Of a stretch of 64,000 nt of DNA, positions 1 through 64,000 are shown piece after piece (within the stretch, counting starts at the first letter, position 1; each line of letters opens with the position of its first letter). The position numbers were made by a program, and so were the translations under genes. The notes beneath the pieces were generated by a model. That model was given only the letters and a program-made list of their open reading frames with translations, made no database searches and was not told the DNA's origin. This stretch comes from Marmoricola sp. OAE513. Lineage in GTDB: Bacteria; Actinomycetota; Actinomycetes; Propionibacteriales; Nocardioidaceae. The stretch lies in contig NZ_JBEPOC010000001.1 of assembly GCF_040546585.1 (NCBI RefSeq), positions 1,054,001 through 1,118,000 of the forward strand. Reading direction: 5' to 3'.

Positions 1-2242
<2,242 letters not shown>

Positions 2243-2280
2243 GGAAAGCTCCTGGAACAGGTACGGGGACAGCAGTTGTG

Positions 2281-2304
2281 CCCCCACTCGGACTCGAGTG
2301 GGGG
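2281..2304. other. Perfect 10-bp hairpin in the mfd leader
   Basis: CCCCCACTCG and CGAGTGGGGG form a perfect stem around a four-base GACT loop. It lies in the divergent gap between mfd and the secreted-protein gene at 2415, about 40 bases upstream of the mfd start. There is no T-run on either side, so it is not an ordinary intrinsic terminator. A leader structure or protein-binding palindrome is possible. Confidence 0.5.
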
Positions 2305-2414
2305 TGCGGTGTCGAGTCTACGGCGGCGCACCGACAGCCAGATTCTGAATGTCGCGTAATGGAGCCAGACCGCGCGCCCTCTAGGCAGAAACAGGCCGAC
2401 CCGCGGAGACCGCC

Positions 2415-3140
2415 ATGAAATCCACAACTCACCGCGGAGCCGTTCCTCCGCTGACGACCGGTGTGGTTCTAGCCACCCTGGTCCTGCTCATGTCCGTTTA
2501 CCCAGCGCGAGCCGGAGCAGCAGTACCCGCCTGCATCGCAAACGGCGACTACGGTGCGATGGTCACCGTCGAAGACGTGAACGGACCCGCCAACGATGAT
2601 TCCCGGGGTACCCGCTCGGACATGTACGTCTCGTCGGTCTCGACGTTCTGCCAAAGAGTCTCGTCGGTCTACGTCCAGGATCCGATCAGCGAAAGCGGCA
2701 TGGAATTCGGATGGGTCGTCGGCTACAGCCAGTGTGACGGCCAGACCTACTCCGTGCCGACTTTGTTCTACTGGGCGCAGCGAAACGGCGCGAAGTTGTC
2801 GTGCAACGTCTTCCACACGCGCCACCCGACGACGTACGACACGTTCGAGGTCTCCAACACCAACGCGAACAACTACTGGGGCGTTTACACGAACGGCACT
2901 TCGCTGCTTCCGAATGGCGCTGGCCTCGGCTTCAGCAAGGGGTATTCGCTGACCGGTACCGAACGTGGGTCGTCCCAGGACCCTGGCTCAGCCGTTTGGA
3001 ACGACCTTCAGGAGTTTCACGATGGGTCACCGGGTGATCACTGGAGCGCTTGGGACCGGGTCCAGCTCAACTACGACCACGATCCCACCTACCACTTTCA
3101 CAGCACGAACAGCTTCAGCGCGTCGTCGGTCCACGACTAG
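2415..3140 (+). CDS. Secreted protein of unknown function, 241 aa
   Basis: I do not recognise the family. The N-terminus has a typical Sec signal peptide: basic residues, a hydrophobic stretch at about residues 15-30, then Ala-x-Ala-like cleavage sites near residue 34-36. The mature part is rich in Ser, Thr, Asn and aromatic residues, has several cysteines that could form disulfides, and ends in a His/Asp-rich region ('DHDPTYHFHS'), so metal or carbohydrate binding is possible but unproven. The codons are less GC-biased than in the flanking mfd and pst genes, which suggests recent acquisition. The second small secreted-protein gene follows after 14 bases, probably co-transcribed. Confidence 0.75.
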   Translation: MKSTTHRGAVPPLTTGVVLATLVLLMSVYPARAGAAVPACIANGDYGAMVTVEDVNGPANDDSRGTRSDMYVSSVSTFCQRVSSVYVQDPISESGMEFGWVVGYSQCDGQTYSVPTLFYWAQRNGAKLSCNVFHTRHPTTYDTFEVSNTNANNYWGVYTNGTSLLPNGAGLGFSKGYSLTGTERGSSQDPGSAVWNDLQEFHDGSPGDHWSAWDRVQLNYDHDPTYHFHSTNSFSASSVHD

Positions 3141-3154
3141 AGAACGGAACAGAC

Positions 3155-3721
3155 ATGAAGACCCACCTCGCAACGCCAGGACGTGTCGCAGTACTCGGAA
3201 TCGCCTCAGTAACGGTCGGCATGGGCATCTTGATCAATGCCTCAGCAACTTCATCCCCGTCGTCATCACCCACCGTTCGGCCTGCCACGTCCAGCAGCGA
3301 CTACGCCGCCATGGAGGTTGACCGAAAGAATCCGTGCCCTGAGTCCCGTCAGGCTCCCTCTCTGGACGACCTGGTTCAAGACGGGCGAGCACTTCAGACG
3401 AAGGCGTTCAAACCCACGATGACAGCTGTCTGCGGAACCAAGCCGGTAGTTGGCTACGGGGACATCACCGTCACCTACGAGGACGGCTGGGCCAAGACCG
3501 ACGGTGACCGCTACTGGCGGGAACTGGCAGAGACCGCAGACGAGCGCGTGACCACCGTTGCGGGTCGGACTGCCTACCTGGGTGACGCCGACAGTCCTGG
3601 CGAACTGAACTCTGTCGAGTTCATCGTTGGCGATCTCGCTGTCACGTTGATCGCGGAAGCAGACGTACCAATCAAGGAGCTCCTCGCGCTCGCGAACGAC
3701 CTCGAGCTGCCTACCCCGTAG
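3155..3721 (+). CDS. Secreted or membrane-anchored protein of unknown function, 188 aa
   Basis: Not recognised. The ATG at 3155 was chosen because it gives a clean N-terminal signal or anchor segment ('VAVLGIASVTVGMGILI') right after the preceding gene's stop at 3140; the same frame remains open further upstream, but that part overlaps the neighbour. After a Ser/Thr/Pro-rich linker there is a compact domain of about 140 residues with two cysteines (one in 'NPCPES', one in 'AVCGTK'). The 3' end overlaps the convergent transglycosylase gene by 11 bases. Composition resembles the preceding gene. Confidence 0.75.
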   Translation: MKTHLATPGRVAVLGIASVTVGMGILINASATSSPSSSPTVRPATSSSDYAAMEVDRKNPCPESRQAPSLDDLVQDGRALQTKAFKPTMTAVCGTKPVVGYGDITVTYEDGWAKTDGDRYWRELAETADERVTTVAGRTAYLGDADSPGELNSVEFIVGDLAVTLIAEADVPIKELLALANDLELPTP

Positions 3722-4481
3722 CCCGCTCCGCGTAGCTGTTCGCCGCGGCCAGCACGTTCAGCACGTACTGGTTGTCGTGGTTGTAGGAGTGCACCGCGCC
3801 GCTCCATCCGGTCGGCGTACGGAGGTCGTGATCATCAGCGCAGAGGTAACGCGCGGCCGTGTACGCCGCGTCGTCGAGGTCCAGCGGGTCGGCGACGCCG
3901 TCGCGGTCACCGTCGGCTCCCCAGCGGTCCCAGGTCGACGCGATGAACTGGAGCGGGCCGACGGCGTGCTCCCAGGTCGTGTCACCGTGCCACTGCGCGG
4001 ACTGCGGTGTCGACCGGATCGCAGCGAACTGCTTGCCGTCCAGGGCAGGTCCGATGATCGGCGTCGAGGTCCGGCCGTCCTCGGTGACCGTGCGGTCGTC
4101 GATGGTGCCGTGGTGCGACTCGACCCAACCGATGCCGGCGAGGGTGTTCCAGGACAGGTGGCAGCCCTTCTGCTCCTTGTCGATCCGGAGCTCGGCGCTG
4201 CCGTAGGCGAGCATCGCGCGGGCCGGGATGCCCACCTGGGCGCCGGTGCTCGCGGCCCAGGCGGGGTCGACGCCAGCGGGGAGAGCCTTCCGCTCCGAGC
4301 TGCGGCTGACGTTGTTCGCGGGCGGCACCACCGGGGCGGCCTGCGGGGCAGGCTCGTAGGTGAGGTCGTCAGGGACCGTGGCGCCACCACCGGCTGTGAC
4401 GATGAAGATGCCGAGCCCGACGAGAACGACGAGCACGGCACCGAACACCGCGAACCCCAGCCGGGGATGGCTTCCGATCAC
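3711..4481 (-). CDS. Membrane-anchored lytic transglycosylase
   Basis: A 256-residue protein with one N-terminal membrane helix (about residues 8-30), a Pro/Ala-rich linker and a lysozyme-like lytic transglycosylase domain of the actinobacterial MltB/GH103-like type. The catalytic glutamate is expected in 'GIGWVESHHG', and the 'AVGPLQFIASTWDRW' and 'YTAARYLC' motifs are family signatures. It cleaves peptidoglycan glycan strands outside the membrane. The GTG start overlaps the pstB stop as GTGA, so it is translationally coupled to pstB and is the last gene of the long phosphate operon. Its role there is unknown; local wall remodelling around a bulky surface uptake system is one idea. Confidence 0.85.
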   Translation of the reverse strand: MIGSHPRLGFAVFGAVLVVLVGLGIFIVTAGGGATVPDDLTYEPAPQAAPVVPPANNVSRSSERKALPAGVDPAWAASTGAQVGIPARAMLAYGSAELRIDKEQKGCHLSWNTLAGIGWVESHHGTIDDRTVTEDGRTSTPIIGPALDGKQFAAIRSTPQSAQWHGDTTWEHAVGPLQFIASTWDRWGADGDRDGVADPLDLDDAAYTAARYLCADDHDLRTPTGWSGAVHSYNHDNQYVLNVLAAANSYAERATG

Positions 4482-5386
4482 CCGAAGCGTCCGTTGACGT
4501 AGTCGCTGGTGCGCTGGTCCTGGGGGCTGCCGAACATGGCACGGGTGTCACCGTGCTCCACGATCACACCGGGCGTCCCGTGCGAGGCGAGGAAGAAGGC
4601 GCACTGGTCGGAGACCCGCGCTGCCTGCTGCATGTTGTGCGTCACGATGACGATTGTGACCTCTCGGGCAAGCTCGAGCATGGTTTCCTCGATAACTCGC
4701 GTCGAGGTGGGGTCCAGGGCCGAGCACGGCTCGTCCATGAGCAGGACCCGCGGCTTGATCGCCAGCGAGCGGGCGATGCAGAGACGCTGCTGCTGTCCAC
4801 CGGACAGACCGCCACCCGGGGCGTCCAGCCGGTCGCGGACCTCGACCCACAGGCCGGCCTTGGTCAAGCAGGACTCGACCAGCGCGTCACGCTCGTCCTT
4901 CGAGGCCTTGGTCCCGGTCAGCTTGAGGCCGGCCAGCACGTTCTCGGAGATCGACATCGCCGGGAAGGGGTTCGGCTTCTGGAAGACCATGCCGATCGAG
5001 CGGCGGGCGTCGGTGAGCTTGCGGTCCGGACTGTAGATGTCCTCGCCGTCGAGCAGCACCTCGCCGGCCAGCTGGGCCGACGGGACGAGCTCGTGCATCC
5101 GGTTGAGGATGCGGAGGAACGTCGACTTGCCACAGCCCGACGGCCCGATCAGCGCGGTGATGCCACCGGCCGGCATGGTCAGCGAGACGCGGTCGAGAAC
5201 CAGGCGGTCCCCGAACCAGGCAGAGATGTTGTTCGCGCGGAGCTCGGCCAGCGGCGCGACCGGGCCTTCCGGCACGAAGGGATCGCGGACCTCGGCGAGG
5301 TCCCCGATCGGAGCCAGCGGCTGGCTCGGGATCGGCGCGGGAGCGCCGGCGGCGGGGAACACAGCGGTCGGGTCTTCGAAGGTCAT
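4478..5386 (-). CDS. pstB: Phosphate ABC transporter ATP-binding protein PstB
   Basis: This ATPase drives high-affinity phosphate import through PstC and PstA. Of 302 residues, about 45 at the N-terminus are a Pro/Ala-rich extension beyond the usual PstB length. The ABC domain follows, with Walker A GPSGCGKST at 81-89, signature LSGGQ at 194-198, Walker B LLMDEP at 215-220 and an H-loop 'THNMQQA'. The 'GDTRAMFGSP' C-terminal region is typical of PstB. It is separated from the upstream binding-protein gene by about 98 bases containing a strong hairpin, and it overlaps the following transglycosylase gene. Confidence 0.95.
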   Translation of the reverse strand: MTFEDPTAVFPAAGAPAPIPSQPLAPIGDLAEVRDPFVPEGPVAPLAELRANNISAWFGDRLVLDRVSLTMPAGGITALIGPSGCGKSTFLRILNRMHELVPSAQLAGEVLLDGEDIYSPDRKLTDARRSIGMVFQKPNPFPAMSISENVLAGLKLTGTKASKDERDALVESCLTKAGLWVEVRDRLDAPGGGLSGGQQQRLCIARSLAIKPRVLLMDEPCSALDPTSTRVIEETMLELAREVTIVIVTHNMQQAARVSDQCAFFLASHGTPGVIVEHGDTRAMFGSPQDQRTSDYVNGRFG

Positions 5387-5410
5387 CTCTGTCTCGTCTC
5401 TCCTGAGGAA

Positions 5411-5460
5411 GTGGCGGGTCGGGCGCTGGACGCAGTGCGCTCCGCGGGCCGACCCGCCAC
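5411..5460 (-). promoter_or_regulatory. Intercistronic hairpin between binding-protein gene and pstB
   Basis: GTGGCGGGTCGG at 5411-5422 is perfectly complementary to CCGACCCGCCAC at 5449-5460, a 12-bp stem around a GC-rich 26-base loop. No T-run follows. Its place inside the operon, after the Ig-repeat binding-protein gene, suggests an mRNA-stabilising or attenuating element that sets different levels for the binding proteins and PstB. This is inference. Confidence 0.55.
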
Positions 5461-5484
5461 CTCACGGGTGGTGCTGGGTGGTGC

Positions 5485-7338
5485 CTACTTCTGGGTGATG
5501 GTGAAGGTCTTGACCTTCGCCACCGTGTTGGCCGAGCCGCCGTAGACGATCGTCAGGGTCTTCTTGCCCTTCTTCAGCTTGGCCAGCGTGATGGTGACCT
5601 TGCCGTTGACCAGGGTGCCCTTGCCGACGACCTTGGAGCCCTGCTTGATCACGATCGAGCCGGCCGCCTTGAGCGTCGAGCCGGCGATCGCCACGGTGAC
5701 GGTGCCCTTGCCCTTCTTGCCCTTGGCGACCTTGGCCGGGAACGTCTCGGCGACGGTCAGGTTGGAGGCCTTCGCGACGACGACGTTCTTGTTCAGCGTG
5801 CCCGCGCCGTTGGCGGTGTCACCGGCGTAGGTCACGTTCAGGACCTTGGTGCCAGCCGTCAGGGCTGCCGACGCCGGGACCGTGAAGGCGGCCTTGCCGG
5901 TGCCGTCGAGGGCCTTGGTGCCCAGGACGACCGAGCCGAGCTTCGCGGTCACGTTGCCGGTCGGGACGCCGGCCGGCGAGGTGATCGTGACCGACGCGAC
6001 GCCGGCCTTGCCGTAGGTGATCCCGTTGGCGACGGCCCCCACGACGGCGACCTCCTTGACCGTGACGTTGGCCTCGCCGGAGACCGAGTCGGTGAACGCC
6101 GCCGGGTTACCGGAGGTGAACTTCGCGGTGTAGATGTGGGAGCCGGGGGTCACGTTCGACAGGTTCAGCGTGGCCTGGCCACCGGTGAGGACACCGGAAC
6201 CGACCTTGTTGCCACCCTCGAAGAAGTCCAGGTCGCCGTCGGCGTTCTGGCCGTCAGCGGCCACCGTCGCGGTGAGCGTGACCTTGCGACCCGGGGCGGG
6301 GGCGCTGGCGACGATCGAGGTGGAGGTGGTCACCGTGTTGGTGGTGAAGTTGCTGACCGCGGTCGTGGTGCCCTGGCCGCAGACGCCACCGTTGGCGACG
6401 GTGGCCAGCTGCGCGAAGCCGCGGGCCTCGATGATCGCCTTGCCGGCGGTCGAGCAGAAGAAGCCACCCGTGCCGAAGATGTCGGTCACCCACTGGGAAC
6501 CGGTGTCAGCATTGCGGACGACGTTGTAGACCGCGCGCTTGGCCGAGTAGCCGGGCTCGAACTTGATCACGGACGGGTTGGTCAGCGTCTGGGCCCGGGC
6601 CGTCGAGAACGGGGCGATCGCGTTCGGGTCACCCTGGATCTGGTCGGCGTTGTGCTCCTGGACCTCGGTGACGCCGCTGTAGCCGCCGCCCGCTGCCGGG
6701 TAGACGACCGCGACACCGCCGTTGGCGGCCTTGAGCTCGGCCTCGAAGAAGCTGCGCGTGCCCGAGCCCGACTGCGGGATCTTCGGGTTGATGAACGAGC
6801 CGGAGAACGACGGGTTGATGTCGCTCCACTTCTTGTAGGTGCCCTTGTAGATGTCGACGATCTGGGCGATCGTCAGGCTCGCCGGGGCGTTGGACGGGGT
6901 GTTTCCGGACACGGCCATCTTGAGGCCGTCGACGGCGAACGGGTACTGGGTCAGCTCGGCCTGCTCCGCGGTGCTCAGCGTCGAGGAGGACCGGGCGAAG
7001 TTGACGTCCACGTTGTTGCCGGCGCCGAACAGCGTGGCCTTGCCCTGGCCCGAGCCGTTCGGGCGGGCGACCGCGGTGTGTCCGCTGCGCAGCACGATGG
7101 TCGAGGGCTGCGGGGTCGCGTCGAAGCTTGCGATCTTCTGGTTCGGGTGGCTGGTGTTCCACGCGTTCGCGAGGTCACCGACGACGAACTCGATCGTGTC
7201 CGAGCCGACACCGACGATGTCGGTCGCGGACGGGTCACCAACGGGGTCGGCCGTGGCGGGCGCCATGGCCGTCAGAGCGAGGCCGGAAGCGAGCAGGGCG
7301 CTCGCGGCGATGCCGGCGCTGTACTTGCGTACGTTCAT
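5485..7338 (-). CDS. Secreted PstS-like binding protein with three C-terminal Ig-like repeats
   Basis: This 617-residue protein starts at the ATG at 7338, with AAGGA ten bases upstream. A signal peptide (about 1-31) is followed by a periplasmic-binding-protein-type domain (about 35-340) carrying a PstS-like anion loop 'SGSGTRSFF' and 'SLTIAQIVDIYKG'. Three bacterial Ig-like repeats of about 90 residues each then follow; the last is lysine-rich ('AKGKKGKGTV', 'AKLKKGKKTL'). There is no LPXTG signal and no terminal membrane helix, so it is secreted or held by wall or charge interactions. It sits in the pst operon between the sortase-like gene and pstB. Phosphate or phosphate-containing polymers are likely ligands (inference). 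Confidence 0.85.
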   Translation of the reverse strand: MNVRKYSAGIAASALLASGLALTAMAPATADPVGDPSATDIVGVGSDTIEFVVGDLANAWNTSHPNQKIASFDATPQPSTIVLRSGHTAVARPNGSGQGKATLFGAGNNVDVNFARSSSTLSTAEQAELTQYPFAVDGLKMAVSGNTPSNAPASLTIAQIVDIYKGTYKKWSDINPSFSGSFINPKIPQSGSGTRSFFEAELKAANGGVAVVYPAAGGGYSGVTEVQEHNADQIQGDPNAIAPFSTARAQTLTNPSVIKFEPGYSAKRAVYNVVRNADTGSQWVTDIFGTGGFFCSTAGKAIIEARGFAQLATVANGGVCGQGTTTAVSNFTTNTVTTSTSIVASAPAPGRKVTLTATVAADGQNADGDLDFFEGGNKVGSGVLTGGQATLNLSNVTPGSHIYTAKFTSGNPAAFTDSVSGEANVTVKEVAVVGAVANGITYGKAGVASVTITSPAGVPTGNVTAKLGSVVLGTKALDGTGKAAFTVPASAALTAGTKVLNVTYAGDTANGAGTLNKNVVVAKASNLTVAETFPAKVAKGKKGKGTVTVAIAGSTLKAAGSIVIKQGSKVVGKGTLVNGKVTITLAKLKKGKKTLTIVYGGSANTVAKVKTFTITQK

Positions 7339-7382
7339 CTCTACGTGATCCTTAGGTTGGGTGGTGCGTTGTTGTCGGGGTG

Positions 7383-8321
7383 TCACATCAGGTTCGGCAG
7401 AAGCCGGACGACCTGGTCCGTGGTGAACCAGGACAGGGCGATCGCGAGTGGTGAGGCGATCACCCACACAAGGGGTGCCGACCAGCGCTGGCGGGCAGCG
7501 ATGACGGCGATGGTGAGGCCGGTGAGCAGCGCGAGGCCCAACGCGAGCATCGGGAGCGCACCCGGGGTGCCCTCCATCGCCAGCTCGGACTTCGGTACGC
7601 CGACGGGGCGGCCCGAAGGCACCTGCTGTCCGGTCTCGGAGACGGCGTCGACGTAGACCGCGTCGCTCGGGCGCAGCTGGTGCAGGAAGCCCGTGCCCTC
7701 TGCGGTGACCAGCGTGAGCCGAGCGGCGCCGGCCTCGGGCGCGGTGACCTGGTCGCCGGCGCGGCGGATGCCCTCGACCACGAACGTGGTCTTGGCCTGG
7801 CCGGTCTGGGTGACGATCTTGTCGCCGACCTTCAGCGTGTCCAGGTCCGCGAACGGCTTGCCGTAGGTGGCCGAACGGCCGTACACGTAGGACGTGCCGA
7901 CCTGACCAGGGATGACCGAGTCGCGGCGGTGGCCGGGACCTGCCTGCATGTCGCCGGACGCGGTGCCCTCCACGACGACCTGCTGGACGTCGAGCTTCGG
8001 GATGGTCAGCACGGCGACCGGCTTGCCCGGTGTGATGACCGGTCCGAGCGGCGCTGTCGCCTCGGCGACCTGGGTGCGGAACTGACCGTAGAGGATGTGC
8101 TGGTCGCGGGCCTGGCTGAAGCCGCTGAGCACCAGCACCTGCAGGAGGAACCAGACGCTGATCAGGGCCAGCATCGTGCAGACCGAGGACACCATCGCGA
8201 CGACCTCGGTCGCCTCGCCGGGGCGGATCTCGACCGGACCTGCCGTCTTCACCCGGGCGCCGCCCTTGGGGGACGACGGCGGCGTCGGCGGGCTCGTCGG
8301 AGGCGTCATCGTGGCCGTCAC
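7383..8321 (-). CDS. Catalytically dead class-E sortase-like membrane protein
   Basis: Of 312 residues, about 40-67 form an N-terminal membrane helix, about 100-228 a class-E sortase fold, and about 252-305 two C-terminal helices. The fold is shown by 'IPKLDV', 'GPGHRRDSVIPGQVG', 'YVYGRSATYGKPFADLDTL' and 'RLTLVT'. In active enzymes the second block reads as AGHRTTYG and the last as LTLTTC. Here Arg149 replaces the catalytic His, Ala207 the nucleophilic Cys, and the usual Arg near the end is replaced in 'SDAVYVDA'. It therefore should not transpeptidate; a structural or binding role is likely. The GTG at 8321 was chosen because it overlaps the upstream stop as GTGA; a GTG at 8330 is an alternative. 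Confidence 0.85.
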   Translation of the reverse strand: MTATMTPPTSPPTPPSSPKGGARVKTAGPVEIRPGEATEVVAMVSSVCTMLALISVWFLLQVLVLSGFSQARDQHILYGQFRTQVAEATAPLGPVITPGKPVAVLTIPKLDVQQVVVEGTASGDMQAGPGHRRDSVIPGQVGTSYVYGRSATYGKPFADLDTLKVGDKIVTQTGQAKTTFVVEGIRRAGDQVTAPEAGAARLTLVTAEGTGFLHQLRPSDAVYVDAVSETGQQVPSGRPVGVPKSELAMEGTPGALPMLALGLALLTGLTIAVIAARQRWSAPLVWVIASPLAIALSWFTTDQVVRLLPNLM

Positions 8322-10891
8322 TTGACCCACCGCTGCTGCAGCGCGAGCCGGGAGAAACCGCTGACGACTCCGCCGACGATCGCGATCAGCAGGAGCGTCG
8401 GGAGCAACCAGCTGGTCAGGTCCGAGGACGCCTTCGTGGTCCTGGCGACGGCCAGCGGCGCACCCGAGACGACCGGAACCGCACCGTCGGGACCAGCACC
8501 TTGCGGGGCACCCGCCACCGGCGTACCGACCCCCGGGACCACGGCGCTGCCGCCGACCGGGCCGGAGGCGGACGGCGGGGTCACCGCGGGAGCAGCCGCG
8601 GTCTTCTGCGCCTTGACGGCTTTGGCGACCACCTGGGCGCTGTCGTAGAACGGCTTGGTCGGACCGGAGGCCACGATCGGCAGGTAGCCCTCGGGCAGCT
8701 GGCCGTTGGCTCGGCCCGGCCGCTGGCCCTCGGTGCTGGAGACCTTGATGAACTGCGCGACCTTGGCCGCGTCCGCCTTCGGGACGCCCGAGAGCCGGGC
8801 TGCGGTGTAGACGATCATCGTGCCCGGGTACGCCGTCGAGCTCCTTGCCAGGCGCGAGCTCGGGATCTCGAACGGCGCGTACTTCTTGCCCTCCTTGGCC
8901 AGCGCCACAGCGGCGCGCATGCCTGCCTGGGTCGGGCCGACGTACCTGCCCCCGGCCACGGCGAGGCTGGCGGTCCGCAGGCCGAACCGCTCTGCGTCGC
9001 CCAGGGTGGTGACGCCGAACAGGAGCCGGCTGCCGACACCCTGGCGGTCGATGCGGCCGAGCTTGAACGGGTCACCGGGGTTGGGCCGGTCGCACTTGGT
9101 CTGCACCAGCGGCCAGGAGTCGAGCACCGCGGAGGCGATCTGGCGCAGGCTGCTCACCGGGGCAGCGACCTGCGGCAGGTACGGCGCCGGGTTGGCCTTG
9201 AGGCACTCCAGGTCGCTCTTCGGAACGTAGGTGTCGAGCAGCGGCCACTCCGCGCGCGGCAGCGTGATCTTCTTGTAGAAGGGGTTGACCTTCATGCCCC
9301 ACGGGTCCGCTGCGCCGTTGACGAAAGCCATCGCGCTCCTGTCACGGGCGATGTAGCCGGTCAGCGCGGTGATCACGTCCGAGGAGGTCGACAGCGACAT
9401 CAGGGTGGCACCCGCCTCCTGGGAGATGTTGCTCAGGCCGGGGTTGAGCTTCTTGAACTCCGGGTCGTTGTTGATCGACAGCGGGTTGGAGCCCATCCCC
9501 GGGTGGCCGGTGCCGAGCTGCGAGGCGGCGTACGACTGCGTCAGCAGCTTGGCGATCAGGCGCGGGGTGAGCTTGAGGTCGGTGAGCTCGCCGGCGTTGT
9601 CCGGCTTGTCGACGACGTAGCTGATCGCGAACCCGGTGATCGCCGTCGGCGCGTAGCCGATCGGGTTGGTCGTCTCGGCAACCCGCGGGCCGGACACCTC
9701 GGCAGCGACCGCCGCCCCGTTCTCCATCTGCGAGAAGGCGGCGTCGTCGGGCATCGAGTTCTGCTGCCACTTGAACCGGTCCTTGCGCAGGCAGTACGCC
9801 GGCGCCCACTGCGTCGCAGCCTGGGAGAGCAGCTCGGAGCCGTAGAACGGGGTCGGCGCGCGCGAGTCGAGGATGTCGCAGGCGCTCGGCGGCAGGCCGA
9901 AGGTGATCGGCGCGCTGAACCGGTTCTTCCAGTTCGACTCGGCCCACCAGTACAGCGGTGAGACCGACGCGTCGACGCCGAGGTTCGCGAAGTTGCTGGT
10001 GCCCGGCAGGAACTGGCCGGCGCGACGGCAGTTGCGGTCGGCCGCGGCCAGGTCCGGGTTCTTGTCGACGCAGCTGAGGCCCATGATCGGGATCACCACG
10101 ATCGAGCAGGCGACCTTGTCCGAGCAGCCCAGGGACTCGTTCTCCACCGCGCTGCGGACCTCGAACTCGGTGCTCCCGGTGCCGTCGGTGCTGGTGAACG
10201 CCGACTGCTCGGCCGGCGGGAAGGACGAACCGACGGCGGCCTCGGGCGGCATCGTCGCGGACGTGCAGCCCTTGAACGTCTCCCCCTTGGCGGTGACGAA
10301 GGGCGTGACGTGGGCGAAGGACGTCTCCGAGGTGTCGTTGCACGCCTCGCCCGGGTACGGCAGCAGGCCGCTCTTGGGCTGACGGGTGGCCTCGTCGGCG
10401 AACAGGTCGCGGGTCCAGATCGCGGCGCCCGGGTCCTGGACCTGCGACCGCTGGATCTTGGTCGAGGTCCAGCAGGTCTCCGGCGACAGCCGCTTGGCCT
10501 TCGGCAGGTCGGCGTCGTCGGTGCCGCGACACTGCAGGATCACGACCGGGTACTCCTGGTTGAGTCCGGCCTCGCCGAAGGGGTTGGATGCCCGTCCGCC
10601 GCTGGGGTGGGCACCGGACCAGGAGATGTGCACGCGCTCGCGGCCCTGAAGGTTCTTCGTGGTGTCGATCTTGACGTTGACGTCCCGGGAGTCGATCTCG
10701 CGAACGACGCCGTCGTCGGAGAACTCCCGCTTGATCGTCTTCGTCTTGCTGTAGCCGTCGCCGGTCGACGTCGCCGTCGCGACCAGGCCGGTCGCGGTCG
10801 CGGGGACGACCGGGATCATCGCGGCGGCGAGCAGCACCGCACCGCCGGCGAGGCCGAGGCGGATCAGCGGGCGCTTCCCAGGAGTCATCAC
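8318..10891 (-). CDS. Large membrane-anchored extracellular binding-protein-like protein of the pst operon, 857 aa
   Basis: A signal peptide (about 1-35) precedes a very large extracellular region with several cysteines. The middle (about 390-560) resembles a substrate-binding-protein domain ('NPIGYAPTAITGFAISYV', 'LTPRLIAKLLTQSY', 'DRSAMAFVNGAADPWG'). A Pro/Ala/Gly-rich linker (about 745-820) leads to one membrane helix near 826-845 and a short basic tail. No PstS-type SGT loop is visible, so ligand binding is uncertain. It has GTGA-type overlaps with the PstS gene before it and the sortase-like gene after it, so the three are translationally coupled. N-terminal domain function is unknown. 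Confidence 0.75.
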   Translation of the reverse strand: MMTPGKRPLIRLGLAGGAVLLAAAMIPVVPATATGLVATATSTGDGYSKTKTIKREFSDDGVVREIDSRDVNVKIDTTKNLQGRERVHISWSGAHPSGGRASNPFGEAGLNQEYPVVILQCRGTDDADLPKAKRLSPETCWTSTKIQRSQVQDPGAAIWTRDLFADEATRQPKSGLLPYPGEACNDTSETSFAHVTPFVTAKGETFKGCTSATMPPEAAVGSSFPPAEQSAFTSTDGTGSTEFEVRSAVENESLGCSDKVACSIVVIPIMGLSCVDKNPDLAAADRNCRRAGQFLPGTSNFANLGVDASVSPLYWWAESNWKNRFSAPITFGLPPSACDILDSRAPTPFYGSELLSQAATQWAPAYCLRKDRFKWQQNSMPDDAAFSQMENGAAVAAEVSGPRVAETTNPIGYAPTAITGFAISYVVDKPDNAGELTDLKLTPRLIAKLLTQSYAASQLGTGHPGMGSNPLSINNDPEFKKLNPGLSNISQEAGATLMSLSTSSDVITALTGYIARDRSAMAFVNGAADPWGMKVNPFYKKITLPRAEWPLLDTYVPKSDLECLKANPAPYLPQVAAPVSSLRQIASAVLDSWPLVQTKCDRPNPGDPFKLGRIDRQGVGSRLLFGVTTLGDAERFGLRTASLAVAGGRYVGPTQAGMRAAVALAKEGKKYAPFEIPSSRLARSSTAYPGTMIVYTAARLSGVPKADAAKVAQFIKVSSTEGQRPGRANGQLPEGYLPIVASGPTKPFYDSAQVVAKAVKAQKTAAAPAVTPPSASGPVGGSAVVPGVGTPVAGAPQGAGPDGAVPVVSGAPLAVARTTKASSDLTSWLLPTLLLIAIVGGVVSGFSRLALQQRWVK

Positions 10892-12513
10892 GGCTGCGCC
10901 TTCGACGTCGCGGCGCGGCGGCTGTAGGCGACGTACATGCCGGGCAGCAGCACGAGCGCGAGCAGGAGCAGGATGGCGACGAAGCCGAACGCCTTGTTGT
11001 CGCCGTCACGGGTCGGCACCAGCTCGGCCGGCGTACCGATCAGGTCGGCGTTCGCGGTCGCGATGTTGGGATCGACGACACCGTTCCCGGTGGCTGCTCC
11101 GGTACCTGTTCCCGTCCCGGTCCCGGGGCCCGTACCGGTTCCGGTGGTCGCGCCGGTGCCTGTTCCCGTGCCCGTCCCGGTACCGGTTCCCGTGCCGCTT
11201 CCGGTGTCCGTCGACGGAGCGCCCGTGCCGGTCGCGGTGCCGCACGGGCCTGCCCCCGACTTGTCGCAGGCGGCCGGCTTCGGGGCGATCTCGGCGAGGT
11301 GGTTGCGCGAGAGGTTGCCCTTCACGAAGGTCGGGTTGTTGCACGCGGTCACCGAGCGGTTGGTGAGGTCGACCTTGGGGTCGGCCGCCTTCAGCCTGGC
11401 GATCTGCTGGAACCCGGCCTGCACCAGGTTGAGCGGCAGCGGCGAGTAGCCGTAGCCGCCGGCCTTCGTCTGACCGGTGCACAGCGAGTAGTACATGAAG
11501 TCGGCGAGCGACTGGCGCTTCGCGGTCGTCATCCGTCGGTCCGACTTCGACGTCGGGATGATCATGTAGGAGTACGACGAGAGCGGGTACGCCCGCGGGT
11601 CGCTGGCCTTGTAGACGCCGTCGAGGATCTGGGTCAGGTAGTCCGGTGAGCTCTTGTTCTGGTTGATCTTCGCCTTGGTCAGCGCGACGGCGACGTTGTA
11701 CTGCGTCGGCTCGACGTAGTACCCGCCCTTGTTGAGGACCTTGACCACCGGGTAGTGCGCGTTGAGCGGGTAGGAGTACTCGACGTACCCGATGGTGCCG
11801 TTGCCGGCCGCGCCGGAGATCGTGTTCATCACCTGGTCCGAACCCGCGGCCGCGATCATCCGCCCCTTCTTCGGGAAGTACGACGTGAGGCCGCTCTTGC
11901 CGAAGTACGGGCGCCAGATGCTGGGGTACATCGAGTCGAGGTACTTGGTGAACTGGGCCGTGGTACCGGATCCGTCCGAGCGGATGACCGGGGTGATCGG
12001 CAGCGACGGCAGCGGCTTGCCGTTGTTGTCGGCGGTGATCGCCTTGTCGTTCCAGTTCGTGATCTTGTTGGTGAAGATCTTCGCGATCGTCTCTCCCGAG
12101 AGACGCAGCGTCTTGACCGGCTTGCCGCCGACCTTGACCTGGTAGGTGAACGCGGTACCACCGGCGACGATCGGCAGGTAGGCGTAGTCGCGACCGTTGC
12201 TGGAGTCGGCCTGCCCCTGCTCGTCCTTGCCCTGGTAGGGGATCTCGGAGACGGCGAAGTCGGTGACGCTGTTCGCGAAGTCCTTGCGACCCTGCGACGA
12301 ACCGCCACCGTTGTAGGTCACCTTGATGCCCGACGCGTCGACGTCGGAGATCCACTGGGTGAGGATCACCTGCGACCAGGTCGAGCCGGAGCCCTCGATC
12401 TGCGCGTAGCTCGCGGCGTTGGCCGGAGCTGCGCCACCGATGGACGCGACCAGGGTCAGGATCATGCCGGCGAAGCCGAGCTTGACCGCGTTGGAGGACG
12501 AGGGGCGCTTCAC
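10888..12513 (-). CDS. pstS: Phosphate-binding protein PstS, membrane-anchored through a Thr-Gly stalk
   Basis: This 541-residue protein has a signal peptide (about 1-33) and a full PstS domain (about 34-410). The phosphate loop 'RSDGSGTTAQF' and the N-terminal 'GSGSTWSQVI' are clear. A spacer with cysteine pairs follows, then a stalk of Thr-Gly dipeptides (about 430-475), and a hydrophobic helix (about 507-527) with a basic end. Actinobacterial PstS proteins are usually lipoproteins; this one lacks a lipobox and seems anchored by the C-terminal helix. It overlaps pstA and the next binding-protein gene by four bases (GTGA). Phosphate is the expected ligand. Confidence 0.92.
   Translation of the reverse strand: MKRPSSSNAVKLGFAGMILTLVASIGGAAPANAASYAQIEGSGSTWSQVILTQWISDVDASGIKVTYNGGGSSQGRKDFANSVTDFAVSEIPYQGKDEQGQADSSNGRDYAYLPIVAGGTAFTYQVKVGGKPVKTLRLSGETIAKIFTNKITNWNDKAITADNNGKPLPSLPITPVIRSDGSGTTAQFTKYLDSMYPSIWRPYFGKSGLTSYFPKKGRMIAAAGSDQVMNTISGAAGNGTIGYVEYSYPLNAHYPVVKVLNKGGYYVEPTQYNVAVALTKAKINQNKSSPDYLTQILDGVYKASDPRAYPLSSYSYMIIPTSKSDRRMTTAKRQSLADFMYYSLCTGQTKAGGYGYSPLPLNLVQAGFQQIARLKAADPKVDLTNRSVTACNNPTFVKGNLSRNHLAEIAPKPAACDKSGAGPCGTATGTGAPSTDTGSGTGTGTGTGTGTGTGATTGTGTGPGTGTGTGTGAATGNGVVDPNIATANADLIGTPAELVPTRDGDNKAFGFVAILLLLALVLLPGMYVAYSRRAATSKAQP
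11092..11215 (-). repeat. Degenerate Thr-Gly codon repeat in pstS
   Basis: The minus strand is an imperfect hexanucleotide array (ACC/ACG GGA/GGC/GGT) encoding a run of Thr-Gly dipeptides with occasional Ala, Pro and Ser interruptions. It forms the flexible stalk between the PstS domain and its anchor. Synonymous codons vary, so the array is protein-selected, but its length may still vary among strains. Confidence 0.8.
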
Positions 12514-13670
12514 TGGGAATCTCTCATTCGTTGGACGAGGCCGGAGACCCGGCTCGGCTTCGTGGTCCGCTGGCGTGCCAGCGCCCGAGCGATCACGAAG
12601 AGGACGAGGACGAGGATCAGCAGCACCGAGGCCGCCCCGAAGGCGCGCTCGATGGCGATCGGCTCACCGCTGCGCACGGTGGAGTAGATGTAGAGCGGCA
12701 GCGAGTTCATGACACCGTCGGTCGGGTTGGTCACCAGGAAGCTGGCGGCACCCGAAGTGAGCAGCACCGGAGAGGTCTCCCCGATGCCGCGGGCGATGCC
12801 GAGGATCAGCGCGGTGGCCAGTCCCGGTCGGGCGGTCGGCAGGACGACGTGCCAGACGGTCTTCCAGCGAGAGGCACCGAGCGCGAGGCTGGCCTCGCGC
12901 AGGCCGCCCGGCACGACGCGGAGGACCACGTCGGCGGCGCGGGCGATGATCGGGAGCATCATCACGCCGAGCGCGAAGGCGGCGCAGATGCCGGAACGCG
13001 GAAAGCCGAGACCGATGATCATCACCGTGTAGATGAAGAGGCCGGCGACGATCGAGGGCAGTGCGGTCATGGCCTCGACGACGGTGCGCACGACCTTGGC
13101 GAACTTGCCGCCGATCTCGGTCATGAACACCGCGGTGCCGATGCCGAGCGGGATCGTGATGACGGTCGCGATGCCGACCTGGATCAGCGAGCCGACGATG
13201 GCGTGCAGGATGCCACCCTTGGTGAAGGGGTCGCGTGGACCGACACCGGCGGAGTCCTCGAAGAAGAAGTTCCAGTGCAGCAGCGGCTTGTAGCCCTGCT
13301 TGAACACGTAGATCAGCGTCGAGGCGAGCGCGAAGCCGACGATCAGCGTGCCGGCCGTGACGAAAGCGGTGGCGACCCGGTCGCGGACCTCGATCGCCGA
13401 GCCCGTCATCGCGGCGGTGATGCCGGTGATCACGACGCCCATGACGAAGCCGACGATGAGGAACCAGGTCAGCCCGCCCGCGGGCAGCAGTCGCTGGGTG
13501 ATCACCCAGGAGAGGGCGAACCCTCCCGCCCACGACCCGATCTGGGTGAAGCGGTCCTCGGGGTTGGCGGCACGCAGACCGCTGCGCGGCACCGGCGGCG
13601 GGGCGTCGTCGTTCGGCACGGGGAGCGACGTCGCCCCCAGCGGCATCGCCGGGTCGATCATGGAGGTCAT
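12510..13670 (-). CDS. pstA: Phosphate ABC transporter permease PstA
   Basis: This 386-residue inner-membrane permease forms the phosphate channel with PstC. The N-terminal 80 residues are an extra segment with a Pro-rich start and two hydrophobic helices. The six-helix core follows, with the ABC-permease EAA-type motif near 'GLREASLALGASRWKTVWHVVLP' and 'GIGETSPVLLTSG', typical of PstA. Start and stop are tightly coupled: the ATG shares one base with the pstC stop (TGATG), and the stop overlaps the pstS GTG start. Confidence 0.95.
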   Translation of the reverse strand: MTSMIDPAMPLGATSLPVPNDDAPPPVPRSGLRAANPEDRFTQIGSWAGGFALSWVITQRLLPAGGLTWFLIVGFVMGVVITGITAAMTGSAIEVRDRVATAFVTAGTLIVGFALASTLIYVFKQGYKPLLHWNFFFEDSAGVGPRDPFTKGGILHAIVGSLIQVGIATVITIPLGIGTAVFMTEIGGKFAKVVRTVVEAMTALPSIVAGLFIYTVMIIGLGFPRSGICAAFALGVMMLPIIARAADVVLRVVPGGLREASLALGASRWKTVWHVVLPTARPGLATALILGIARGIGETSPVLLTSGAASFLVTNPTDGVMNSLPLYIYSTVRSGEPIAIERAFGAASVLLILVLVLFVIARALARQRTTKPSRVSGLVQRMRDSQ

Positions 13671-14680
13671 CAGGCGTCCGTCCCGGCGCCCGAGCGGCTG
13701 CGTTGGACCACGATCGCGGCCAGGGTGTTGATGATCAGGGTGATCACGAAGAGCACGAAGCCGGCCGTGAGCAGGGCCGAGAGCTGCGAGTCGCTGGCCT
13801 CGCCGAAGCGGCCGGCGATGAGGGCGGAGATCGTGCTGGTGCCGATCTCGAGCACCCGCGGCTTCACCTCGAAGGAGGGCGAGATGATCAGCAGGACCGC
13901 GATGGTCTCACCGAGCGCGCGGCCCAGCGCGAGCATGGTGCCGCCGATGATGCCGCCCCGACCGAACGGGATGACGACCGTCTGGATCATGCCCCAGCGG
14001 GTGGAGCCGAGCGCGAGCGCCGCCTCCTTCTCCCCCGGAGGCGTCTGCGAGAAGACCTGGCGCATCACGGCGCAGGCCATCGGGAGCACCATCATCGCGA
14101 CGGCCAGGCCGGCGCAGAACGCCGAGGCGGTGTAGCGCGAGCGGTCCCAGATGGCGGCGTCGGGGTTGGCGTCGACGTCGAAGAACGGGATCCAGCCGAA
14201 GTGCTTCTGCAGGAAGAGCGCGACCTCGCTCGCGTGCGGCTGCAGGAGGAAGAACCCCCAGAGGCCGTAGACGATGCTGGGCACGGCGGCCATCAGGTCG
14301 ACGAGCGCGACCAGCGTCGACTTCAGCCGGGCCGGGGCGAACTCGCTGATGTAGAGGGCCGTGGCCAGGGCCAGGGGGAAGGCGACGATCAGCGCGACCA
14401 TGGCGACCGAGAACGTGCCCACCAGGACAGCTCCGATGCCGAGCACGTCGGTGTCCGGGGACCACTGGGTCTCGGTGAAGAAGGACAGCCCGTAGTGCTT
14501 GAGGGTCGGCACCGACTGCAGCGCCAGGAAGAGGCCGATGCCTCCGGTGATCAGGAGGACTGTCGCACCGGTGGACCGGGCGACGTAGGCGAAGATTCGG
14601 TCCGACCCCGTGTTGGTCGAAGCCAGGGTGCGCGGGACCGCAGGCTCAGTCTGCGGTTCCTCGCTGGCGAGGATCGTCAC
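13670..14680 (-). CDS. pstC: Phosphate ABC transporter permease PstC
   Basis: The first gene of the operon encodes a 336-residue membrane permease, partner of PstA. About six to seven helices are visible, and the EAA loop 'EKEAALALGSTRWGMIQ' and 'LGRALGETIAVLLI' are characteristic. An N-terminal cytoplasmic tail of about 35 residues precedes the first helix. The start is a GTG with AGGGG eight bases upstream. The PHO-box-like repeats at 14746-14786 lie about 70-105 bases upstream, so phosphate-limitation control by PhoP is likely. Confidence 0.95.
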   Translation of the reverse strand: MTILASEEPQTEPAVPRTLASTNTGSDRIFAYVARSTGATVLLITGGIGLFLALQSVPTLKHYGLSFFTETQWSPDTDVLGIGAVLVGTFSVAMVALIVAFPLALATALYISEFAPARLKSTLVALVDLMAAVPSIVYGLWGFFLLQPHASEVALFLQKHFGWIPFFDVDANPDAAIWDRSRYTASAFCAGLAVAMMVLPMACAVMRQVFSQTPPGEKEAALALGSTRWGMIQTVVIPFGRGGIIGGTMLALGRALGETIAVLLIISPSFEVKPRVLEIGTSTISALIAGRFGEASDSQLSALLTAGFVLFVITLIINTLAAIVVQRSRSGAGTDA

Positions 14681-14745
14681 TCGTTCTACCCCTGTCGGTC
14701 ACCTACTGGTCGGGATCAATGTCCGGAACGAGAGCGGCCAATCAG

Positions 14746-14786
14746 GGGGAACAAGGTGAACGACGGGCGAACAGTGGCGGACGAAC
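14746..14786 (-). promoter_or_regulatory. PHO-box-like direct repeats upstream of pstC
   Basis: Reading the minus strand, four GTTC-anchored units occur in series: GTTCGTCCG, GTTCGCCCGTC, GTTCACCTT and GTTCCCC. Two adjacent units are spaced exactly 11 bases, and GTTCACC matches the core of the streptomycete PhoP box (GTTCACCCGGC direct repeats). The site precedes the whole pst operon, so binding by PhoP is the obvious inference. Confidence 0.6.
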
Positions 14787-14796
14787 GGTGTGAGAC

Positions 14797-15204
14797 CTAG
14801 GGGGCAGGGGCACCCTGGGCGATCTGCTCCAGGCTGCGCAGGATGCAGAACTCGTTGCCCTCCGGGTCCGCCAGCACGATCCAGCCGATGCCCGGTGCGT
14901 GGTGGTCGCCCTGGTCGTCGACGATCGTGGCGCCGAGCGACACTGCCCAGGCGACCTCCTCGTCACGGGTGCGCTCGACCGGACGCAGGTCGAAGTGCAT
15001 CCGGTTCTTGGTCTGCTTGCTGTCCGGTGTCTCGATGAACAGCACCTGGTGACCGCCGTCCGGCCGCTGGATCATGCACTCCTCGTGCCCGGGAAGGTTG
15101 GGGTCGCCCTCGATGTCGACGTACCCGAGCAGCTGCTTCCACCACTCGGAGAGCTCGTAGGCGTTCCTGCAGTCGATGGTGGTGTGCGAGATGAACGACG
15201 TCAC
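14797..15204 (-). CDS. VOC (glyoxalase/bleomycin-resistance) family protein
   Basis: This 135-residue protein has two vicinal-oxygen-chelate repeats. Residues 1-65 include 'TTIDCRNAYELSEWWKQLLG' and residues 75-130 include 'RMHFDLRP' and 'WIVLADPEGNEFCIL', the usual actinobacterial form. The substrate cannot be told; such proteins act as dioxygenases, lyases or antibiotic-binding proteins. The GTG at 15204 was chosen because AGGAG stands five bases upstream. It lies just downstream of glpD on the same strand, with an 8-base gap, so co-transcription is likely. The pst PHO-box region begins beyond its stop. Confidence 0.85.
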   Translation of the reverse strand: MTSFISHTTIDCRNAYELSEWWKQLLGYVDIEGDPNLPGHEECMIQRPDGGHQVLFIETPDSKQTKNRMHFDLRPVERTRDEEVAWAVSLGATIVDDQGDHHAPGIGWIVLADPEGNEFCILRSLEQIAQGAPAP

Positions 15205-15212
15205 TGCTTCTC

Positions 15213-16922
15213 CTAGCCTGCCCAGGGACCTTCCGGCGCCTGGACCCGGGCCTCGTCGGCTTCCTGGTCGGTGAGCTTCTCCTGACTCTGCCGCTCGGCC
15301 TCGACGCGGCGCAACCAGTGATCGACCTCCTCCTCGAGCCGGGACCGGTCCCACCCGAGGACGCCGCCCATCAGCTCGGCGACCTGCTGAGCCGCGAGCG
15401 TGCCGCGGTCGAAGGTCTCGATCGAGATCCGCGTACGGCGGGCAAGCACGTCGTCGAGGTGGCGAGCTCCTTCGTGGGTGACCGCGTAGACGACCTCGGC
15501 CCCGAGGTAGTCCTCAGCGTGGATGAGCGGCTCGGCGAGCGAGGGGTCCTCGATCATCAGGTCGAGCAGCTCGTCGACCATGCCGCCGTACCGGCCGAGC
15601 AGGTGATCGATGCGCGCGAGGTGCAGCCCCGAGGTACGGGCCAGCGTCGCGCGCTGGTTGGTACGGGTCTCGAACCCGTGCGCCCCGAGCAGCGGAACCC
15701 GGTCGGTGATGCTCGGGCGGGCTCCCCCCTCCAGCGTCTTCGCGGCCACGTCGACCGCGTCCTTGGCCATCACCCGGTACGTCGTCAGCTTGCCGCCGGC
15801 GATCATCACCAGGCCGGGCACGGGGGCGACCACGGTGTGCTCGCGGGAGATCTTCGAGGTCGGCTCGGTCTCACCCTTGAGCAGCGGGCGGAGACCGGCG
15901 TAGACGCCCTCGACGTCGTCGTGGTCGAGCGGGTCGCGCAGAAGGGTGTTCACGTGACCGAGGACGTAGTCGATGTCGGCACGTGAGGCGGCCGGGTGGG
16001 CGAGGTCGAGGTCCCACGGGGTGTCGGTGGTGCCGATGATCCAGTGCCGGCCCCACGGGATCACGAAGAGCACCGACTTCTCGGTCTTGGTGATGAACCC
16101 GGTCTCGGAGCGGATCCGGTCCTTCGGCACGACCAGGTGGATGCCCTTGCTGGCCTCGACCTTGAGCGCGCCCTTGCCGCCGACGAGCTCCTGGATGCCG
16201 TCAGTCCAGACGCCGGCCGCGTTGATGACGACGCGGGCGCGGACCTCGTAGCTGACGTCGTCCTCGAGGTCGCGGATCGTCGCCCCGACGACCCGTTCGC
16301 CCTCGCGCAGGAACCCGGTGACCTGGGTGCGCGAGGCCACGTGCGCGCCGTACGCCGCGGCGGTGCGCGCGACGTTCATCACCAGCCGGGCGTCGTCGAC
16401 CTGGCAGTCGTAGTAACGGATCGCGCCGGTGAGGTTCTCGGTGCGCAGGTCCGGCGCCATCCGGGCGATCTGGCGGCGGAAAAGGTGCTTGTGCTTGGGC
16501 ACGCCCATCTCGTACTTGCCGGCCATCGCCATGCCGTCGTACAGCGCGAGGCCGGCGCCGACGTACGGGCGCTCCCAGGTGTGGTGCAGCGGGTAGAGGA
16601 ACGGCACCGGCCGGACCAGGTGCGGCGCGAGCCGGGTCAGCAGCAGACCGCGCTCCTCCAGCGCCTCGCGGACCAGGCCGAAGTCGAACATCTCCAGGTA
16701 GCGCAGGCCGCCGTGGACGAGCTTGCTGCTGCGGCTGCTGGTGCCGCTGGCGAAGTCGCGCTGCTCGACGATCGCCGTCGAGAGCCCGCGGGTGACCGCG
16801 TCCAGCGCGACGCCGACACCGACGACTCCCCCGCCGACGACGAGGACGTCGAGCTCGTGGTCCGACATCCCTTTCAGCGCAGCCGCGCGCGAGTGCGGTC
16901 CGAGGTCTGCGGTCAGGGCCAT
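15213..16922 (-). CDS. glpD: Glycerol-3-phosphate dehydrogenase (FAD)
   Basis: It oxidises glycerol 3-phosphate to dihydroxyacetone phosphate and passes electrons to the respiratory chain at the inner membrane face. The 569 residues show the FAD dinucleotide fold 'DVLVVGGGVVGVGVALDA', the family motif 'ASGTSSRSSKLVHGGLRYLE', 'VINAAGVWTD' and 'GGKLTTYRVMAKDAVD', and a C-terminal DAO_C-like helical domain, so length is normal. A small inverted repeat (CTGTCA/TGACAG) lies between guaB3 and this gene. Confidence 0.95.
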   Translation of the reverse strand: MALTADLGPHSRAAALKGMSDHELDVLVVGGGVVGVGVALDAVTRGLSTAIVEQRDFASGTSSRSSKLVHGGLRYLEMFDFGLVREALEERGLLLTRLAPHLVRPVPFLYPLHHTWERPYVGAGLALYDGMAMAGKYEMGVPKHKHLFRRQIARMAPDLRTENLTGAIRYYDCQVDDARLVMNVARTAAAYGAHVASRTQVTGFLREGERVVGATIRDLEDDVSYEVRARVVINAAGVWTDGIQELVGGKGALKVEASKGIHLVVPKDRIRSETGFITKTEKSVLFVIPWGRHWIIGTTDTPWDLDLAHPAASRADIDYVLGHVNTLLRDPLDHDDVEGVYAGLRPLLKGETEPTSKISREHTVVAPVPGLVMIAGGKLTTYRVMAKDAVDVAAKTLEGGARPSITDRVPLLGAHGFETRTNQRATLARTSGLHLARIDHLLGRYGGMVDELLDLMIEDPSLAEPLIHAEDYLGAEVVYAVTHEGARHLDDVLARRTRISIETFDRGTLAAQQVAELMGGVLGWDRSRLEEEVDHWLRRVEAERQSQEKLTDQEADEARVQAPEGPWAG

Positions 16923-16957
16923 GCAGCCAGTCTGTCAGGAGGACGTGACAGGCAGGG

Positions 16958-18064
16958 TTACTGGACGACGACCTCGATGCGCTGGAACTCCTTGAGCTCG
17001 GTGTAGCCGGTGGTGGCCATGGCGCGCTTGAGGGCGCCGACGAGGTTCATGGTGCCGTCGGCCACGCGAGAAGGCCCGAAGAGGATCTCCTCCAGTGTGC
17101 CGACCGTGCCCATCTCGACGCGCTCGCCGCGGGGCAGGTTCTCGTGGTGCGCCTCGGCGCCCCAGTGGAAGCCCTGGCCCGGAGCGTCGGTGGCCCGCGC
17201 GAGCGGGGAGCCGATCATGACGGCGTCAGCGCCGCAGGCGATCGCCTTGGCGATGTCGCCGCTGCGGCCGATCGAACCGTCGGCGATCACGTGCACGTAG
17301 CGACCACCGGACTCGTCCATGTAGTCGCGGCGGGCGGCGGCGACGTCGGCGACGGCGCTGGCCATCGGAACGGAGACACCGAGGACGGCGCGGGTGGTGT
17401 GCGCGGCACCGCCGCCGAAACCGACGAGCACGCCCGCTGCGCCGGTGCGCATCAGGTGCACAGCCGCCTGGTGGGTCGCGCAGCCACCGACGATGACCGG
17501 GACGTCGAGCTCGTAGATGAACTCCTTGAGGTTCAGCGGCTCGGCCTGCCCGGAGACGTGCTCGGCGCTCACGGTCGTGCCGCGGATGACGAACATGTCG
17601 ACACCGGCGTCGACGACCGCCTTGGCGAACTCCTTGGTGCGCTGCGGCGACAGCGCGCCGGCGACGGTGACACCCGAGGCGCGCACCTCGCGCAACCGCT
17701 CGGTGATCAGCTCGGCCTTGATCGGCTCGGTGTAGACCTCCTGCATGCGCGCGACCGCGGCGGCGTTGTCGAGGCCGGCGATCTCCTCCAGCAGCGGCGC
17801 CGGGTCCTCGTACCGGGTCCAGAGGCCCTCGAGGTTCAGCACGCCGAGACCGCCGTGCTTGCCGAACGCGATCGCGGTCTCCGGCGACATCACCGAGTCC
17901 ATCGGCGCGGCCAGGATCGGGAGGTCGAACCGGTACGCGTCGATCTGCCACGTCGTGGAGACCTCTTCGGGGTCCCGCGTACGCCGGCTCGGCACGATGG
18001 CGATGTCGTCGAACGAATACGCGCGGCGACCGCGCTTGGCGCGGCCGATCTCGATCTCAGTCAC
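16958..18064 (-). CDS. guaB3: GuaB3-type IMP dehydrogenase family protein
   Basis: This 368-residue TIM-barrel protein belongs to the IMP dehydrogenase/GMP reductase family but lacks the CBS pair found in GuaB. Visible are 'YSFDDIAIVPSRRTRDP', 'LPILAAPMDSVMSPE', 'GGCATHQAAVHLM' in place of the GuaB catalytic loop, and 'IADGSIGRSGDIAKAIACGADAVMIG'. Actinobacteria commonly carry this paralogue beside guaB, as here (guaB lies 47 bases upstream). Its exact activity differs between reports for the family, so I give only a nucleotide oxidoreductase role in guanine nucleotide metabolism. Confidence 0.9.
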   Translation of the reverse strand: MTEIEIGRAKRGRRAYSFDDIAIVPSRRTRDPEEVSTTWQIDAYRFDLPILAAPMDSVMSPETAIAFGKHGGLGVLNLEGLWTRYEDPAPLLEEIAGLDNAAAVARMQEVYTEPIKAELITERLREVRASGVTVAGALSPQRTKEFAKAVVDAGVDMFVIRGTTVSAEHVSGQAEPLNLKEFIYELDVPVIVGGCATHQAAVHLMRTGAAGVLVGFGGGAAHTTRAVLGVSVPMASAVADVAAARRDYMDESGGRYVHVIADGSIGRSGDIAKAIACGADAVMIGSPLARATDAPGQGFHWGAEAHHENLPRGERVEMGTVGTLEEILFGPSRVADGTMNLVGALKRAMATTGYTELKEFQRIEVVVQ

Positions 18065-18111
18065 CCGTGGATCCTACTTGTGAGCGGCGCCAGGCGTGGC
18101 GCAGGCGTCGC

Positions 18112-20441
<2,330 letters not shown>

Positions 20442-20549
20442 GGCTCCACAGTGCCCACCACGTGTTGCACATCGGCTGCGTCCTCGTTACAGCCGCGAAA
20501 ACAAGCGCTCACAGGAGGAGGGAGCCAAGACCGGGTCTACTGTCGGCCC

Positions 20550-20849
20550 ATGAGCGAATGGATCTACTTCATCCACCCGCCGCGGGAGAACTTCGTCGAG
20601 ACGATCACCGAGGAGGAGGCCGGGATCATGCAGGTGCACGCCGGCCACCTCGCCGAGCTGCACCAGCAGGGCGTGCTCATCCTGGCCGGCCCGACGTTCG
20701 GGCGGATCAACACGGGCATCGCAGTGATCGAGGCCGACGACGAGGACGCCGCGACGACGATCATGAGCTCCGACCCGGCGATCACCTCCGGTCTGATGAC
20801 CGGCGAGCTGCGGCCGATGCGGGTGGCCTTCCTGCGTGGACGCGATTGA
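20550..20849 (+). CDS. YciI family protein
   Basis: This 99-residue single-domain protein has a ferredoxin-like fold of the YciI/DGPF type: 'YFIHPPRENFVETITEEEAGIM', a conserved His in 'MQVHAGHLAELHQQG' and 'ILAGPTF'. Biochemical function is unknown for most members; a hydrolase or muconolactone-isomerase-like role is proposed for some relatives. The ATG at 20550 gives the usual family length, although the frame is open far upstream across the opposite-strand ACT-GNAT gene. It stands alone, divergent from its upstream neighbour. Confidence 0.85.
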   Translation: MSEWIYFIHPPRENFVETITEEEAGIMQVHAGHLAELHQQGVLILAGPTFGRINTGIAVIEADDEDAATTIMSSDPAITSGLMTGELRPMRVAFLRGRD

Positions 20850-20873
20850 GCAGAGTCTGCGCGGCGTCGACGA

Positions 20874-21800
20874 CTAGGCCGCAGGCCGGATCGGCTCCAG
20901 GTCCGGGTCGAGCGGGTGGTTCCGCGGCTCCCAGCCCGGAGGCCCGAACAGGTAGCCGAGCTTGTCCCGCCACGACGCCGCGGCGTGGACGTTGCGCATG
21001 ATCTGGGCGTAGTCGCCGTACTGGAGCTTGATCATGTTGTAGGTGTTCACCGGCTTGGTGAGCCCGTACGTCGGCCGCTTGGTCTCCTCGACGAAGGAGC
21101 CGAACATCCGGTCCCAGATGATCAGGATGCCGGCGTAGTTCTTGTCCAGGTACTCCGGGTCCGAACCGTGGTGCACGCGGTGGTGCGACGGCGTGTTGAA
21201 CACGAACTCGATCGGGCGGGGGAGCTTGCCGATCGTCTCGGTGTGCGTGAAGAACTGCCAGACCAGGTTGATCCCGAAGGCCACGTAGATGGTCCACGGG
21301 TCGAAGCCCAGGAACGGCAACGGCAACCAGAACAGGAACTCGAACCAGGGGTTCCACTTCTGTCGCAGGGCGGTGGCGAAGTTCATGTACTCGCTCGAGT
21401 GGTGCGCCTGGTGCGCGGCCCAGCCGACGTTGACCCGGTGCACGAACCGGTGCGAGGCGTAGAAGGACAGGTCGACCGCGAGGATCAGCAGGACCCAGTA
21501 CCACCAGGTGTCGGTCGGCATCTTGAGCGCGTCCGGGGTGAGGTGGGTGAAGACGGCGATGAACACCAGGAACGACCCGACCTTCAGCGCCAGCGAGAAC
21601 ACCAGGCTGATCAGTCCCATGCCCATGCTCGTCCGGGCGTCAGGTCCGAGGTAGCCGGTGCGGCTCTTGCCGGCCTCCTCGTGGTCGTCGTCGAGGAACT
21701 TCAGGGCGGCGAGCTCGATGGCGATGGTGAGCAGGAAGAACGGCACCGCATAGGTGACCGGGTTCTTCATCGGGTCGAGCAGCTCGTGGAGGTCGTTCAT
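20874..21800 (-). CDS. Sterol desaturase/fatty acid hydroxylase family membrane protein
   Basis: This 308-residue integral membrane di-iron enzyme has the three His boxes of the fatty acid hydroxylase superfamily: 'HRFVH', 'HQAHHS' and 'HHRVHHG', plus 'HTETIG'. About four to five helices surround them. It probably hydroxylates or desaturates a lipid chain at the membrane; the substrate cannot be predicted. It is transcribed away from the TetR gene at 21873 across a 72-base gap with a palindrome, a typical regulator-target arrangement. Confidence 0.9.
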   Translation of the reverse strand: MNDLHELLDPMKNPVTYAVPFFLLTIAIELAALKFLDDDHEEAGKSRTGYLGPDARTSMGMGLISLVFSLALKVGSFLVFIAVFTHLTPDALKMPTDTWWYWVLLILAVDLSFYASHRFVHRVNVGWAAHQAHHSSEYMNFATALRQKWNPWFEFLFWLPLPFLGFDPWTIYVAFGINLVWQFFTHTETIGKLPRPIEFVFNTPSHHRVHHGSDPEYLDKNYAGILIIWDRMFGSFVEETKRPTYGLTKPVNTYNMIKLQYGDYAQIMRNVHAAASWRDKLGYLFGPPGWEPRNHPLDPDLEPIRPAA

Positions 21801-21830
21801 CGCTGGGTCCTGTTCTCGATATGACTCTCG

Positions 21831-21841
21831 GGTAAGTTACC
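21831..21841. promoter_or_regulatory. Candidate TetR operator GGTAA-G-TTACC
   Basis: A 5-bp inverted repeat with one central base lies in the 72-base divergent gap between the hydroxylase gene and the TetR gene. Both promoters would overlap it, so joint control is plausible. It is short; confidence is limited. Confidence 0.45.
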
Positions 21842-21872
21842 ACAGGTTCATATTTGCCGCTAGGGTGACCTC

Positions 21873-22544
21873 ATGCCGTCCTCCCCCACCTCCAACGCCG
21901 GCACCAAGGGCGTCGCCCGCGCCGACCGGGAGGCTCAGATCGTCGAGGTCGCGAGCCGGCTCTTCGGCACGTCGGGCTTCGCGGCCACCTCGGTCGCCGA
22001 CGTGGCGCGGGCCGCGGGGATCTCCAAGCCGCTCATCTACAACTACTTCGGCTCCAAGGAGGGTCTGTACGCCGTGTGCCTGCGGCACGCGGCCGGGACG
22101 CTGACCGCCGAGATCGAGCGCTCCTCCGCGCTCGGCGCCGTTGGGCTGGCCCGCGCGGTCGTCACGCTGGACGGCATGTTCCGCGCGCTGGCGCCGCAGC
22201 CCTGGATCTGGCGCCTGGTCTTCGACCCCTCCGCTCCGCGCGACGGGGAGATCGGCCAGATCATCGCCGAGCACGAGGCTCGCATCTTCGTCTTCGGCGA
22301 GGAGGGCGTCGGCGAGCTGCTGCGTCTTGCCGGGAACGACGACCGCGACGACATGCTGGCGATGCGTGCGGTCTGGGAGAACGTGTTCCGCACCCTGGTC
22401 ACCTGGTGGCTGGACAACCCGGGTGTCACGCCGGAGGAGATGACCCAGCGCTGCATCCGGGTGTTCAGCACGGTCTTCGGTGAGATCGTGCTGCCCGCTT
22501 TCCACGACGGCCTAGAGGACCGCGATCTCCTCGCCGGAGCGTGA
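21873..22544 (+). CDS. TetR family transcriptional regulator
   Basis: The 223 residues have an N-terminal helix-turn-helix (about 20-65: 'FAATSVADVARAAGISKPLIYNYFGSKEGLY') and a helical ligand-binding domain. It probably represses the divergent hydroxylase gene at 20874-21800 and its own expression through the palindrome between them. The ligand is unknown; lipid or acyl-CoA is an inference from the target. Its 3' end overlaps the convergent flippase-like gene by 33 bases. Confidence 0.92.
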   Translation: MPSSPTSNAGTKGVARADREAQIVEVASRLFGTSGFAATSVADVARAAGISKPLIYNYFGSKEGLYAVCLRHAAGTLTAEIERSSALGAVGLARAVVTLDGMFRALAPQPWIWRLVFDPSAPRDGEIGQIIAEHEARIFVFGEEGVGELLRLAGNDDRDDMLAMRAVWENVFRTLVTWWLDNPGVTPEEMTQRCIRVFSTVFGEIVLPAFHDGLEDRDLLAGA

Positions 22545-23798
22545 GCGACGGATGGAGAAGGTCAGCCACGGCACGATCTGGAGGAACAGCCCGACGAGCA
22601 GACCCGACACCAACGGGCCTGCAGCGCCCCACTCCTCGGCCAGGACCACGGACAGGACGAGGTTCGCCGGCACGGTGAGCAGCGACGTCGCTGCCACCAG
22701 TCGCGCACCCTTCGGGTCGACCAGGCTCATCGACAACGGCAGCGCCACGGCCTGCAACGTGGTGACGGTGGCGGCCAGCGCCGGGAGCCCGTAGCCGAGG
22801 GAGATCTCGTCGCCGCTGATGACGTTCCCGATCGGATCGGCGAGCACCACCATGAGCGCACTCACCACGAGCGTGCCGCCGACGAAGCCCGCCAGCACCA
22901 GCCTCATCGCGGGGCCTGCTTTGCCGTCGACCCGTGCGCGGGTGTACATGGGCCACAGCGGCTGGGCGGTCGCGACCACGAGGCCGGTCACCGGGGCGAA
23001 GAGCTGGAGCACGAGTGCGTAGCGAGCCACCTCGTCGTTGCTCGAGACATGGCTGAGCACCACCCGGTCCGCGAAGTAGGCGAGCGGGAGGGCGAGGGAG
23101 GTGATCAGCATCGGGATCGCGAGCGACCGGACCCGGGCGCCGGGGTACCGCGCTCGGAACGGTGCGCGGGCGAGCGCGGTCGACCAGCGGAAACCCGTCA
23201 CCCGCTGGCTGAGCGCGAAAGTCCCCCAGTTCACGAGGAAGATTCCCAGCGAGGGGATCAGTATCAGGTAGCCGGCCTCGAGGTCGGTCGTGGTGAGAAC
23301 CCAGACGAACACTGCCGCGAGCACGGTGCTGAACGCTTGCGTCGCGATGGTCAGGTGGTTGCGCCCCGTGGCCAGGAAGGCGCTCTGGCCGAGCCCGGGG
23401 ACGAAGCTGAGCCCGTAGAGAATGATCGCCACGGCGACGTACGCGTTGCCCCCCGAGGCATCGCCGAGCAGGCGGGGCCACAGGTCACCGGCACCCAGTC
23501 CGGCAGAGACCACGCAGACCACGAAGGCCGAGAGCGCGAGCACGCGGACGGCGGTGATGCCGGTGCGCAGGCTGAGGTCGTCGTCGACACCGTGCGCTGC
23601 GATCACCTGCGTCACCGTGGCGCCCGCACCGAGGTTGTTCAGCGGGATCAGCAGCAGCACCGACACGATGAGCGCGTAGCTGCTGAAGGAGTCCTTGCCG
23701 TAGTTCGTGATGATCAGGTGGCTGGCCACCAGTCCCGCTATCCCCTGCGGGATGAACCCCAGGACGCGCGCCAGCGCGCTGTAGACGAGTGCTCGCAT
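22512..23798 (-). CDS. Polysaccharide flippase-like (MOP superfamily) membrane protein
   Basis: The 428 residues are dominated by about 12 hydrophobic helices, with the N-terminal helix pattern 'LARVLGFIPQGIAGLVASHLI' typical of Wzx/O-antigen-type lipid-linked sugar flippases. Loops are short and basic. A role in exporting a surface polysaccharide or lipid-linked precursor is inferred. No glycosyltransferase is adjacent, so the substrate is unknown. It overlaps the TetR gene convergently by 33 bases. Confidence 0.7.
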   Translation of the reverse strand: MRALVYSALARVLGFIPQGIAGLVASHLIITNYGKDSFSSYALIVSVLLLIPLNNLGAGATVTQVIAAHGVDDDLSLRTGITAVRVLALSAFVVCVVSAGLGAGDLWPRLLGDASGGNAYVAVAIILYGLSFVPGLGQSAFLATGRNHLTIATQAFSTVLAAVFVWVLTTTDLEAGYLILIPSLGIFLVNWGTFALSQRVTGFRWSTALARAPFRARYPGARVRSLAIPMLITSLALPLAYFADRVVLSHVSSNDEVARYALVLQLFAPVTGLVVATAQPLWPMYTRARVDGKAGPAMRLVLAGFVGGTLVVSALMVVLADPIGNVISGDEISLGYGLPALAATVTTLQAVALPLSMSLVDPKGARLVAATSLLTVPANLVLSVVLAEEWGAAGPLVSGLLVGLFLQIVPWLTFSIRRSRSGEEIAVL

Positions 23799-23879
23799 CA
23801 GAGGGCGTCAGGTCCGTCGATGTGCACCGGCCGACCCTAGCAGCGCGCACACCCGGCCGAGGTCGTTCGCTCAGACGCA

Positions 23880-23921
23880 CAGCGCGCTGCCGCACCGGTC
23901 TCCCGGTGCGACAGCGCGCTG
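23880..23921 (-). terminator. Strong hairpin downstream of groEL
   Basis: A 19-bp stem closes on a four-base loop just after the groEL stop at 23940. In the minus transcript its one irregular pair is a G-U wobble, while on the plus strand it is a C-A mismatch, which favours function on the groEL transcript. No U-run follows, as is common for actinobacterial terminators. Confidence 0.65.
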
Positions 23922-23939
23922 ATCAGGCTGGTGCGTTGC

Positions 23940-25620
<1,681 letters not shown>

Positions 25621-25627
25621 CGGATGA

Positions 25628-25921
25628 TCAGTTGACGACAGCGAGGACGTCGCGGGCGCTGAGGATGAGGTACTCCCCACCGGCGTACTTGACCTCGGTG
25701 CCGCCGTACTTGCTGTAGATGACCTTGTCGCCGACGCTCACGTCGAGCGGGACCCGGTTGCCGTTGTCGTCGATGCGGCCGGGGCCGGTCGCGACGACCT
25801 CGCCCTCCTGCGGCTTCTCCTTCGCGGTGTCCGGGATGACCAGGCCGGAGGCGGTGGTCTGCTCGGCTTCGAGCGGCTGCACGAGGATGCGGTCCTCGAG
25901 GGGCTTGATGTTGACCGACAC
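25628..25921 (-). CDS. groES: Co-chaperonin GroES
   Basis: The 97-residue lid of the GroEL chamber shows '[23 protein letters not shown]', the mobile loop, and '[13 protein letters not shown]'. The GTG at 25921 is preferred because GGAGG stands eight bases upstream and the family length is then normal; an in-frame GTG at 25942 would add seven residues with a poorer ribosome site. It is the first gene of the groES-groEL operon, and two CIRCE-type palindromes lie 150-210 bases upstream. Confidence 0.96.
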
Positions 25922-26068
25922 GTTGTCGACCTCCACTTTCACACTTGTTCGGAATGACTCAGCGTTGGATTTTTCAGCGTTGGATTTTCAGCGTCGGACT
26001 GCACGCTTGAAGTTCTGCGCCTGTCCTCTTCGCACGCCGTCGCGGGGGTCGTACGTCGATCACAGACG

Positions 26069-26095
26069 CTGGCACACTCACGGGGAGAGTGCCAG
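26069..26095 (-). promoter_or_regulatory. Second CIRCE-like palindrome
   Basis: CTGGCAC at 26069-26075 and GTGCCAG at 26089-26095 form a perfect 7-bp inverted repeat. The right side includes GAGTGCCAG, matching a CIRCE half-site, while the left arm has two extra bases. Together with the next site it forms a tandem HrcA-type control region for groES-groEL. Confidence 0.6.
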
Positions 26096-26103
26096 GTCTG
26101 AAC

Positions 26104-26130
26104 TTAGCACTCGACCCAAGTGAGTGCCAA
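26104..26130. promoter_or_regulatory. CIRCE operator (HrcA box)
   Basis: TTAGCACTC, nine bases, then GAGTGCCAA. It matches the CIRCE consensus (TTAGCACTC-N9-GAGTGCTAA) at all but one position. HrcA binds such sites and represses groE genes until heat stress. The site lies between groES and the divergent methyltransferase gene. Confidence 0.92.
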
Positions 26131-26158
26131 CGGCACCCGGGTCGGGAATGATGGCTGC

Positions 26159-27316
26159 GTGGACCTCGACGCGTTTCGCTGGTTGCTGACCGAGCCGGGC
26201 CAGCGTCTCCTCGCCCGGGCGGGCGACGCCGGCGGGGACCCGCTCCGCGCCAGCACGGCCCTGCGGCGCGAGGCGAGCGCCGAGCACGTGGCGGCAGCGC
26301 TCACCCAGGCTGATCTGCGGCGCAGGGGCGCAGCGAAGTTCGGGGCAGACGCCGCGCGGATGTACTTCACCCCCGAGGGGCTCGAGCAGGCCACCCGCGC
26401 GCCGGTCGCTCGCCACCGTGCCGCGCGGCTGACGGCAGCCCGGGTCGGGACCGTGATCGACCTCGGCTGCGGTATCGGCGGCGACCTGCTCGCCACTGCC
26501 GCTGCGGGCGTCACTGCGGCCGGCATCGACCTCGACCCGGTCCGCGTCGAGGTGGCGCGGGCGAACCTGGCGGCCCTGGGCCTCGGCGGTGCCGTGAGCA
26601 TCGCCGACGCGACCGAGGTCGACCACCGCGGGTTCGACGTCGCGTTCGTCGACCCGGCCCGCAGGTCAGCCCGCGGCCGGACGTTCTCGGTCGACGACTG
26701 GACTCCCCCGTGGCCGTTCGTCCAGTCGATGTTCGCGCGCACCGCGTGCGTGAAGGTCGCACCCGGCATCGGCCACGAGCTCGTGCCCGCGGACGTCGAG
26801 GCCGAGTGGGTCAGCGACCACGGCGAGGTCAAGGAGGCTGCGTTGTGGTCAGGCGCGTTGGCGACCACGCGACGGCGCGCGACCGTGATCGGCGACGGTG
26901 GCCTCGCGACGCTGACCGACGAGGACGACGCGCCGGCCGAGGTCCGCGAGGTCGGCGCCTACCTGTACGAGCCCGACGGTGCCGTGATCCGGGCGGGTCT
27001 GGTGACGGCGGTTGCTGCCGGGGTCGGCGGCGGACTGATCAGCGAGCACATCGCCTACGCCACCTCCGACGACTCGTTCCGCACACCGTTCGCCCGCTCG
27101 TACCGGGTGCTCGAGGAGCTCCCGTACAAGGAGAAGCAGCTGCGAGCGGCGCTGCGCGAGCGTGGCATCGGGCGACTGGCGATCAAGAAGCGCGGCGTCG
27201 CGATCGTGCCCGAGGAGCTCCGCAAGCGGCTCGCCCTTGCCGGTGACGCCGAGGGCACGATCGTGCTGACCCGGGTCGCCGACAAGGGCGTGTGCCTGCT
27301 GGTCCAACCGTTCTAG
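26159..27316 (+). CDS. THUMP-like domain class I SAM methyltransferase
   Basis: The 385-residue protein starts with a helical region ('MDLDAFRWLLTEPGQRLLA'), followed by a Rossmann methyltransferase fold with SAM motif 'VIDLGCGIGGDL' and acidic 'GIDLDPVRVEVA', and catalytic-type 'VDPARR'. A C-terminal part ('GIGRLAIKKRGVAI') resembles the THUMP-like RNA-binding region. RNA modification is likely; the exact base is unknown. The GTG at 26159 gives the usual N-terminus; upstream in-frame codons run into the CIRCE palindrome. It diverges from groES, so HrcA binding could affect it. Confidence 0.85.
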   Translation: MDLDAFRWLLTEPGQRLLARAGDAGGDPLRASTALRREASAEHVAAALTQADLRRRGAAKFGADAARMYFTPEGLEQATRAPVARHRAARLTAARVGTVIDLGCGIGGDLLATAAAGVTAAGIDLDPVRVEVARANLAALGLGGAVSIADATEVDHRGFDVAFVDPARRSARGRTFSVDDWTPPWPFVQSMFARTACVKVAPGIGHELVPADVEAEWVSDHGEVKEAALWSGALATTRRRATVIGDGGLATLTDEDDAPAEVREVGAYLYEPDGAVIRAGLVTAVAAGVGGGLISEHIAYATSDDSFRTPFARSYRVLEELPYKEKQLRAALRERGIGRLAIKKRGVAIVPEELRKRLALAGDAEGTIVLTRVADKGVCLLVQPF

Positions 27317-27326
27317 GCGCGACTGG

Positions 27327-28469
27327 CTACTTCCACACCTTCACGTAGTCCACGTTCATGGTGCCGAGCGGCGCCTTGCCGTCGTACTCGTTGCCGGCTG
27401 CACCCATGCCCTGGGTCAGAGCCATGATGTACGGCTTCACGAACGCGGAGTCGCCGGTCGTGTTGGCGAGGCAGAGCTTGCCGTTGACGAAGATCTGGAT
27501 CTTCTTCGCCGACCACTCCAGGGTGTAGGTGTTGAAGACTCCCCGCTGAGCAGCGCAGTTCCACGCCGTGTTGATGCCCGGCAGGTTGCCGTAGACGTCG
27601 GCCTTGTAGTGCAGGAACGGGATCGACAGCGTCGGGTACGACGAGTAGGTCTCGCTGATGTCGATCTCGCCGGCGTAGGGCCAGACGGTGGTGGACGCGA
27701 CCCGGTCGTCCGGCCACAGCCAGAACGCCTCGTGCAGACCCTTGGAGGTCGTCGCCGTGTTCTTGATCCGGGCCTCGAAGCGACCGAACTGCTGCGAGAA
27801 CAACCGGTAGCTGCTCACGCCGCCGCTCGCGAAGTTGGTCGGACCGCTCATGCCGCCGAAGGTGCACGACACCGGGGTGGCGACCTTCTTGACCGAGAGG
27901 TTCAGGCTGCCGCCGGAGACGTTGATCGTGTCGGGCGAGTCGACCAGGCACGCGTGCGCCGCCTGGGTGCCCATCGCGAAGTTCGTCTGCGGCATCCAGA
28001 CCGATCGGTTCAGCGAGGTCCCGTTGAAGTCCTCAGCCAGGGTGCACGACCACGCGGTCCCGTCGGCCTTCTTCAGGACCGCGCCGCACGCGTCGGTCGC
28101 GACCGGGGTAGGCGCGGTCACGGCGGGCGGCTTCACGGTGACGGGCTTGACCGCGACCGCCTTGCTCGCGACCCCGGCCGCGCGGGCGCGGACGACAGTC
28201 AGCACGGGTCCTGCCTTCACCGTGGCCTTGTAGGCGCCCGAGCGGACTGCGGCCTTCTTCACGAGGACCCACCTGCCCGACCGCCTCTGCTCGATGCGGA
28301 CCGCGCGCACCGATCCCTTGGCCTTTCCGGTCACGACGACGGTCGACCCGACGTGGTGCGCGGCCGGGGCGTTCAGCTGAACGCGTCCCTTGGCCTGCGC
28401 CGGCGCTCCGAGGACCAAGGTCCCCGTCAGTCCCACCACCAGAGCTACGAAATACTTCATGTACTTCAT
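27327..28469 (-). CDS. Secreted glycoside hydrolase family 16 protein
   Basis: This 380-residue protein has a signal peptide (about 1-27), an N-terminal beta-rich region of about 85 residues with Lys/Arg/Val-rich repeats, a Pro/Thr linker, then a GH16 domain (about 130-380). The catalytic motif is 'GEIDISETY' with Glu268, Asp270 and Glu273. GH16 enzymes cut beta-1,3 or mixed beta-glucans, agar or related polymers; which is not visible. The ATG at 28469 has a GGAGGG site about nine bases upstream; a second ATG lies nine bases downstream. An AT-rich stretch lies upstream near 28560-28650. Confidence 0.92.
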   Translation of the reverse strand: MKYMKYFVALVVGLTGTLVLGAPAQAKGRVQLNAPAAHHVGSTVVVTGKAKGSVRAVRIEQRRSGRWVLVKKAAVRSGAYKATVKAGPVLTVVRARAAGVASKAVAVKPVTVKPPAVTAPTPVATDACGAVLKKADGTAWSCTLAEDFNGTSLNRSVWMPQTNFAMGTQAAHACLVDSPDTINVSGGSLNLSVKKVATPVSCTFGGMSGPTNFASGGVSSYRLFSQQFGRFEARIKNTATTSKGLHEAFWLWPDDRVASTTVWPYAGEIDISETYSSYPTLSIPFLHYKADVYGNLPGINTAWNCAAQRGVFNTYTLEWSAKKIQIFVNGKLCLANTTGDSAFVKPYIMALTQGMGAAGNEYDGKAPLGTMNVDYVKVWK

Positions 28470-28661
28470 TTCTCGATCCCTCCCAGGGGTGGAGGTCGAG
28501 AAAAACAGCCCGCGATCCTCATGATCCACGGGTCCTGCTACGACGGGCCCACCCCAATCGATGAGTCCAGATTAGGGTGAAATGTCCGATTTGTCACTAT
28601 CGAGAGTTTAGAAAGTTTTGTGCTATTTGCGTGTTTTGCCTGAATCGGACTAGACCGTCGT

Positions 28662-28693
28662 GGGACCAGGCTCCCAGAAAGGACCCTGGTCCC
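28662..28693 (-). terminator. Hairpin downstream of the SRPBCC gene
   Basis: GGGACCAGG at 28662-28670 pairs with CCTGGTCCC at 28685-28693, a perfect 9-bp stem. It lies 16-47 bases beyond the stop of the SRPBCC gene, a suitable place for a terminator. No clear U-run follows. Confidence 0.55.
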
Positions 28694-28708
28694 GGACGTC
28701 GGGCCTGC

Positions 28709-29203
28709 TCAGTCCCCGCTCTCGCCGGCGAGGACGGCGTCGAGCTTCTCGTAACCCTCGACGATGCCGTGCTCCATCCCGCTGGCGACCATCGCGTCCC
28801 GCTCCTCGACGCTGCTGCCGATGCTGCGGTTCACCAGGCGGGTCCGGCCGTCGGGCAGCGCCTCGAAGGTCGCGATCTCCAGGGCCACGCTGTCCGGGGC
28901 GCCGGCGTACGTGAACGTCTGGACGATCCGCTCGCCCTCGCGGATCTCGTGGAACGAGCCGTAGAACTCGAAGACGTCCTCGCCGCGACGGTGGGAGTAG
29001 GCCCACTCGCCCCCACGGCGCGCGTCCCACCGGTCCACGGTCATCTCCAGGTCGCGCGGGCCCAGCCAGAGCTTGAGCATCTCGGGGTCGACGTGCGCAC
29101 GGAAGACCTGCTCGGGCGTCGCGTCGAACTCGCGGGTGATGTCGATCCACGGCACACCGGCCGGGGCGTCGATCGTGGTCTCGTGCTTCGCAATGGTGGT
29201 CAT
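28709..29203 (-). CDS. SRPBCC (AHSA1-like) family protein
   Basis: The 164-residue protein has a START/Bet v1-like hydrophobic-pocket fold of the AHSA1 type, with 'ITREFDATPEQVFRAHVDPEMLKLW' and the C-terminal 'GMEHGIVEGYEKLDAVLA'. Ligand and role are unknown for most members. The ATG at 29203 has GAAGGAG upstream and overlaps the ArsR stop (ATGA), so the two genes are one translational unit. This pairing is widespread in actinobacteria. Confidence 0.9.
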   Translation of the reverse strand: MTTIAKHETTIDAPAGVPWIDITREFDATPEQVFRAHVDPEMLKLWLGPRDLEMTVDRWDARRGGEWAYSHRRGEDVFEFYGSFHEIREGERIVQTFTYAGAPDSVALEIATFEALPDGRTRLVNRSIGSSVEERDAMVASGMEHGIVEGYEKLDAVLAGESGD

Positions 29204-29559
29204 GATGCTCCTTCGATCTTCTGGGGGTTGGCGTCGCTCATCCCGGCCAGGACGTCGTCCAGGCGTCGGTAGCGTTCCTCGGCCTGCTGCCGGTAACGCT
29301 CGATCCACTTCGTCATCAGGTCGAACACCTCCGCTTCCAGGTGCACCGGCCGGCGTTGCGCGTCTCGCGTGCGCGTGACCAGGCCGGCGTCCTCGAGCAC
29401 CTTGAGGTGCTTGGAGACCGCTTGCAGCGAGATCTCGTACGAGGCGCCGAGGTCGCTCACCGTCGCATCACCGTCGGTGAGCCTGGCGACGATGTCACGC
29501 CGGATGGGGTCGGCGAGCGCGCTGAACACTCGGGACAGCTGGTCATCCGCTGAAGGCAC
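29200..29559 (-). CDS. ArsR family winged-helix regulator
   Basis: The roughly 119-residue repressor contains a winged helix: 'RVFSALADPIRRDIVARL', recognition helix 'DLGASYEISLQAVSKHLKVLEDAGLV' and wing 'RDAQRRPVHL'. No metal-binding cysteine motif is seen, so the signal may be protein or ligand based. The GTG at 29559 is preferred because AAGGAG lies seven bases upstream; another GTG two codons earlier is too close to that site. It is co-translated with the SRPBCC gene and probably autoregulated. Confidence 0.92.
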   Translation of the reverse strand: MPSADDQLSRVFSALADPIRRDIVARLTDGDATVSDLGASYEISLQAVSKHLKVLEDAGLVTRTRDAQRRPVHLEAEVFDLMTKWIERYRQQAEERYRRLDDVLAGMSDANPQKIEGAS

Positions 29560-29576
29560 GGGCACTCTCCTTATTC

Positions 29577-29588
29577 AACCTTTTGGTT
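29577..29588. promoter_or_regulatory. Candidate ArsR operator AACC-N4-GGTT
   Basis: The plus strand reads AACCTTTTGGTT just upstream of the ArsR start, in an AT-rich promoter-like stretch. It is a 4-bp inverted repeat around four T. Autorepression is the inference. Confidence 0.45.
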
Positions 29589-29618
29589 TAGTAAGGATTG
29601 CTCGAGGTCCTCCCGTTG

Positions 29619-30827
29619 TCAACCCCGCGGTTGAACGGCGGCCAGCAGCTGCTCGACGCGGTCTGCCGCGGTGGTCGCCCCGCCCGCTCGGCGGGACGCC
29701 TCGGCGAGTCCGGCCGCAGCCCGCTCGAAGGACGGGTCCGCCAGGATCTGGTCCAACGCCGCTCGCAGGGACGAGGCGGGGACACCTCGGTACGGCGAAC
29801 GGTCGCCGACGACGAGACCGGCTCCTAGCTGGGCGACCCGTCGCCCGTTGATCGCCTGCTCCATCGTCTGCGGCACCACCACCGTGGGCACCCCGAAGTG
29901 CTGCCCCTCCCCCACGCTGTTCATCCCGCCGTGCGTGATGAACACGTCCGCCGCGTCGAGCACCTCCAGCTGCGGCACGAAACCGCGGACCACGAAGTTC
30001 TCCGGAACCGGCCCCAACGAGCTCAGGTCGGTGCTCCGGCCGGCCGACAGCAGGAACTGGGCCGGGTAGCCGTCGAACGCCGCGAACAGCTCGCGGTAGA
30101 AGTCGAGGTTGGTGTTGTAGATCGTGCCCAGCGAGACGTAGACCAGGGGCTGGTCCGACCTGACCGGGCGCCAGTCCTGCGTGCCGGCGGCCTCCGGGAC
30201 GACGACGGGGGGTCCGACGAGCGCGAACTCCTCCCCCGGCGCCGCGCCGGGGAGCTGGAACTCGGGTGTGACGAACCGGATGTTGAGGTCACCCTTCGCG
30301 GGGAGCGGTGCGGCCGGGAGCTGCACGTCGGGGAAGGCGTCGTGCAGCCGCTTCTTCGCCTTCTTGCGCGCCCTGGAGGTGCGGAGCACGCTCCCCAGGA
30401 ACCGCAGCATGTCCCGGCGGGTGGTCTCCGCCTTGCCCCCCGGGGCGAAGGTGGCCACCGTGACCGCGGTCGGCGAGCTGGTGACCTGGGTGGCGACCCA
30501 GGCCCAGAGCACCATGGCGTCGAACATGACCAGGTCCGGGGACTCGCGCTCGATCTCGGCGACGCAGAACGGTGCGAGACGCGCGCTGTACTCCAGCAGG
30601 ATCAGCTCGAGCGGCCCGTAGTCGCTCGCCGCGGCGGTCAGGTCCGCACCGCTGACGCCGGTCGGGTAGTCGGCGTAGGTCGACCCGGTGCGCTCGATCG
30701 CGGCGCGGTAGTCCTCGGTGCAGTACATGGTGACCTGGTGACCCCGGCGGACCAGCTCGGCGGCGACCGGCAGTGCGGGCCCGATGTGCCCCTGCGCGGG
30801 CGGGTTGAAGTACAGGATCTTGGCCAT
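29619..30827 (-). CDS. Macrolide-type glycosyltransferase (GT1, MGT family)
   Basis: The 402 residues have a GT-B fold. The N-terminus 'KILYFNPPAQGHIGPALPVAAELVRRGHQVTMY' is the acceptor domain, and the C-terminal 'FITHGGMNSVGEGQHFGVPTVVVPQTMEQAING' is the nucleotide-sugar motif of UGT/MGT enzymes. Members glucosylate macrolides or other lipophilic small molecules, often as detoxification. The ATG at 30827 shares one base with the stop of the MBL gene (TGATG), so it is coupled to the mycothiol-dependent formaldehyde genes. The acceptor is unknown. Confidence 0.88.
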   Translation of the reverse strand: MAKILYFNPPAQGHIGPALPVAAELVRRGHQVTMYCTEDYRAAIERTGSTYADYPTGVSGADLTAAASDYGPLELILLEYSARLAPFCVAEIERESPDLVMFDAMVLWAWVATQVTSSPTAVTVATFAPGGKAETTRRDMLRFLGSVLRTSRARKKAKKRLHDAFPDVQLPAAPLPAKGDLNIRFVTPEFQLPGAAPGEEFALVGPPVVVPEAAGTQDWRPVRSDQPLVYVSLGTIYNTNLDFYRELFAAFDGYPAQFLLSAGRSTDLSSLGPVPENFVVRGFVPQLEVLDAADVFITHGGMNSVGEGQHFGVPTVVVPQTMEQAINGRRVAQLGAGLVVGDRSPYRGVPASSLRAALDQILADPSFERAAAGLAEASRRAGGATTAADRVEQLLAAVQPRG

Positions 30828-31447
30828 CACGAACCGCCGGGTCCGAGGTGCTCCCGTTCGGCGCCGATGGTCGTGTCGTCCCCGTGCCCGGTGTGCACGA
30901 CCGTCTCGTCGGGCAGCGCGAACAACCGCTCCCGGATCGACTCGACGATCACACCGGCGTCGCTGTACGAGCGCCCGGTCGCGCCGGGTCCGCCCTGGAA
31001 CAAGGTGTCGCCGGTGAAGACGCAGCCGAGCTCCTCGGCGTACAGGCACACGGCGCCGGGCGCATGGCCCGGGGTGTGCAGCACCTTCAGGGTGGTGCCG
31101 CCGACGGTGAGGTCGAGGCCGTCGGAGAGGTCGACGTCCCAGAGCTCGTCGGTGTGGGTCAGCTCCCAGAGCACCTTGTCGGCCGGGTGCAGCAGGATCG
31201 GCGCCATCGTGCGTTCGCGCAGGGCGGGGGCGACCCGGACGTGGTCGTCGTGCGCGTGCGTGCACACGATCGCCTTCACCTTCCGGTCCCCCACGACCGC
31301 GAGGATGCCGTCGACGTCGTGCGGCGCGTCGATGACGATGCACTCGTGGTCGTCACCGACGACCCACACGTTGTTGTCGACGTCGAAGGTCTCGCCGTCC
31401 AGGCTGAAGGTGCCCGAGGTGGTGCCGTGGTCGACGCGGGCCCCCAT
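30827..31447 (-). CDS. MBL-fold metallo-hydrolase beside mscR
   Basis: This 206-residue glyoxalase II-like protein has the metal motif 'CTHAHDDHV', 'HTPGHAPG' and 'FTGDTLF', a binuclear zinc site. Genes like it commonly follow mscR in actinobacteria. Hydrolysis of S-formylmycothiol, the product of the formaldehyde dehydrogenase, is the likely role, but it is inferred from context. Start and stop are each joined to the neighbours by TGATG overlaps. Confidence 0.88.
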   Translation of the reverse strand: MGARVDHGTTSGTFSLDGETFDVDNNVWVVGDDHECIVIDAPHDVDGILAVVGDRKVKAIVCTHAHDDHVRVAPALRERTMAPILLHPADKVLWELTHTDELWDVDLSDGLDLTVGGTTLKVLHTPGHAPGAVCLYAEELGCVFTGDTLFQGGPGATGRSYSDAGVIVESIRERLFALPDETVVHTGHGDDTTIGAEREHLGPGGS

Positions 31448-32547
31448 CAGACGGCACCATCGGGCAGGACCACCACCGAGCGCAGCACGTCACCGTGGTG
31501 CATCTTCTCGAAGGCGGCCTCGATGTCGGAGATGCCGATCTCCTCGGAGACGAAGGCATCGAGGTCGAGCCTGCCCTGGCGGTACAGATCGACGAGCAGC
31601 GGGAAGTCGCGCGAGGGCAGGCAGTCGCCGTACCAGCTGGACTTGAGCGAACCGCCGCGACCGAAGACGTCGATGAGCGGGATGTCGGGGATCTTCATGT
31701 CCGGGGTCGGGACACCGACCAGGACGACGGTGCCGGCGAGGTCGCGGGCGTAGAACGCCTGCTTCCAGGTCTCCGGACGGCCGACCGCGTCGATGACCAC
31801 GTCGGCACCGTTGCCGCCGGTGAGTCCCTGGATGGCCTCGACCACGTCTCCCGCTGATGCGTTGACGGTGTGCGTGGCGCCGAGGTTCTTCGCCCACTCG
31901 AGCTTCCGGTCGTCGAGGTCGACGGCGATGATCGTGCCGGCGCCCGCGAGCGCCGAGCCGGCGACCGCCGCGGCACCCACGCCGCCGCAGCCGATGACGG
32001 CGACCGAGGAACCGCGGCCGACGTTGCCGGTGTTGATCGCGGCGCCGAGTCCGGCCATCACGCCGCAGCCGAGCAGGCCGACGGCGGCCGCGCGGGCGTC
32101 CGGGTCGACCTTGGTGCACTGACCGGCCGCGACGAGCGTCTTCTCGATGAAGGCGCCGATACCGAGCGCCGGGGAGAGCTCGGTTCCGTCCTCCAACGTC
32201 ATCTTCTGCTTCGCGTTGTGGGTGGCGAAGCAGTACCAGGGCTCGCCTCGGTTGCAGGCACGACAGTTCCCGCAGACAGCGCGCCAGTTGAGGATCACGA
32301 AGTCACCGGGCGCGACGTCGGTGACGTCCGGGCCGACCGCCTCCACGATGCCGGCCGCCTCGTGGCCCAGCAGGAACGGGAACTCGTCGTTGATGCCGCC
32401 CTCGCGGTAGTGCAGGTCGGTGTGGCAGACCCCGCAGGCCTGGATCTTCACGACCGCCTCACCCGGGCCCGGGTCCGGCACGTTGATCGTGACGAGCTCG
32501 ACGGGGGCACCTGAGGAGCGGGCGATGACGCCCTTGACCTGCTGCAT
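31447..32547 (-). CDS. mscR: S-(hydroxymethyl)mycothiol dehydrogenase / S-nitrosomycothiol reductase
   Basis: This 366-residue zinc alcohol dehydrogenase of the MscR type oxidises the formaldehyde-mycothiol adduct and reduces S-nitrosomycothiol. It has the catalytic zinc region '[14 protein letters not shown]' and 'GHEAAGIVE', a structural zinc site '[15 protein letters not shown]', the NAD fold '[16 protein letters not shown]' and '[12 protein letters not shown]'. The start at 32547 gives the standard N-terminus with GAGAGGG upstream. It is the first gene of a three-gene coupled operon and diverges from the sigma-factor gene. Confidence 0.93.
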
Positions 32548-32590
32548 GGGGACGACCCTCTCAAAGCGCCCGATCTTTCTCCAGACCAGG

Positions 32591-32618
32591 TGCAACCTTT
32601 TCGCGTTTCGCCTCGTCT
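32591..32618 (+). promoter_or_regulatory. Candidate ECF-type promoter of the sigma-factor gene
   Basis: TGCAACC (-35-like, 32591-32597) and CGTCT (-10-like, 32614-32618) are separated by 16 bases, close to the AAC/CGTC spacing of actinobacterial ECF promoters. It lies directly upstream of the sigma-factor gene, so autoregulation is likely. Arms CGCCCGA and TCGGGCG flank it. Confidence 0.45.
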
Positions 32619-32641
32619 GGTCGGGCGAGAGGGGGTGCAGG

Positions 32642-33226
32642 ATGCTCACCAAGACTCGGATCCCAGACATGAGCGAGCCCACCATGACCCAAGCAGCAAC
32701 CGTGCGCGACGTCCGCGACCCCGGTGAATTCGCTGCGTGGATGGAGGCACGCCAGCAGAAGCTGTTGCGCACGGCGTACCTGCTGACCGGGAACGTCCAC
32801 GAGGCCGAGGACCTGGTGCAGACGGCGCTCGCCAAGGTCTACCTCGCGTGGGACCGCGTCTCCGCGGCACAGAACGTCGACGCCTACGCCCGCAAAATCC
32901 TCGTCAACGAGCACACCTCGATGTGGCGGCGGCTCTGGCGCCAGCGCGAGACCGTCAGCGACACCACGACGTACGACGTCCCGGTCGACGCCCAGGAGTA
33001 CGACGGCGTTGGCGCCGCGCTCTGGGAGAGCGTGAAGTCGCTGCCCGAGCGGCAGCGCGCGGTCGTCGTCCTGCGCTACTACGAACAGCTCTCCGAGAAG
33101 GAAGCCGCCGAGGCCCTCGGGGTCTCGGTCGGCACCATCAAGTCCCAGTCCAGCCGCGCGCTGGACACGCTGCGAGCCCAGCTCGGCTCGCGCACCGATC
33201 TCGCCGGATGGGAGGCCACCTCATGA
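32642..33226 (+). CDS. ECF sigma factor, SigE family
   Basis: The roughly 194-residue RNA polymerase sigma factor has only region 2 ('[21 protein letters not shown]', '[20 protein letters not shown]') and region 4 ('[30 protein letters not shown]'), the two-domain ECF form. The ATG at 32642 has an AGGGGG site seven bases upstream; ATGs at 32669 and 32684 are alternatives with weaker sites. It is joined to the next gene by an ATGA overlap, and that product probably controls it. A promoter of ECF type precedes it. Confidence 0.92.
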
Positions 33227-34491
33227 CCCCGGCACCGAACACTCCGCACCGGCCGGAGGACGACCTCAGCACCACCCTCGCCCGCCAGGCCGACCGGTTC
33301 GCCCAGCGCGGTAACCCGCTCGAGCTCGAGCAGGTGATCGCCCGCGCCGGCGAGATCCGTCGCGGACGCCGGATGCGCGCGTCGATCGTGATGGCGGCTG
33401 TGGTGCTCGCGGTGGCGGTGCCGGTGGGGATCACGACGTTGAGCAACAACGACCCCAGCGGCTCGAAGCCGCCGTCGTTCACACAGGAGCGGAGGGACCA
33501 GAGCCCGCTCGCGCTGGGTGATCTGAAGGTCGGCAAGGCGCCCAAGACGGGTTACGTGGTCGATGGCGCCTGGAAGGGCCCGGCCGGTGACCTGACCCTG
33601 GGCACGGCGGACGACGCACCTGTCGCGGTCGCCGTGCTCGACGGCGGACTCCTCGTGGCGAGCCCGACCCTCGACGGTCCCCTCAAGGCCTCGTTCATCG
33701 ACGAGAGCGGCAAGACCGTGAACACGTGGCCGATGGACGGCTACAGCTTCGCGGTCTCGGCGGACGGAAACGTGGGTGCGTTCATGGCGCCCGACGGCAT
33801 CCCGATGGTCGTGCAGGACGCGGGCTCGCGTTCGTACGAGCTGCCGAAGATCGCTTCCGGCGGCGACTCGCTGGACGTCGCCGCCGTCGTCGGGGACAAC
33901 TGCTCCGGCCGCGGCGAGGATGCCCTGTGCACCGTGACCGTGAACAGCTCGGGCGAGGAGCCCAAGGTCTGGCTGTCGACGCGCTACGGCAAGGCAGAGC
34001 AGATCGACGGCCCCTACCGGAAGCTCGTGGCAGCCGACCCGAACACCGGCTACACGGCAGGCATCACCGAGCTCAAGGACGACCTGTCGACCTGCTCGGC
34101 GGTCCACGACAATTCCTTCCAGGATGACCAGCTGATCGGCAAGGAGCTGTGGAGCACGTGCCAGTACCGGTTGCTCTCGTTCTCACCGGACGGCAAGTAC
34201 GTGCTCGGCACAGGCTCGGTGGGTTCTGGCAACGGCGACAGCTCGCTGACGGTCCTGGAGGCCGACACCGGCAAGGTCGTGCTCGACCTGGACGCCGCTG
34301 ACAACGCCGTGATCCCCGGTGTCGTCTGGGAGGACAGCACCCACCTGCTCGTCAACCTCCTCGACACCGGCAGGGCCGGCATCGAGCGGGTCTCGGTCAA
34401 GGGCACGCGCGAGTACGCCGTCCCGCCGGTGACCGTGCCGGACGCGACCATCTCCGCGTTCAAGCTGCCGGTCCTCGGAGCGGCGCGCTGA
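33223..34491 (+). CDS. Membrane-anchored WD40-like protein, probable anti-sigma partner
   Basis: The 422 residues begin with about 50 cytoplasmic residues ('DDLSTTLARQADRFAQRGNP'), one membrane helix (about 55-75) and a large extracytoplasmic part whose repeated beta-strand pattern ('VAVLDGGLLVASPTLDG', 'FSPDGKYVLGTG') looks like a beta-propeller. Such proteins follow SigE-family genes and are thought to bind the sigma factor at the membrane, but no zinc-finger anti-sigma motif is visible. ATGA overlap with the sigma gene shows coupled translation. Function is inferred from context. Confidence 0.8.
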   Translation: MTPAPNTPHRPEDDLSTTLARQADRFAQRGNPLELEQVIARAGEIRRGRRMRASIVMAAVVLAVAVPVGITTLSNNDPSGSKPPSFTQERRDQSPLALGDLKVGKAPKTGYVVDGAWKGPAGDLTLGTADDAPVAVAVLDGGLLVASPTLDGPLKASFIDESGKTVNTWPMDGYSFAVSADGNVGAFMAPDGIPMVVQDAGSRSYELPKIASGGDSLDVAAVVGDNCSGRGEDALCTVTVNSSGEEPKVWLSTRYGKAEQIDGPYRKLVAADPNTGYTAGITELKDDLSTCSAVHDNSFQDDQLIGKELWSTCQYRLLSFSPDGKYVLGTGSVGSGNGDSSLTVLEADTGKVVLDLDAADNAVIPGVVWEDSTHLLVNLLDTGRAGIERVSVKGTREYAVPPVTVPDATISAFKLPVLGAAR

Positions 34492-34499
34492 CCCACCGC

Positions 34500-34523
34500 T
34501 GAGCCTCGTCCCGGGGAGGCTCA
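34500..34523. terminator. Bidirectional terminator-like hairpin
   Basis: TGAGCCTC and GAGGCTCA form an 8-bp stem between the convergent ends of the anti-sigma-like gene and tsaD. There is no T-run on either side. It could serve both genes. Confidence 0.5.
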
Positions 34524-34535
34524 GAGCCCGACGCG

Positions 34536-35585
34536 TCAGTTGAGGATGTGACTGACGAGCATCGATGAATCGGCCGGGAGGTCGAGCGCCGACGGCGTTC
34601 GACCTCTCGCGACCATCTCCGACCCGAGCGCCGCAACCATCGCGCCGTTGTCGGTGCACAGGCCCGGCCGCGGCACCCGCACGCGGATGCCCTTCGCGGT
34701 CGCCCGCTCCTCGGCCACGTAGCGCAGCCGCGAGTTCGCCGCGACGCCACCACCGATGAGGATGTCCTCGATGCCCTCGGTCGCGGCCGCGTCGATGGCC
34801 TTGCGGACGAGCACGTCGACGACGGCCTCCTGGAACGCCGCGGCGACGTCGGGCACGGGGACCGGCTCGCCGCTGGCCTCGCGCGCCTCGACCCAGCGGG
34901 CGACCGCGGTCTTCAGGCCGGAGAACGAGAAGTCGAAGCGGTGCCGCTCGAGGTCCTTGCGTGAGGTGAGCCCGCGCGGGAAGTCGATGGCGACGCTGTT
35001 GCCCTCGCGTGCCACCCGGTCGATGTGCGGACCGCCCGGGAACGGAAGGCCGAGCAGCCGGGCGACCTTGTCGAAGGCCTCCCCCGCGGCGTCGTCGATG
35101 GTCGCGCCGAGCGGGGTGACCGACTGGGTGACGTCGTCGACGCGGAGCAGGGATGAGTGTCCGCCCGAGACGAGCAGTGCCAGGCACGGGTCGGGGAGCG
35201 CGCCGTGCTCGAGCTGGTCGACCGCGACGTGCGAGGCCAGGTGGTTGACGCCGTACAACGGCTTCTCCAGCGCGATGGCCAGCGCCTTCGCAGCGGCGAC
35301 TCCGACCAGCAGCGCACCCGCGAGACCCGGTCCCGATGTCACCGCGATCGCGTCGACATCGGCCAGCGCGATGCCCGCGGTGTCGCAGGCGCGTTCCAGT
35401 GTCGGGACCATCGCCTCGAGGTGCGCGCGCGAGGCGACCTCGGGGACGACGCCGCCGAAGCGCGCGTGCTCCTCGACCGAGGACGCCACTGCGTCCGCCA
35501 GCAAGGTGTGCCCGCGGACGATGCCGATGCCGGTCTCGTCGCACGAGGTCTCGATGCCCAGGACCAGGGGTTCGTTCTTGCTCAC
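34536..35585 (-). CDS. tsaD: tRNA threonylcarbamoyltransferase catalytic subunit TsaD
   Basis: TsaD transfers the threonylcarbamoyl group to A37 of ANN-decoding tRNAs, with TsaB and TsaE. The 349 residues have the ASKHA fold '[15 protein letters not shown]', the metal His pair in '[11 protein letters not shown]', '[11 protein letters not shown]' and the C-terminal '[12 protein letters not shown]' with 'TDNGAMVA'. The GTG at 35585 overlaps the rimI stop as GTGA, so the whole tsa block is coupled. Confidence 0.96.
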
Positions 35586-36043
35586 GAGCGACCTCCGCAG
35601 CCCGCGACCAACGGCAGCCGCATCACGACGGCATCCACACCGTCCTTGTAGTAACGGGCCCGGCGGTCGATCTCGACGAAGGCCTTGGCCGCGTAGAAGG
35701 ACAGCGCGCCGTGGTTGTCCGCCCGCACCTCCAGCAGCATCCGGTCCGCGCCGGTGCTCGGCGCGTGCGCGACGACCGCGTCGAGCAGCGCCGAGGCGAT
35801 GCCCTGACGACGTGCGCCGGTGGCCACCCCGATCCGCTGCAGCTCGGCGATGTCGCCGGCGTACGAGGCGACGGCGTAGCCGTTGAGGCTGCCGCCGTCC
35901 TCGGAGACCAGGTACTGGATGGTGGGCAGGTCGCCGGTGACGCCGTCCTCGACGAGCGCGGCGCTCCAGGCGTCCACGCCCTGGCACTCAGCCTCGAGCA
36001 CGGCGATCGCGCCCGCGTCCGCGGGGTTCGCCGGGCGGATCAC
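35582..36043 (-). CDS. rimI: Ribosomal protein S18-alanine N-acetyltransferase RimI
   Basis: This 153-residue GNAT enzyme has '[21 protein letters not shown]' at the N-terminus, the acetyl-CoA motif '[20 protein letters not shown]' and the typical end '[22 protein letters not shown]'. RimI acetylates the N-terminus of ribosomal protein S18 and is often linked to tsaB and tsaD. The GTG at 36043 overlaps the tsaB stop as GTGA, as does its own stop with the tsaD start. Confidence 0.94.
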
Positions 36044-36672
36044 GTCGTCACCTTCTCGGGGGCGCTCGACTCGACCGCGTCCGGGCGACGCAGGTACAGC
36101 GGGTCGGGGTCGAGCAGCTCGAAGCGCTCGCGCACGACCACGTCGGCCAGCACCGCGGCGTCGGGGTGCTCGGGACCGGCGGCGTTCGGGAAGGCGTCGG
36201 GGTAGAGCAGGGCGCCGCGCCCGATGACCAGCTGGTCGGTGGCGACGTCGGCCGGCTTCACGACCTCCGGTCCGCCGACGCGCTGCCGGCTCGCGTACGC
36301 CGCGAGGTAGACCTCCTTGCGGCGGGCGTCGGTCGCGATCAGGAACTCGTCGTGCCCGGCATCCATCGCCTCGGCGGCGAGGATGTCGAGCGAGCAGACG
36401 CCGTACACCGGGATGCCCAGGGCCATCGCCATCGTGCGCGCGGTGACCAGGCCGACCCGCAGGCCGGTGAACGGACCCGGGCCGACACCCACGGCCACGG
36501 CGGTGACGTCGCGGCTGGTGGCAGCGGCGGTGGCGAGCACGTCCGCGATCCCGGGCGCCAGCATCTCGCCGTGCTTCATCGACTCCGAGGAGGAGTACTC
36601 CGCGACCACGCGGTCCCCGTCGTGCAGGGCCACGGTGACGTGCGGCGTCGCGGTGTCGAAGGCGAGGAGCAT
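36040..36672 (-). CDS. tsaB: tRNA threonylcarbamoyladenosine complex subunit TsaB
   Basis: The 210-residue ASKHA-fold scaffold of the t6A complex shows 'LLAFDTATPHVTVAL', 'AVGVGPGPFTGLRVGL' and 'VCSLDILAAEA'. It binds TsaD and TsaE and has no catalytic residues of its own. It sits between the GNAT-TsaE fusion gene (9-base gap) and rimI (overlap), so TsaE, TsaB and TsaD are made from one transcript. Confidence 0.95.
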   Translation of the reverse strand: MLLAFDTATPHVTVALHDGDRVVAEYSSSESMKHGEMLAPGIADVLATAAATSRDVTAVAVGVGPGPFTGLRVGLVTARTMAMALGIPVYGVCSLDILAAEAMDAGHDEFLIATDARRKEVYLAAYASRQRVGGPEVVKPADVATDQLVIGRGALLYPDAFPNAAGPEHPDAAVLADVVVRERFELLDPDPLYLRRPDAVESSAPEKVTT

Positions 36673-36681
36673 CTGACGAGG

Positions 36682-37605
36682 TTATCGAAGGGCCGCAGCG
36701 AGGTCGCCAGCGGCGAGGACCGGGATCCAGCGCCGGCCCACCGGAGTCACGGTCAGGGTTCGTACGTCGTCCGCTGCGCGCTCCAGGCGGAGCTCGAGCC
36801 GGTCGCTCGCGAGAGCCTCGGCCAGGCCGCTCCCCCACTCCACGACGGTGACGGCCTCGTCGAGGTCGGTGTCGAGGTCGAGGTCGTCCAGCTCCGCAGA
36901 GTCACCCAGCCGGTAGGCGTCGACGTGCACCAGCTCGGGACCGTCGCCCAGCGACGGGTGCACCCGGGCGATCACGAAGGTCGGCGACGTCACCGGACCG
37001 CGGACGCCGAGGCCCTCGCCGAGCCCCTGGGTGAAGGTGGTCTTCCCGGCACCGAGGTCGCCGGTGAGGATGAGCAGGTCCCCGGCCGCGAGCTGCCCGC
37101 CGAGCCGTCGTCCTACGTCCTTCGTGTCCTCGGGAGCCGGAAGATCGACGGCAGCAGGGAGGAGACGGAGCATGTCGAGCCGGGTGCCGTCACGGGCGGC
37201 CTCGACGTACCCGTTCTGCTGCCAGAAGCGCACCGTCGCCGGCAGCTCGGAGCGTGCCTCGAGCCGCAGGCCGACCTTGCCACGAGCCTCGGCGACCAGA
37301 GCGGCCCGGTAGGCCAGCAGGCCGGCGATGCCGTCGCCCCGGGCGGACTCGACCACTCCGACGCGCCGGAGCCCGAGCAGCGGACCCTCGTCGGCGAAGA
37401 GGAGCGTGCCGACCGGCTCGTCGTCGTGCACGGCGATCAGACCGCCGTGGGCAGCGAGCGCGGCGGACACGGTCCCGAGCGTCTCGTCCATCGCGGTTGC
37501 CGGCGGGTCCAGGACCGGGCGGTCGGCGAAGGATGCATGGATCAGCGCGAGCACGTCCTCGGCCCGTTCGGCACCGACCTCCCTGATGTCGGTCACACCA
37601 GTCAC
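36682..37605 (-). CDS. tsaE: GNAT acetyltransferase fused to TsaE ATPase
   Basis: The 307 residues contain two enzymes. Residues 1-150 are a GNAT domain with acetyl-CoA motif 'RVGVVESARGDGIAGLLAYR'. Residues 155-307 are TsaE, the P-loop ATPase of the t6A complex, with Walker A GDLGAGKTT at 182-190 and 'VTSPTFVIARVHPS', 'LVHVDAYRLGD'. TsaE normally stands alone at about 150 residues. The GTG at 37605 overlaps the alr stop as GTGA and gives the full GNAT domain. The target of the GNAT part is unknown. Confidence 0.92.
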   Translation of the reverse strand: MTGVTDIREVGAERAEDVLALIHASFADRPVLDPPATAMDETLGTVSAALAAHGGLIAVHDDEPVGTLLFADEGPLLGLRRVGVVESARGDGIAGLLAYRAALVAEARGKVGLRLEARSELPATVRFWQQNGYVEAARDGTRLDMLRLLPAAVDLPAPEDTKDVGRRLGGQLAAGDLLILTGDLGAGKTTFTQGLGEGLGVRGPVTSPTFVIARVHPSLGDGPELVHVDAYRLGDSAELDDLDLDTDLDEAVTVVEWGSGLAEALASDRLELRLERAADDVRTLTVTPVGRRWIPVLAAGDLAAALR

Positions 37606-38777
37606 ACCAGGGACCCGTCGTCGTCGGTCCAGCGACGCTCGGCCCGTCCGGCGTTCCCTCCGATCCGGGTGACGATCTCGTAGGAGATCGTGCCGCACCA
37701 CTCGGCCCACTCCTGGGCCGTCGGCTCACCGCCCGTGCCGGGCCCGAACATCACGACCTCGTCGCCCGCGACGGTGCCGCGCGGCACCTCCACGACGACC
37801 TGGTCCATGCACACGGTGCCGAGGAGCCGACCGCGGCGACCGCGGGCGAACACCTGCGCCGTCGAGGAGGCGTGCCGGGGGATGCCGTCGCCGTAGCCGA
37901 GCGGGACCAGCGCGACCCGCATCGGCTGATCGACGGTGAAGGTGTGCCCGTAGGAGACCGCGTCCCCCGGTGCGAGGTCCTTGGTCAGGGCGGCGCGGGC
38001 GTGCACGGTCATGGCCGGGACGATGCCGAGCTCATCGGCCGGGATGACGGCAGGAGCCGGCGAGAGCCCGTACGCCGCGATGCCGAACCGGACCAGGTCG
38101 TACCAGGCGCTCGGACGTAGCAGCGCTGCGGCCGAATTCGCCAGGTGCCGCACCTCCGGCTCGAGACCCGCCTTCTCGGCAACCGCGAGAGCGGCCTCGA
38201 AGTTCGCCTCCTGCTCGTCGTTCGCCTCGTGCTCGGGCTGGTCGGCGCAGGCCAGGTGCGACCAGATGCCGGCGACCTTGACGTGCCCGTCGACCTCGGC
38301 CGTCCGGGCGGCGGTGATGAGCGCGGGCCAGGCCTGCAGCGGCGCACCCCCGCGCGAGAGACCGGTGTCGACCTTGAGGTGCACGCGGGCCTGGCGACCG
38401 GCCGCCTTGGCACCCTCGACGATCTCCCCGAGCTGCTCGATCGAGTACGCCGCCACGTCGACGTCGGCCTCGATGAGGGGTGCGAAGTCCTCGCCGGGCA
38501 TGGCGAGCCAGGCCAGGATGCGACCGGTGTCACCGTCACCGCGCAGGTCGAGCGCCTCGTCGCGGTCGGCCACCCCGAGCCAGGTCGCACCGCCGGCGCG
38601 GGCTGCTCGGGCACTCCCGAAGAGACCGTGGCCGTAGCCGTCGGCCTTGACCACGACCATCACGGCCGGACCGTCGGTGCTCGCGGCGACCGCGTCGCAC
38701 AGGTTCTCGACGTTGCGCTGGATGACGCTGAGGTCGACGACGATCTCGGCGCGGCGGTACTCCTCGTGGCTGCTCAT
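37602..38777 (-). CDS. alr: Alanine racemase
   Basis: Alr makes D-alanine for peptidoglycan, using PLP. Of 391 residues, the cofactor Lys is K44 in 'VVVKADGYGHG', and the second-subunit Tyr region is marked by 'VSYGHTFTVDQPMRVALVPLGYGDGIPR' and 'LLGTVCMDQVVVEVP'. The ATG at 38777 was chosen because it follows an AAGGA site and gives the usual length. The gene starts the tsaE-tsaB-rimI-tsaD coupled series and lies downstream of nnrD. Confidence 0.96.
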   Translation of the reverse strand: MSSHEEYRRAEIVVDLSVIQRNVENLCDAVAASTDGPAVMVVVKADGYGHGLFGSARAARAGGATWLGVADRDEALDLRGDGDTGRILAWLAMPGEDFAPLIEADVDVAAYSIEQLGEIVEGAKAAGRQARVHLKVDTGLSRGGAPLQAWPALITAARTAEVDGHVKVAGIWSHLACADQPEHEANDEQEANFEAALAVAEKAGLEPEVRHLANSAAALLRPSAWYDLVRFGIAAYGLSPAPAVIPADELGIVPAMTVHARAALTKDLAPGDAVSYGHTFTVDQPMRVALVPLGYGDGIPRHASSTAQVFARGRRGRLLGTVCMDQVVVEVPRGTVAGDEVVMFGPGTGGEPTAQEWAEWCGTISYEIVTRIGGNAGRAERRWTDDDGSLV

Positions 38778-38808
38778 GGTGACGACATCCTTCCACCCGG
38801 CCCGAAAG

Positions 38809-40185
38809 TCAGCCCAGGAGGTCGCCCACGACGGCACCGATCGCGTCGGCGACGGCCTCAGGGGTCACCGGCCCGCCGCCGCCCGCCTGCACCGCTGCGG
38901 CCCCGTGCAGCCAGGACCCGACCGAGGCGGCGTCGAACGGGTCGAGGCCTGCGGCGAGCAGCGCACCCACCACGCCGGCCAGGACGTCACCGGCCCCGGC
39001 GACGGCCAACCACGGCAGCCCGCTGGTGGTCACCCGGGCACGACCGTCGGGACGGGCGGTGATCGAGTGCCGCCCCTTGAGCAGGACGACCGCCCCGAAA
39101 CGCTCGGCCGCAGCACGAGCGTGAGCGAGCTGGGCGGCCTCGACCTCGGCGCGGTCGACGCCGAGCAGGGAGGCGAGCTCGCCCGCGTGCGGGGTCAGCA
39201 CGAGATCCCCGGTGCCGGCGGGCGGCAGGTGGGCGAGCGCGTCGGCATCGACCACCGTCGGCACGCCGTCCTCCAGGGCGCGGGCCAGGGCCGCCTCCGC
39301 CTGGTCGTGCCCGCCGGATCCGACGACCCAGGCCTGCACGCGACCCTCGCCGACCACGACGCCGGGGTGTCGTGCCCGGACGGCGTCCACCGCGGCGCCG
39401 ACGTACCGGACCATGCCGGCGAGACCGCCGGCAGCACCGGAGGTGCAGAGCACGGCGGCGCCGGGGTAGGCGTCAGAACCGGCGCTCACACCGACGACAC
39501 CGCGGGTGTACTTGTGCGCTGCCGCCTCCGGTCGCGGCAGCAGCGCGGCCACGTCGGCCGCCTGCAGCGCCTCGATGGGGGCAGGCGGCAGGGGCAGCTC
39601 GAGGTCGACCAGCGTGACGACGCCGCACGCCTGCGCGGCCGGATCGACGAGATGACAGATCTTGTGGGTGCCGAAGGTGACCGTGACGTCGGCACGCACG
39701 TGCGGCCCGTCGAGCTCACCGGTGTCGACCCCGACCCCCGAGGGCACGTCCACCGCGACCACCGGAACACTGTCGAAGAGCGCGAGCGCGGCCGCGGCAT
39801 CGGGGCGCAGCCCGGGTCGGCCCCCGATGCCGACGATGCCGTCGACGAGCACGTCAGGGCGTCGAGCGTCCGGTGCCGCGACCACCTCGCCGTACCCGGC
39901 CTTCAGCGCCGCCAGCCCGCCGGCGTGCACCGTTTCCGAGAGCAGCACCGCCTGGACCCGCGCTCCGCGCCGCGCCAGCGCCGCGCCGGCGTACAGGGCG
40001 TCGCCGCCGTTGTCACCGGAACCGACCAGCAGCAGCACGTCGCGGCCGTAGACCCCGCCCAGCAGGTCCGCGATCGCGACCGCCAAGCCGTGGGCCGCCC
40101 GCTGCATCAAGGCACCCTCGGGCACCCGCGCGAGCACCGCGTCCTCAGCCCGCCGCACCTGGTCCACCGTGTGTGCTCGTCGCAT
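38809..40185 (-). CDS. nnrD: Bifunctional NAD(P)H-hydrate epimerase/dehydratase
   Basis: This repair enzyme restores NAD(P)H from its hydrated forms. Of 458 residues, the N-terminal YjeF_N epimerase (about 1-205) includes 'LLLVGSGDNGGDALYAGAAL' and 'VVAVDVPSGVGVDTG'. The C-terminal dehydratase (about 215-458) includes 'KYTRGVVGVSAGSDAYPGAA', 'VVDADAL', 'LTPHAGELASLL' and 'AGAGDVLAGVVGALLAAG'. In related actinobacteria it normally lies directly beside acpS; here a DUF559-type gene with two palindromes separates them. Confidence 0.95.
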   Translation of the reverse strand: MRRAHTVDQVRRAEDAVLARVPEGALMQRAAHGLAVAIADLLGGVYGRDVLLLVGSGDNGGDALYAGAALARRGARVQAVLLSETVHAGGLAALKAGYGEVVAAPDARRPDVLVDGIVGIGGRPGLRPDAAAALALFDSVPVVAVDVPSGVGVDTGELDGPHVRADVTVTFGTHKICHLVDPAAQACGVVTLVDLELPLPPAPIEALQAADVAALLPRPEAAAHKYTRGVVGVSAGSDAYPGAAVLCTSGAAGGLAGMVRYVGAAVDAVRARHPGVVVGEGRVQAWVVGSGGHDQAEAALARALEDGVPTVVDADALAHLPPAGTGDLVLTPHAGELASLLGVDRAEVEAAQLAHARAAAERFGAVVLLKGRHSITARPDGRARVTTSGLPWLAVAGAGDVLAGVVGALLAAGLDPFDAASVGSWLHGAAAVQAGGGGPVTPEAVADAIGAVVGDLLG

Positions 40186-40199
40186 CCCCCAACGCTATC

Positions 40200-40247
40200 G
40201 GTCGTGTGCCTGAGAACGCGCCATAGCGCGTCCTGGGGCACACGACC
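40200..40247. repeat. Palindromic element copy B
   Basis: Imperfect 20-bp arms (three mismatches) surround a CCATAG centre. The right arm CGCGTCCTGGGGCACAC is identical to that of copy C. It lies in the divergent gap between nnrD and the DUF559-like gene, about 15 bases from the nnrD start. Confidence 0.8.
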
Positions 40248-40303
40248 CGAGATCTGTGGAGGGTTGACGTCGAGACATGGTCCGGTCCCTCACGATCTGC
40301 GCC

Positions 40304-41242
40304 ATGAGCGAGTGGGAACGGATAGCCGAAGCACAGGAGGGCATGATCGCCCGGCGCCAGCTCAACCAGGTCGGGTTCGATGCTGATCGGGTCCGGAACC
40401 AGCTCGCCGCCGGTCGGTGGGTAGAGCGCACCAGCACCGTACTGAGCACCTTCACCGGCGCGCCGACCTGGAAGCAGCGCGTCTGGCTCGGAGCTCTCCA
40501 TGCCGGCGGTACGGCGATGGTCGGCGGAATCACCGCGCTCACCTGGCGTGGGCTCAGGAACTGGCATCGCGAGGAGGTCACGATCCTTGTCGACGACGAG
40601 CTCTCCTTCGACAGGGTCCCCGGCATCAAGTTCTTCCGCACCCGCCGGCCTCTCGACGTACTCCGAGCTCGCAGTGCTGGTCCGCCGATGTGCCGCATCG
40701 AGCCGGCGGCGCTGCTGTTCGCCGGTTACGCGGAATCCGCGCGAACAGGTCAAGGTCTCTTGGCTGCGGTCGTGCAGCAACGTCTGACGACCGCTCCCGC
40801 ACTGGCCGCAGAGCTGGAAGCAATGCGGCCACTGCGGAGAGGTCGGTTGCTGAGGACCACGCTCGCCGACATCGCCGGTGGCTCCGACTCGCTCGCCGAG
40901 ATAGACCTGGGTCGGCTGTGCCGACGAGCGGGCCTCCCGGAGCCGCAGCGTCAGACCCGCCGACGCGACGCTGGCGGGCGCACGCGGTACACCGACTGCG
41001 AGTGGACACTCCCTGACGGAACCACCCTGATCCTCGAGATCGACGGCGCGTTCCACATGGACGTCGAGCACTGGGAGGACGATCTGTCGCGCCAACGACG
41101 CCTCACCGGACGAGGTCGGATCTTGGTGCGCTGCACTGCGAGAGAGCTTCGCGTCAAACCCCATTCGGTGCTCGAGGACCTCAAACGCCACGGGTTGTGT
41201 GCCCCAGGACGCGTCATAGCGCGTCCTGGGGCACACAACTAG
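40304..41242 (+). CDS. DUF559/AbiEi-like protein flanked by palindromes
   Basis: The roughly 312-residue protein has an N-terminal winged-helix-like domain of the AbiEi type ('[24 protein letters not shown]') and a C-terminal Vsr/DUF559 endonuclease-like fold (about 225-295) with '[19 protein letters not shown]' and '[14 protein letters not shown]', where Glu, Asp and His could be catalytic. The role is unknown; DNA cleavage or a stalled nuclease fold is possible. It is plus-strand within a minus-strand core block, and palindromes of one family stand on both sides; the second encodes its last residues. An ATG at 40277 would add nine residues. The stop shares CTAG with the acpS stop. Confidence 0.78.
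41194..41239. repeat. Palindromic element copy C, perfect 20-bp stem
   Basis: GTTGTGTGCCCCAGGACGCG and its exact complement flank a TCATAG centre. It overlaps the last codons of the DUF559-like gene and reaches the acpS stop codon. It differs from copy B at only a few bases and shares the CATAGCGCGTCCTGGGGCAC core. Confidence 0.88.
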
Positions 41243-41589
41243 CTGAGGATGAGGATCGCGGTCGCGATGCCGCCGTCGTGGCTCAACGAGAGGTGCCAGG
41301 ACGTGCCGCCGAGCTCGGTGGCCCGGCGCAGGCAGGTCCCGCGCAGCTCCATCGTGGGTTGACCGGAGGGCAGCCGGACCACCTCGGCGTCGTGCCACTC
41401 CAGGTCGCCCGGGGCACCGAGGGCCTTGGCGAGCGCTTCCTTGGCGGCGAACCGCGCGGCCAGCGACTCGACGGGCAGGACGGCTTCGTTCGCGGTGAAC
41501 AGCTTGTCGCGGAGGCTCGGCGTGCGGGTCAGCGACGCCTCGAAGCGCGCGACGTCGACGACGTCGATGCCCACACCCAGGACGGTCAC
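41239..41589 (-). CDS. acpS: Holo-acyl carrier protein synthase
   Basis: AcpS attaches 4'-phosphopantetheine to acyl carrier protein. The 116 residues contain '[13 protein letters not shown]', '[14 protein letters not shown]' (metal-binding Glu) and '[13 protein letters not shown]', all standard. The GTG start lies 15 bases after the glmS stop on the same strand. Its stop codon forms CTAG with that of the convergent DUF559-like gene, with the palindrome alongside. Confidence 0.95.
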
Positions 41590-41604
41590 GGGTTGATCAC
41601 GCGG

Positions 41605-43449
41605 TCACTCGACCGTGACGGACTTCGCCAGGTTGCGCGGCTGGTCGACGTCGTGACCCATCAGGGTGGCCAGCTCGCAGGCGAACAGCTGCAGCGGGAC
41701 GGTCGCGACCAGCGGCTGCAGCAGCGTCGGCACGGTCGGCAGCGGGATCAGCACGTCGGCGTACGGCGTCACCTCGGTGTCGTCGCCCTCGGCCAGCACG
41801 ATCGTCAGGGCACCACGGGCACGGATCTCCTGGATGGCGCTGATCATCTTGTCGTGGAGCTGGTCACGACCACGCGGCGGCACGACGCAGAAGACGGGCA
41901 GGCCCGGCTCGATCAGGGCGATGGGTCCGTGCTTGAGCTCGCCGGCCGCGAAGCCCTCGGCATGGATGTAGGCGAGCTCCTTGAGCTTCAGCGCCCCCTC
42001 GAGCGCGACCGGGAAACCGGCGTGACGACCGAGGAACAGCACCGACTTCGCGTCACGGAACCGCTCGGCGAGCGCGTAGGTGCGCGCGGCGTCGTCGAGG
42101 ACCTGCTGGACCCGGTCCTCCATCTGCGCGAGCTCGCGGACCACCGCGGCGATCTCGTCGCCGAACTTCGTACCGCGGACCTGGGCGAGGTAGAGCCCGA
42201 GCAGGTAGCAGGCGATCAGCTGGGTCAGGAAGCCCTTGGTCGACGCGACCCCGATCTCCGGGCCGGCGTGGGTGTAGATCACGGCGTCGGACTCGCGCGG
42301 GATCGTCGAGCCGTTGGTATTGCAGATCGCGAGCACCTTGGCCTTCTGCTTGACCGCGTGCCGGATCGCCATCAGGGTGTCGGCGGTCTCACCGGACTGG
42401 CTGATCGCGACGACCAACGTGTTCCGCGTCAGGATCGGGTCGCGGTAGCGGAACTCGTGGGACAGCTCGATCTCGCACGGGATCCGGGTCCAGTGCTCGA
42501 TCGCGTACTTGGCGACCATCGCGGCGTAGTTCGAGGTGCCGCAGGCGATGATGACGATCTTGTCGATGTCGCGGAGCTCGTCGTCGCTGATCCGGACCTC
42601 GTCGAGCTGCAGCAGGCCGGCCTCGTCGTGACGTCCGAGCAGCGCGTCGGCGATCGCGCGCGGCTGCTCGAAGATCTCCTTGCGCATGAACCAGTCGTAG
42701 CCGTCCTTCTCGGCGGCGGCCAGGTCCCAGTCCACGTGGTACTGGCGGCCTTCGGCGGGGCTGCCGTCGAACGACGTCACCTCGACGCCCTCCCGGGTGA
42801 TCGTGACCACCTGGTCCTGACCGAGCTCGAGCGCCTCGCGGGTGTGCTCGATGAAGGCGGCGACGTCGGACCCGATGAAGTTCTCCCCGTCGCCGAGCCC
42901 GACGACCAGCGGCGAGTTCCGCCGCGCGGCGACCACGCGGGACGGGTCCTCGGCGTCGACGGCGACCAGGGTGAAGGCGCCCTCCAGCCGGCGGCAGACG
43001 TTCTGCATCGCCGTGGTCAGGTCGGCACCTGCGCGGACCTCGTTCTCGAGCAGGTGCGCGGCGACCTCGGTGTCGGTCTCCGAGAGCAGGTCGTGGCCGG
43101 CGCGCTCGAGCTCGTCGCGCAACCGGGCGAAGTTCTCCAGGATCCCGTTGTGCACCACCGCGACGCGACGCTGCGGTCCGGCGTGCGGGTGCGCGTTCAC
43201 GTCGTTCGGGGCGCCGTGGGTGGCCCACCGGGTGTGGCCGATCCCGGTCGTGGACGACGGCAGCGGCGCCTCGGCGATGGCCTTCTCGAGGTTGGCCAGC
43301 TTGCCGGCCTTCTTGTCCGTGGCCAGCGCGTTGTCGTGCACGAGAGCGATGCCCGCGGAGTCGTAACCGCGGTACTCCAGGAGCCGGAGTCCCTCGATCA
43401 CGACGTCCTTGGCCTGCTTCTGGCCGACGTACCCAACGATGCCGCACAT
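41605..43449 (-). CDS. glmS: Glutamine-fructose-6-phosphate aminotransferase
   Basis: GlmS makes glucosamine 6-phosphate for cell-wall precursors. Of 614 residues, Cys2 of 'MCGIVGYVG' is the N-terminal nucleophile of the glutaminase domain, and two SIS isomerase domains follow ('IIACGTSNYAAMVAKYAIE', 'ISQSGETADTLMAIRHA', 'LGRHAGFPVALEGALKLKE'). The start is at the ATG before Cys2, which must be exposed for catalysis; upstream in-frame sequence belongs to the opposite-strand coaA. No glmS ribozyme is recognised upstream. Confidence 0.96.
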   Translation of the reverse strand: MCGIVGYVGQKQAKDVVIEGLRLLEYRGYDSAGIALVHDNALATDKKAGKLANLEKAIAEAPLPSSTTGIGHTRWATHGAPNDVNAHPHAGPQRRVAVVHNGILENFARLRDELERAGHDLLSETDTEVAAHLLENEVRAGADLTTAMQNVCRRLEGAFTLVAVDAEDPSRVVAARRNSPLVVGLGDGENFIGSDVAAFIEHTREALELGQDQVVTITREGVEVTSFDGSPAEGRQYHVDWDLAAAEKDGYDWFMRKEIFEQPRAIADALLGRHDEAGLLQLDEVRISDDELRDIDKIVIIACGTSNYAAMVAKYAIEHWTRIPCEIELSHEFRYRDPILTRNTLVVAISQSGETADTLMAIRHAVKQKAKVLAICNTNGSTIPRESDAVIYTHAGPEIGVASTKGFLTQLIACYLLGLYLAQVRGTKFGDEIAAVVRELAQMEDRVQQVLDDAARTYALAERFRDAKSVLFLGRHAGFPVALEGALKLKELAYIHAEGFAAGELKHGPIALIEPGLPVFCVVPPRGRDQLHDKMISAIQEIRARGALTIVLAEGDDTEVTPYADVLIPLPTVPTLLQPLVATVPLQLFACELATLMGHDVDQPRNLAKSVTVE

Positions 43450-43518
43450 GGGGGTCAGTCTAGGTGCTGACCGCCCCTGCCCCTGCGCTCCGCCGCCGGG
43501 ACTGAAAGAATCCTCACC

Positions 43519-44475
43519 ATGGCAGGAGCCGGACACATCAACGAGGCGACACCGTACGTCGAGCTCGACCGCGCAGCCTGGGCCGAGCTGGGAGCACACA
43601 CCGACCAGCCCCTGTCCGCGGACGAGATCGACCGGGTCCGCGGTCTCGGCGAGCAGCTCGACCTCGACGAGGTCGCCGAGGTGTACCTGCCGCTCTCCCG
43701 CCTGCTCAGCCTGTACGTCGAGTCCGCCGGCGCCCTGCACCGTTCCCAGGAGGACTTCCTGGACCGGCCCACGCCGCCGCGCACGCCCTTCGTGATCGGC
43801 CTGGCCGGGTCGGTCGCCGTGGGCAAGTCGACCACGGCGCGCGTCCTCCAGCAGATGCTGGCTCACTGGCCCGTGCACCCGAAGGTCGCGCTGGTCACCA
43901 CCGACGGCTTCCTCTACCCGAACGCCGAGCTGGAGCGCCGCGGCATCCTGCACCGCAAGGGGTTCCCGGAGTCCTACGACCGCAAGGCGCTGCTCAAGTT
44001 CGTCATCGACATCAAGTCCGGGCGCGACGAGGTCGAGGCCCCGGTCTACTCCCACCTGGTCTACGACGTCACCGACGAGAAGGTCGTCATCCAGCGGCCC
44101 GACATCGTCATCGTCGAGGGACTCAACGTGCTGCAGCCCGCGCAGACCCGCCCTGACGGTCGGACCGGCCTCGCGGTCAGCGACTTCTTCGACTTCACCA
44201 TCTACGTCGACGCCGCCACCAACGACATCAAGCAGTGGTACACCGAGCGGTTCCTGCGTCTGCGCGAGACGGCGTTCCGCGACCCGCAGTCCTACTTCGC
44301 CAAGTACGCGAAGCTCTCGCACGACGAGTCGGTCGTCGAGGCCGGTCGGATCTGGGACGAGATCAACGGACCGAACCTCTCCCAGAACGTGGCGCCCAGC
44401 CGCTCGCGCGCGACGCTGGTGCTGCGCAAGGGTGGCGACCACTCGGTGCGCTGGGTCCGGCTGCGGAAGCTCTGA
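43519..44475 (+). CDS. coaA: Type I pantothenate kinase
   Basis: CoaA phosphorylates pantothenate, the first and rate-controlling step to coenzyme A. The 318 residues have Walker [10 protein letters not shown] at 97-105, '[10 protein letters not shown]', '[10 protein letters not shown]' and '[10 protein letters not shown]', all of the bacterial type I enzyme. It diverges from glmS across 69 bases and precedes the methyltransferase gene by only a few bases. Confidence 0.96.
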
Positions 44476-44478
44476 ACC

Positions 44479-45085
44479 GTGACGCCCGCTGAACTGCCGC
44501 CCGACCCGGTGGGACCTCGCGCCCCCGTCCGGGTACGCCGAGCGCTTCGCCCGGTTGATCGCCGAGGGTCACGACGTCACCGGCGAGGCCCGGCTGGCCG
44601 ACGTGCTGGTCGGACGTGGCGCACGCATCCTGGACGCCGGCTCGGGCATGGGCCGTATCGGCGCCGCCCTGCAGGCCGGCGGGCACGACGTGACCGCCGT
44701 CGAGAAGGACCCGTCCCTCGTCGCCGAGAGTCGTCGGCGCTACCCCGACCTGCCCGTCGTGCAGTCCGACCTGCTCGCCCTGGCCGACAGCCTCGTCGAA
44801 CCGGGCTTCGACCTGGTCGTCCTGGTCGGCAACGTGATCGTGCTGCTGGCTCCGGACACCGAGCAGCGTCTGCTGGTCACCCTGCGCGACCTGCTGGCAC
44901 CTGACGGCCGGATCCTCGTCGGCTTCCACCCGAACCAGGCACACACCAGTGCGAGGGCCTACGCGTTCACCGACTTCGCCGCGGACGTCGAGGCCAGCGG
45001 TCTCGTCGTGCAGCACCGGTTCGGGACCTACGAGCTCGGAGAACCGAGCGACGACTACGTGGTCGCGGTCCTGCGGCGCGCGTGA
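44479..45085 (+). CDS. Class I SAM methyltransferase, apparent frameshift near 44509
   Basis: The SAM motif 'ILDAGSGMGRIGAALQAGG', 'EKDPSLV' and 'GFDLVVLVGNVIVLL' identify a small methyltransferase. From the GTG at 44479 the peptide reads MTPAELPPDP, then loses frame; one base later, from TGG at 44510, it continues 'WDLAPPSGYAERFARLIAEG' straight into the main domain. A single extra G around 44507-44509 explains this. Either the gene is frameshifted, the assembly has an error, or translation starts at a TTG at 44555 (176 aa) and skips the N-terminus. Substrate unknown. Confidence 0.75.
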
Positions 45086-45735
45086 TGAAAGCGCTGCACG
45101 TCCTCGACCTCGACGGCACCCTGCTGCACGGCACGACCGCGAACCTGGAAGTCGCCCGGGCCCGCGGCGATCTGGAGGTGCTGCTCGCGATGGAGGCGGC
45201 GTTCGCCGACGGGACGATGAGCACGAAGGAGTTCTCCACCGAGCTGCACCGGATCTGGCACGACCTGACCGCCGACGAGGTCGCCGAGATCGTCGCGCAG
45301 AGCCCGTGGATCGACGGCATCGCCGAGGTGTGCGCCGACATCGCCGACCGCGGCGAGCAGTCGATGCTGATCACGATGTCGCCGAACTTCTTCGCCGAGG
45401 CGGTGCTCGCGCACGGCGTCGGGACCGTGCACGCCTCGCACTTCCCGCCCCTGCCGTTCACCGAGGCCTTCGACCCCGAGCTGACCCTGGTCCCGGAGGA
45501 CAAGGTCCGCCTGGTCACCGCTGCCCTGGACGCCGCCGGGCTCGGCACCCGCTCCTGCGTCGCGTACGGCGACTCCCTCTCGGACGAGCCGCTGTTCCGG
45601 GTGCTGGAGAACACGGTCGCGGTCAATCCGTCGCCTGCTCTGGCCGGGATCGCGGCGGAGGTCTACCGGGGCCGGGACCTGCGCGAGGCCTACGCGCTGG
45701 GACGTCGCCTGCTCGCGGACACCGGTCCGGCATGA
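45085..45735 (+). CDS. HAD-IB family phosphatase-like hydrolase
   Basis: The 216-residue haloacid-dehalogenase fold protein has the nucleophile motif 'VLDLDGTLLHG', a helical cap (about 25-85), 'ITMSPNFFAEAVL' and the final 'AYGDSLSDEPLFRVLENTVAVNP', as in phosphoserine-phosphatase-like and IB-type proteins. The substrate is unknown. It overlaps the preceding gene's stop by one base (TGATG), with a GTG three bases earlier as an alternative, and the DUF1330 gene follows. Confidence 0.85.
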   Translation: MKALHVLDLDGTLLHGTTANLEVARARGDLEVLLAMEAAFADGTMSTKEFSTELHRIWHDLTADEVAEIVAQSPWIDGIAEVCADIADRGEQSMLITMSPNFFAEAVLAHGVGTVHASHFPPLPFTEAFDPELTLVPEDKVRLVTAALDAAGLGTRSCVAYGDSLSDEPLFRVLENTVAVNPSPALAGIAAEVYRGRDLREAYALGRRLLADTGPA

Positions 45736-45742
45736 TGGCGCC

Positions 45743-46030
45743 ATGAGCGCCTACTGGATCTCGATCTACGAAGAAGTCCTCGACGAGGAGAAGCTCGCCG
45801 CGTACGCCGCCCTGGCCGGACCGGCCCTGATCGACGCCGGCGGCACCTTCCTGGCACGGACCGTTCCCGAGCTGACCTTCGAGAACGGCAAGGCCACCCG
45901 GACCGTCATCATCGAGTTCGCCTCGGTCGAGGCCGCGCGTGCCGCCCACGACGGCCCGGCGTACCAGGAGGCCCTGGCGGCTCTCGACGGCGGCGCGGTG
46001 CGCGAGATCCGGATCGTCCCCGGGGTTTGA
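45743..46030 (+). CDS. DUF1330 family protein
   Basis: This 95-residue dimeric alpha-beta-barrel-type protein shows the DUF1330 pattern 'YWISIYEEVLDEEKLAAYAALAGPAL', 'VIIEFASVEAARAAHDGPAYQEAL' and 'REIRIVPG'. No biochemical function is established for the family. It follows the HAD gene after seven bases and may be in its transcript. Confidence 0.85.
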   Translation: MSAYWISIYEEVLDEEKLAAYAALAGPALIDAGGTFLARTVPELTFENGKATRTVIIEFASVEAARAAHDGPAYQEALAALDGGAVREIRIVPGV

Positions 46031-46055
46031 CCCGCGTCTGACCCGCGTCTGACCC

Positions 46056-46859
46056 TCAGCGGGTGTCGGAGAACCGCGGCGGCCGACCTTCCTTGCGCGC
46101 CCGGGTGGCCTCCTCGAAGTTGTCGGTGAGGATCCGCAGGTAGAGCTGACCGAGGCCCTCGGCCGCCATGTGACCCTCGAGCGAGGACGCGTCCAGTCCG
46201 TTGATCAGCGTGCGCTTGGTCAGCTCGACGCCCGGCTGGGAGAACCCGGCGATGCGCTGACCGATCTCGACCGCTCGGCCCACGACGTCGTCGACGACCT
46301 CGCTGACCAGGCCCATCCGCTCGGCCTCCTCGGCCGGGACGTCGCGCCCGGTGAGCATGATCTCGGCGGCACGCGAGGAGCCGATCGCGCGGGGCAGCAG
46401 GTAGGACAGCCCGAGCTCGCTGGCGGTCAGCCCGTTGTTGATCCCTGCCGCGCGGAAGTACGCCGCCGGGGCCGCGATCCGGATGTCGCAGGCCAGCGTG
46501 AGGCACAGTCCTCCGCCGATCGCGGCACCGTTGATCGCCGCGATCACCGGCTGGTGCAGCTTGCGCAGCGTGAGCGTGATGTCCTCGAGCATCTCCATCG
46601 AGCGCAGCGCGTACGTCGGGCGGGTCAGACCGTCGACGTACGGCGGCGTACCCGCCGACTCCTGGTCGGCACCCGAGCAGAACCCCCGGCCGGCCCCGGT
46701 GATGACGACTGCCCGGACGGAGTTGTCGCGGCTGAGCGCGACCAGCTCGTCGCGGAACGGCACCATGACGTCGAACGCCATCGCGTTCATCCGTTCGGGA
46801 CGGTTCAGGGTCACGACGGCGACCTCGGGCACGGGGCGCTCCACCAGGACGAAGTTCAC
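46056..46859 (-). CDS. Enoyl-CoA hydratase/isomerase family protein
   Basis: The 267-residue crotonase-fold enzyme has the oxyanion-hole segments 'VVITGAGRGFCSGADQES' and 'IAAINGAAIGGGLCLTLACDIRIA', and 'AEEAERMGLVSEVV'. The second glutamate of classical hydratases is not obvious, so hydratase versus isomerase activity is open. It probably acts in fatty acid or steroid-like breakdown. A TetR gene lies upstream on the same strand beyond a GC-rich repeat-like gap. Confidence 0.9.
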   Translation of the reverse strand: MNFVLVERPVPEVAVVTLNRPERMNAMAFDVMVPFRDELVALSRDNSVRAVVITGAGRGFCSGADQESAGTPPYVDGLTRPTYALRSMEMLEDITLTLRKLHQPVIAAINGAAIGGGLCLTLACDIRIAAPAAYFRAAGINNGLTASELGLSYLLPRAIGSSRAAEIMLTGRDVPAEEAERMGLVSEVVDDVVGRAVEIGQRIAGFSQPGVELTKRTLINGLDASSLEGHMAAEGLGQLYLRILTDNFEEATRARKEGRPPRFSDTR

Positions 46860-46945
46860 GCGCGGAGCCTAGCGAGCGCCCGAGCTTGCTCGTGGCCGAG
46901 CGGGCGACAGCGCGTGACGAGCGAAGCGAGGATCATGCCGGGAAC

Positions 46946-47533
46946 CTAGCGGTCCGTCGAGAGCCCGTCGAGGAGTGCGACCAGCACCTGCTCGGCCCGC
47001 CGATGTGCAGCCTCGCGGTTCTCGGCACGGGCGACAGCCAGGGCCGACTCGGTCAACGACCCGAGCAACGCGTTCGCGAGGTCCTCGGTCGGGAGGTCCT
47101 TGATCTGCTTAGCGGCGACCGCAGCATCCAGACCGGCCCGGATCAGCCCGAGTCCGTGGTCCGCCTCGATCTGGTGCCACCGGGTCCAGCCGAGCACGGC
47201 GGGCGCATCGATGAGCGCGATCCGCTGCACCTCGTTCTGCAGGCTCAGGTCGAGGAACCGACTGACCCCGGAGCGGAGCGCGGCGAACGGGTCGCCCCCG
47301 ACCAGCTCCTCGAGCGGGAAGTTCGCGACGAGCTCGGCCTCGATCTCGACGAACACCGCCTCGAACAGGCCGGCCTTCCCGTCGAAGTGGTGGTAGAGCG
47401 CGCCGCGACTCACGCCGGCGGCGGTGACGATCTCCTCCGCCGCGACGTCGTCGTACCCGCGCTCGGCGAACAGGCGGCGTCCGGCAACCAGCAGGGCAGC
47501 CCTCGTGGAAGCCCTCCGCTCGGCCTGGGTCAT
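46946..47533 (-). CDS. TetR family transcriptional regulator
   Basis: The roughly 195 residues start with a helix-turn-helix (about 10-55: 'FAERGYDDVAAEEIVTAAGVSRGALYHHFDGKAGLF') and continue with a helical sensor domain. It diverges from the alpha/beta hydrolase gene, whose promoter holds the palindrome TACAG-T-CTGTA, a likely operator. The ATG at 47533 was chosen; a GTG at 47545 would add four residues. The ligand is unknown. Confidence 0.92.
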   Translation of the reverse strand: MTQAERRASTRAALLVAGRRLFAERGYDDVAAEEIVTAAGVSRGALYHHFDGKAGLFEAVFVEIEAELVANFPLEELVGGDPFAALRSGVSRFLDLSLQNEVQRIALIDAPAVLGWTRWHQIEADHGLGLIRAGLDAAVAAKQIKDLPTEDLANALLGSLTESALAVARAENREAAHRRAEQVLVALLDGLSTDR

Positions 47534-47554
47534 GCGTGAGGTCACCCACTGATC

Positions 47555-47583
47555 TTGACATACATACAGTCTGTACATATATA
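47555..47583 (+). promoter_or_regulatory. Sigma-70 promoter with internal operator
   Basis: TTGACA at 47555-47560 and TATATA at 47578-47583 are separated by exactly 17 bases, close to consensus. The palindrome TACAG-T-CTGTA at 47565-47575 fills the spacer, so a bound regulator would block the polymerase. The downstream ATG at 47592 is so close that the transcript would be almost leaderless. Confidence 0.65.
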
Positions 47584-47591
47584 CATGACGT

Positions 47592-48452
47592 ATGAAACTT
47601 TCCGTGGAGCTCCAGTCCGGCACCATCCACTACGTCGAGTACGGCGATCGTGACGCCGAACCTGTCGTGTTCGTGCACGGTTTCGCCGTCGACCGCCGGC
47701 TCTGGGAACCCGTCGCGCAGATGCTTGCCACCTCCGGCCTTCGCTGCATCGTCCCGACCTGGCCGTTCGGCTCGCACACGACGGCGATGAAGCCCGGGAC
47801 CGACCTGACTCCCCCGGGTGCCGCCCGGCTCGTCGCCGACTTCCTCGCAGCCCTCGACCTCGCGGGCGTGACCATCGTCGGCAACGACTCCGGCGGCGCG
47901 GTGACCCAGATGCTGGTGACGACGGACCCGAGCCGGATCGGTCGTCTGGTGCTGACCAACTGCGACTCGTTCGAGAACTTCCCACCAGGGATCTTCAAGC
48001 CGCTGGGCAAGGCGGCCAAGCTGCCCGGCGCCGGCTTCGCGCTGGCACAGTCGATGCGCTTCGAGCCCTTCCTGCGCGCACCGTTCGGGTACGGCGCCCT
48101 CAGCGCGAACCGCCTGCCGACCGATCTGCTGCGGTCCTTCATCGCCCCGCTGATCCACGACAAGGACGTACGCCGGGACGCCCTGGAGTTCTTCGGCGGC
48201 ACCGACACCCGCGACACCCTGGCGGCCGCAGCCAGGCTGCCCTCCCTGGACGTGCCGGCCCTGCTCGTCTGGGGCCAGGACGACACCCTGTTCCCTGTCA
48301 GCGACGCCGAGCGCCTGCAGCGCAACCTGGCCGACTGCACCCTCGTCCTCGTGCCCGGCGCGAAGACCTTCGTCTCGCTGGACCAGCCGGACGCCGTCGC
48401 TGACGCGATCGCGACCTGGGTGGCCGCGCACCCCGTGGTCGGTGCCCGGTGA
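47592..48452 (+). CDS. Alpha/beta hydrolase
   Basis: The 286-residue hydrolase fold has the oxyanion 'VFVHGFAVDRRLWEP', the nucleophile elbow 'IVGNDSGGAVTQ' with Ser, an Asp in 'LLVWGQDDTLFP' and a less typical end 'VPGAKTFVSLDQP' where the catalytic His is not certain. The substrate is unknown; esters or epoxide-like compounds are possible. Its promoter overlaps a likely operator of the divergent TetR. The stop overlaps the DUF4345 gene as GTGA. Confidence 0.88.
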   Translation: MKLSVELQSGTIHYVEYGDRDAEPVVFVHGFAVDRRLWEPVAQMLATSGLRCIVPTWPFGSHTTAMKPGTDLTPPGAARLVADFLAALDLAGVTIVGNDSGGAVTQMLVTTDPSRIGRLVLTNCDSFENFPPGIFKPLGKAAKLPGAGFALAQSMRFEPFLRAPFGYGALSANRLPTDLLRSFIAPLIHDKDVRRDALEFFGGTDTRDTLAAAARLPSLDVPALLVWGQDDTLFPVSDAERLQRNLADCTLVLVPGAKTFVSLDQPDAVADAIATWVAAHPVVGAR

Positions 48453-48811
48453 ACGCCGCGGCACTGGTCGTCGCGATCGGGTTCGCCGGGATGGGCGTGG
48501 CGGCGCTGGTGCGGCCCGCGCTGATCTGGGCACCGTTCGGCGCCGAACCGACCACGCCGGAAGCACGGAACGAGGTCCGCGCCGTGTACGGCGGTTTCGG
48601 GATCGCTCTCGCCGTCCTCCTCCTGCTCTCCGACGACGCGACGGCCGGGGTCCGCGACGGGGTCCTGCTCGCGGTCGCGGTTGCCTTGTTCGGCATGGCC
48701 GCCGGACGCCTGGTGGGCGCGTTCCTCGAGCCACGGGCCCTGCTCTCCTGGCCCGGTTTCTTCCTCGGCGTGGAGATCGGCATGGGCGCTCTGACCCTGC
48801 TCGCGCGCTGA
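48449..48811 (+). CDS. DUF4345-like small membrane protein
   Basis: This 120-residue protein has four predicted membrane helices ('LVVAIGFAGMGVAALV', 'GIALAVLLLL', 'LLAVAVALFGMAAG', 'FFLGVEIGMGALTLL') and the family's 'NEVRAVYGGFGIAL' motif. Function is unknown. The GTG start overlaps the hydrolase stop, so the two are translationally coupled and probably under the same TetR. Confidence 0.8.
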   Translation: MNAAALVVAIGFAGMGVAALVRPALIWAPFGAEPTTPEARNEVRAVYGGFGIALAVLLLLSDDATAGVRDGVLLAVAVALFGMAAGRLVGAFLEPRALLSWPGFFLGVEIGMGALTLLAR

Positions 48812-48846
48812 GAAGCGTGACCGAGAGCACCTCTGACGGGTTCGCC

Positions 48847-48860
48847 TGGACAGTTGTCCA
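48847..48860. promoter_or_regulatory. Candidate operator TGGACA-GT-TGTCCA
   Basis: A 6-bp inverted repeat with a two-base centre lies 18-31 bases upstream of the first MMPL gene. It is a good size for a TetR-type half-operator, but which regulator binds is unknown. Confidence 0.45.
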
Positions 48861-48877
48861 AGATCTAGAGTTCGACC

Positions 48878-51031
48878 ATGTTTGCTGCCCTCGGTCGTTT
48901 CGTAACCCGCTTCCCCTGGTACGTCGTCGGAGCCTGGGTGGTGTTCGCCGTCCTCGTCGTCAGCTTCGCCCCAAAGCTCGAGTCGACCTCGGACAGCGCG
49001 TCCTTCCTGCCCAAGCACTACGAGTCCATCCGGGCAGCCGACATCAAGGACGAGAACTTCCCGACCCAGGGCAACCCCGGCGCCATCCTGGTCTTCACCA
49101 AGGCAGACGGCGGCAAGCTCACGGCTGAGGACTCGACCAAGGTCGCCGACATCGTCGGCGACCTGGTCCCCGAGCTCGACGCCAAGGTGTTCTCGACGAC
49201 GTTCAGCGAGCAGCTCGTCCAGCCGGTGTCCCCGGACGGCAAGGTCCAGATCGCCGTGGTCAACCTGGCCGAGGACGCGAACGGCTTCGACCAGGCCGGT
49301 GCCGACGCGGCCAAGGAGCTCCGCAAGGACGCCAAGGCGCTCCTCGAGGGCACCGACCTCGAGCTGCAGACCACCGGCACGGCACCGCAGCAGCTCGACA
49401 ACCAGGACTCCGGCGAGACGGCGCTGCTCATCGTCGGCATCGCCACGGTCGTCCTGATCGTCGTCCTGCTCGGACTCATCTTCCGCAGCGTGCTGATCTG
49501 CCTGCTGCCGGTCGTCGCCGTGGGCGGGGTGCTCTCCCCCGTCGCCACCGGCCTGATCGCGTGGGCGAACGAGGCCTTCGACCTCAAGGCCGACAGCTCG
49601 GTCGAGCAGATCCTGGTCGTCGTGCTCTTCGGCATCGGCACCGACTACATCCTGTTCCTGCTGTTCCGCTACCGCGAGGCGTTGCGCCGCGGGCTGGACA
49701 GCAAGGCAGCCATGGTCGACTCGATGGAACGGGCCGGCGAGGCCATCGCCAGCGCCGGCGGCGCCGTCATCGTCGCCTTCATGGCGCTGATCCTGTCCTC
49801 GCTCAGCATCTTCCGCTCGATCGGTCCGGCACTCGCGATCGCGGTCGCGGTGACGCTGGTCGCGGCGCTGACGCTGATCCCCGCGCTGATCACCCTGCTC
49901 GGCGGCCGCCTGTTCTGGCCCTCGAAGAACTGGGCCAAGGAGCCGGAGGGCGCCCGCTTCGGCGCTGTCGGGGCAAGCCTCGGCAAGCACCCCGGCCGGT
50001 ACGCCGTGGCCTCCGGCGCGGTCCTGGCGGTCCTGGCCGTCTTCGCGCTGAGCTTCAACCCCACGTTCGACTTCTCCGCGAGCCTGCCCAAGGGGGCCGA
50101 GTCGACCGAGGCCCTGGAGACCCTGCAGAAGAGCCTCCCGTCCGGCTCGACCGACCCGGCGACGGTGATGCTCGTCGCCAAGGACGGCGGCACGGTCACC
50201 CAGGCGCAGGTCGACGAGCTGCAGAAGGGCATTGGTACGCCGAAGGGTGCCGCCCAGGTCACCCCCGGCGCGGTCTCCGAGAGCGGCAAGGCGGGCGCGC
50301 TGGCCATCGTGCTGGACGACGACCCGGGATCGGACGCGGCGATCGCGAACGTCAAGGGACCGATCCGCGACGCGGTGCACGCTGCTGCACCTGAGGGCAC
50401 CCGCGCGTACATCGGCGGCAACACCTCGGTGTTCGTCGACATGGACCGGGCGATGGCTCGCGACTACTCGGTCGTCTTCCCGGTCGCGGCCGGCATCATC
50501 CTGGTGATCCTGGCGCTCCTGCTGCGCAGCCTGGTCGCGCCGCTCTACCTGATGGCGTCGGTCGGCCTCGGCTTCGGCGCGACGGTGGGCGCCTCGGCGC
50601 TGCTGTTCCAGAACATCAAGGGCGACGAGGGCCTGTTCTTCCTGCTGCCGATCTACATCTACCTGTTCGTGGTCGCCCTCGGTACCGACTACAACATCCT
50701 GATGATCGCGCGACTGCGCGAGGAGGCGCGCGCGGGCAAGAGCTCGCGGGACGCGGCCGCGGAGGCCATCAAGCACGCGGGTCCGACGATCGGCGCTGCC
50801 GGCATCATCCTGTCCGGCACCTTCGCCTCGCTGATGCTCGGCGGCAACTCGCTCATCGTCTCGATGGGCTTCGCGCTCTCGTTCGGCATCTTCGTCTCCG
50901 CGTTCGTCATGGCGATGTTCTTCACCCCCGCGATCACGGCCCTGATCGGTCACGCCGCTTGGTGGCCGGGTCACGGCGACGAGACCGACGAGGAGCACTT
51001 CGCCCGCACGGGAGAGCACTACTCGCACTGA
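48878..51031 (+). CDS. MMPL family transporter (717 aa)
   Basis: This RND-superfamily membrane protein of the MmpL type has about 11-12 helices in two halves, each with a large extracytoplasmic loop (about 40-180 and 390-540). Motifs include 'FGIGTDYILFLLFRYREAL' and 'GTDYNILMIARLREE', the repeated family blocks with key Asp and Tyr that carry proton flow. It likely exports lipids or hydrophobic compounds. A second MMPL gene with its own TetR follows. Confidence 0.92.
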   Translation: MFAALGRFVTRFPWYVVGAWVVFAVLVVSFAPKLESTSDSASFLPKHYESIRAADIKDENFPTQGNPGAILVFTKADGGKLTAEDSTKVADIVGDLVPELDAKVFSTTFSEQLVQPVSPDGKVQIAVVNLAEDANGFDQAGADAAKELRKDAKALLEGTDLELQTTGTAPQQLDNQDSGETALLIVGIATVVLIVVLLGLIFRSVLICLLPVVAVGGVLSPVATGLIAWANEAFDLKADSSVEQILVVVLFGIGTDYILFLLFRYREALRRGLDSKAAMVDSMERAGEAIASAGGAVIVAFMALILSSLSIFRSIGPALAIAVAVTLVAALTLIPALITLLGGRLFWPSKNWAKEPEGARFGAVGASLGKHPGRYAVASGAVLAVLAVFALSFNPTFDFSASLPKGAESTEALETLQKSLPSGSTDPATVMLVAKDGGTVTQAQVDELQKGIGTPKGAAQVTPGAVSESGKAGALAIVLDDDPGSDAAIANVKGPIRDAVHAAAPEGTRAYIGGNTSVFVDMDRAMARDYSVVFPVAAGIILVILALLLRSLVAPLYLMASVGLGFGATVGASALLFQNIKGDEGLFFLLPIYIYLFVVALGTDYNILMIARLREEARAGKSSRDAAAEAIKHAGPTIGAAGIILSGTFASLMLGGNSLIVSMGFALSFGIFVSAFVMAMFFTPAITALIGHAAWWPGHGDETDEEHFARTGEHYSH

Positions 51032-51087
51032 GGAAGCCTTCGGCGTGACCGCTCTCACAGGGTCAGGATTTGCACTGCTACTGCCCA

Positions 51088-51104
51088 AAGTGCAGACTGC
51101 ACTT
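51088..51104. promoter_or_regulatory. Candidate TetR operator AAGTGCA-GAC-TGCACTT
   Basis: A perfect 7-bp inverted repeat with a three-base centre ends two bases before the ATG of the TetR gene at 51107. A related half-site TTGCACT lies nearby at 51070. It suggests autoregulation and a leaderless transcript. Confidence 0.7.
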
Positions 51105-51106
51105 CT

Positions 51107-51691
51107 ATGGGTGAGAGTGCAAACGAGGCGCGGCGCGCGACGTCGCGACGGATCACCCGCGCGGCTCAGCAGCTGACCGACGAGCACGGGCTCGACGGCT
51201 TCACCATGGACGACCTCGCCGCCGCCGCCGACGTCTCGCGGCGCACGCTGTTCAACTACTTCCCGAGCAAGATCGACGCCGTCCTCGGTGAGTGGGAGGG
51301 CCTGCACCGCACGGACGTGGCCACCTTCAGCCAGGGCGGGCCCACCGGGAACCTGGTCCTCGACCTGCGCGACCTCGTGGTCCGTCTGCTCGACACCCAC
51401 GACATCGACCGGGAGACGCTGGCCCTCAACAGGCGCATCCTGCTGGCCAACCCCCGGTTGCTCAGCGCGGTGCACCAACGCCACGAGAGCATCAGCGCCG
51501 AGGTCGTCGCGCACATCGTCACCCGCGAGGGCAAGGCCTTCAACCGGGACCGCGCCACGGTCGCGATCGCCCTGCTCGCCGCCGTCTTCCACTCCGCGAT
51601 CGAGAACTACGTCGAGGACCCTCGCAACCGATCGCTCCCGCACCACGTCGACGAGAGCCTGCGCACCGCGCAGGCGCTGCTCGGCGCCTGA
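51107..51691 (+). CDS. TetR family regulator of the second MMPL gene
   Basis: The 194-residue repressor has a helix-turn-helix at about 15-60 ('DGFTMDDLAAAADVSRRTLFNYFPSKIDAVLGEW') and a helical C-terminal ligand domain. It precedes the second MMPL gene by 40 bases on the same strand, so it probably controls its own operon through the palindrome at 51088-51104. No ribosome binding site is visible before the ATG, consistent with a leaderless start. Confidence 0.92.
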   Translation: MGESANEARRATSRRITRAAQQLTDEHGLDGFTMDDLAAAADVSRRTLFNYFPSKIDAVLGEWEGLHRTDVATFSQGGPTGNLVLDLRDLVVRLLDTHDIDRETLALNRRILLANPRLLSAVHQRHESISAEVVAHIVTREGKAFNRDRATVAIALLAAVFHSAIENYVEDPRNRSLPHHVDESLRTAQALLGA

Positions 51692-51731
51692 CTCCCCCGT
51701 CCCCCGCACTTCCAGCACCAGGAGAACCCCC

Positions 51732-54038
51732 ATGGCCACCTACCTCTACCGCCTCGGCAAGACCGCCTACCGGAGGTGGCCCTTCTTCCTCGCGGCCTGG
51801 GTCGTCCTGATCGCTGCGATGGTCGGCTTCGCGATCGGCTTCTCCAAGCCGACCAGCGACGCGTTCACCATCCCCGGGATCCCGTCCGAGGAGGCAGCAG
51901 ACATCCAGGCCGAGCTGTTCCCGGACTCCAAGAACGCGTTCGACCAGGCCACCGTGTTCGTCGTCGTGGCCGCGCCGAAGGGTGACCGGATCGACGACCC
52001 TCGGTACAGCGGGGCGATCGAGACCCTGGTCGACGACATCACCGAGCTGCCGCAGGTCCCCGCCGCGCTCGCCAGCAAGGAGGGCAAGGCCGGCCTGAAC
52101 CCGATCAACGCCCTGAAGGCCGGCGTTCCTGACGGGGCCGCGGCCAACTTCTACCCGGTCACCAAGGACGGGCGGATCGGAGTGATCACGTTCGACTTCG
52201 ACGTCGAGACGGTCACCGACGTCAAGCCCGCCACCCAGGACGACCTGGAAGAGGTGATGGCCAAGGCCGCGAAGTCCGGCTTGGAGGTCGAGGCCAACGG
52301 CCAGGGCATGGCGAACACCGAGCAGCCGAGCGGGACCGCGGAGCTGATCGGCATCGCGCTCGCGCTGCTCGTGCTGATCCTGACCTTCGGGTCGCTGGCG
52401 GCCGCCGGCCTGCCGATCCTGGGCGCCCTCGTGGGGCTCGCGATCGGGATCCTCGGAATCCTGGGCTCGTCCGCCTTCTTCAACATCGATTCCTCCACCC
52501 CGACGCTCGCCGGGATGATCGGGCTCGCGGTCGGGATCGACTACTCGCTGTTCATCCTGGCCCGCTACCGGGCCGAGCTCGAGCACACCGAGGACCGGGA
52601 GGAAGCCGTGGGCATCGCGGTGGGCACGGCCGGCTCTGCGGTCGTGTTCGCCGGCCTCACGGTGCTCATCGCGCTCTCGGCCCTGGCCGTCGTCCGGATC
52701 CCGTTCCTGACCACGATGGGACTCGCCGCGTCCGCCACCGTGTTCGTGGCCGTGCTCGTGGCGCTGACGTTCCTGCCGGCGATGCTCGGGCTCCTGAAGT
52801 CCAAGGCCTTCGGCGGTCGTGTCCGCCGCTACACCCCGCGCCGGGAGACCGACGGCAAGATCCTCAACAACGGCGTCCGCTGGGCCCGGCTCGTCGGCCG
52901 CCACCCCGTCGCCGCCGTGCTGCTGGTCGTCGTCGCCCTGGGTGCTCTGGCGCTCCCGATCAAGGACCTCTACCTGGCCTTCCCGTCCGACGCCACCGCT
53001 CCGTCGAGCACCACCCAGCGTCAGGCGAGCGACCTGATCCGGGACGGCTTCGGGCCCGGACGCGAGGCCCCGCTGTCCGTGGTCGTCGATGCTCGCGAGC
53101 TCGCCCAGGCAGACCGACCCGCGGCGTACCAGCAGGTCGTGGCCTGGGCCGAGAAGCAGCCCGGCGTGCTGGCCGCGACCGACGTCGCCGCGCTGCAACC
53201 GACACCAGCCGACCCGACCGCCGGCGGCACCAACGTCATCGTGATCCCCGAGTACGGGCCGGACGACCCGCGGACCAAGGACCTGCTCCTGGAGCTGCGG
53301 AAGCACGAGTCCTCCCTCGAGAAGAGCACCGGGACCGATATCGGCATCACCGGCCTGACCGCCATCACCACCGACGTCTCGGACCGGCTCAACGGCGCGC
53401 TGGCGCCGTACCTGGCCGTGGTCATCGGCCTCGCGTTCCTGCTGCTGATCGTCGTCTTCCGGTCGATCCTCGTGCCGCTGACCGCGACCATCGGGTTCCT
53501 GTTCTCGGTGCTCGCCACCCTGGGCGCGACGGTGCTGTTCTTCCAGAAGGGCACCTTCGGGTTCATGGAGGGGCAGCCGGTGGTGAGCTTCATCCCGATC
53601 TTCATCATCGGCGTCGTGTTCGGTCTCGCGATGGACTACCAGGTCTTCCTGGTGACCCGGATGCGCGAGGCCCACGTCCACGGTGCGTCGCCGTACGAGG
53701 CCGTCGTGGACGGCTTCCGCGGGTCGGCCCGGGTCGTGACCGCTGCGGCCGTGATCATGACCGCGGTGTTCGCCGGCTTCATGCTCGAGGACGACGCCGT
53801 CATCAAGTCCTTCGGCTTCGCACTCGCCACCGCGGTCGTGCTCGACGCGTTCGTCGTCAGGATGGTGCTGATCCCGGCACTCATGTACCTGATGGGCGAG
53901 AAGGCCTGGTGGATCCCGGCCTGGTTGGACCGCATCCTCCCCGACGTGGACGTCGAGGGCGAGAAGCTGGAGCGTCCCGCGCACAAGCCCGAGCACCTCG
54001 AGACGAACGAGTACCTCGAGCGCACCGGGCACCACTGA
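51732..54038 (+). CDS. MMPL family transporter (768 aa)
   Basis: Another MmpL/RND-type exporter, with about 12 helices and two large loops. Family motifs are 'GLAVGIDYSLFILARYRAELEH' and 'FGLAMDYQVFLVTRMREAHVHG', slightly different from the first MMPL. The ATG at 51732 follows AGGAGA and was chosen over the open frame running upstream across the TetR gene. The pair suggests export of lipids or toxic compounds controlled by the adjacent regulator. Confidence 0.93.
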   Translation: MATYLYRLGKTAYRRWPFFLAAWVVLIAAMVGFAIGFSKPTSDAFTIPGIPSEEAADIQAELFPDSKNAFDQATVFVVVAAPKGDRIDDPRYSGAIETLVDDITELPQVPAALASKEGKAGLNPINALKAGVPDGAAANFYPVTKDGRIGVITFDFDVETVTDVKPATQDDLEEVMAKAAKSGLEVEANGQGMANTEQPSGTAELIGIALALLVLILTFGSLAAAGLPILGALVGLAIGILGILGSSAFFNIDSSTPTLAGMIGLAVGIDYSLFILARYRAELEHTEDREEAVGIAVGTAGSAVVFAGLTVLIALSALAVVRIPFLTTMGLAASATVFVAVLVALTFLPAMLGLLKSKAFGGRVRRYTPRRETDGKILNNGVRWARLVGRHPVAAVLLVVVALGALALPIKDLYLAFPSDATAPSSTTQRQASDLIRDGFGPGREAPLSVVVDARELAQADRPAAYQQVVAWAEKQPGVLAATDVAALQPTPADPTAGGTNVIVIPEYGPDDPRTKDLLLELRKHESSLEKSTGTDIGITGLTAITTDVSDRLNGALAPYLAVVIGLAFLLLIVVFRSILVPLTATIGFLFSVLATLGATVLFFQKGTFGFMEGQPVVSFIPIFIIGVVFGLAMDYQVFLVTRMREAHVHGASPYEAVVDGFRGSARVVTAAAVIMTAVFAGFMLEDDAVIKSFGFALATAVVLDAFVVRMVLIPALMYLMGEKAWWIPAWLDRILPDVDVEGEKLERPAHKPEHLETNEYLERTGHH

Positions 54039-54668
54039 TCAGAGGCGGGCCCAGGCCCACACGACGAGCGGGCAGCCCGGCTCGTTGCTGAGGTCCTTGC
54101 CGAACCCGATCCGGGGGAAGCCGTCCAGGTTGGCGCGCGCCGCCTTCCTGTTGCCCCACGCACCGGTGCGGATCGAGGCCGGGTCGAACCCGTTGTCCTC
54201 CAGCAGGAACTGCAGCCCCTCCTCGGTCCACCGGTGCACGTCCAGCGGGCACGGGTGCACCCGGATCAGGAACGGGGTCAGGATCAGCACCCGTCCGCCC
54301 GGCTTCAGCATCGCGCGGATGTTGGCCAGTGCCGCGGCCGGGTGCCGGAGGTGCTCGAAGACCTGGTCGGCGATCACGAGGTCGAACTGCTCGTCGAGGA
54401 CGTCCGAGCAGATGTCGAACTCCGGGAACTCCGGGGTGCGGTGGCTGCGGAAGTCGAACGCCGAACGCCAGATGCCCGCGGCCGCGATCTCCAGGACGTC
54501 GAGCGTCTCCGGAGCCAGGGCACGGACGTCCGCGAAGGTCGACTCGTACATCACCGCCCGGCACCAGTAGCGCGTGTCGTAGCCGAGTCGATCAGCGACA
54601 CCGAGGACGCGGGCCTTCAGGCTCGGGCTGGTCCGCACTGCCCGTGAGAGACGTTCCTGCACAACCAC
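54039..54668 (-). CDS. Class I SAM-dependent methyltransferase
   Basis: The 209-residue protein has a late-motif methyltransferase pattern: 'FDLVIADQVFEHLRHPAAALANIRAMLKPGGRVLILTPF'-type sequence spans motifs II and III, but the N-terminal SAM glycine loop is unusual ('LDVLEIAAAGIWRSAF'). The style is that of sugar- or polyketide-modifying methyltransferases. The start is a GTG with other GTG codons just after it; which is used is unclear. The stop abuts the MMPL gene's 3' end. Confidence 0.82.
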   Translation of the reverse strand: MVVQERLSRAVRTSPSLKARVLGVADRLGYDTRYWCRAVMYESTFADVRALAPETLDVLEIAAAGIWRSAFDFRSHRTPEFPEFDICSDVLDEQFDLVIADQVFEHLRHPAAALANIRAMLKPGGRVLILTPFLIRVHPCPLDVHRWTEEGLQFLLEDNGFDPASIRTGAWGNRKAARANLDGFPRIGFGKDLSNEPGCPLVVWAWARL

Positions 54669-54720
54669 GCCCGGAGGGTAGGCCGGATCACCGCAGCCCC
54701 GCTGACGCCGTCCACAGCCC

Positions 54721-56070
54721 TCAGAGGGAGAGGCGCTCGCGTACGACGTCGGCCAGGCGGCCCGCGATCTGCTGGGCCTGCTCGGCGGTCCCGGCCTCGA
54801 CCATGACGCGGACGAGGGGTTCGGTGCCCGAGGGGCGCAGCAGGATCCGCCCGGTGTCTCCGAGCTCGCGCTCGGCCTCGCCGACAGCGGCCGCCAGGAC
54901 CTCGTCGGCGTGGGTGCGGGCCTTGTCGACCCCGGGCACGTTCACCAGGACCTGCGGCAGCCGCACCATCACCGAGGCGAGCTCGGCGATCGATGACCCG
55001 GTCCTAGCCATCCGGTCGAGGACCTGCAGCGCGGTCAGGATGCCGTCGCCGGTGGTCGAGTACTCCGAAAGGATCACGTGACCGGACTGCTCGCCCCCGA
55101 GCGTGTGCCCGGAGTCCTTCATCTCCTCGAGCACGTAGCGGTCACCGACCGCCGTCTGGACGACCTTGATGCCTTCGCCGGTGAGCGCCTGGACGAAACC
55201 GAGGTTGGACATCACCGTGGCGACCACGGTGTCCTGGTGGAGCTTGCCCTGCTCGCGCAGGGACAGCGCCAGGATCGCCAGGATCTGGTCACCGTCGACG
55301 ATCTCGCCGGACGCGTCGACCGCCAGGCAACGGTCGGCGTCCCCGTCGAGCGCGAACCCGACGTCGGCGCCGTGCTCGCGGACGGCGGCCTGCAGCACCT
55401 CGAGGTGGGTCGAGCCGCACCCGTCGTTGATGTTCAGCCCGTCGGGCTCCGCGCAGATCGCGATCACCTCGGCACCGGCATCGCGCAGCGCGGTCGGGCC
55501 GGCCTCGGACGCCGCGCCGTGGGCACAGTCGAGGACGACCTTGATGCCGTCGAGACGGTTGCCGATCGTGCTGTCGAGGTGGGCGGCATACTCCTCCACC
55601 GCAGTGGGGTGCCGACGTACCCGACCCACCGCGGCGCCGATCGGCCGCTCCCAGGGCTCCTCGAGGCGGGCCTCGATCGCGTCCTCGATGGCGTCGTCGA
55701 GCTTGATCCCGCCGCGGGCGAAGAACTTGATGCCGTTGTCCGGCATCGCGTTGTGCGAGGCGGACAGCATCACGCCGAGGTCGGCGTCCAGGGCACTGGT
55801 CAGGTACGCGACCCCCGGGGTCGGCAGCTCGCCGACCAGGAGGACGTCGACGCCTGCGGACGCGAGTCCGGCCACGACGGCGGCCTCGAGGAACTGACCC
55901 GAGATCCGGGTGTCCCGTCCGACCACCGCCACCGGGCGGTGGCCGGCGAAGGTCCCCCGCTCGGCGAGCACGTGCGCTGCGGAAACAGAGAGGTCCAGGG
56001 CCAGCTCCGCCGTGAGATCGACGTTCGCCAGGCCCCGGACCCCGTCCGTGCCGAAGAGCTTCTGAGCCAA
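54721..56070 (-). CDS. glmM: Phosphoglucosamine mutase
   Basis: GlmM converts glucosamine 6-phosphate to the 1-phosphate for UDP-GlcNAc. The 449 residues have '[11 protein letters not shown]', the phosphoserine loop '[19 protein letters not shown]' (active Ser), the metal loop '[13 protein letters not shown]' and the sugar motif 'GGEQSGHVI', as well as '[14 protein letters not shown]'. It follows rpsI on the same strand, as in other actinobacteria. Confidence 0.96.
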
Positions 56071-56087
56071 GGCCCGAAACTCCTGGA

Positions 56088-56612
56088 TCAGCGCTTGCTG
56101 AACTGCGGCGCCTTGCGCGCCTTCTTGAGACCGGCCTTCTTGCGCTCGATGACGCGGGCGTCACGCGTGAGCAGCCCGGCCTTCTTGAGCGACGGGCGGT
56201 TGGCCTCGGTGTCGACCTCGTTGAGGCAGCGGGCCACGCCCAGGCGCAGCGCGCCGGCCTGACCGGTGATGCCACCGCCGTGGATGCGGGCGATCACGTC
56301 GAAGCGGCCCTCGAGCTGCAGGTTGGCGAACGGCTCGTTCACGACCTGCTGGTGCAGCTTGTTCGGGAAGTAGCTCTCCAGCGTGCGGCCGTTGACCGTC
56401 CACTGACCGGTGCCCGGGACGATCCGGACGCGGGCGACGGCTTCCTTGCGGCGGCCGGTCGCACCGGCGGGCGCGATGGTCGCCGGCCGGGCCGGGGTCT
56501 CCAGGCTCGGTGCGCTCTCGGAGGAGTACGCGACGCCGTCCTCGTTGACCTCGTAGGTCTCTTCGACGTCGGCGTCGACGACGGCCTCGGTCTCGTTGAT
56601 GTTCTCAGTCAC
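56088..56612 (-). CDS. rpsI: Ribosomal protein S9
   Basis: The 174-residue small-subunit protein ends in the universal '[12 protein letters not shown]' tail that reaches the P-site tRNA, preceded by '[13 protein letters not shown]' and '[17 protein letters not shown]'. The N-terminus has an acidic extension of about 45 residues, common in actinobacteria. It is 27 bases downstream of rplM in the conserved rplM-rpsI unit. Confidence 0.97.
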
Positions 56613-56639
56613 TTCAGTTCCTCAGGTCTCGGGAAAGTC

Positions 56640-57083
56640 TTACTGGGAGATCTGGGAGATCTCGAAGGGCTTGGCCTGCTGCGCAGCGTGCGGGTGCTCC
56701 GAACCGGAGTAGACCTTCAGCTTCTTCAGCATCTGACGACCGAGGCGGTTCTTGGGCAGCATGCCCCAGACTGCGCTCTCGATGGCCTTGCGAGCGTCCT
56801 TCTCCAGCAGCTCGCCGATCGGGGTCTGGGTCAGACCGCCCGGGTAGCCGGAGTGGCGGTAGTTCATCTTCGTGGTCGCCTTGCTGCCGGACAGCGACAC
56901 CTTGGAGGCGTTGATGACGATGACGAAGTCACCGGTGTCGACGTGGGGCGCGAAGATGGTCTTGTGCTTGCCGCGGATCAGCGTGGCGACCTGGACGGCG
57001 AGCCGTCCCAGGCGGACGTCGGTGGCATCGATGATGTGCCACTCGCGCTGGATGTCAGCGGGCTTGGGGCTGTACGTACGCAC
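56640..57083 (-). CDS. rplM: Ribosomal protein L13
   Basis: The 147-residue large-subunit protein shows '[21 protein letters not shown]', '[17 protein letters not shown]' and 'RHSGYPGGL', the typical L13 sequence. It is the first gene of the rplM-rpsI-glmM block. About 290 bases upstream of it separate it from citrate synthase and hold no recognised feature beyond GC-rich inverted fragments. Confidence 0.97.
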
Positions 57084-57372
57084 GTGTTTAAGCCTTTACC
57101 TCAGTTCGTGTCCGCAGCGGGAAGTCCCCTCTGCAGCGGTGCTACCACGGCTTCTGACGAACACTGCCCGGCTTGCCCCCAAGGTGGCGTGGCATCCGGG
57201 TCTGCACCCAGCCCCGTGCGGGGGGCGTGGCGCGGCAGGAGTCGCGACCAGCAAGAGTACCGGCGTACGGGCGGGAGGGTCAAAACGAGAGACGGGTTGG
57301 CGACCGTCCCCGCACAGGGAATAGGTTGGTGCTCGAAGAGCAGAGCACGACACAGAGTGCGAAGGAGCCCTT
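57084..57372. other. Intergenic gap between rplM and gltA
   Basis: This divergent gap must contain both promoters, but I see no clear operator or riboswitch. Several short GC-rich inverted fragments occur. The AAGGAG ribosome site of gltA lies at its right end. Confidence 0.5.
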
Positions 57373-58667
<1,295 letters not shown>

Positions 58668-58671
<4 letters not shown>

Positions 58672-60119
58672 CGCGCAGCCTCAGGGATCGGTTCGGTCGG
58701 GGCCCGGGACGCCGCTACCGCGAGGTCGGCACGGCCCTGGACCGGATCGCCTCTGCTGCTGCGCTTCCCGGTGACGACCGCGCGGCTGCCAAGCGGCGCC
58801 GGAAGCAGGCGGCTGCCGAGCTCGGTCCCGTCCGCGCCCACCTGCGGGCCGCGCCCGAGGACGAGGGCAAGGTCCGCGCAGACATCTCGGCGCGCGGCCT
58901 GGACGAGCTCTTCCCCTGGCGGCGCCTGAACGAGGGGCGCGCCCGCGACCTGGCGGTGCTCTACTGCTTCACGCCCTATCAGGACACCAGCGCCCTGGTG
59001 GCCGCGCGACGCATCCACACCCGCGGTGTGGTCACCGACGTGATCTCCCAGCAGCTCGACGACACCCGGCAGACCGACCTGTCCTCCCGGCGGATCGCCC
59101 GGGAGTTCCTCGACCAGACCCGGATCCTCGAGGGTCCCTCGGACCACGGCAGCTGGGAGCACGTGCGCACCTTCGTCGAGGGCGTCCTCGCCGAGGTGTC
59201 CGCCCTGGAGGCGGAGAAGGGGCCGTACCGGACGCTCTACACCCGCGCGATGGCCGCGCACTCGCACTTCGCCGGCGCGGTGCTCAAGCTGCGCAACCCC
59301 GACCTGCACTGGACCGCGGAGTTCTCCGACCCGCTCCACCTCAACGCCTACGGCGAGGTCCGCGCCAACGACGTCGCCGACGACTGGCTGGTCGCCGAGA
59401 TCTCCGCCGGGATCGAGGCCGCCGGCTTCTCCGTGCCGGCGACCCGCCGACTGTTCACCTGGGCCGAGCTGGTCGCCTACGCGCTCGCCGACGACGTGCT
59501 GTTCACCAACTCCCACCAGCAGCAGTTCATGCTGGGCTACTGCGAGGACCGCGCCCTGGCAGACCGCGCGGCGACGATCGCCCGGTCCGAGCACCAGCCG
59601 ACCCTTCCTCCGTCGTTCTACCGGCTCGGCCGGGTCGACTACGACCTCGACCCCGGCGTGGTGAACATCGGGTACTTCGGCCACTTCTTCCGCACCCGGG
59701 GACTGACCGAGGTCGTCGAGGCGATCTCCCGCCTGGACCCGCAGGAACGCAGCCGCGTCCGGCTGCACGTCTTCACCGGCAGCCCGGCCGCGGTCGTCCA
59801 GGAGGTCGCGGACCGTGGACTCGGCGACGTCGTCTCCGTGCGCGGGTACGCCGGATTCCTGCCGTTCCTCACGCTGACCACGCTCTTCGACGTCCTCCTG
59901 GTCAACGACGCCGTCACCACCGACGTCTTCGACATCAACCCCTACCTGCCCTCCAAGGTGTCGGACTACCTCGGCAGCGGTACGCCGATCTGGGGCGTCT
60001 ACGAGCCGGGCAGCATCCTCAGCGGCCTGGAGATCGCCCACCGCAGCGAGCTCGGCGACGCGCACGGCGCGCTCGCCGTGCTGCGGCGGCTGATCGGGCC
60101 GAGCGCCGTCAGCGACTGA
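58668..60119 (+). CDS. GT-B-type glycosyltransferase-like protein
   Basis: The 483-residue protein has a helical, basic N-terminus ('RRKQAAAELGPVRAHLRAAP') and a later GT-B-like domain with 'VVNIGYFGHFFRTRGLTEVVEAI', 'VRLHVFTGSPAAVVQEV' and 'PYLPSKVSDYLGSGTPIWGVYEPGS', a typical nucleotide-sugar site. The donor and acceptor are unknown. The GTG overlaps the gltA stop, so it shares that transcript; the 3' end overlaps the convergent glycosyltransferase by 11 bases. Confidence 0.75.
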
Positions 60120-61203
60120 GCAGCGGTTCGATCGCGGCGGCGTACGCGGCGGCCATGGACTGGGGTGATCTCCTGGCCGCACTGGCGCGCGCGCTCCCGC
60201 GGTACCGCTCGGGCTCCTCGAGCACGGCACTCAGCGCGGTGGTCACCGCGTCGGCCAGCGAGGCGGGGTCCTGCGGCTCGAAGAGCCAGACGTGCGCCTC
60301 GGCCTCCCAGGCCTGGAGCGCGCCGGCACGCGGTGCGACCACCGGCAGGCCGAAGGTCTGGGCGAGCAGGAACGCGCCGGAGTTGAGGATGTCGCGGTAC
60401 GGCAGCACGGCGAGGTCGGCGGCGTTCATCCAGACCTGCAGCTCGTCGTCAGGCACCTGCTCGAAGGCCGACACCACCCGGGGGTCGTCCTCGCAGCGCT
60501 TCCTGAGGTCGGCGACCTCCTCCTCGCGCAGGGGTCGTCCGGCGACCAGCAGCCGCAGCTTCGGGTCCTGCTCCGCGAGCACACCGAACACGTCCAGCAG
60601 CCCGTCCAGGCCCTTGTACGGGCGGATGCCGCCCAAGGCGACCAGGACGCGGTCGTCCTCGGCCAGCCCTAGCCGCTCGCGGGCCTCGTTCCGGGTGATC
60701 GTGTCCGGGTAGACCCCGAGGTAGCTGGAGTGCTCGACGACCTCGGTCCGGGCGGGGTCGAGCTCGTAGTACTCGGTCACCGCCTCGAAGGTCGCCGGCG
60801 AGAGCACCTGGACCTGGTGCGCGCGGTCGACGAGGAGCCGTGCCAGCTCGATCTCGGCCCAGCGGTGCCGGGCGTCGTGCGGCAGCACGTTGTGGACCGT
60901 CCAGACCAGCCGGCCACCCGCCGCGAGGAACCCGTCCAGGGCGACGGTGAACCGGTCCAGCACCAACCGGGTCCGGAACGGGCCCTCGATGCCCTGGAGC
61001 AGCGGCACGGTCCAGTGCAGGTGCAGGATCCCTGGCGCGCCCTTGTCCGCGGCACGACGACGCAGGAAGCGCAGCAGGTTCTTGACGGGCACCGCCCGCG
61101 CCCCGACCCGCCCGAGGTCGGCGTGCAGCATCGCCTGGTACGGGTTGCCGTTGCTGTAGTCCGGGAAGAACCGGACGACGCGTCCGGGGTCAGGCTTGGC
61201 CAT
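60109..61203 (-). CDS. GT4-family glycosyltransferase
   Basis: The 364-residue GT-B protein has an N-terminal acceptor domain ('DYSNGNPYQAMLHADL', 'LHLHWTVPLLQGIE', 'VWTVHNVLPHD') and a C-terminal donor domain with 'VLVALGGIRPYKGLDGLLDVF', 'LLVAGRPLREEEVADL' and 'ILNSGAFLLAQTFGLPVVAP'. A cell-surface glycan role is likely. The ATG shares a base with the stop of the upstream coiled-coil gene (TGATG), so the two are coupled. It faces another glycosyltransferase with an 11-base overlap. Confidence 0.88.
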   Translation of the reverse strand: MAKPDPGRVVRFFPDYSNGNPYQAMLHADLGRVGARAVPVKNLLRFLRRRAADKGAPGILHLHWTVPLLQGIEGPFRTRLVLDRFTVALDGFLAAGGRLVWTVHNVLPHDARHRWAEIELARLLVDRAHQVQVLSPATFEAVTEYYELDPARTEVVEHSSYLGVYPDTITRNEARERLGLAEDDRVLVALGGIRPYKGLDGLLDVFGVLAEQDPKLRLLVAGRPLREEEVADLRKRCEDDPRVVSAFEQVPDDELQVWMNAADLAVLPYRDILNSGAFLLAQTFGLPVVAPRAGALQAWEAEAHVWLFEPQDPASLADAVTTALSAVLEEPERYRGSARASAARRSPQSMAAAYAAAIEPLLSR

Positions 61204-61424
61204 CAGCGGCGACGCAGCCTGCCGAGCAGTCCCTTGGACAGCTCGTCACGTTCCCGCACGAGCTCGGCGACGCGCTCGTCGCGCTCCGCGAGCTCACGGG
61301 CGCCCAGGACCAGCTCTGCGGCGAATTCCGCGCGCTCGTCCTCCAGGCGTCGTGTCACCGCGGCGAGCTCCCGCTGCAAGCGTTCGACCTCCTGACGGAG
61401 GTGGTCGGCCTCCCCCGAACTCAC
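61203..61424 (-). CDS. Small coiled-coil protein coupled to a glycosyltransferase
   Basis: The 73-residue protein is almost wholly one amphipathic, charged helix with heptad pattern ('LRQEVERLQRELAAVTRRL', 'AERDERVAELVRERDELSKG') and ends in 'RLRRR'. It is likely a coiled coil that could bring partners together. The GTG start has AGGAGGAG upstream, a strong site; its stop overlaps the glycosyltransferase start as TGATG, implying 1:1 coupled synthesis. Function is unknown. Confidence 0.75.
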   Translation of the reverse strand: MSSGEADHLRQEVERLQRELAAVTRRLEDERAEFAAELVLGARELAERDERVAELVRERDELSKGLLGRLRRR

Positions 61425-61478
61425 GTGGGTCTCCTCCTGGTGCTGATCTGCGTGGACGTCGCCAGGTTACTCTGAGGC

Positions 61479-61733
61479 ATGCAGCTGAAGGACGAGCCGG
61501 ACGGCGACGAGCCCGAGCTGATCACGCCCGAGGACTTCCTGCCGCCGAGCCCGTTCCCGGTCGACGCTCAGCGGATGGGCATCGACCGCTACACCGGCGG
61601 CGAAGCCGGGTTCCTCGCCGTCGTCTCCGCACTCGACGGCAGCAAGCTGACTCACCGGCTCTTCGCCTACTTCCTGCTGGTGACCGTCGTGGGGTGCTTC
61701 TGCTGGACGCTGTTCGGCCAGCTGAATCACTGA
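61479..61733 (+). CDS. Small single-helix membrane protein, unknown
   Basis: The 84-residue protein has an acidic, Pro-rich N-terminus and a C-terminal membrane helix ('LFAYFLLVTVVGCFCWTLF'). It is divergent from the coiled-coil/glycosyltransferase pair and its last seven bases overlap the epimerase gene convergently. I do not recognise the family. Confidence 0.65.
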   Translation: MQLKDEPDGDEPELITPEDFLPPSPFPVDAQRMGIDRYTGGEAGFLAVVSALDGSKLTHRLFAYFLLVTVVGCFCWTLFGQLNH

Positions 61734-62716
61734 GCCAGCAGCGCCGCTTCCTTCTCGGGGCTGGTGCCGAGCACGCCCGCGCGCCCGCTCGGCGTCGTCG
61801 GCCAACCCTCCCGCTGCAGCCAGGCCCAGGTGTCCCGGACCGTCTCGGCTACCGGTCGCGTGCTCAGACCGGCGGCGAGCGCAGCGGAGACGTCGGCGTC
61901 GTGCAGCGGCGCCAGCTCGCCGGTCGGCGGGGCCCAGATCGGCAGTTCGGTCCACCCCGAGACCCCGGCCGCCTCGATCTGCTCCGGGGAGCGCCAGACC
62001 AGCTCGGCGGCGGACCCGGCCACGGCCACGCACTCCTCCAGCAGCTCGCCGATGGTGGTGTGGCCCGGCTTGCTGACCGTGTTGAACGTGCCGGTGGTTC
62101 CCGACTCGGCGCAGAGCAGCAGCCACGCGGCGAGGTCGCGGCCGTCGACGTACTGCAACGGGCGGTCGACGGGTCCGGGCGCCGGCACGCGGCCGCCGGC
62201 CGCGATCCGGCCGAGCCACCACGGCAGCCTGCCGACGACCTCGTACGGACCGAGGACGAGACCGGCACGTGCGCTCAGCGACGGCCCGGCGAAGGACTGC
62301 TCGACAGCGAGCTCGCCACCCCGCTTCGCCGCGGCGTAGTCGCCTGCGTCGGTGCTCGCCGGGTCCGCGTCGACCACCGGCGCCGACTCGTCCGCGCGAG
62401 AAGGGATCGGCCAGCGGTGGACCGATCGGCTCGACACGTACGACAGGTGGCCCGTGCGGCCGTTCAGGAGCCGGGCGGAGTCACCGACGACCGCGGGCTC
62501 CTCCGACCAGGTGTCGACGACCGCATCCCAGGTGTCCTCTCCGAGCGCCGCCGCCAGTGCTCCGGGAGTCCGACGGTCCGCCGTACGGGCGTCGACGCCC
62601 CGAGCAGCGGGAGTGCTGCCCCGATTCACCGTCGTGACCTCGTCGCCGCGGGCAAGGCCCGCCTCCACGACCGCACGTCCGACGTGCCGGGTACCTCCGA
62701 GGACCAGTAATCGCAT
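61727..62716 (-). CDS. NAD-dependent epimerase/reductase (SDR)
   Basis: The 329-residue extended SDR protein starts with the NAD loop 'LLVLGGTRHVGRAVVEAGLARG', has 'HLSYVSSRSVHRW' and 'DYAAAKRGGELAVEQ' (Tyr-x3-Lys replaced by Tyr-A-A-A-Lys), and 'LQYVDGRDLAAWLLL'. It resembles sugar epimerases/reductases of unknown substrate. The ATG at 62716 gives the correct start; upstream in-frame sequence lacks family character. Confidence 0.88.
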   Translation of the reverse strand: MRLLVLGGTRHVGRAVVEAGLARGDEVTTVNRGSTPAARGVDARTADRRTPGALAAALGEDTWDAVVDTWSEEPAVVGDSARLLNGRTGHLSYVSSRSVHRWPIPSRADESAPVVDADPASTDAGDYAAAKRGGELAVEQSFAGPSLSARAGLVLGPYEVVGRLPWWLGRIAAGGRVPAPGPVDRPLQYVDGRDLAAWLLLCAESGTTGTFNTVSKPGHTTIGELLEECVAVAGSAAELVWRSPEQIEAAGVSGWTELPIWAPPTGELAPLHDADVSAALAAGLSTRPVAETVRDTWAWLQREGWPTTPSGRAGVLGTSPEKEAALLAQ

Positions 62717-62776
62717 GACGCCGACTCTGGTCGCCGGGGGCGTCCGGGGCAAGAGCGATCCGCCCTCGGCAGAACC

Positions 62777-64000
62777 TCAGCGCCGCTGGAGCGTCCGGAT
62801 GTCGCGGGACACGCAGACCGCCAGCAGGCTCGAGCCCGCCATGACACCGCCCACCACCAGCAACCACTGGCTGTAACCGACGGCCGCGGCGATCGGGCCG
62901 GTGAGCGCGAGTCCCAGGGGACGGGCGACGAACGACCCGACCGCGTCGAAGGAGAACACCCGGGAGAGCTTGTCCTCGGGGACGTTTTGCACGATCGAGA
63001 TCTCCCAATTCTGGTCGAACACCTCCAGACCGAACCCGTGCAGCGCAGCTCCGAGGAGGATCACCACGAGGTGGTCGGACACGGCGAGAGCGAACGGGAA
63101 GCACGCAGTCAGCGACAGGCAGAACGTGCCGACCAGCAGGCCGCGCCGGGGACGCCAGCGCAGGTTGATCAGGCTGCCGACCATGAACCCACCCATCAGG
63201 GCGCCGAGCGCCAGACCCCAGGCGGCCTCGCCGACGGCGTCCTTGACGACGATCGGGCCGAGCACCGACGCCGCACCCCCGTAGAACAGGTGGTAGAGCA
63301 GGGCCTGGCTGATCAGCAGCCAGAGCCAGGTGTGCCGGAACACCTCGGCGGCCCCGGCTCGCATCTCGGCGAGGATCGGCTCGCGGACGCCCGTCCCGGT
63401 CACCCGCGGTACGTCGATGAAGTGGAAGCAGGCGGCAGCGACCGCGAACGTCCCGGCGTCGACCGCGATCGCCCAGCCGGAGCCGACCGACGCCACCAGC
63501 ACGCCACCGAGCGCGTAGCCCAGCGTGTTGGCGCCGTTCTGGAGCACCCGGCGCAGGGCGATGGCGGAGGACAGCTCGTCGGGCGGGATCGTCTGCGGGG
63601 TGAGCGCCGAGGACGACGGTCCGCTCAGTGCGCCGAGCATCCCGTTGACCGCTCCGACGATGCCGAGCAGCGTGATCGAGGACCAGCCGCCGACCAGGCT
63701 CGCCGCGATCAGCGCCTGGGTGAGCGCGGCTCCGGCGGCGGAACCCTGCATCATCAGCTGGCGCGGCAGCCGGTCCCCGAGGACGCCGCCGAACAGCGTC
63801 GTGACGACCTCGGCGAGCGCGAAGGACGCCACCACCAGGCCGAGCTGGGTCGCCGAGCCGCCGAGGTCGAGGACGGCGAACGCGAGTGCGACCGGGGTGA
63901 TCGAGTTGCCCAGCGCACTGACGCCCGCGCCGAGGGCCAGCAGCCGGAAGTTGCGGTGCCGGAGCACCGCCAGCGCTCGGGAGCGCTGCGGGGTGGGGCT
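62777..64000 (-). CDS. MFS transporter (5' end outside window)
   Basis: About 11-12 helices of a major-facilitator exporter of the enterobactin-exporter-like type: 'LRHRNFRLLALGAGVSALGNSI', 'GVLGDRLPRQLMM' (loop 2-3 signature) and 'FSFDAVGSFVARPLGLALTG'. The frame remains open to the window edge with 'SPTPQRSRALAVLRHRNF', the usual type of N-terminus, so the true start lies beyond 64000; a GTG at 63967 is an internal candidate. The substrate is unknown. Confidence 0.85.
   Translation of the reverse strand, partial: SPTPQRSRALAVLRHRNFRLLALGAGVSALGNSITPVALAFAVLDLGGSATQLGLVVASFALAEVVTTLFGGVLGDRLPRQLMMQGSAAGAALTQALIAASLVGGWSSITLLGIVGAVNGMLGALSGPSSSALTPQTIPPDELSSAIALRRVLQNGANTLGYALGGVLVASVGSGWAIAVDAGTFAVAAACFHFIDVPRVTGTGVREPILAEMRAGAAEVFRHTWLWLLISQALLYHLFYGGAASVLGPIVVKDAVGEAAWGLALGALMGGFMVGSLINLRWRPRRGLLVGTFCLSLTACFPFALAVSDHLVVILLGAALHGFGLEVFDQNWEISIVQNVPEDKLSRVFSFDAVGSFVARPLGLALTGPIAAAVGYSQWLLVVGGVMAGSSLLAVCVSRDIRTLQRR

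Follow-up and report, generated by a model that had tools for sequence, protein, structure and literature searches.

Layout of the operon

In the window, the 64,000-nucleotide stretch of the Marmoricola sp. OAE513 genome analysed here, the minus strand encodes eight genes from position 14680 down to 3711, and a check of the translations confirmed that all of them are present. The features are as follows (bit scores are given against family cut-offs).

14755..14772, minus strand: PHO-box-like direct repeat, exact match (GTTC..C twice, 11-nt spacing)
13670..14680, minus strand: pstC, permease, 336 aa; above the cut-off of the NCBIfam equivalog TIGR02138 (255.9 vs 196.45)
12510..13670, minus strand: pstA, permease, 386 aa; above the cut-off of the NCBIfam equivalog TIGR00974 (225.1 vs 193.45)
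10888..12513, minus strand: pstS-like receptor, 541 aa; PF12849 (167.7 vs 27), TIGR00975 just under cut-off (195.3 vs 205), alignment with solved PstS, pocket residues, anchor
8318..10891, minus strand: P857, 857 aa; structure model, Foldseek and profile searches to PstS
7383..8330, minus strand: pseudosortase, 315 aa (start possibly 8309); PF04203 (63.8 vs 26.6), model and Foldseek, residue counts, same-genome sortase control
5485..7338, minus strand: IgPBP, 617 aa; PF16640 (89.3 bits, three stretches), TIGR02136 below cut-off (7.9e-14), charge
4478..5386, minus strand: pstB, ATPase, 302 aa; TIGR00972 just under cut-off (333.9 vs 343.2)
3711..4481, minus strand: lytic transglycosylase, SLT_2 type, 256 aa; PF13406 above cut-off (26 vs 24.3), conserved motif Glu

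Five of the seven junctions overlap, namely pstC/pstA (1 bp), pstA/pstS (4 bp), pstS/P857 (4 bp), P857/pseudosortase (13 bp) and pstB/transglycosylase (4 bp), in agreement with the same-strand run of mostly overlapping genes described in the earlier note. Gaps of 44 bp and 98 bp separate the pseudosortase from IgPBP and IgPBP from pstB, respectively. If the pseudosortase starts at the ATG at 8309, four of the seven junctions overlap. Between 3400 and 14900, no internal promoter or terminator sites were found on the minus strand, and terminator-like sites on the plus strand numbered 2 vs 3.3 expected. Joint control of the inner genes would rest on the overlaps and on one PHO-box-like site before pstC. 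A role in anti-phage defence was rejected, as PADLOC gave only cross-matches of the PstB ATPase.

The earlier note called this locus an enlarged Pst operon. This wording does not hold, because the canonical pstSCAB of the same genome sits elsewhere (locus L038) and the window operon belongs to a Pst-type family of its own, a paralogue of that canonical copy. The two systems share permeases, ATPase, PstS fold, core pocket and PHO-box-like repeat. They differ in that the window operon adds three further envelope proteins, one of which is a dead sortase, and in that PstS of the window family ends in a hydrophobic anchor (111/115 sequences), a lipobox-like match being found in 5/115 (duplicates included in both counts).

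Envelope proteins and the sortase-like protein

The window PstS has a signal-peptide-like start, a PstS domain, a Gly/Thr-rich linker and a C-terminal hydrophobic anchor. P857 reaches no family cut-off in Pfam or NCBIfam profile searches. Its structure model (pLDDT 86.7, pTM 0.82) comprises an N-terminal beta-rich region, a divergent PstS-fold domain at about 324-760 and a C-terminal helix at 823-855. The relation to PstS was found by Foldseek with the model (best E 4.2e-11) and by a profile search from P857 to 1pc3 (4.2e-11); direct comparison of the PstS and P857 profiles gave a weak match (probability 39%, E 3.1e-4). P857 has not kept the pocket loop of PstS. P857 thus models as a membrane-anchored PstS fold. 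In IgPBP, Ig repeats with a Lys-rich end follow a secreted receptor-like domain, and there is no anchor; the start of the protein is more likely at 7338, which gives a signal-peptide-like sequence, than at 7467, the start of the longest ORF. The last 90 residues carry a net positive charge in 69/69 IgPBP sequences, and the pocket Arg position is Pro in 71/75. The earlier claim of anchored as well as secreted receptors is borne out across the family, since a C-terminal hydrophobic stretch also occurs in 111/114 P857 and in 0/77 IgPBP sequences (counts that still contain duplicates).

The pseudosortase model shows a sortase barrel flanked by one helix on the N-terminal side and two on the C-terminal side, in line with three predicted membrane helices, and Foldseek matched the model to 4d70 (E 3.4e-11). 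In the window protein, Arg152 replaces the catalytic His and Ala replaces the catalytic Cys. Among 107 members, with duplicates included and two weak family matches (58 and 29 bits) left out, the His is retained in none (Arg in 104, Lys in 3) and the Cys in none (Ala, Ser, Gly or Val). As a control, eight of the 11 sortase matches in the same genome were compared, six true and two pseudo, and the six true sortases retain both residues. The sortase is therefore dead, as had been proposed. Class E sortases are its nearest described relatives by profile, NF033747 being the best NCBIfam match and the barrel being common to both; however, the pseudosortase scores only 69.5 bits vs a cut-off of 160, and differs from them in its lost catalytic pair and its three predicted membrane helices.

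An active sortase with LPxTG clients was rejected because, besides the loss of His and Cys in the family and their retention in the true sortases, client signals are nearly absent: LPxTG-like ends occur in 1/115 PstS, 3/114 P857 and 0/77 IgPBP sequences, duplicates included. The protein could instead be an enzyme of another kind, in which the fixed Arg and the changed pocket serve a different reaction. That every member has Arg or Lys in place of the His argues for a selected function, but the variable Cys site provides no fixed nucleophile and the scarcity of LPxTG-like ends also speaks against it, so that we regard this reading as highly improbable.

The Glu of the transglycosylase motif GWVESHHG, presumably the catalytic Glu of SLT_2 lytic transglycosylases, is kept in 53/53 family members, and cutting of peptidoglycan by the operon enzyme is plausible. 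The local wall cutting put forward in the earlier note stands to this extent, but the gene is adjacent in only 36/58 window-type cassettes (see below for the types); 20 have none and 2 reach a contig end. Paralog-type cassettes are without an adjacent transglycosylase in 11/12 cases, one of these having the gene one position further, and the twelfth stops at a contig end.

Conservation and co-divergence of the cassette

The non-redundant P857 loci number 105, after removal of 9 duplicates and of 7 loci lacking a called P857 from the 121 processed. The order PstC-PstA-PstS-P857-pseudosortase-IgPBP-PstB is unbroken in 53 of the 105, with the transglycosylase following directly in 31 of the 53. 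The gene order thus recurs in relatives and is not a chance of one genome, and its conservation in Nocardioidaceae was correctly anticipated. Genes of the relatives were called with a simple codon-usage script, and some starts are truncated, for example that of PstS in L037.

Co-occurrence was examined in 45 hand-picked genomes, 25 of 64 that are P857-positive and 20 of 229 that are P857-negative, the latter being genomes in which the window P857, used as the only query, had no match. A pseudosortase (>300 bits) was found in 25/25 positive and 0/20 negative genomes, with a sortase profile that includes sequences from some of the tested genomes and at most 52 candidates scored per genome. Correlations among the tree distances of P857, the pseudosortase (SRT), PstS and PstC range from 0.85 to 0.94, and in each of the four trees a single edge splits the window type from the paralog type. 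These results argue against the idea that the locus is an ordinary second Pst operon containing unrelated surface genes as passengers, as does the finding that the same core genes also stay together in arrangements T2, T3, T4 and T5 and in a Cellulomonas form. Such passengers would fit the lower correlation of PstB with the other cassette proteins (0.63-0.74) and the 24/105 loci classed as other or cut, some of which are rearranged or lack a member. Overall, we consider this explanation improbable.

In a phylum sample, the profile matched at E<=1e-8 in 24/396 genomes, and the match spanned nearly the whole profile in 7 of the 24, the own genome and one relative included. With only seven such matches, the breadth of the family rests on a separate set, in which 379/385 pattern matches were confirmed and the best 80 of these were used.

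A canonical PstS (>360 bits) accompanies the cassette in 19/25 P857-positive genomes and occurs in 15/20 P857-negative ones; a weaker separate match is present in four of the six positive genomes below this score. In view of the 19/25, such cells would not strictly require a further importer of phosphate.

Promoter, binding pocket and possible function

The near edge of the PHO-box-like repeat lies 75 bp before the pstC start, and the canonical pstS is likewise preceded, at 74 bp, by another exact match. The pattern, which was chosen after viewing the window and whose letters follow a Streptomyces consensus, matches the 3.89-Mb genome exactly at 16 sites, against 1 for a reversed-pattern control. 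With duplicates still among the pstC starts, the exact repeat precedes 15/98 of them vs 0/453 other transcription-unit starts, and with up to one mismatch 58/98 vs 12/453. Among de-duplicated loci with a readable pstC upstream region, it precedes pstC in 43/51 of the window type and 0/13 of the paralog type. In Streptomyces coelicolor, a PHO box before pstS is described as two 11-nt direct repeat units (PMC7866108).

The window PstS keeps equivalents of T10, S38, R135, D137, S139, G140 and T141, which together with D56 are presumably the phosphate-binding residues of E. coli PstS (E. coli numbering); D56 is Glu. Arg135, Asp137, Ser139 and Gly140 are kept in 61/61 window-type PstS, and Asp56 is changed to Glu in 59/61, a point against the reading as a phosphate importer. 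In paralog-type PstS, T10 is kept in 0/14 and Arg and Asp are still present in 5/14. The phosphate link proposed earlier is supported by the PHO-box-like repeats together with the PstS pocket. However, promoter and pocket do not always go together, which weighs against the phosphate-importer reading: arrangement T4 has the pocket core in 3/3 and the repeat in 0/3, T3 has them in 5/6 and 2/5, respectively, and in the Cellulomonas form the repeat is present in 1/3.

Our preferred reading, which we hold to be somewhat more probable than its negation, is that the operon is a phosphate-starvation Pst-type importer working with its own surface complex. We infer a single complex of the proteins with phosphate as its ligand, hand-over from one receptor to another, and a role at the wall; inorganic phosphate would be what is transported. 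PstCAB would be the ATP-driven channel, to which PstS, tethered to the membrane on a long flexible linker, would hand phosphate. P857 and the pseudosortase may be membrane-anchored structural subunits that keep the receptors wall-facing, the former sortase groove, whose His site is fixed as Arg or Lys, having become a binding or docking site. Secreted IgPBP would serve as an outer receptor or an outer scaffold piece, its cationic Ig tail retaining it in the anionic wall, and the transglycosylase may open room in the peptidoglycan.

Alternatively, the importer may salvage phosphorylated compounds derived from wall or soil (teichoic acid pieces, phosphate esters) and not free phosphate, with the transglycosylase loosening the wall, IgPBP and P857 binding larger ligands and PstCAB importing the product. 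The changed pockets of P857 and IgPBP, the Glu in PstS, the PHO-box-like site and the transglycosylase adjacent in many window-type cassettes would all suit such a role, as would an inositol-monophosphatase-family gene (PF00459) near 18/105 loci (16/66 of the window type), mostly 1-3 genes from pstC. Yet this gene is not beside the operon in the window and, where it occurs, sits among housekeeping genes (pth, ribosomal L25, mfd), and none of the eight genes belongs to a phosphatase or phosphodiesterase family in Pfam and NCBIfam profile searches; for these reasons the phosphate polymers named as ligand in the earlier note were not borne out either. The glycerophosphate-oxidase-like gene upstream (15213-16922, PF16901) was rejected as a functional neighbour, being beside only one other cassette (L092). 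Since the core inorganic-phosphate pocket is also kept in the window PstS, salvage appears unlikely, although it is the strongest of the alternatives. Among the top 22 neighbour families listed, mfd (22 loci), pth (12), a glyoxalase-like gene (11) and ribosomal L25 (11) also recur, which suggests mostly an old chromosomal site. A glyoxalase-like gene is also present at 14797-15204 in the window.

The complex might also be mainly a sensor or controller of wall remodelling, in which PstCAB, driven by phosphate binding, passes a signal by way of P857 and the pseudosortase on to the transglycosylase, with transport as a secondary task. The canonical PstS found alongside in most positive genomes and the sharing of one operon by a multi-helix pseudosortase and a transglycosylase are compatible with this, but PstC and PstA pass importer cut-offs, and 20/58 window-type and 11/12 paralog-type cassettes have the chassis without an adjacent transglycosylase. 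We therefore give this reading little weight.

Returning to the importer, it may, somewhat more tentatively, represent a new class of surface machinery in actinobacteria, namely an ABC importer of the Pst type on a fixed chassis, in which the sortase fold is an obligatory non-catalytic docking subunit. The window would hold a phosphate version under PHO control, and a sister version, in which the PstS pocket is changed and the PHO box absent, would take another ligand. The chassis in this reading consists of the dead sortase, the giant PstS-fold protein, the anchored PstS and the secreted receptor. If this is true, several Actinomycetota lineages have made a fold known from wall-stitching enzymes into a structural component of a nutrient importer, and such cells own a multi-receptor way of catching phosphate at their surface. 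The two sister versions, which differ in pocket and promoter and often occur in the same or related genomes, would be a natural experiment on the roles of the subunits, and the family labels (sortase, PstS, Ig repeat) would mislead readers of these genomes.

Among the matches listed from open-licence PMC papers, no description of the cluster was found in searches on the cluster, dead sortases and WxL neighbours. To our knowledge, WxL/WxLIP clusters lack Pst transporters. The available part of a Cutibacterium study deals with active-sortase substrates and an ordinary PstSCAB-PhoU, not with this cluster (PMC9723661). Extracellular PstS appendages are described for Pseudomonas aeruginosa (PMC7866108), and the likeness would lie in a PstS that does more at the cell surface than serve transport. 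WxL/WxLIP (DUF916) surface gene clusters are described in two papers (PMC10599100, PMC1534035). None of the eight window proteins has a WxLIP_PGBD match in Pfam, whereas the cassette relatives L075 and L055 have WxLIP_PGBD over the Pfam cut-off; the WxL label in relatives was assigned by eye and with custom profiles, without a Pfam match. In some lineages the proposed chassis would include WxL/WxLIP-type wall proteins as well, and, as in those clusters, Ig-repeat surface proteins are carried by cassette relatives.

Operon structure and the canonical pst genes

The operon in the window consists of pstC, pstA, pstS, the gene of an 857-aa protein (P857), a sortase-fold protein gene, an Ig-repeat receptor gene (IgPBP), pstB and a lytic transglycosylase gene, in this order. 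The PstS, the sortase-fold protein and the receptor, counted from its start at 7338, are 541, 315 and 617 aa long, respectively. As the earlier note described, the same-strand genes are mostly joined by overlaps, found at five of the seven junctions; at the remaining two, the genes are separated by 44 and 98 bp. PstC and PstA passed their equivalog cut-offs, PstB and PstS were slightly below theirs, and no family was assigned to P857 by Pfam or NCBIfam profiles.

14680 to 3711, minus strand: eight-gene set from pstC to the lytic transglycosylase
G000:C1:2643000-2662500, 10069-19501 within the locus: second cassette (L037) of the source genome G000, PstC-PstA-PstS-P857-pseudosortase-receptor-204-aa-type protein

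The set had been taken for an enlarged pst operon. However, the ordinary operon of the 3.89-Mb genome lies elsewhere, as a compact pstSCAB at C1:2.277 Mb (L038), with a PHO4-family transporter and a DUF47 gene close by. The second P857 cassette is located at C1:2.65 Mb. The window PstC scored 387 bits against the PstC of this cassette and only 189 bits against the canonical one; therefore, the cassette proteins are closer to one another than to the canonical set. The system is a known kind of transporter. A targeted literature search, largely without full texts, found no description of its pseudosortase and P857 subunits or its two-version chassis. Next to the operon, two genes for secreted-looking proteins without Pfam or NCBIfam match (2415-3140 and 3155-3721, plus strand) are convergent with it, and an adjoining pair of IMP dehydrogenase-family genes (PF00478) occupies 16958-18064 and 18112-19608 on the minus strand.

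Conservation of the cassette and its pseudosortase

Within the order, P857 had matches in 64/293 genomes, representing 11/37 genera. When named genomes were scanned, 379 of 385 pattern matches were confirmed; the best 80 of these fell in Nocardioides, Aeromicrobium, Mumia, Pimelobacter, Cellulomonas and Janibacter, and also in MAGs labelled Frankiales, Pseudonocardiales, Acidimicrobiia and others. Processing of 121 loci left 105 non-redundant loci with P857. The gene order proved to be conserved in relatives, being complete with the transglycosylase at 31/105 loci and lacking it directly after pstB at 22/105. The remainder comprised a Cellulomonas form with WxL/WxLIP-type genes (3/105), a paralogous form T2 (14/105), three further arrangements (11/105; T3 6, T4 3, T5 2) and other or cut loci (24/105). 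A single edge separates all window-type from all T2 members in trees of P857, pseudosortase, PstS and PstC, and the split holds for 73/74 in the PstB tree. Tree distances of the first four proteins correlate mutually at 0.85-0.94, and each with PstB at 0.63-0.74.

The pseudosortase was called at 97/105 loci, most of the other eight being fragmented or cut by a contig end. Among 45 genomes tested, it exceeded 300 bits in 25/25 P857-positive and 0/20 P857-negative genomes, in which the top profile match at E ≤ 1e-20 was 100 bits. At L129 (Nocardioides sp. B-3), PstS, P857 and IgPBP are each split into two ORFs and no pseudosortase was called, reflecting either decay or sequencing errors.

The description of the sortase as dead was borne out, as both the catalytic His and the Cys are lost in 107/107 members; six true sortases of G000 retain both. 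The His site carries Arg (104/107) or Lys (3/107); Ala occupies the Cys site in 77 members, Ser in 21, Gly in 8 and Val in 1. The model (pLDDT 87.2, pTM 0.78) shows a sortase barrel preceded by one N-terminal helix and followed by two C-terminal helices, and its Foldseek search returned sortases. Because a basic residue is retained at the His site, the pseudosortase is probably under selection for a new role rather than decaying. The 3.9-Mb genome has eleven sortase-family matches, ten above the cut-off, two being pseudosortases.

Receptors and a proposed link to phosphate

The window PstS is alignable with solved phosphate-binding proteins (8ods, 1.2e-30) and retains the core pocket, but with Glu at Asp56. 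In the P857 model (pLDDT 86.7, pTM 0.82), a PstS-fold domain lies between a beta-rich region and a C-terminal helix. The model's top Foldseek match was 1pc3 (E 4.2e-11), which a profile search also matched at 4.2e-11; against 8ods, TM was 0.80 by target length at 14% identity. Compared directly, the PstS and P857 profiles matched weakly (probability 39%, E 3.1e-4); the P857 stretch aligned with the PstS pocket loop RSDGSGTT lacks the Arg. IgPBP retains Ser-Gly-Thr; its pocket Arg is replaced by Pro in 71/75, a conserved Arg occurs in a different loop in 72/75, and the final 90 residues are net positive in 69/69.

A GTTC-type 11-nt direct repeat resembling a PHO box lies 75 bp before the window pstC. 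Sixteen exact copies occur in G000, versus one for a reversed-pattern control; one precedes the window pstC and another lies 74 bp before the canonical pstS. Across loci, the exact repeat precedes 15/98 pstC versus 0/453 other starts (58/98 versus 12/453 with up to one mismatch). Since the one-mismatch pattern shows no excess in the window (6 observed, 5.77 by chance), the weight of the repeat rests on position and exactness. It precedes pstC in 43/51 window-type, 0/13 T2, 1/3 Cellulomonas-form, 2/5 T3, 0/3 T4, 0/2 T5 and 6/15 other or cut loci; at L037, no PHO-box-like match was found before pstC.

R135, D137, S139 and G140 (E. coli PstS numbering) are all retained in 61/61 window-type PstS. 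In T2, T10 is retained in 0/14 and Arg-Asp in 5/14, and the L037 loop reads RADGAGVT. Such a joint change of promoter repeat and pocket between the two types would be expected if phosphate were the ligand of the window type and another compound that of T2. Owing to T3 and T4, which retain the core pocket in 5/6 and 3/3, the promoter-pocket link is not general.

Proposed mechanism and neighbouring genes

For the window operon, we lean towards a phosphate-starvation importer that has a receptor scaffold of its own. The envelope proteins may form a complex in which the pseudosortase would do the docking; phosphate would be the ligand of the importer, and the wall might be opened. WxLIP peptidoglycan-binding domains exceed the Pfam cut-off in relatives L075 and L055 (L042 is weaker, 18 against a cut-off of 27.3), supporting a wall-contacting role for the wider cassette family. 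Larger cassettes with additional WxLIP/WxL-type and Ig-repeat wall proteins occur at L042, L044, L056, L055, L073-L076, L112, L120 and L130, labelled by our own profiles, with Pfam over cut-off for WxLIP at L075 and L055; they resemble a fusion of a Pst system and a WxL-type cluster.

An inositol-monophosphatase-family gene lies near pstC at 18/105 loci (e.g. L101:4315-5109), mostly of window type (16/66 such loci), with none in the window. This neighbour leaves room for organic phosphate, with the odds of the readings unchanged. A serpin-family gene (PF00079) lies near the cassette at seven loci (e.g. L068:3302-4618).
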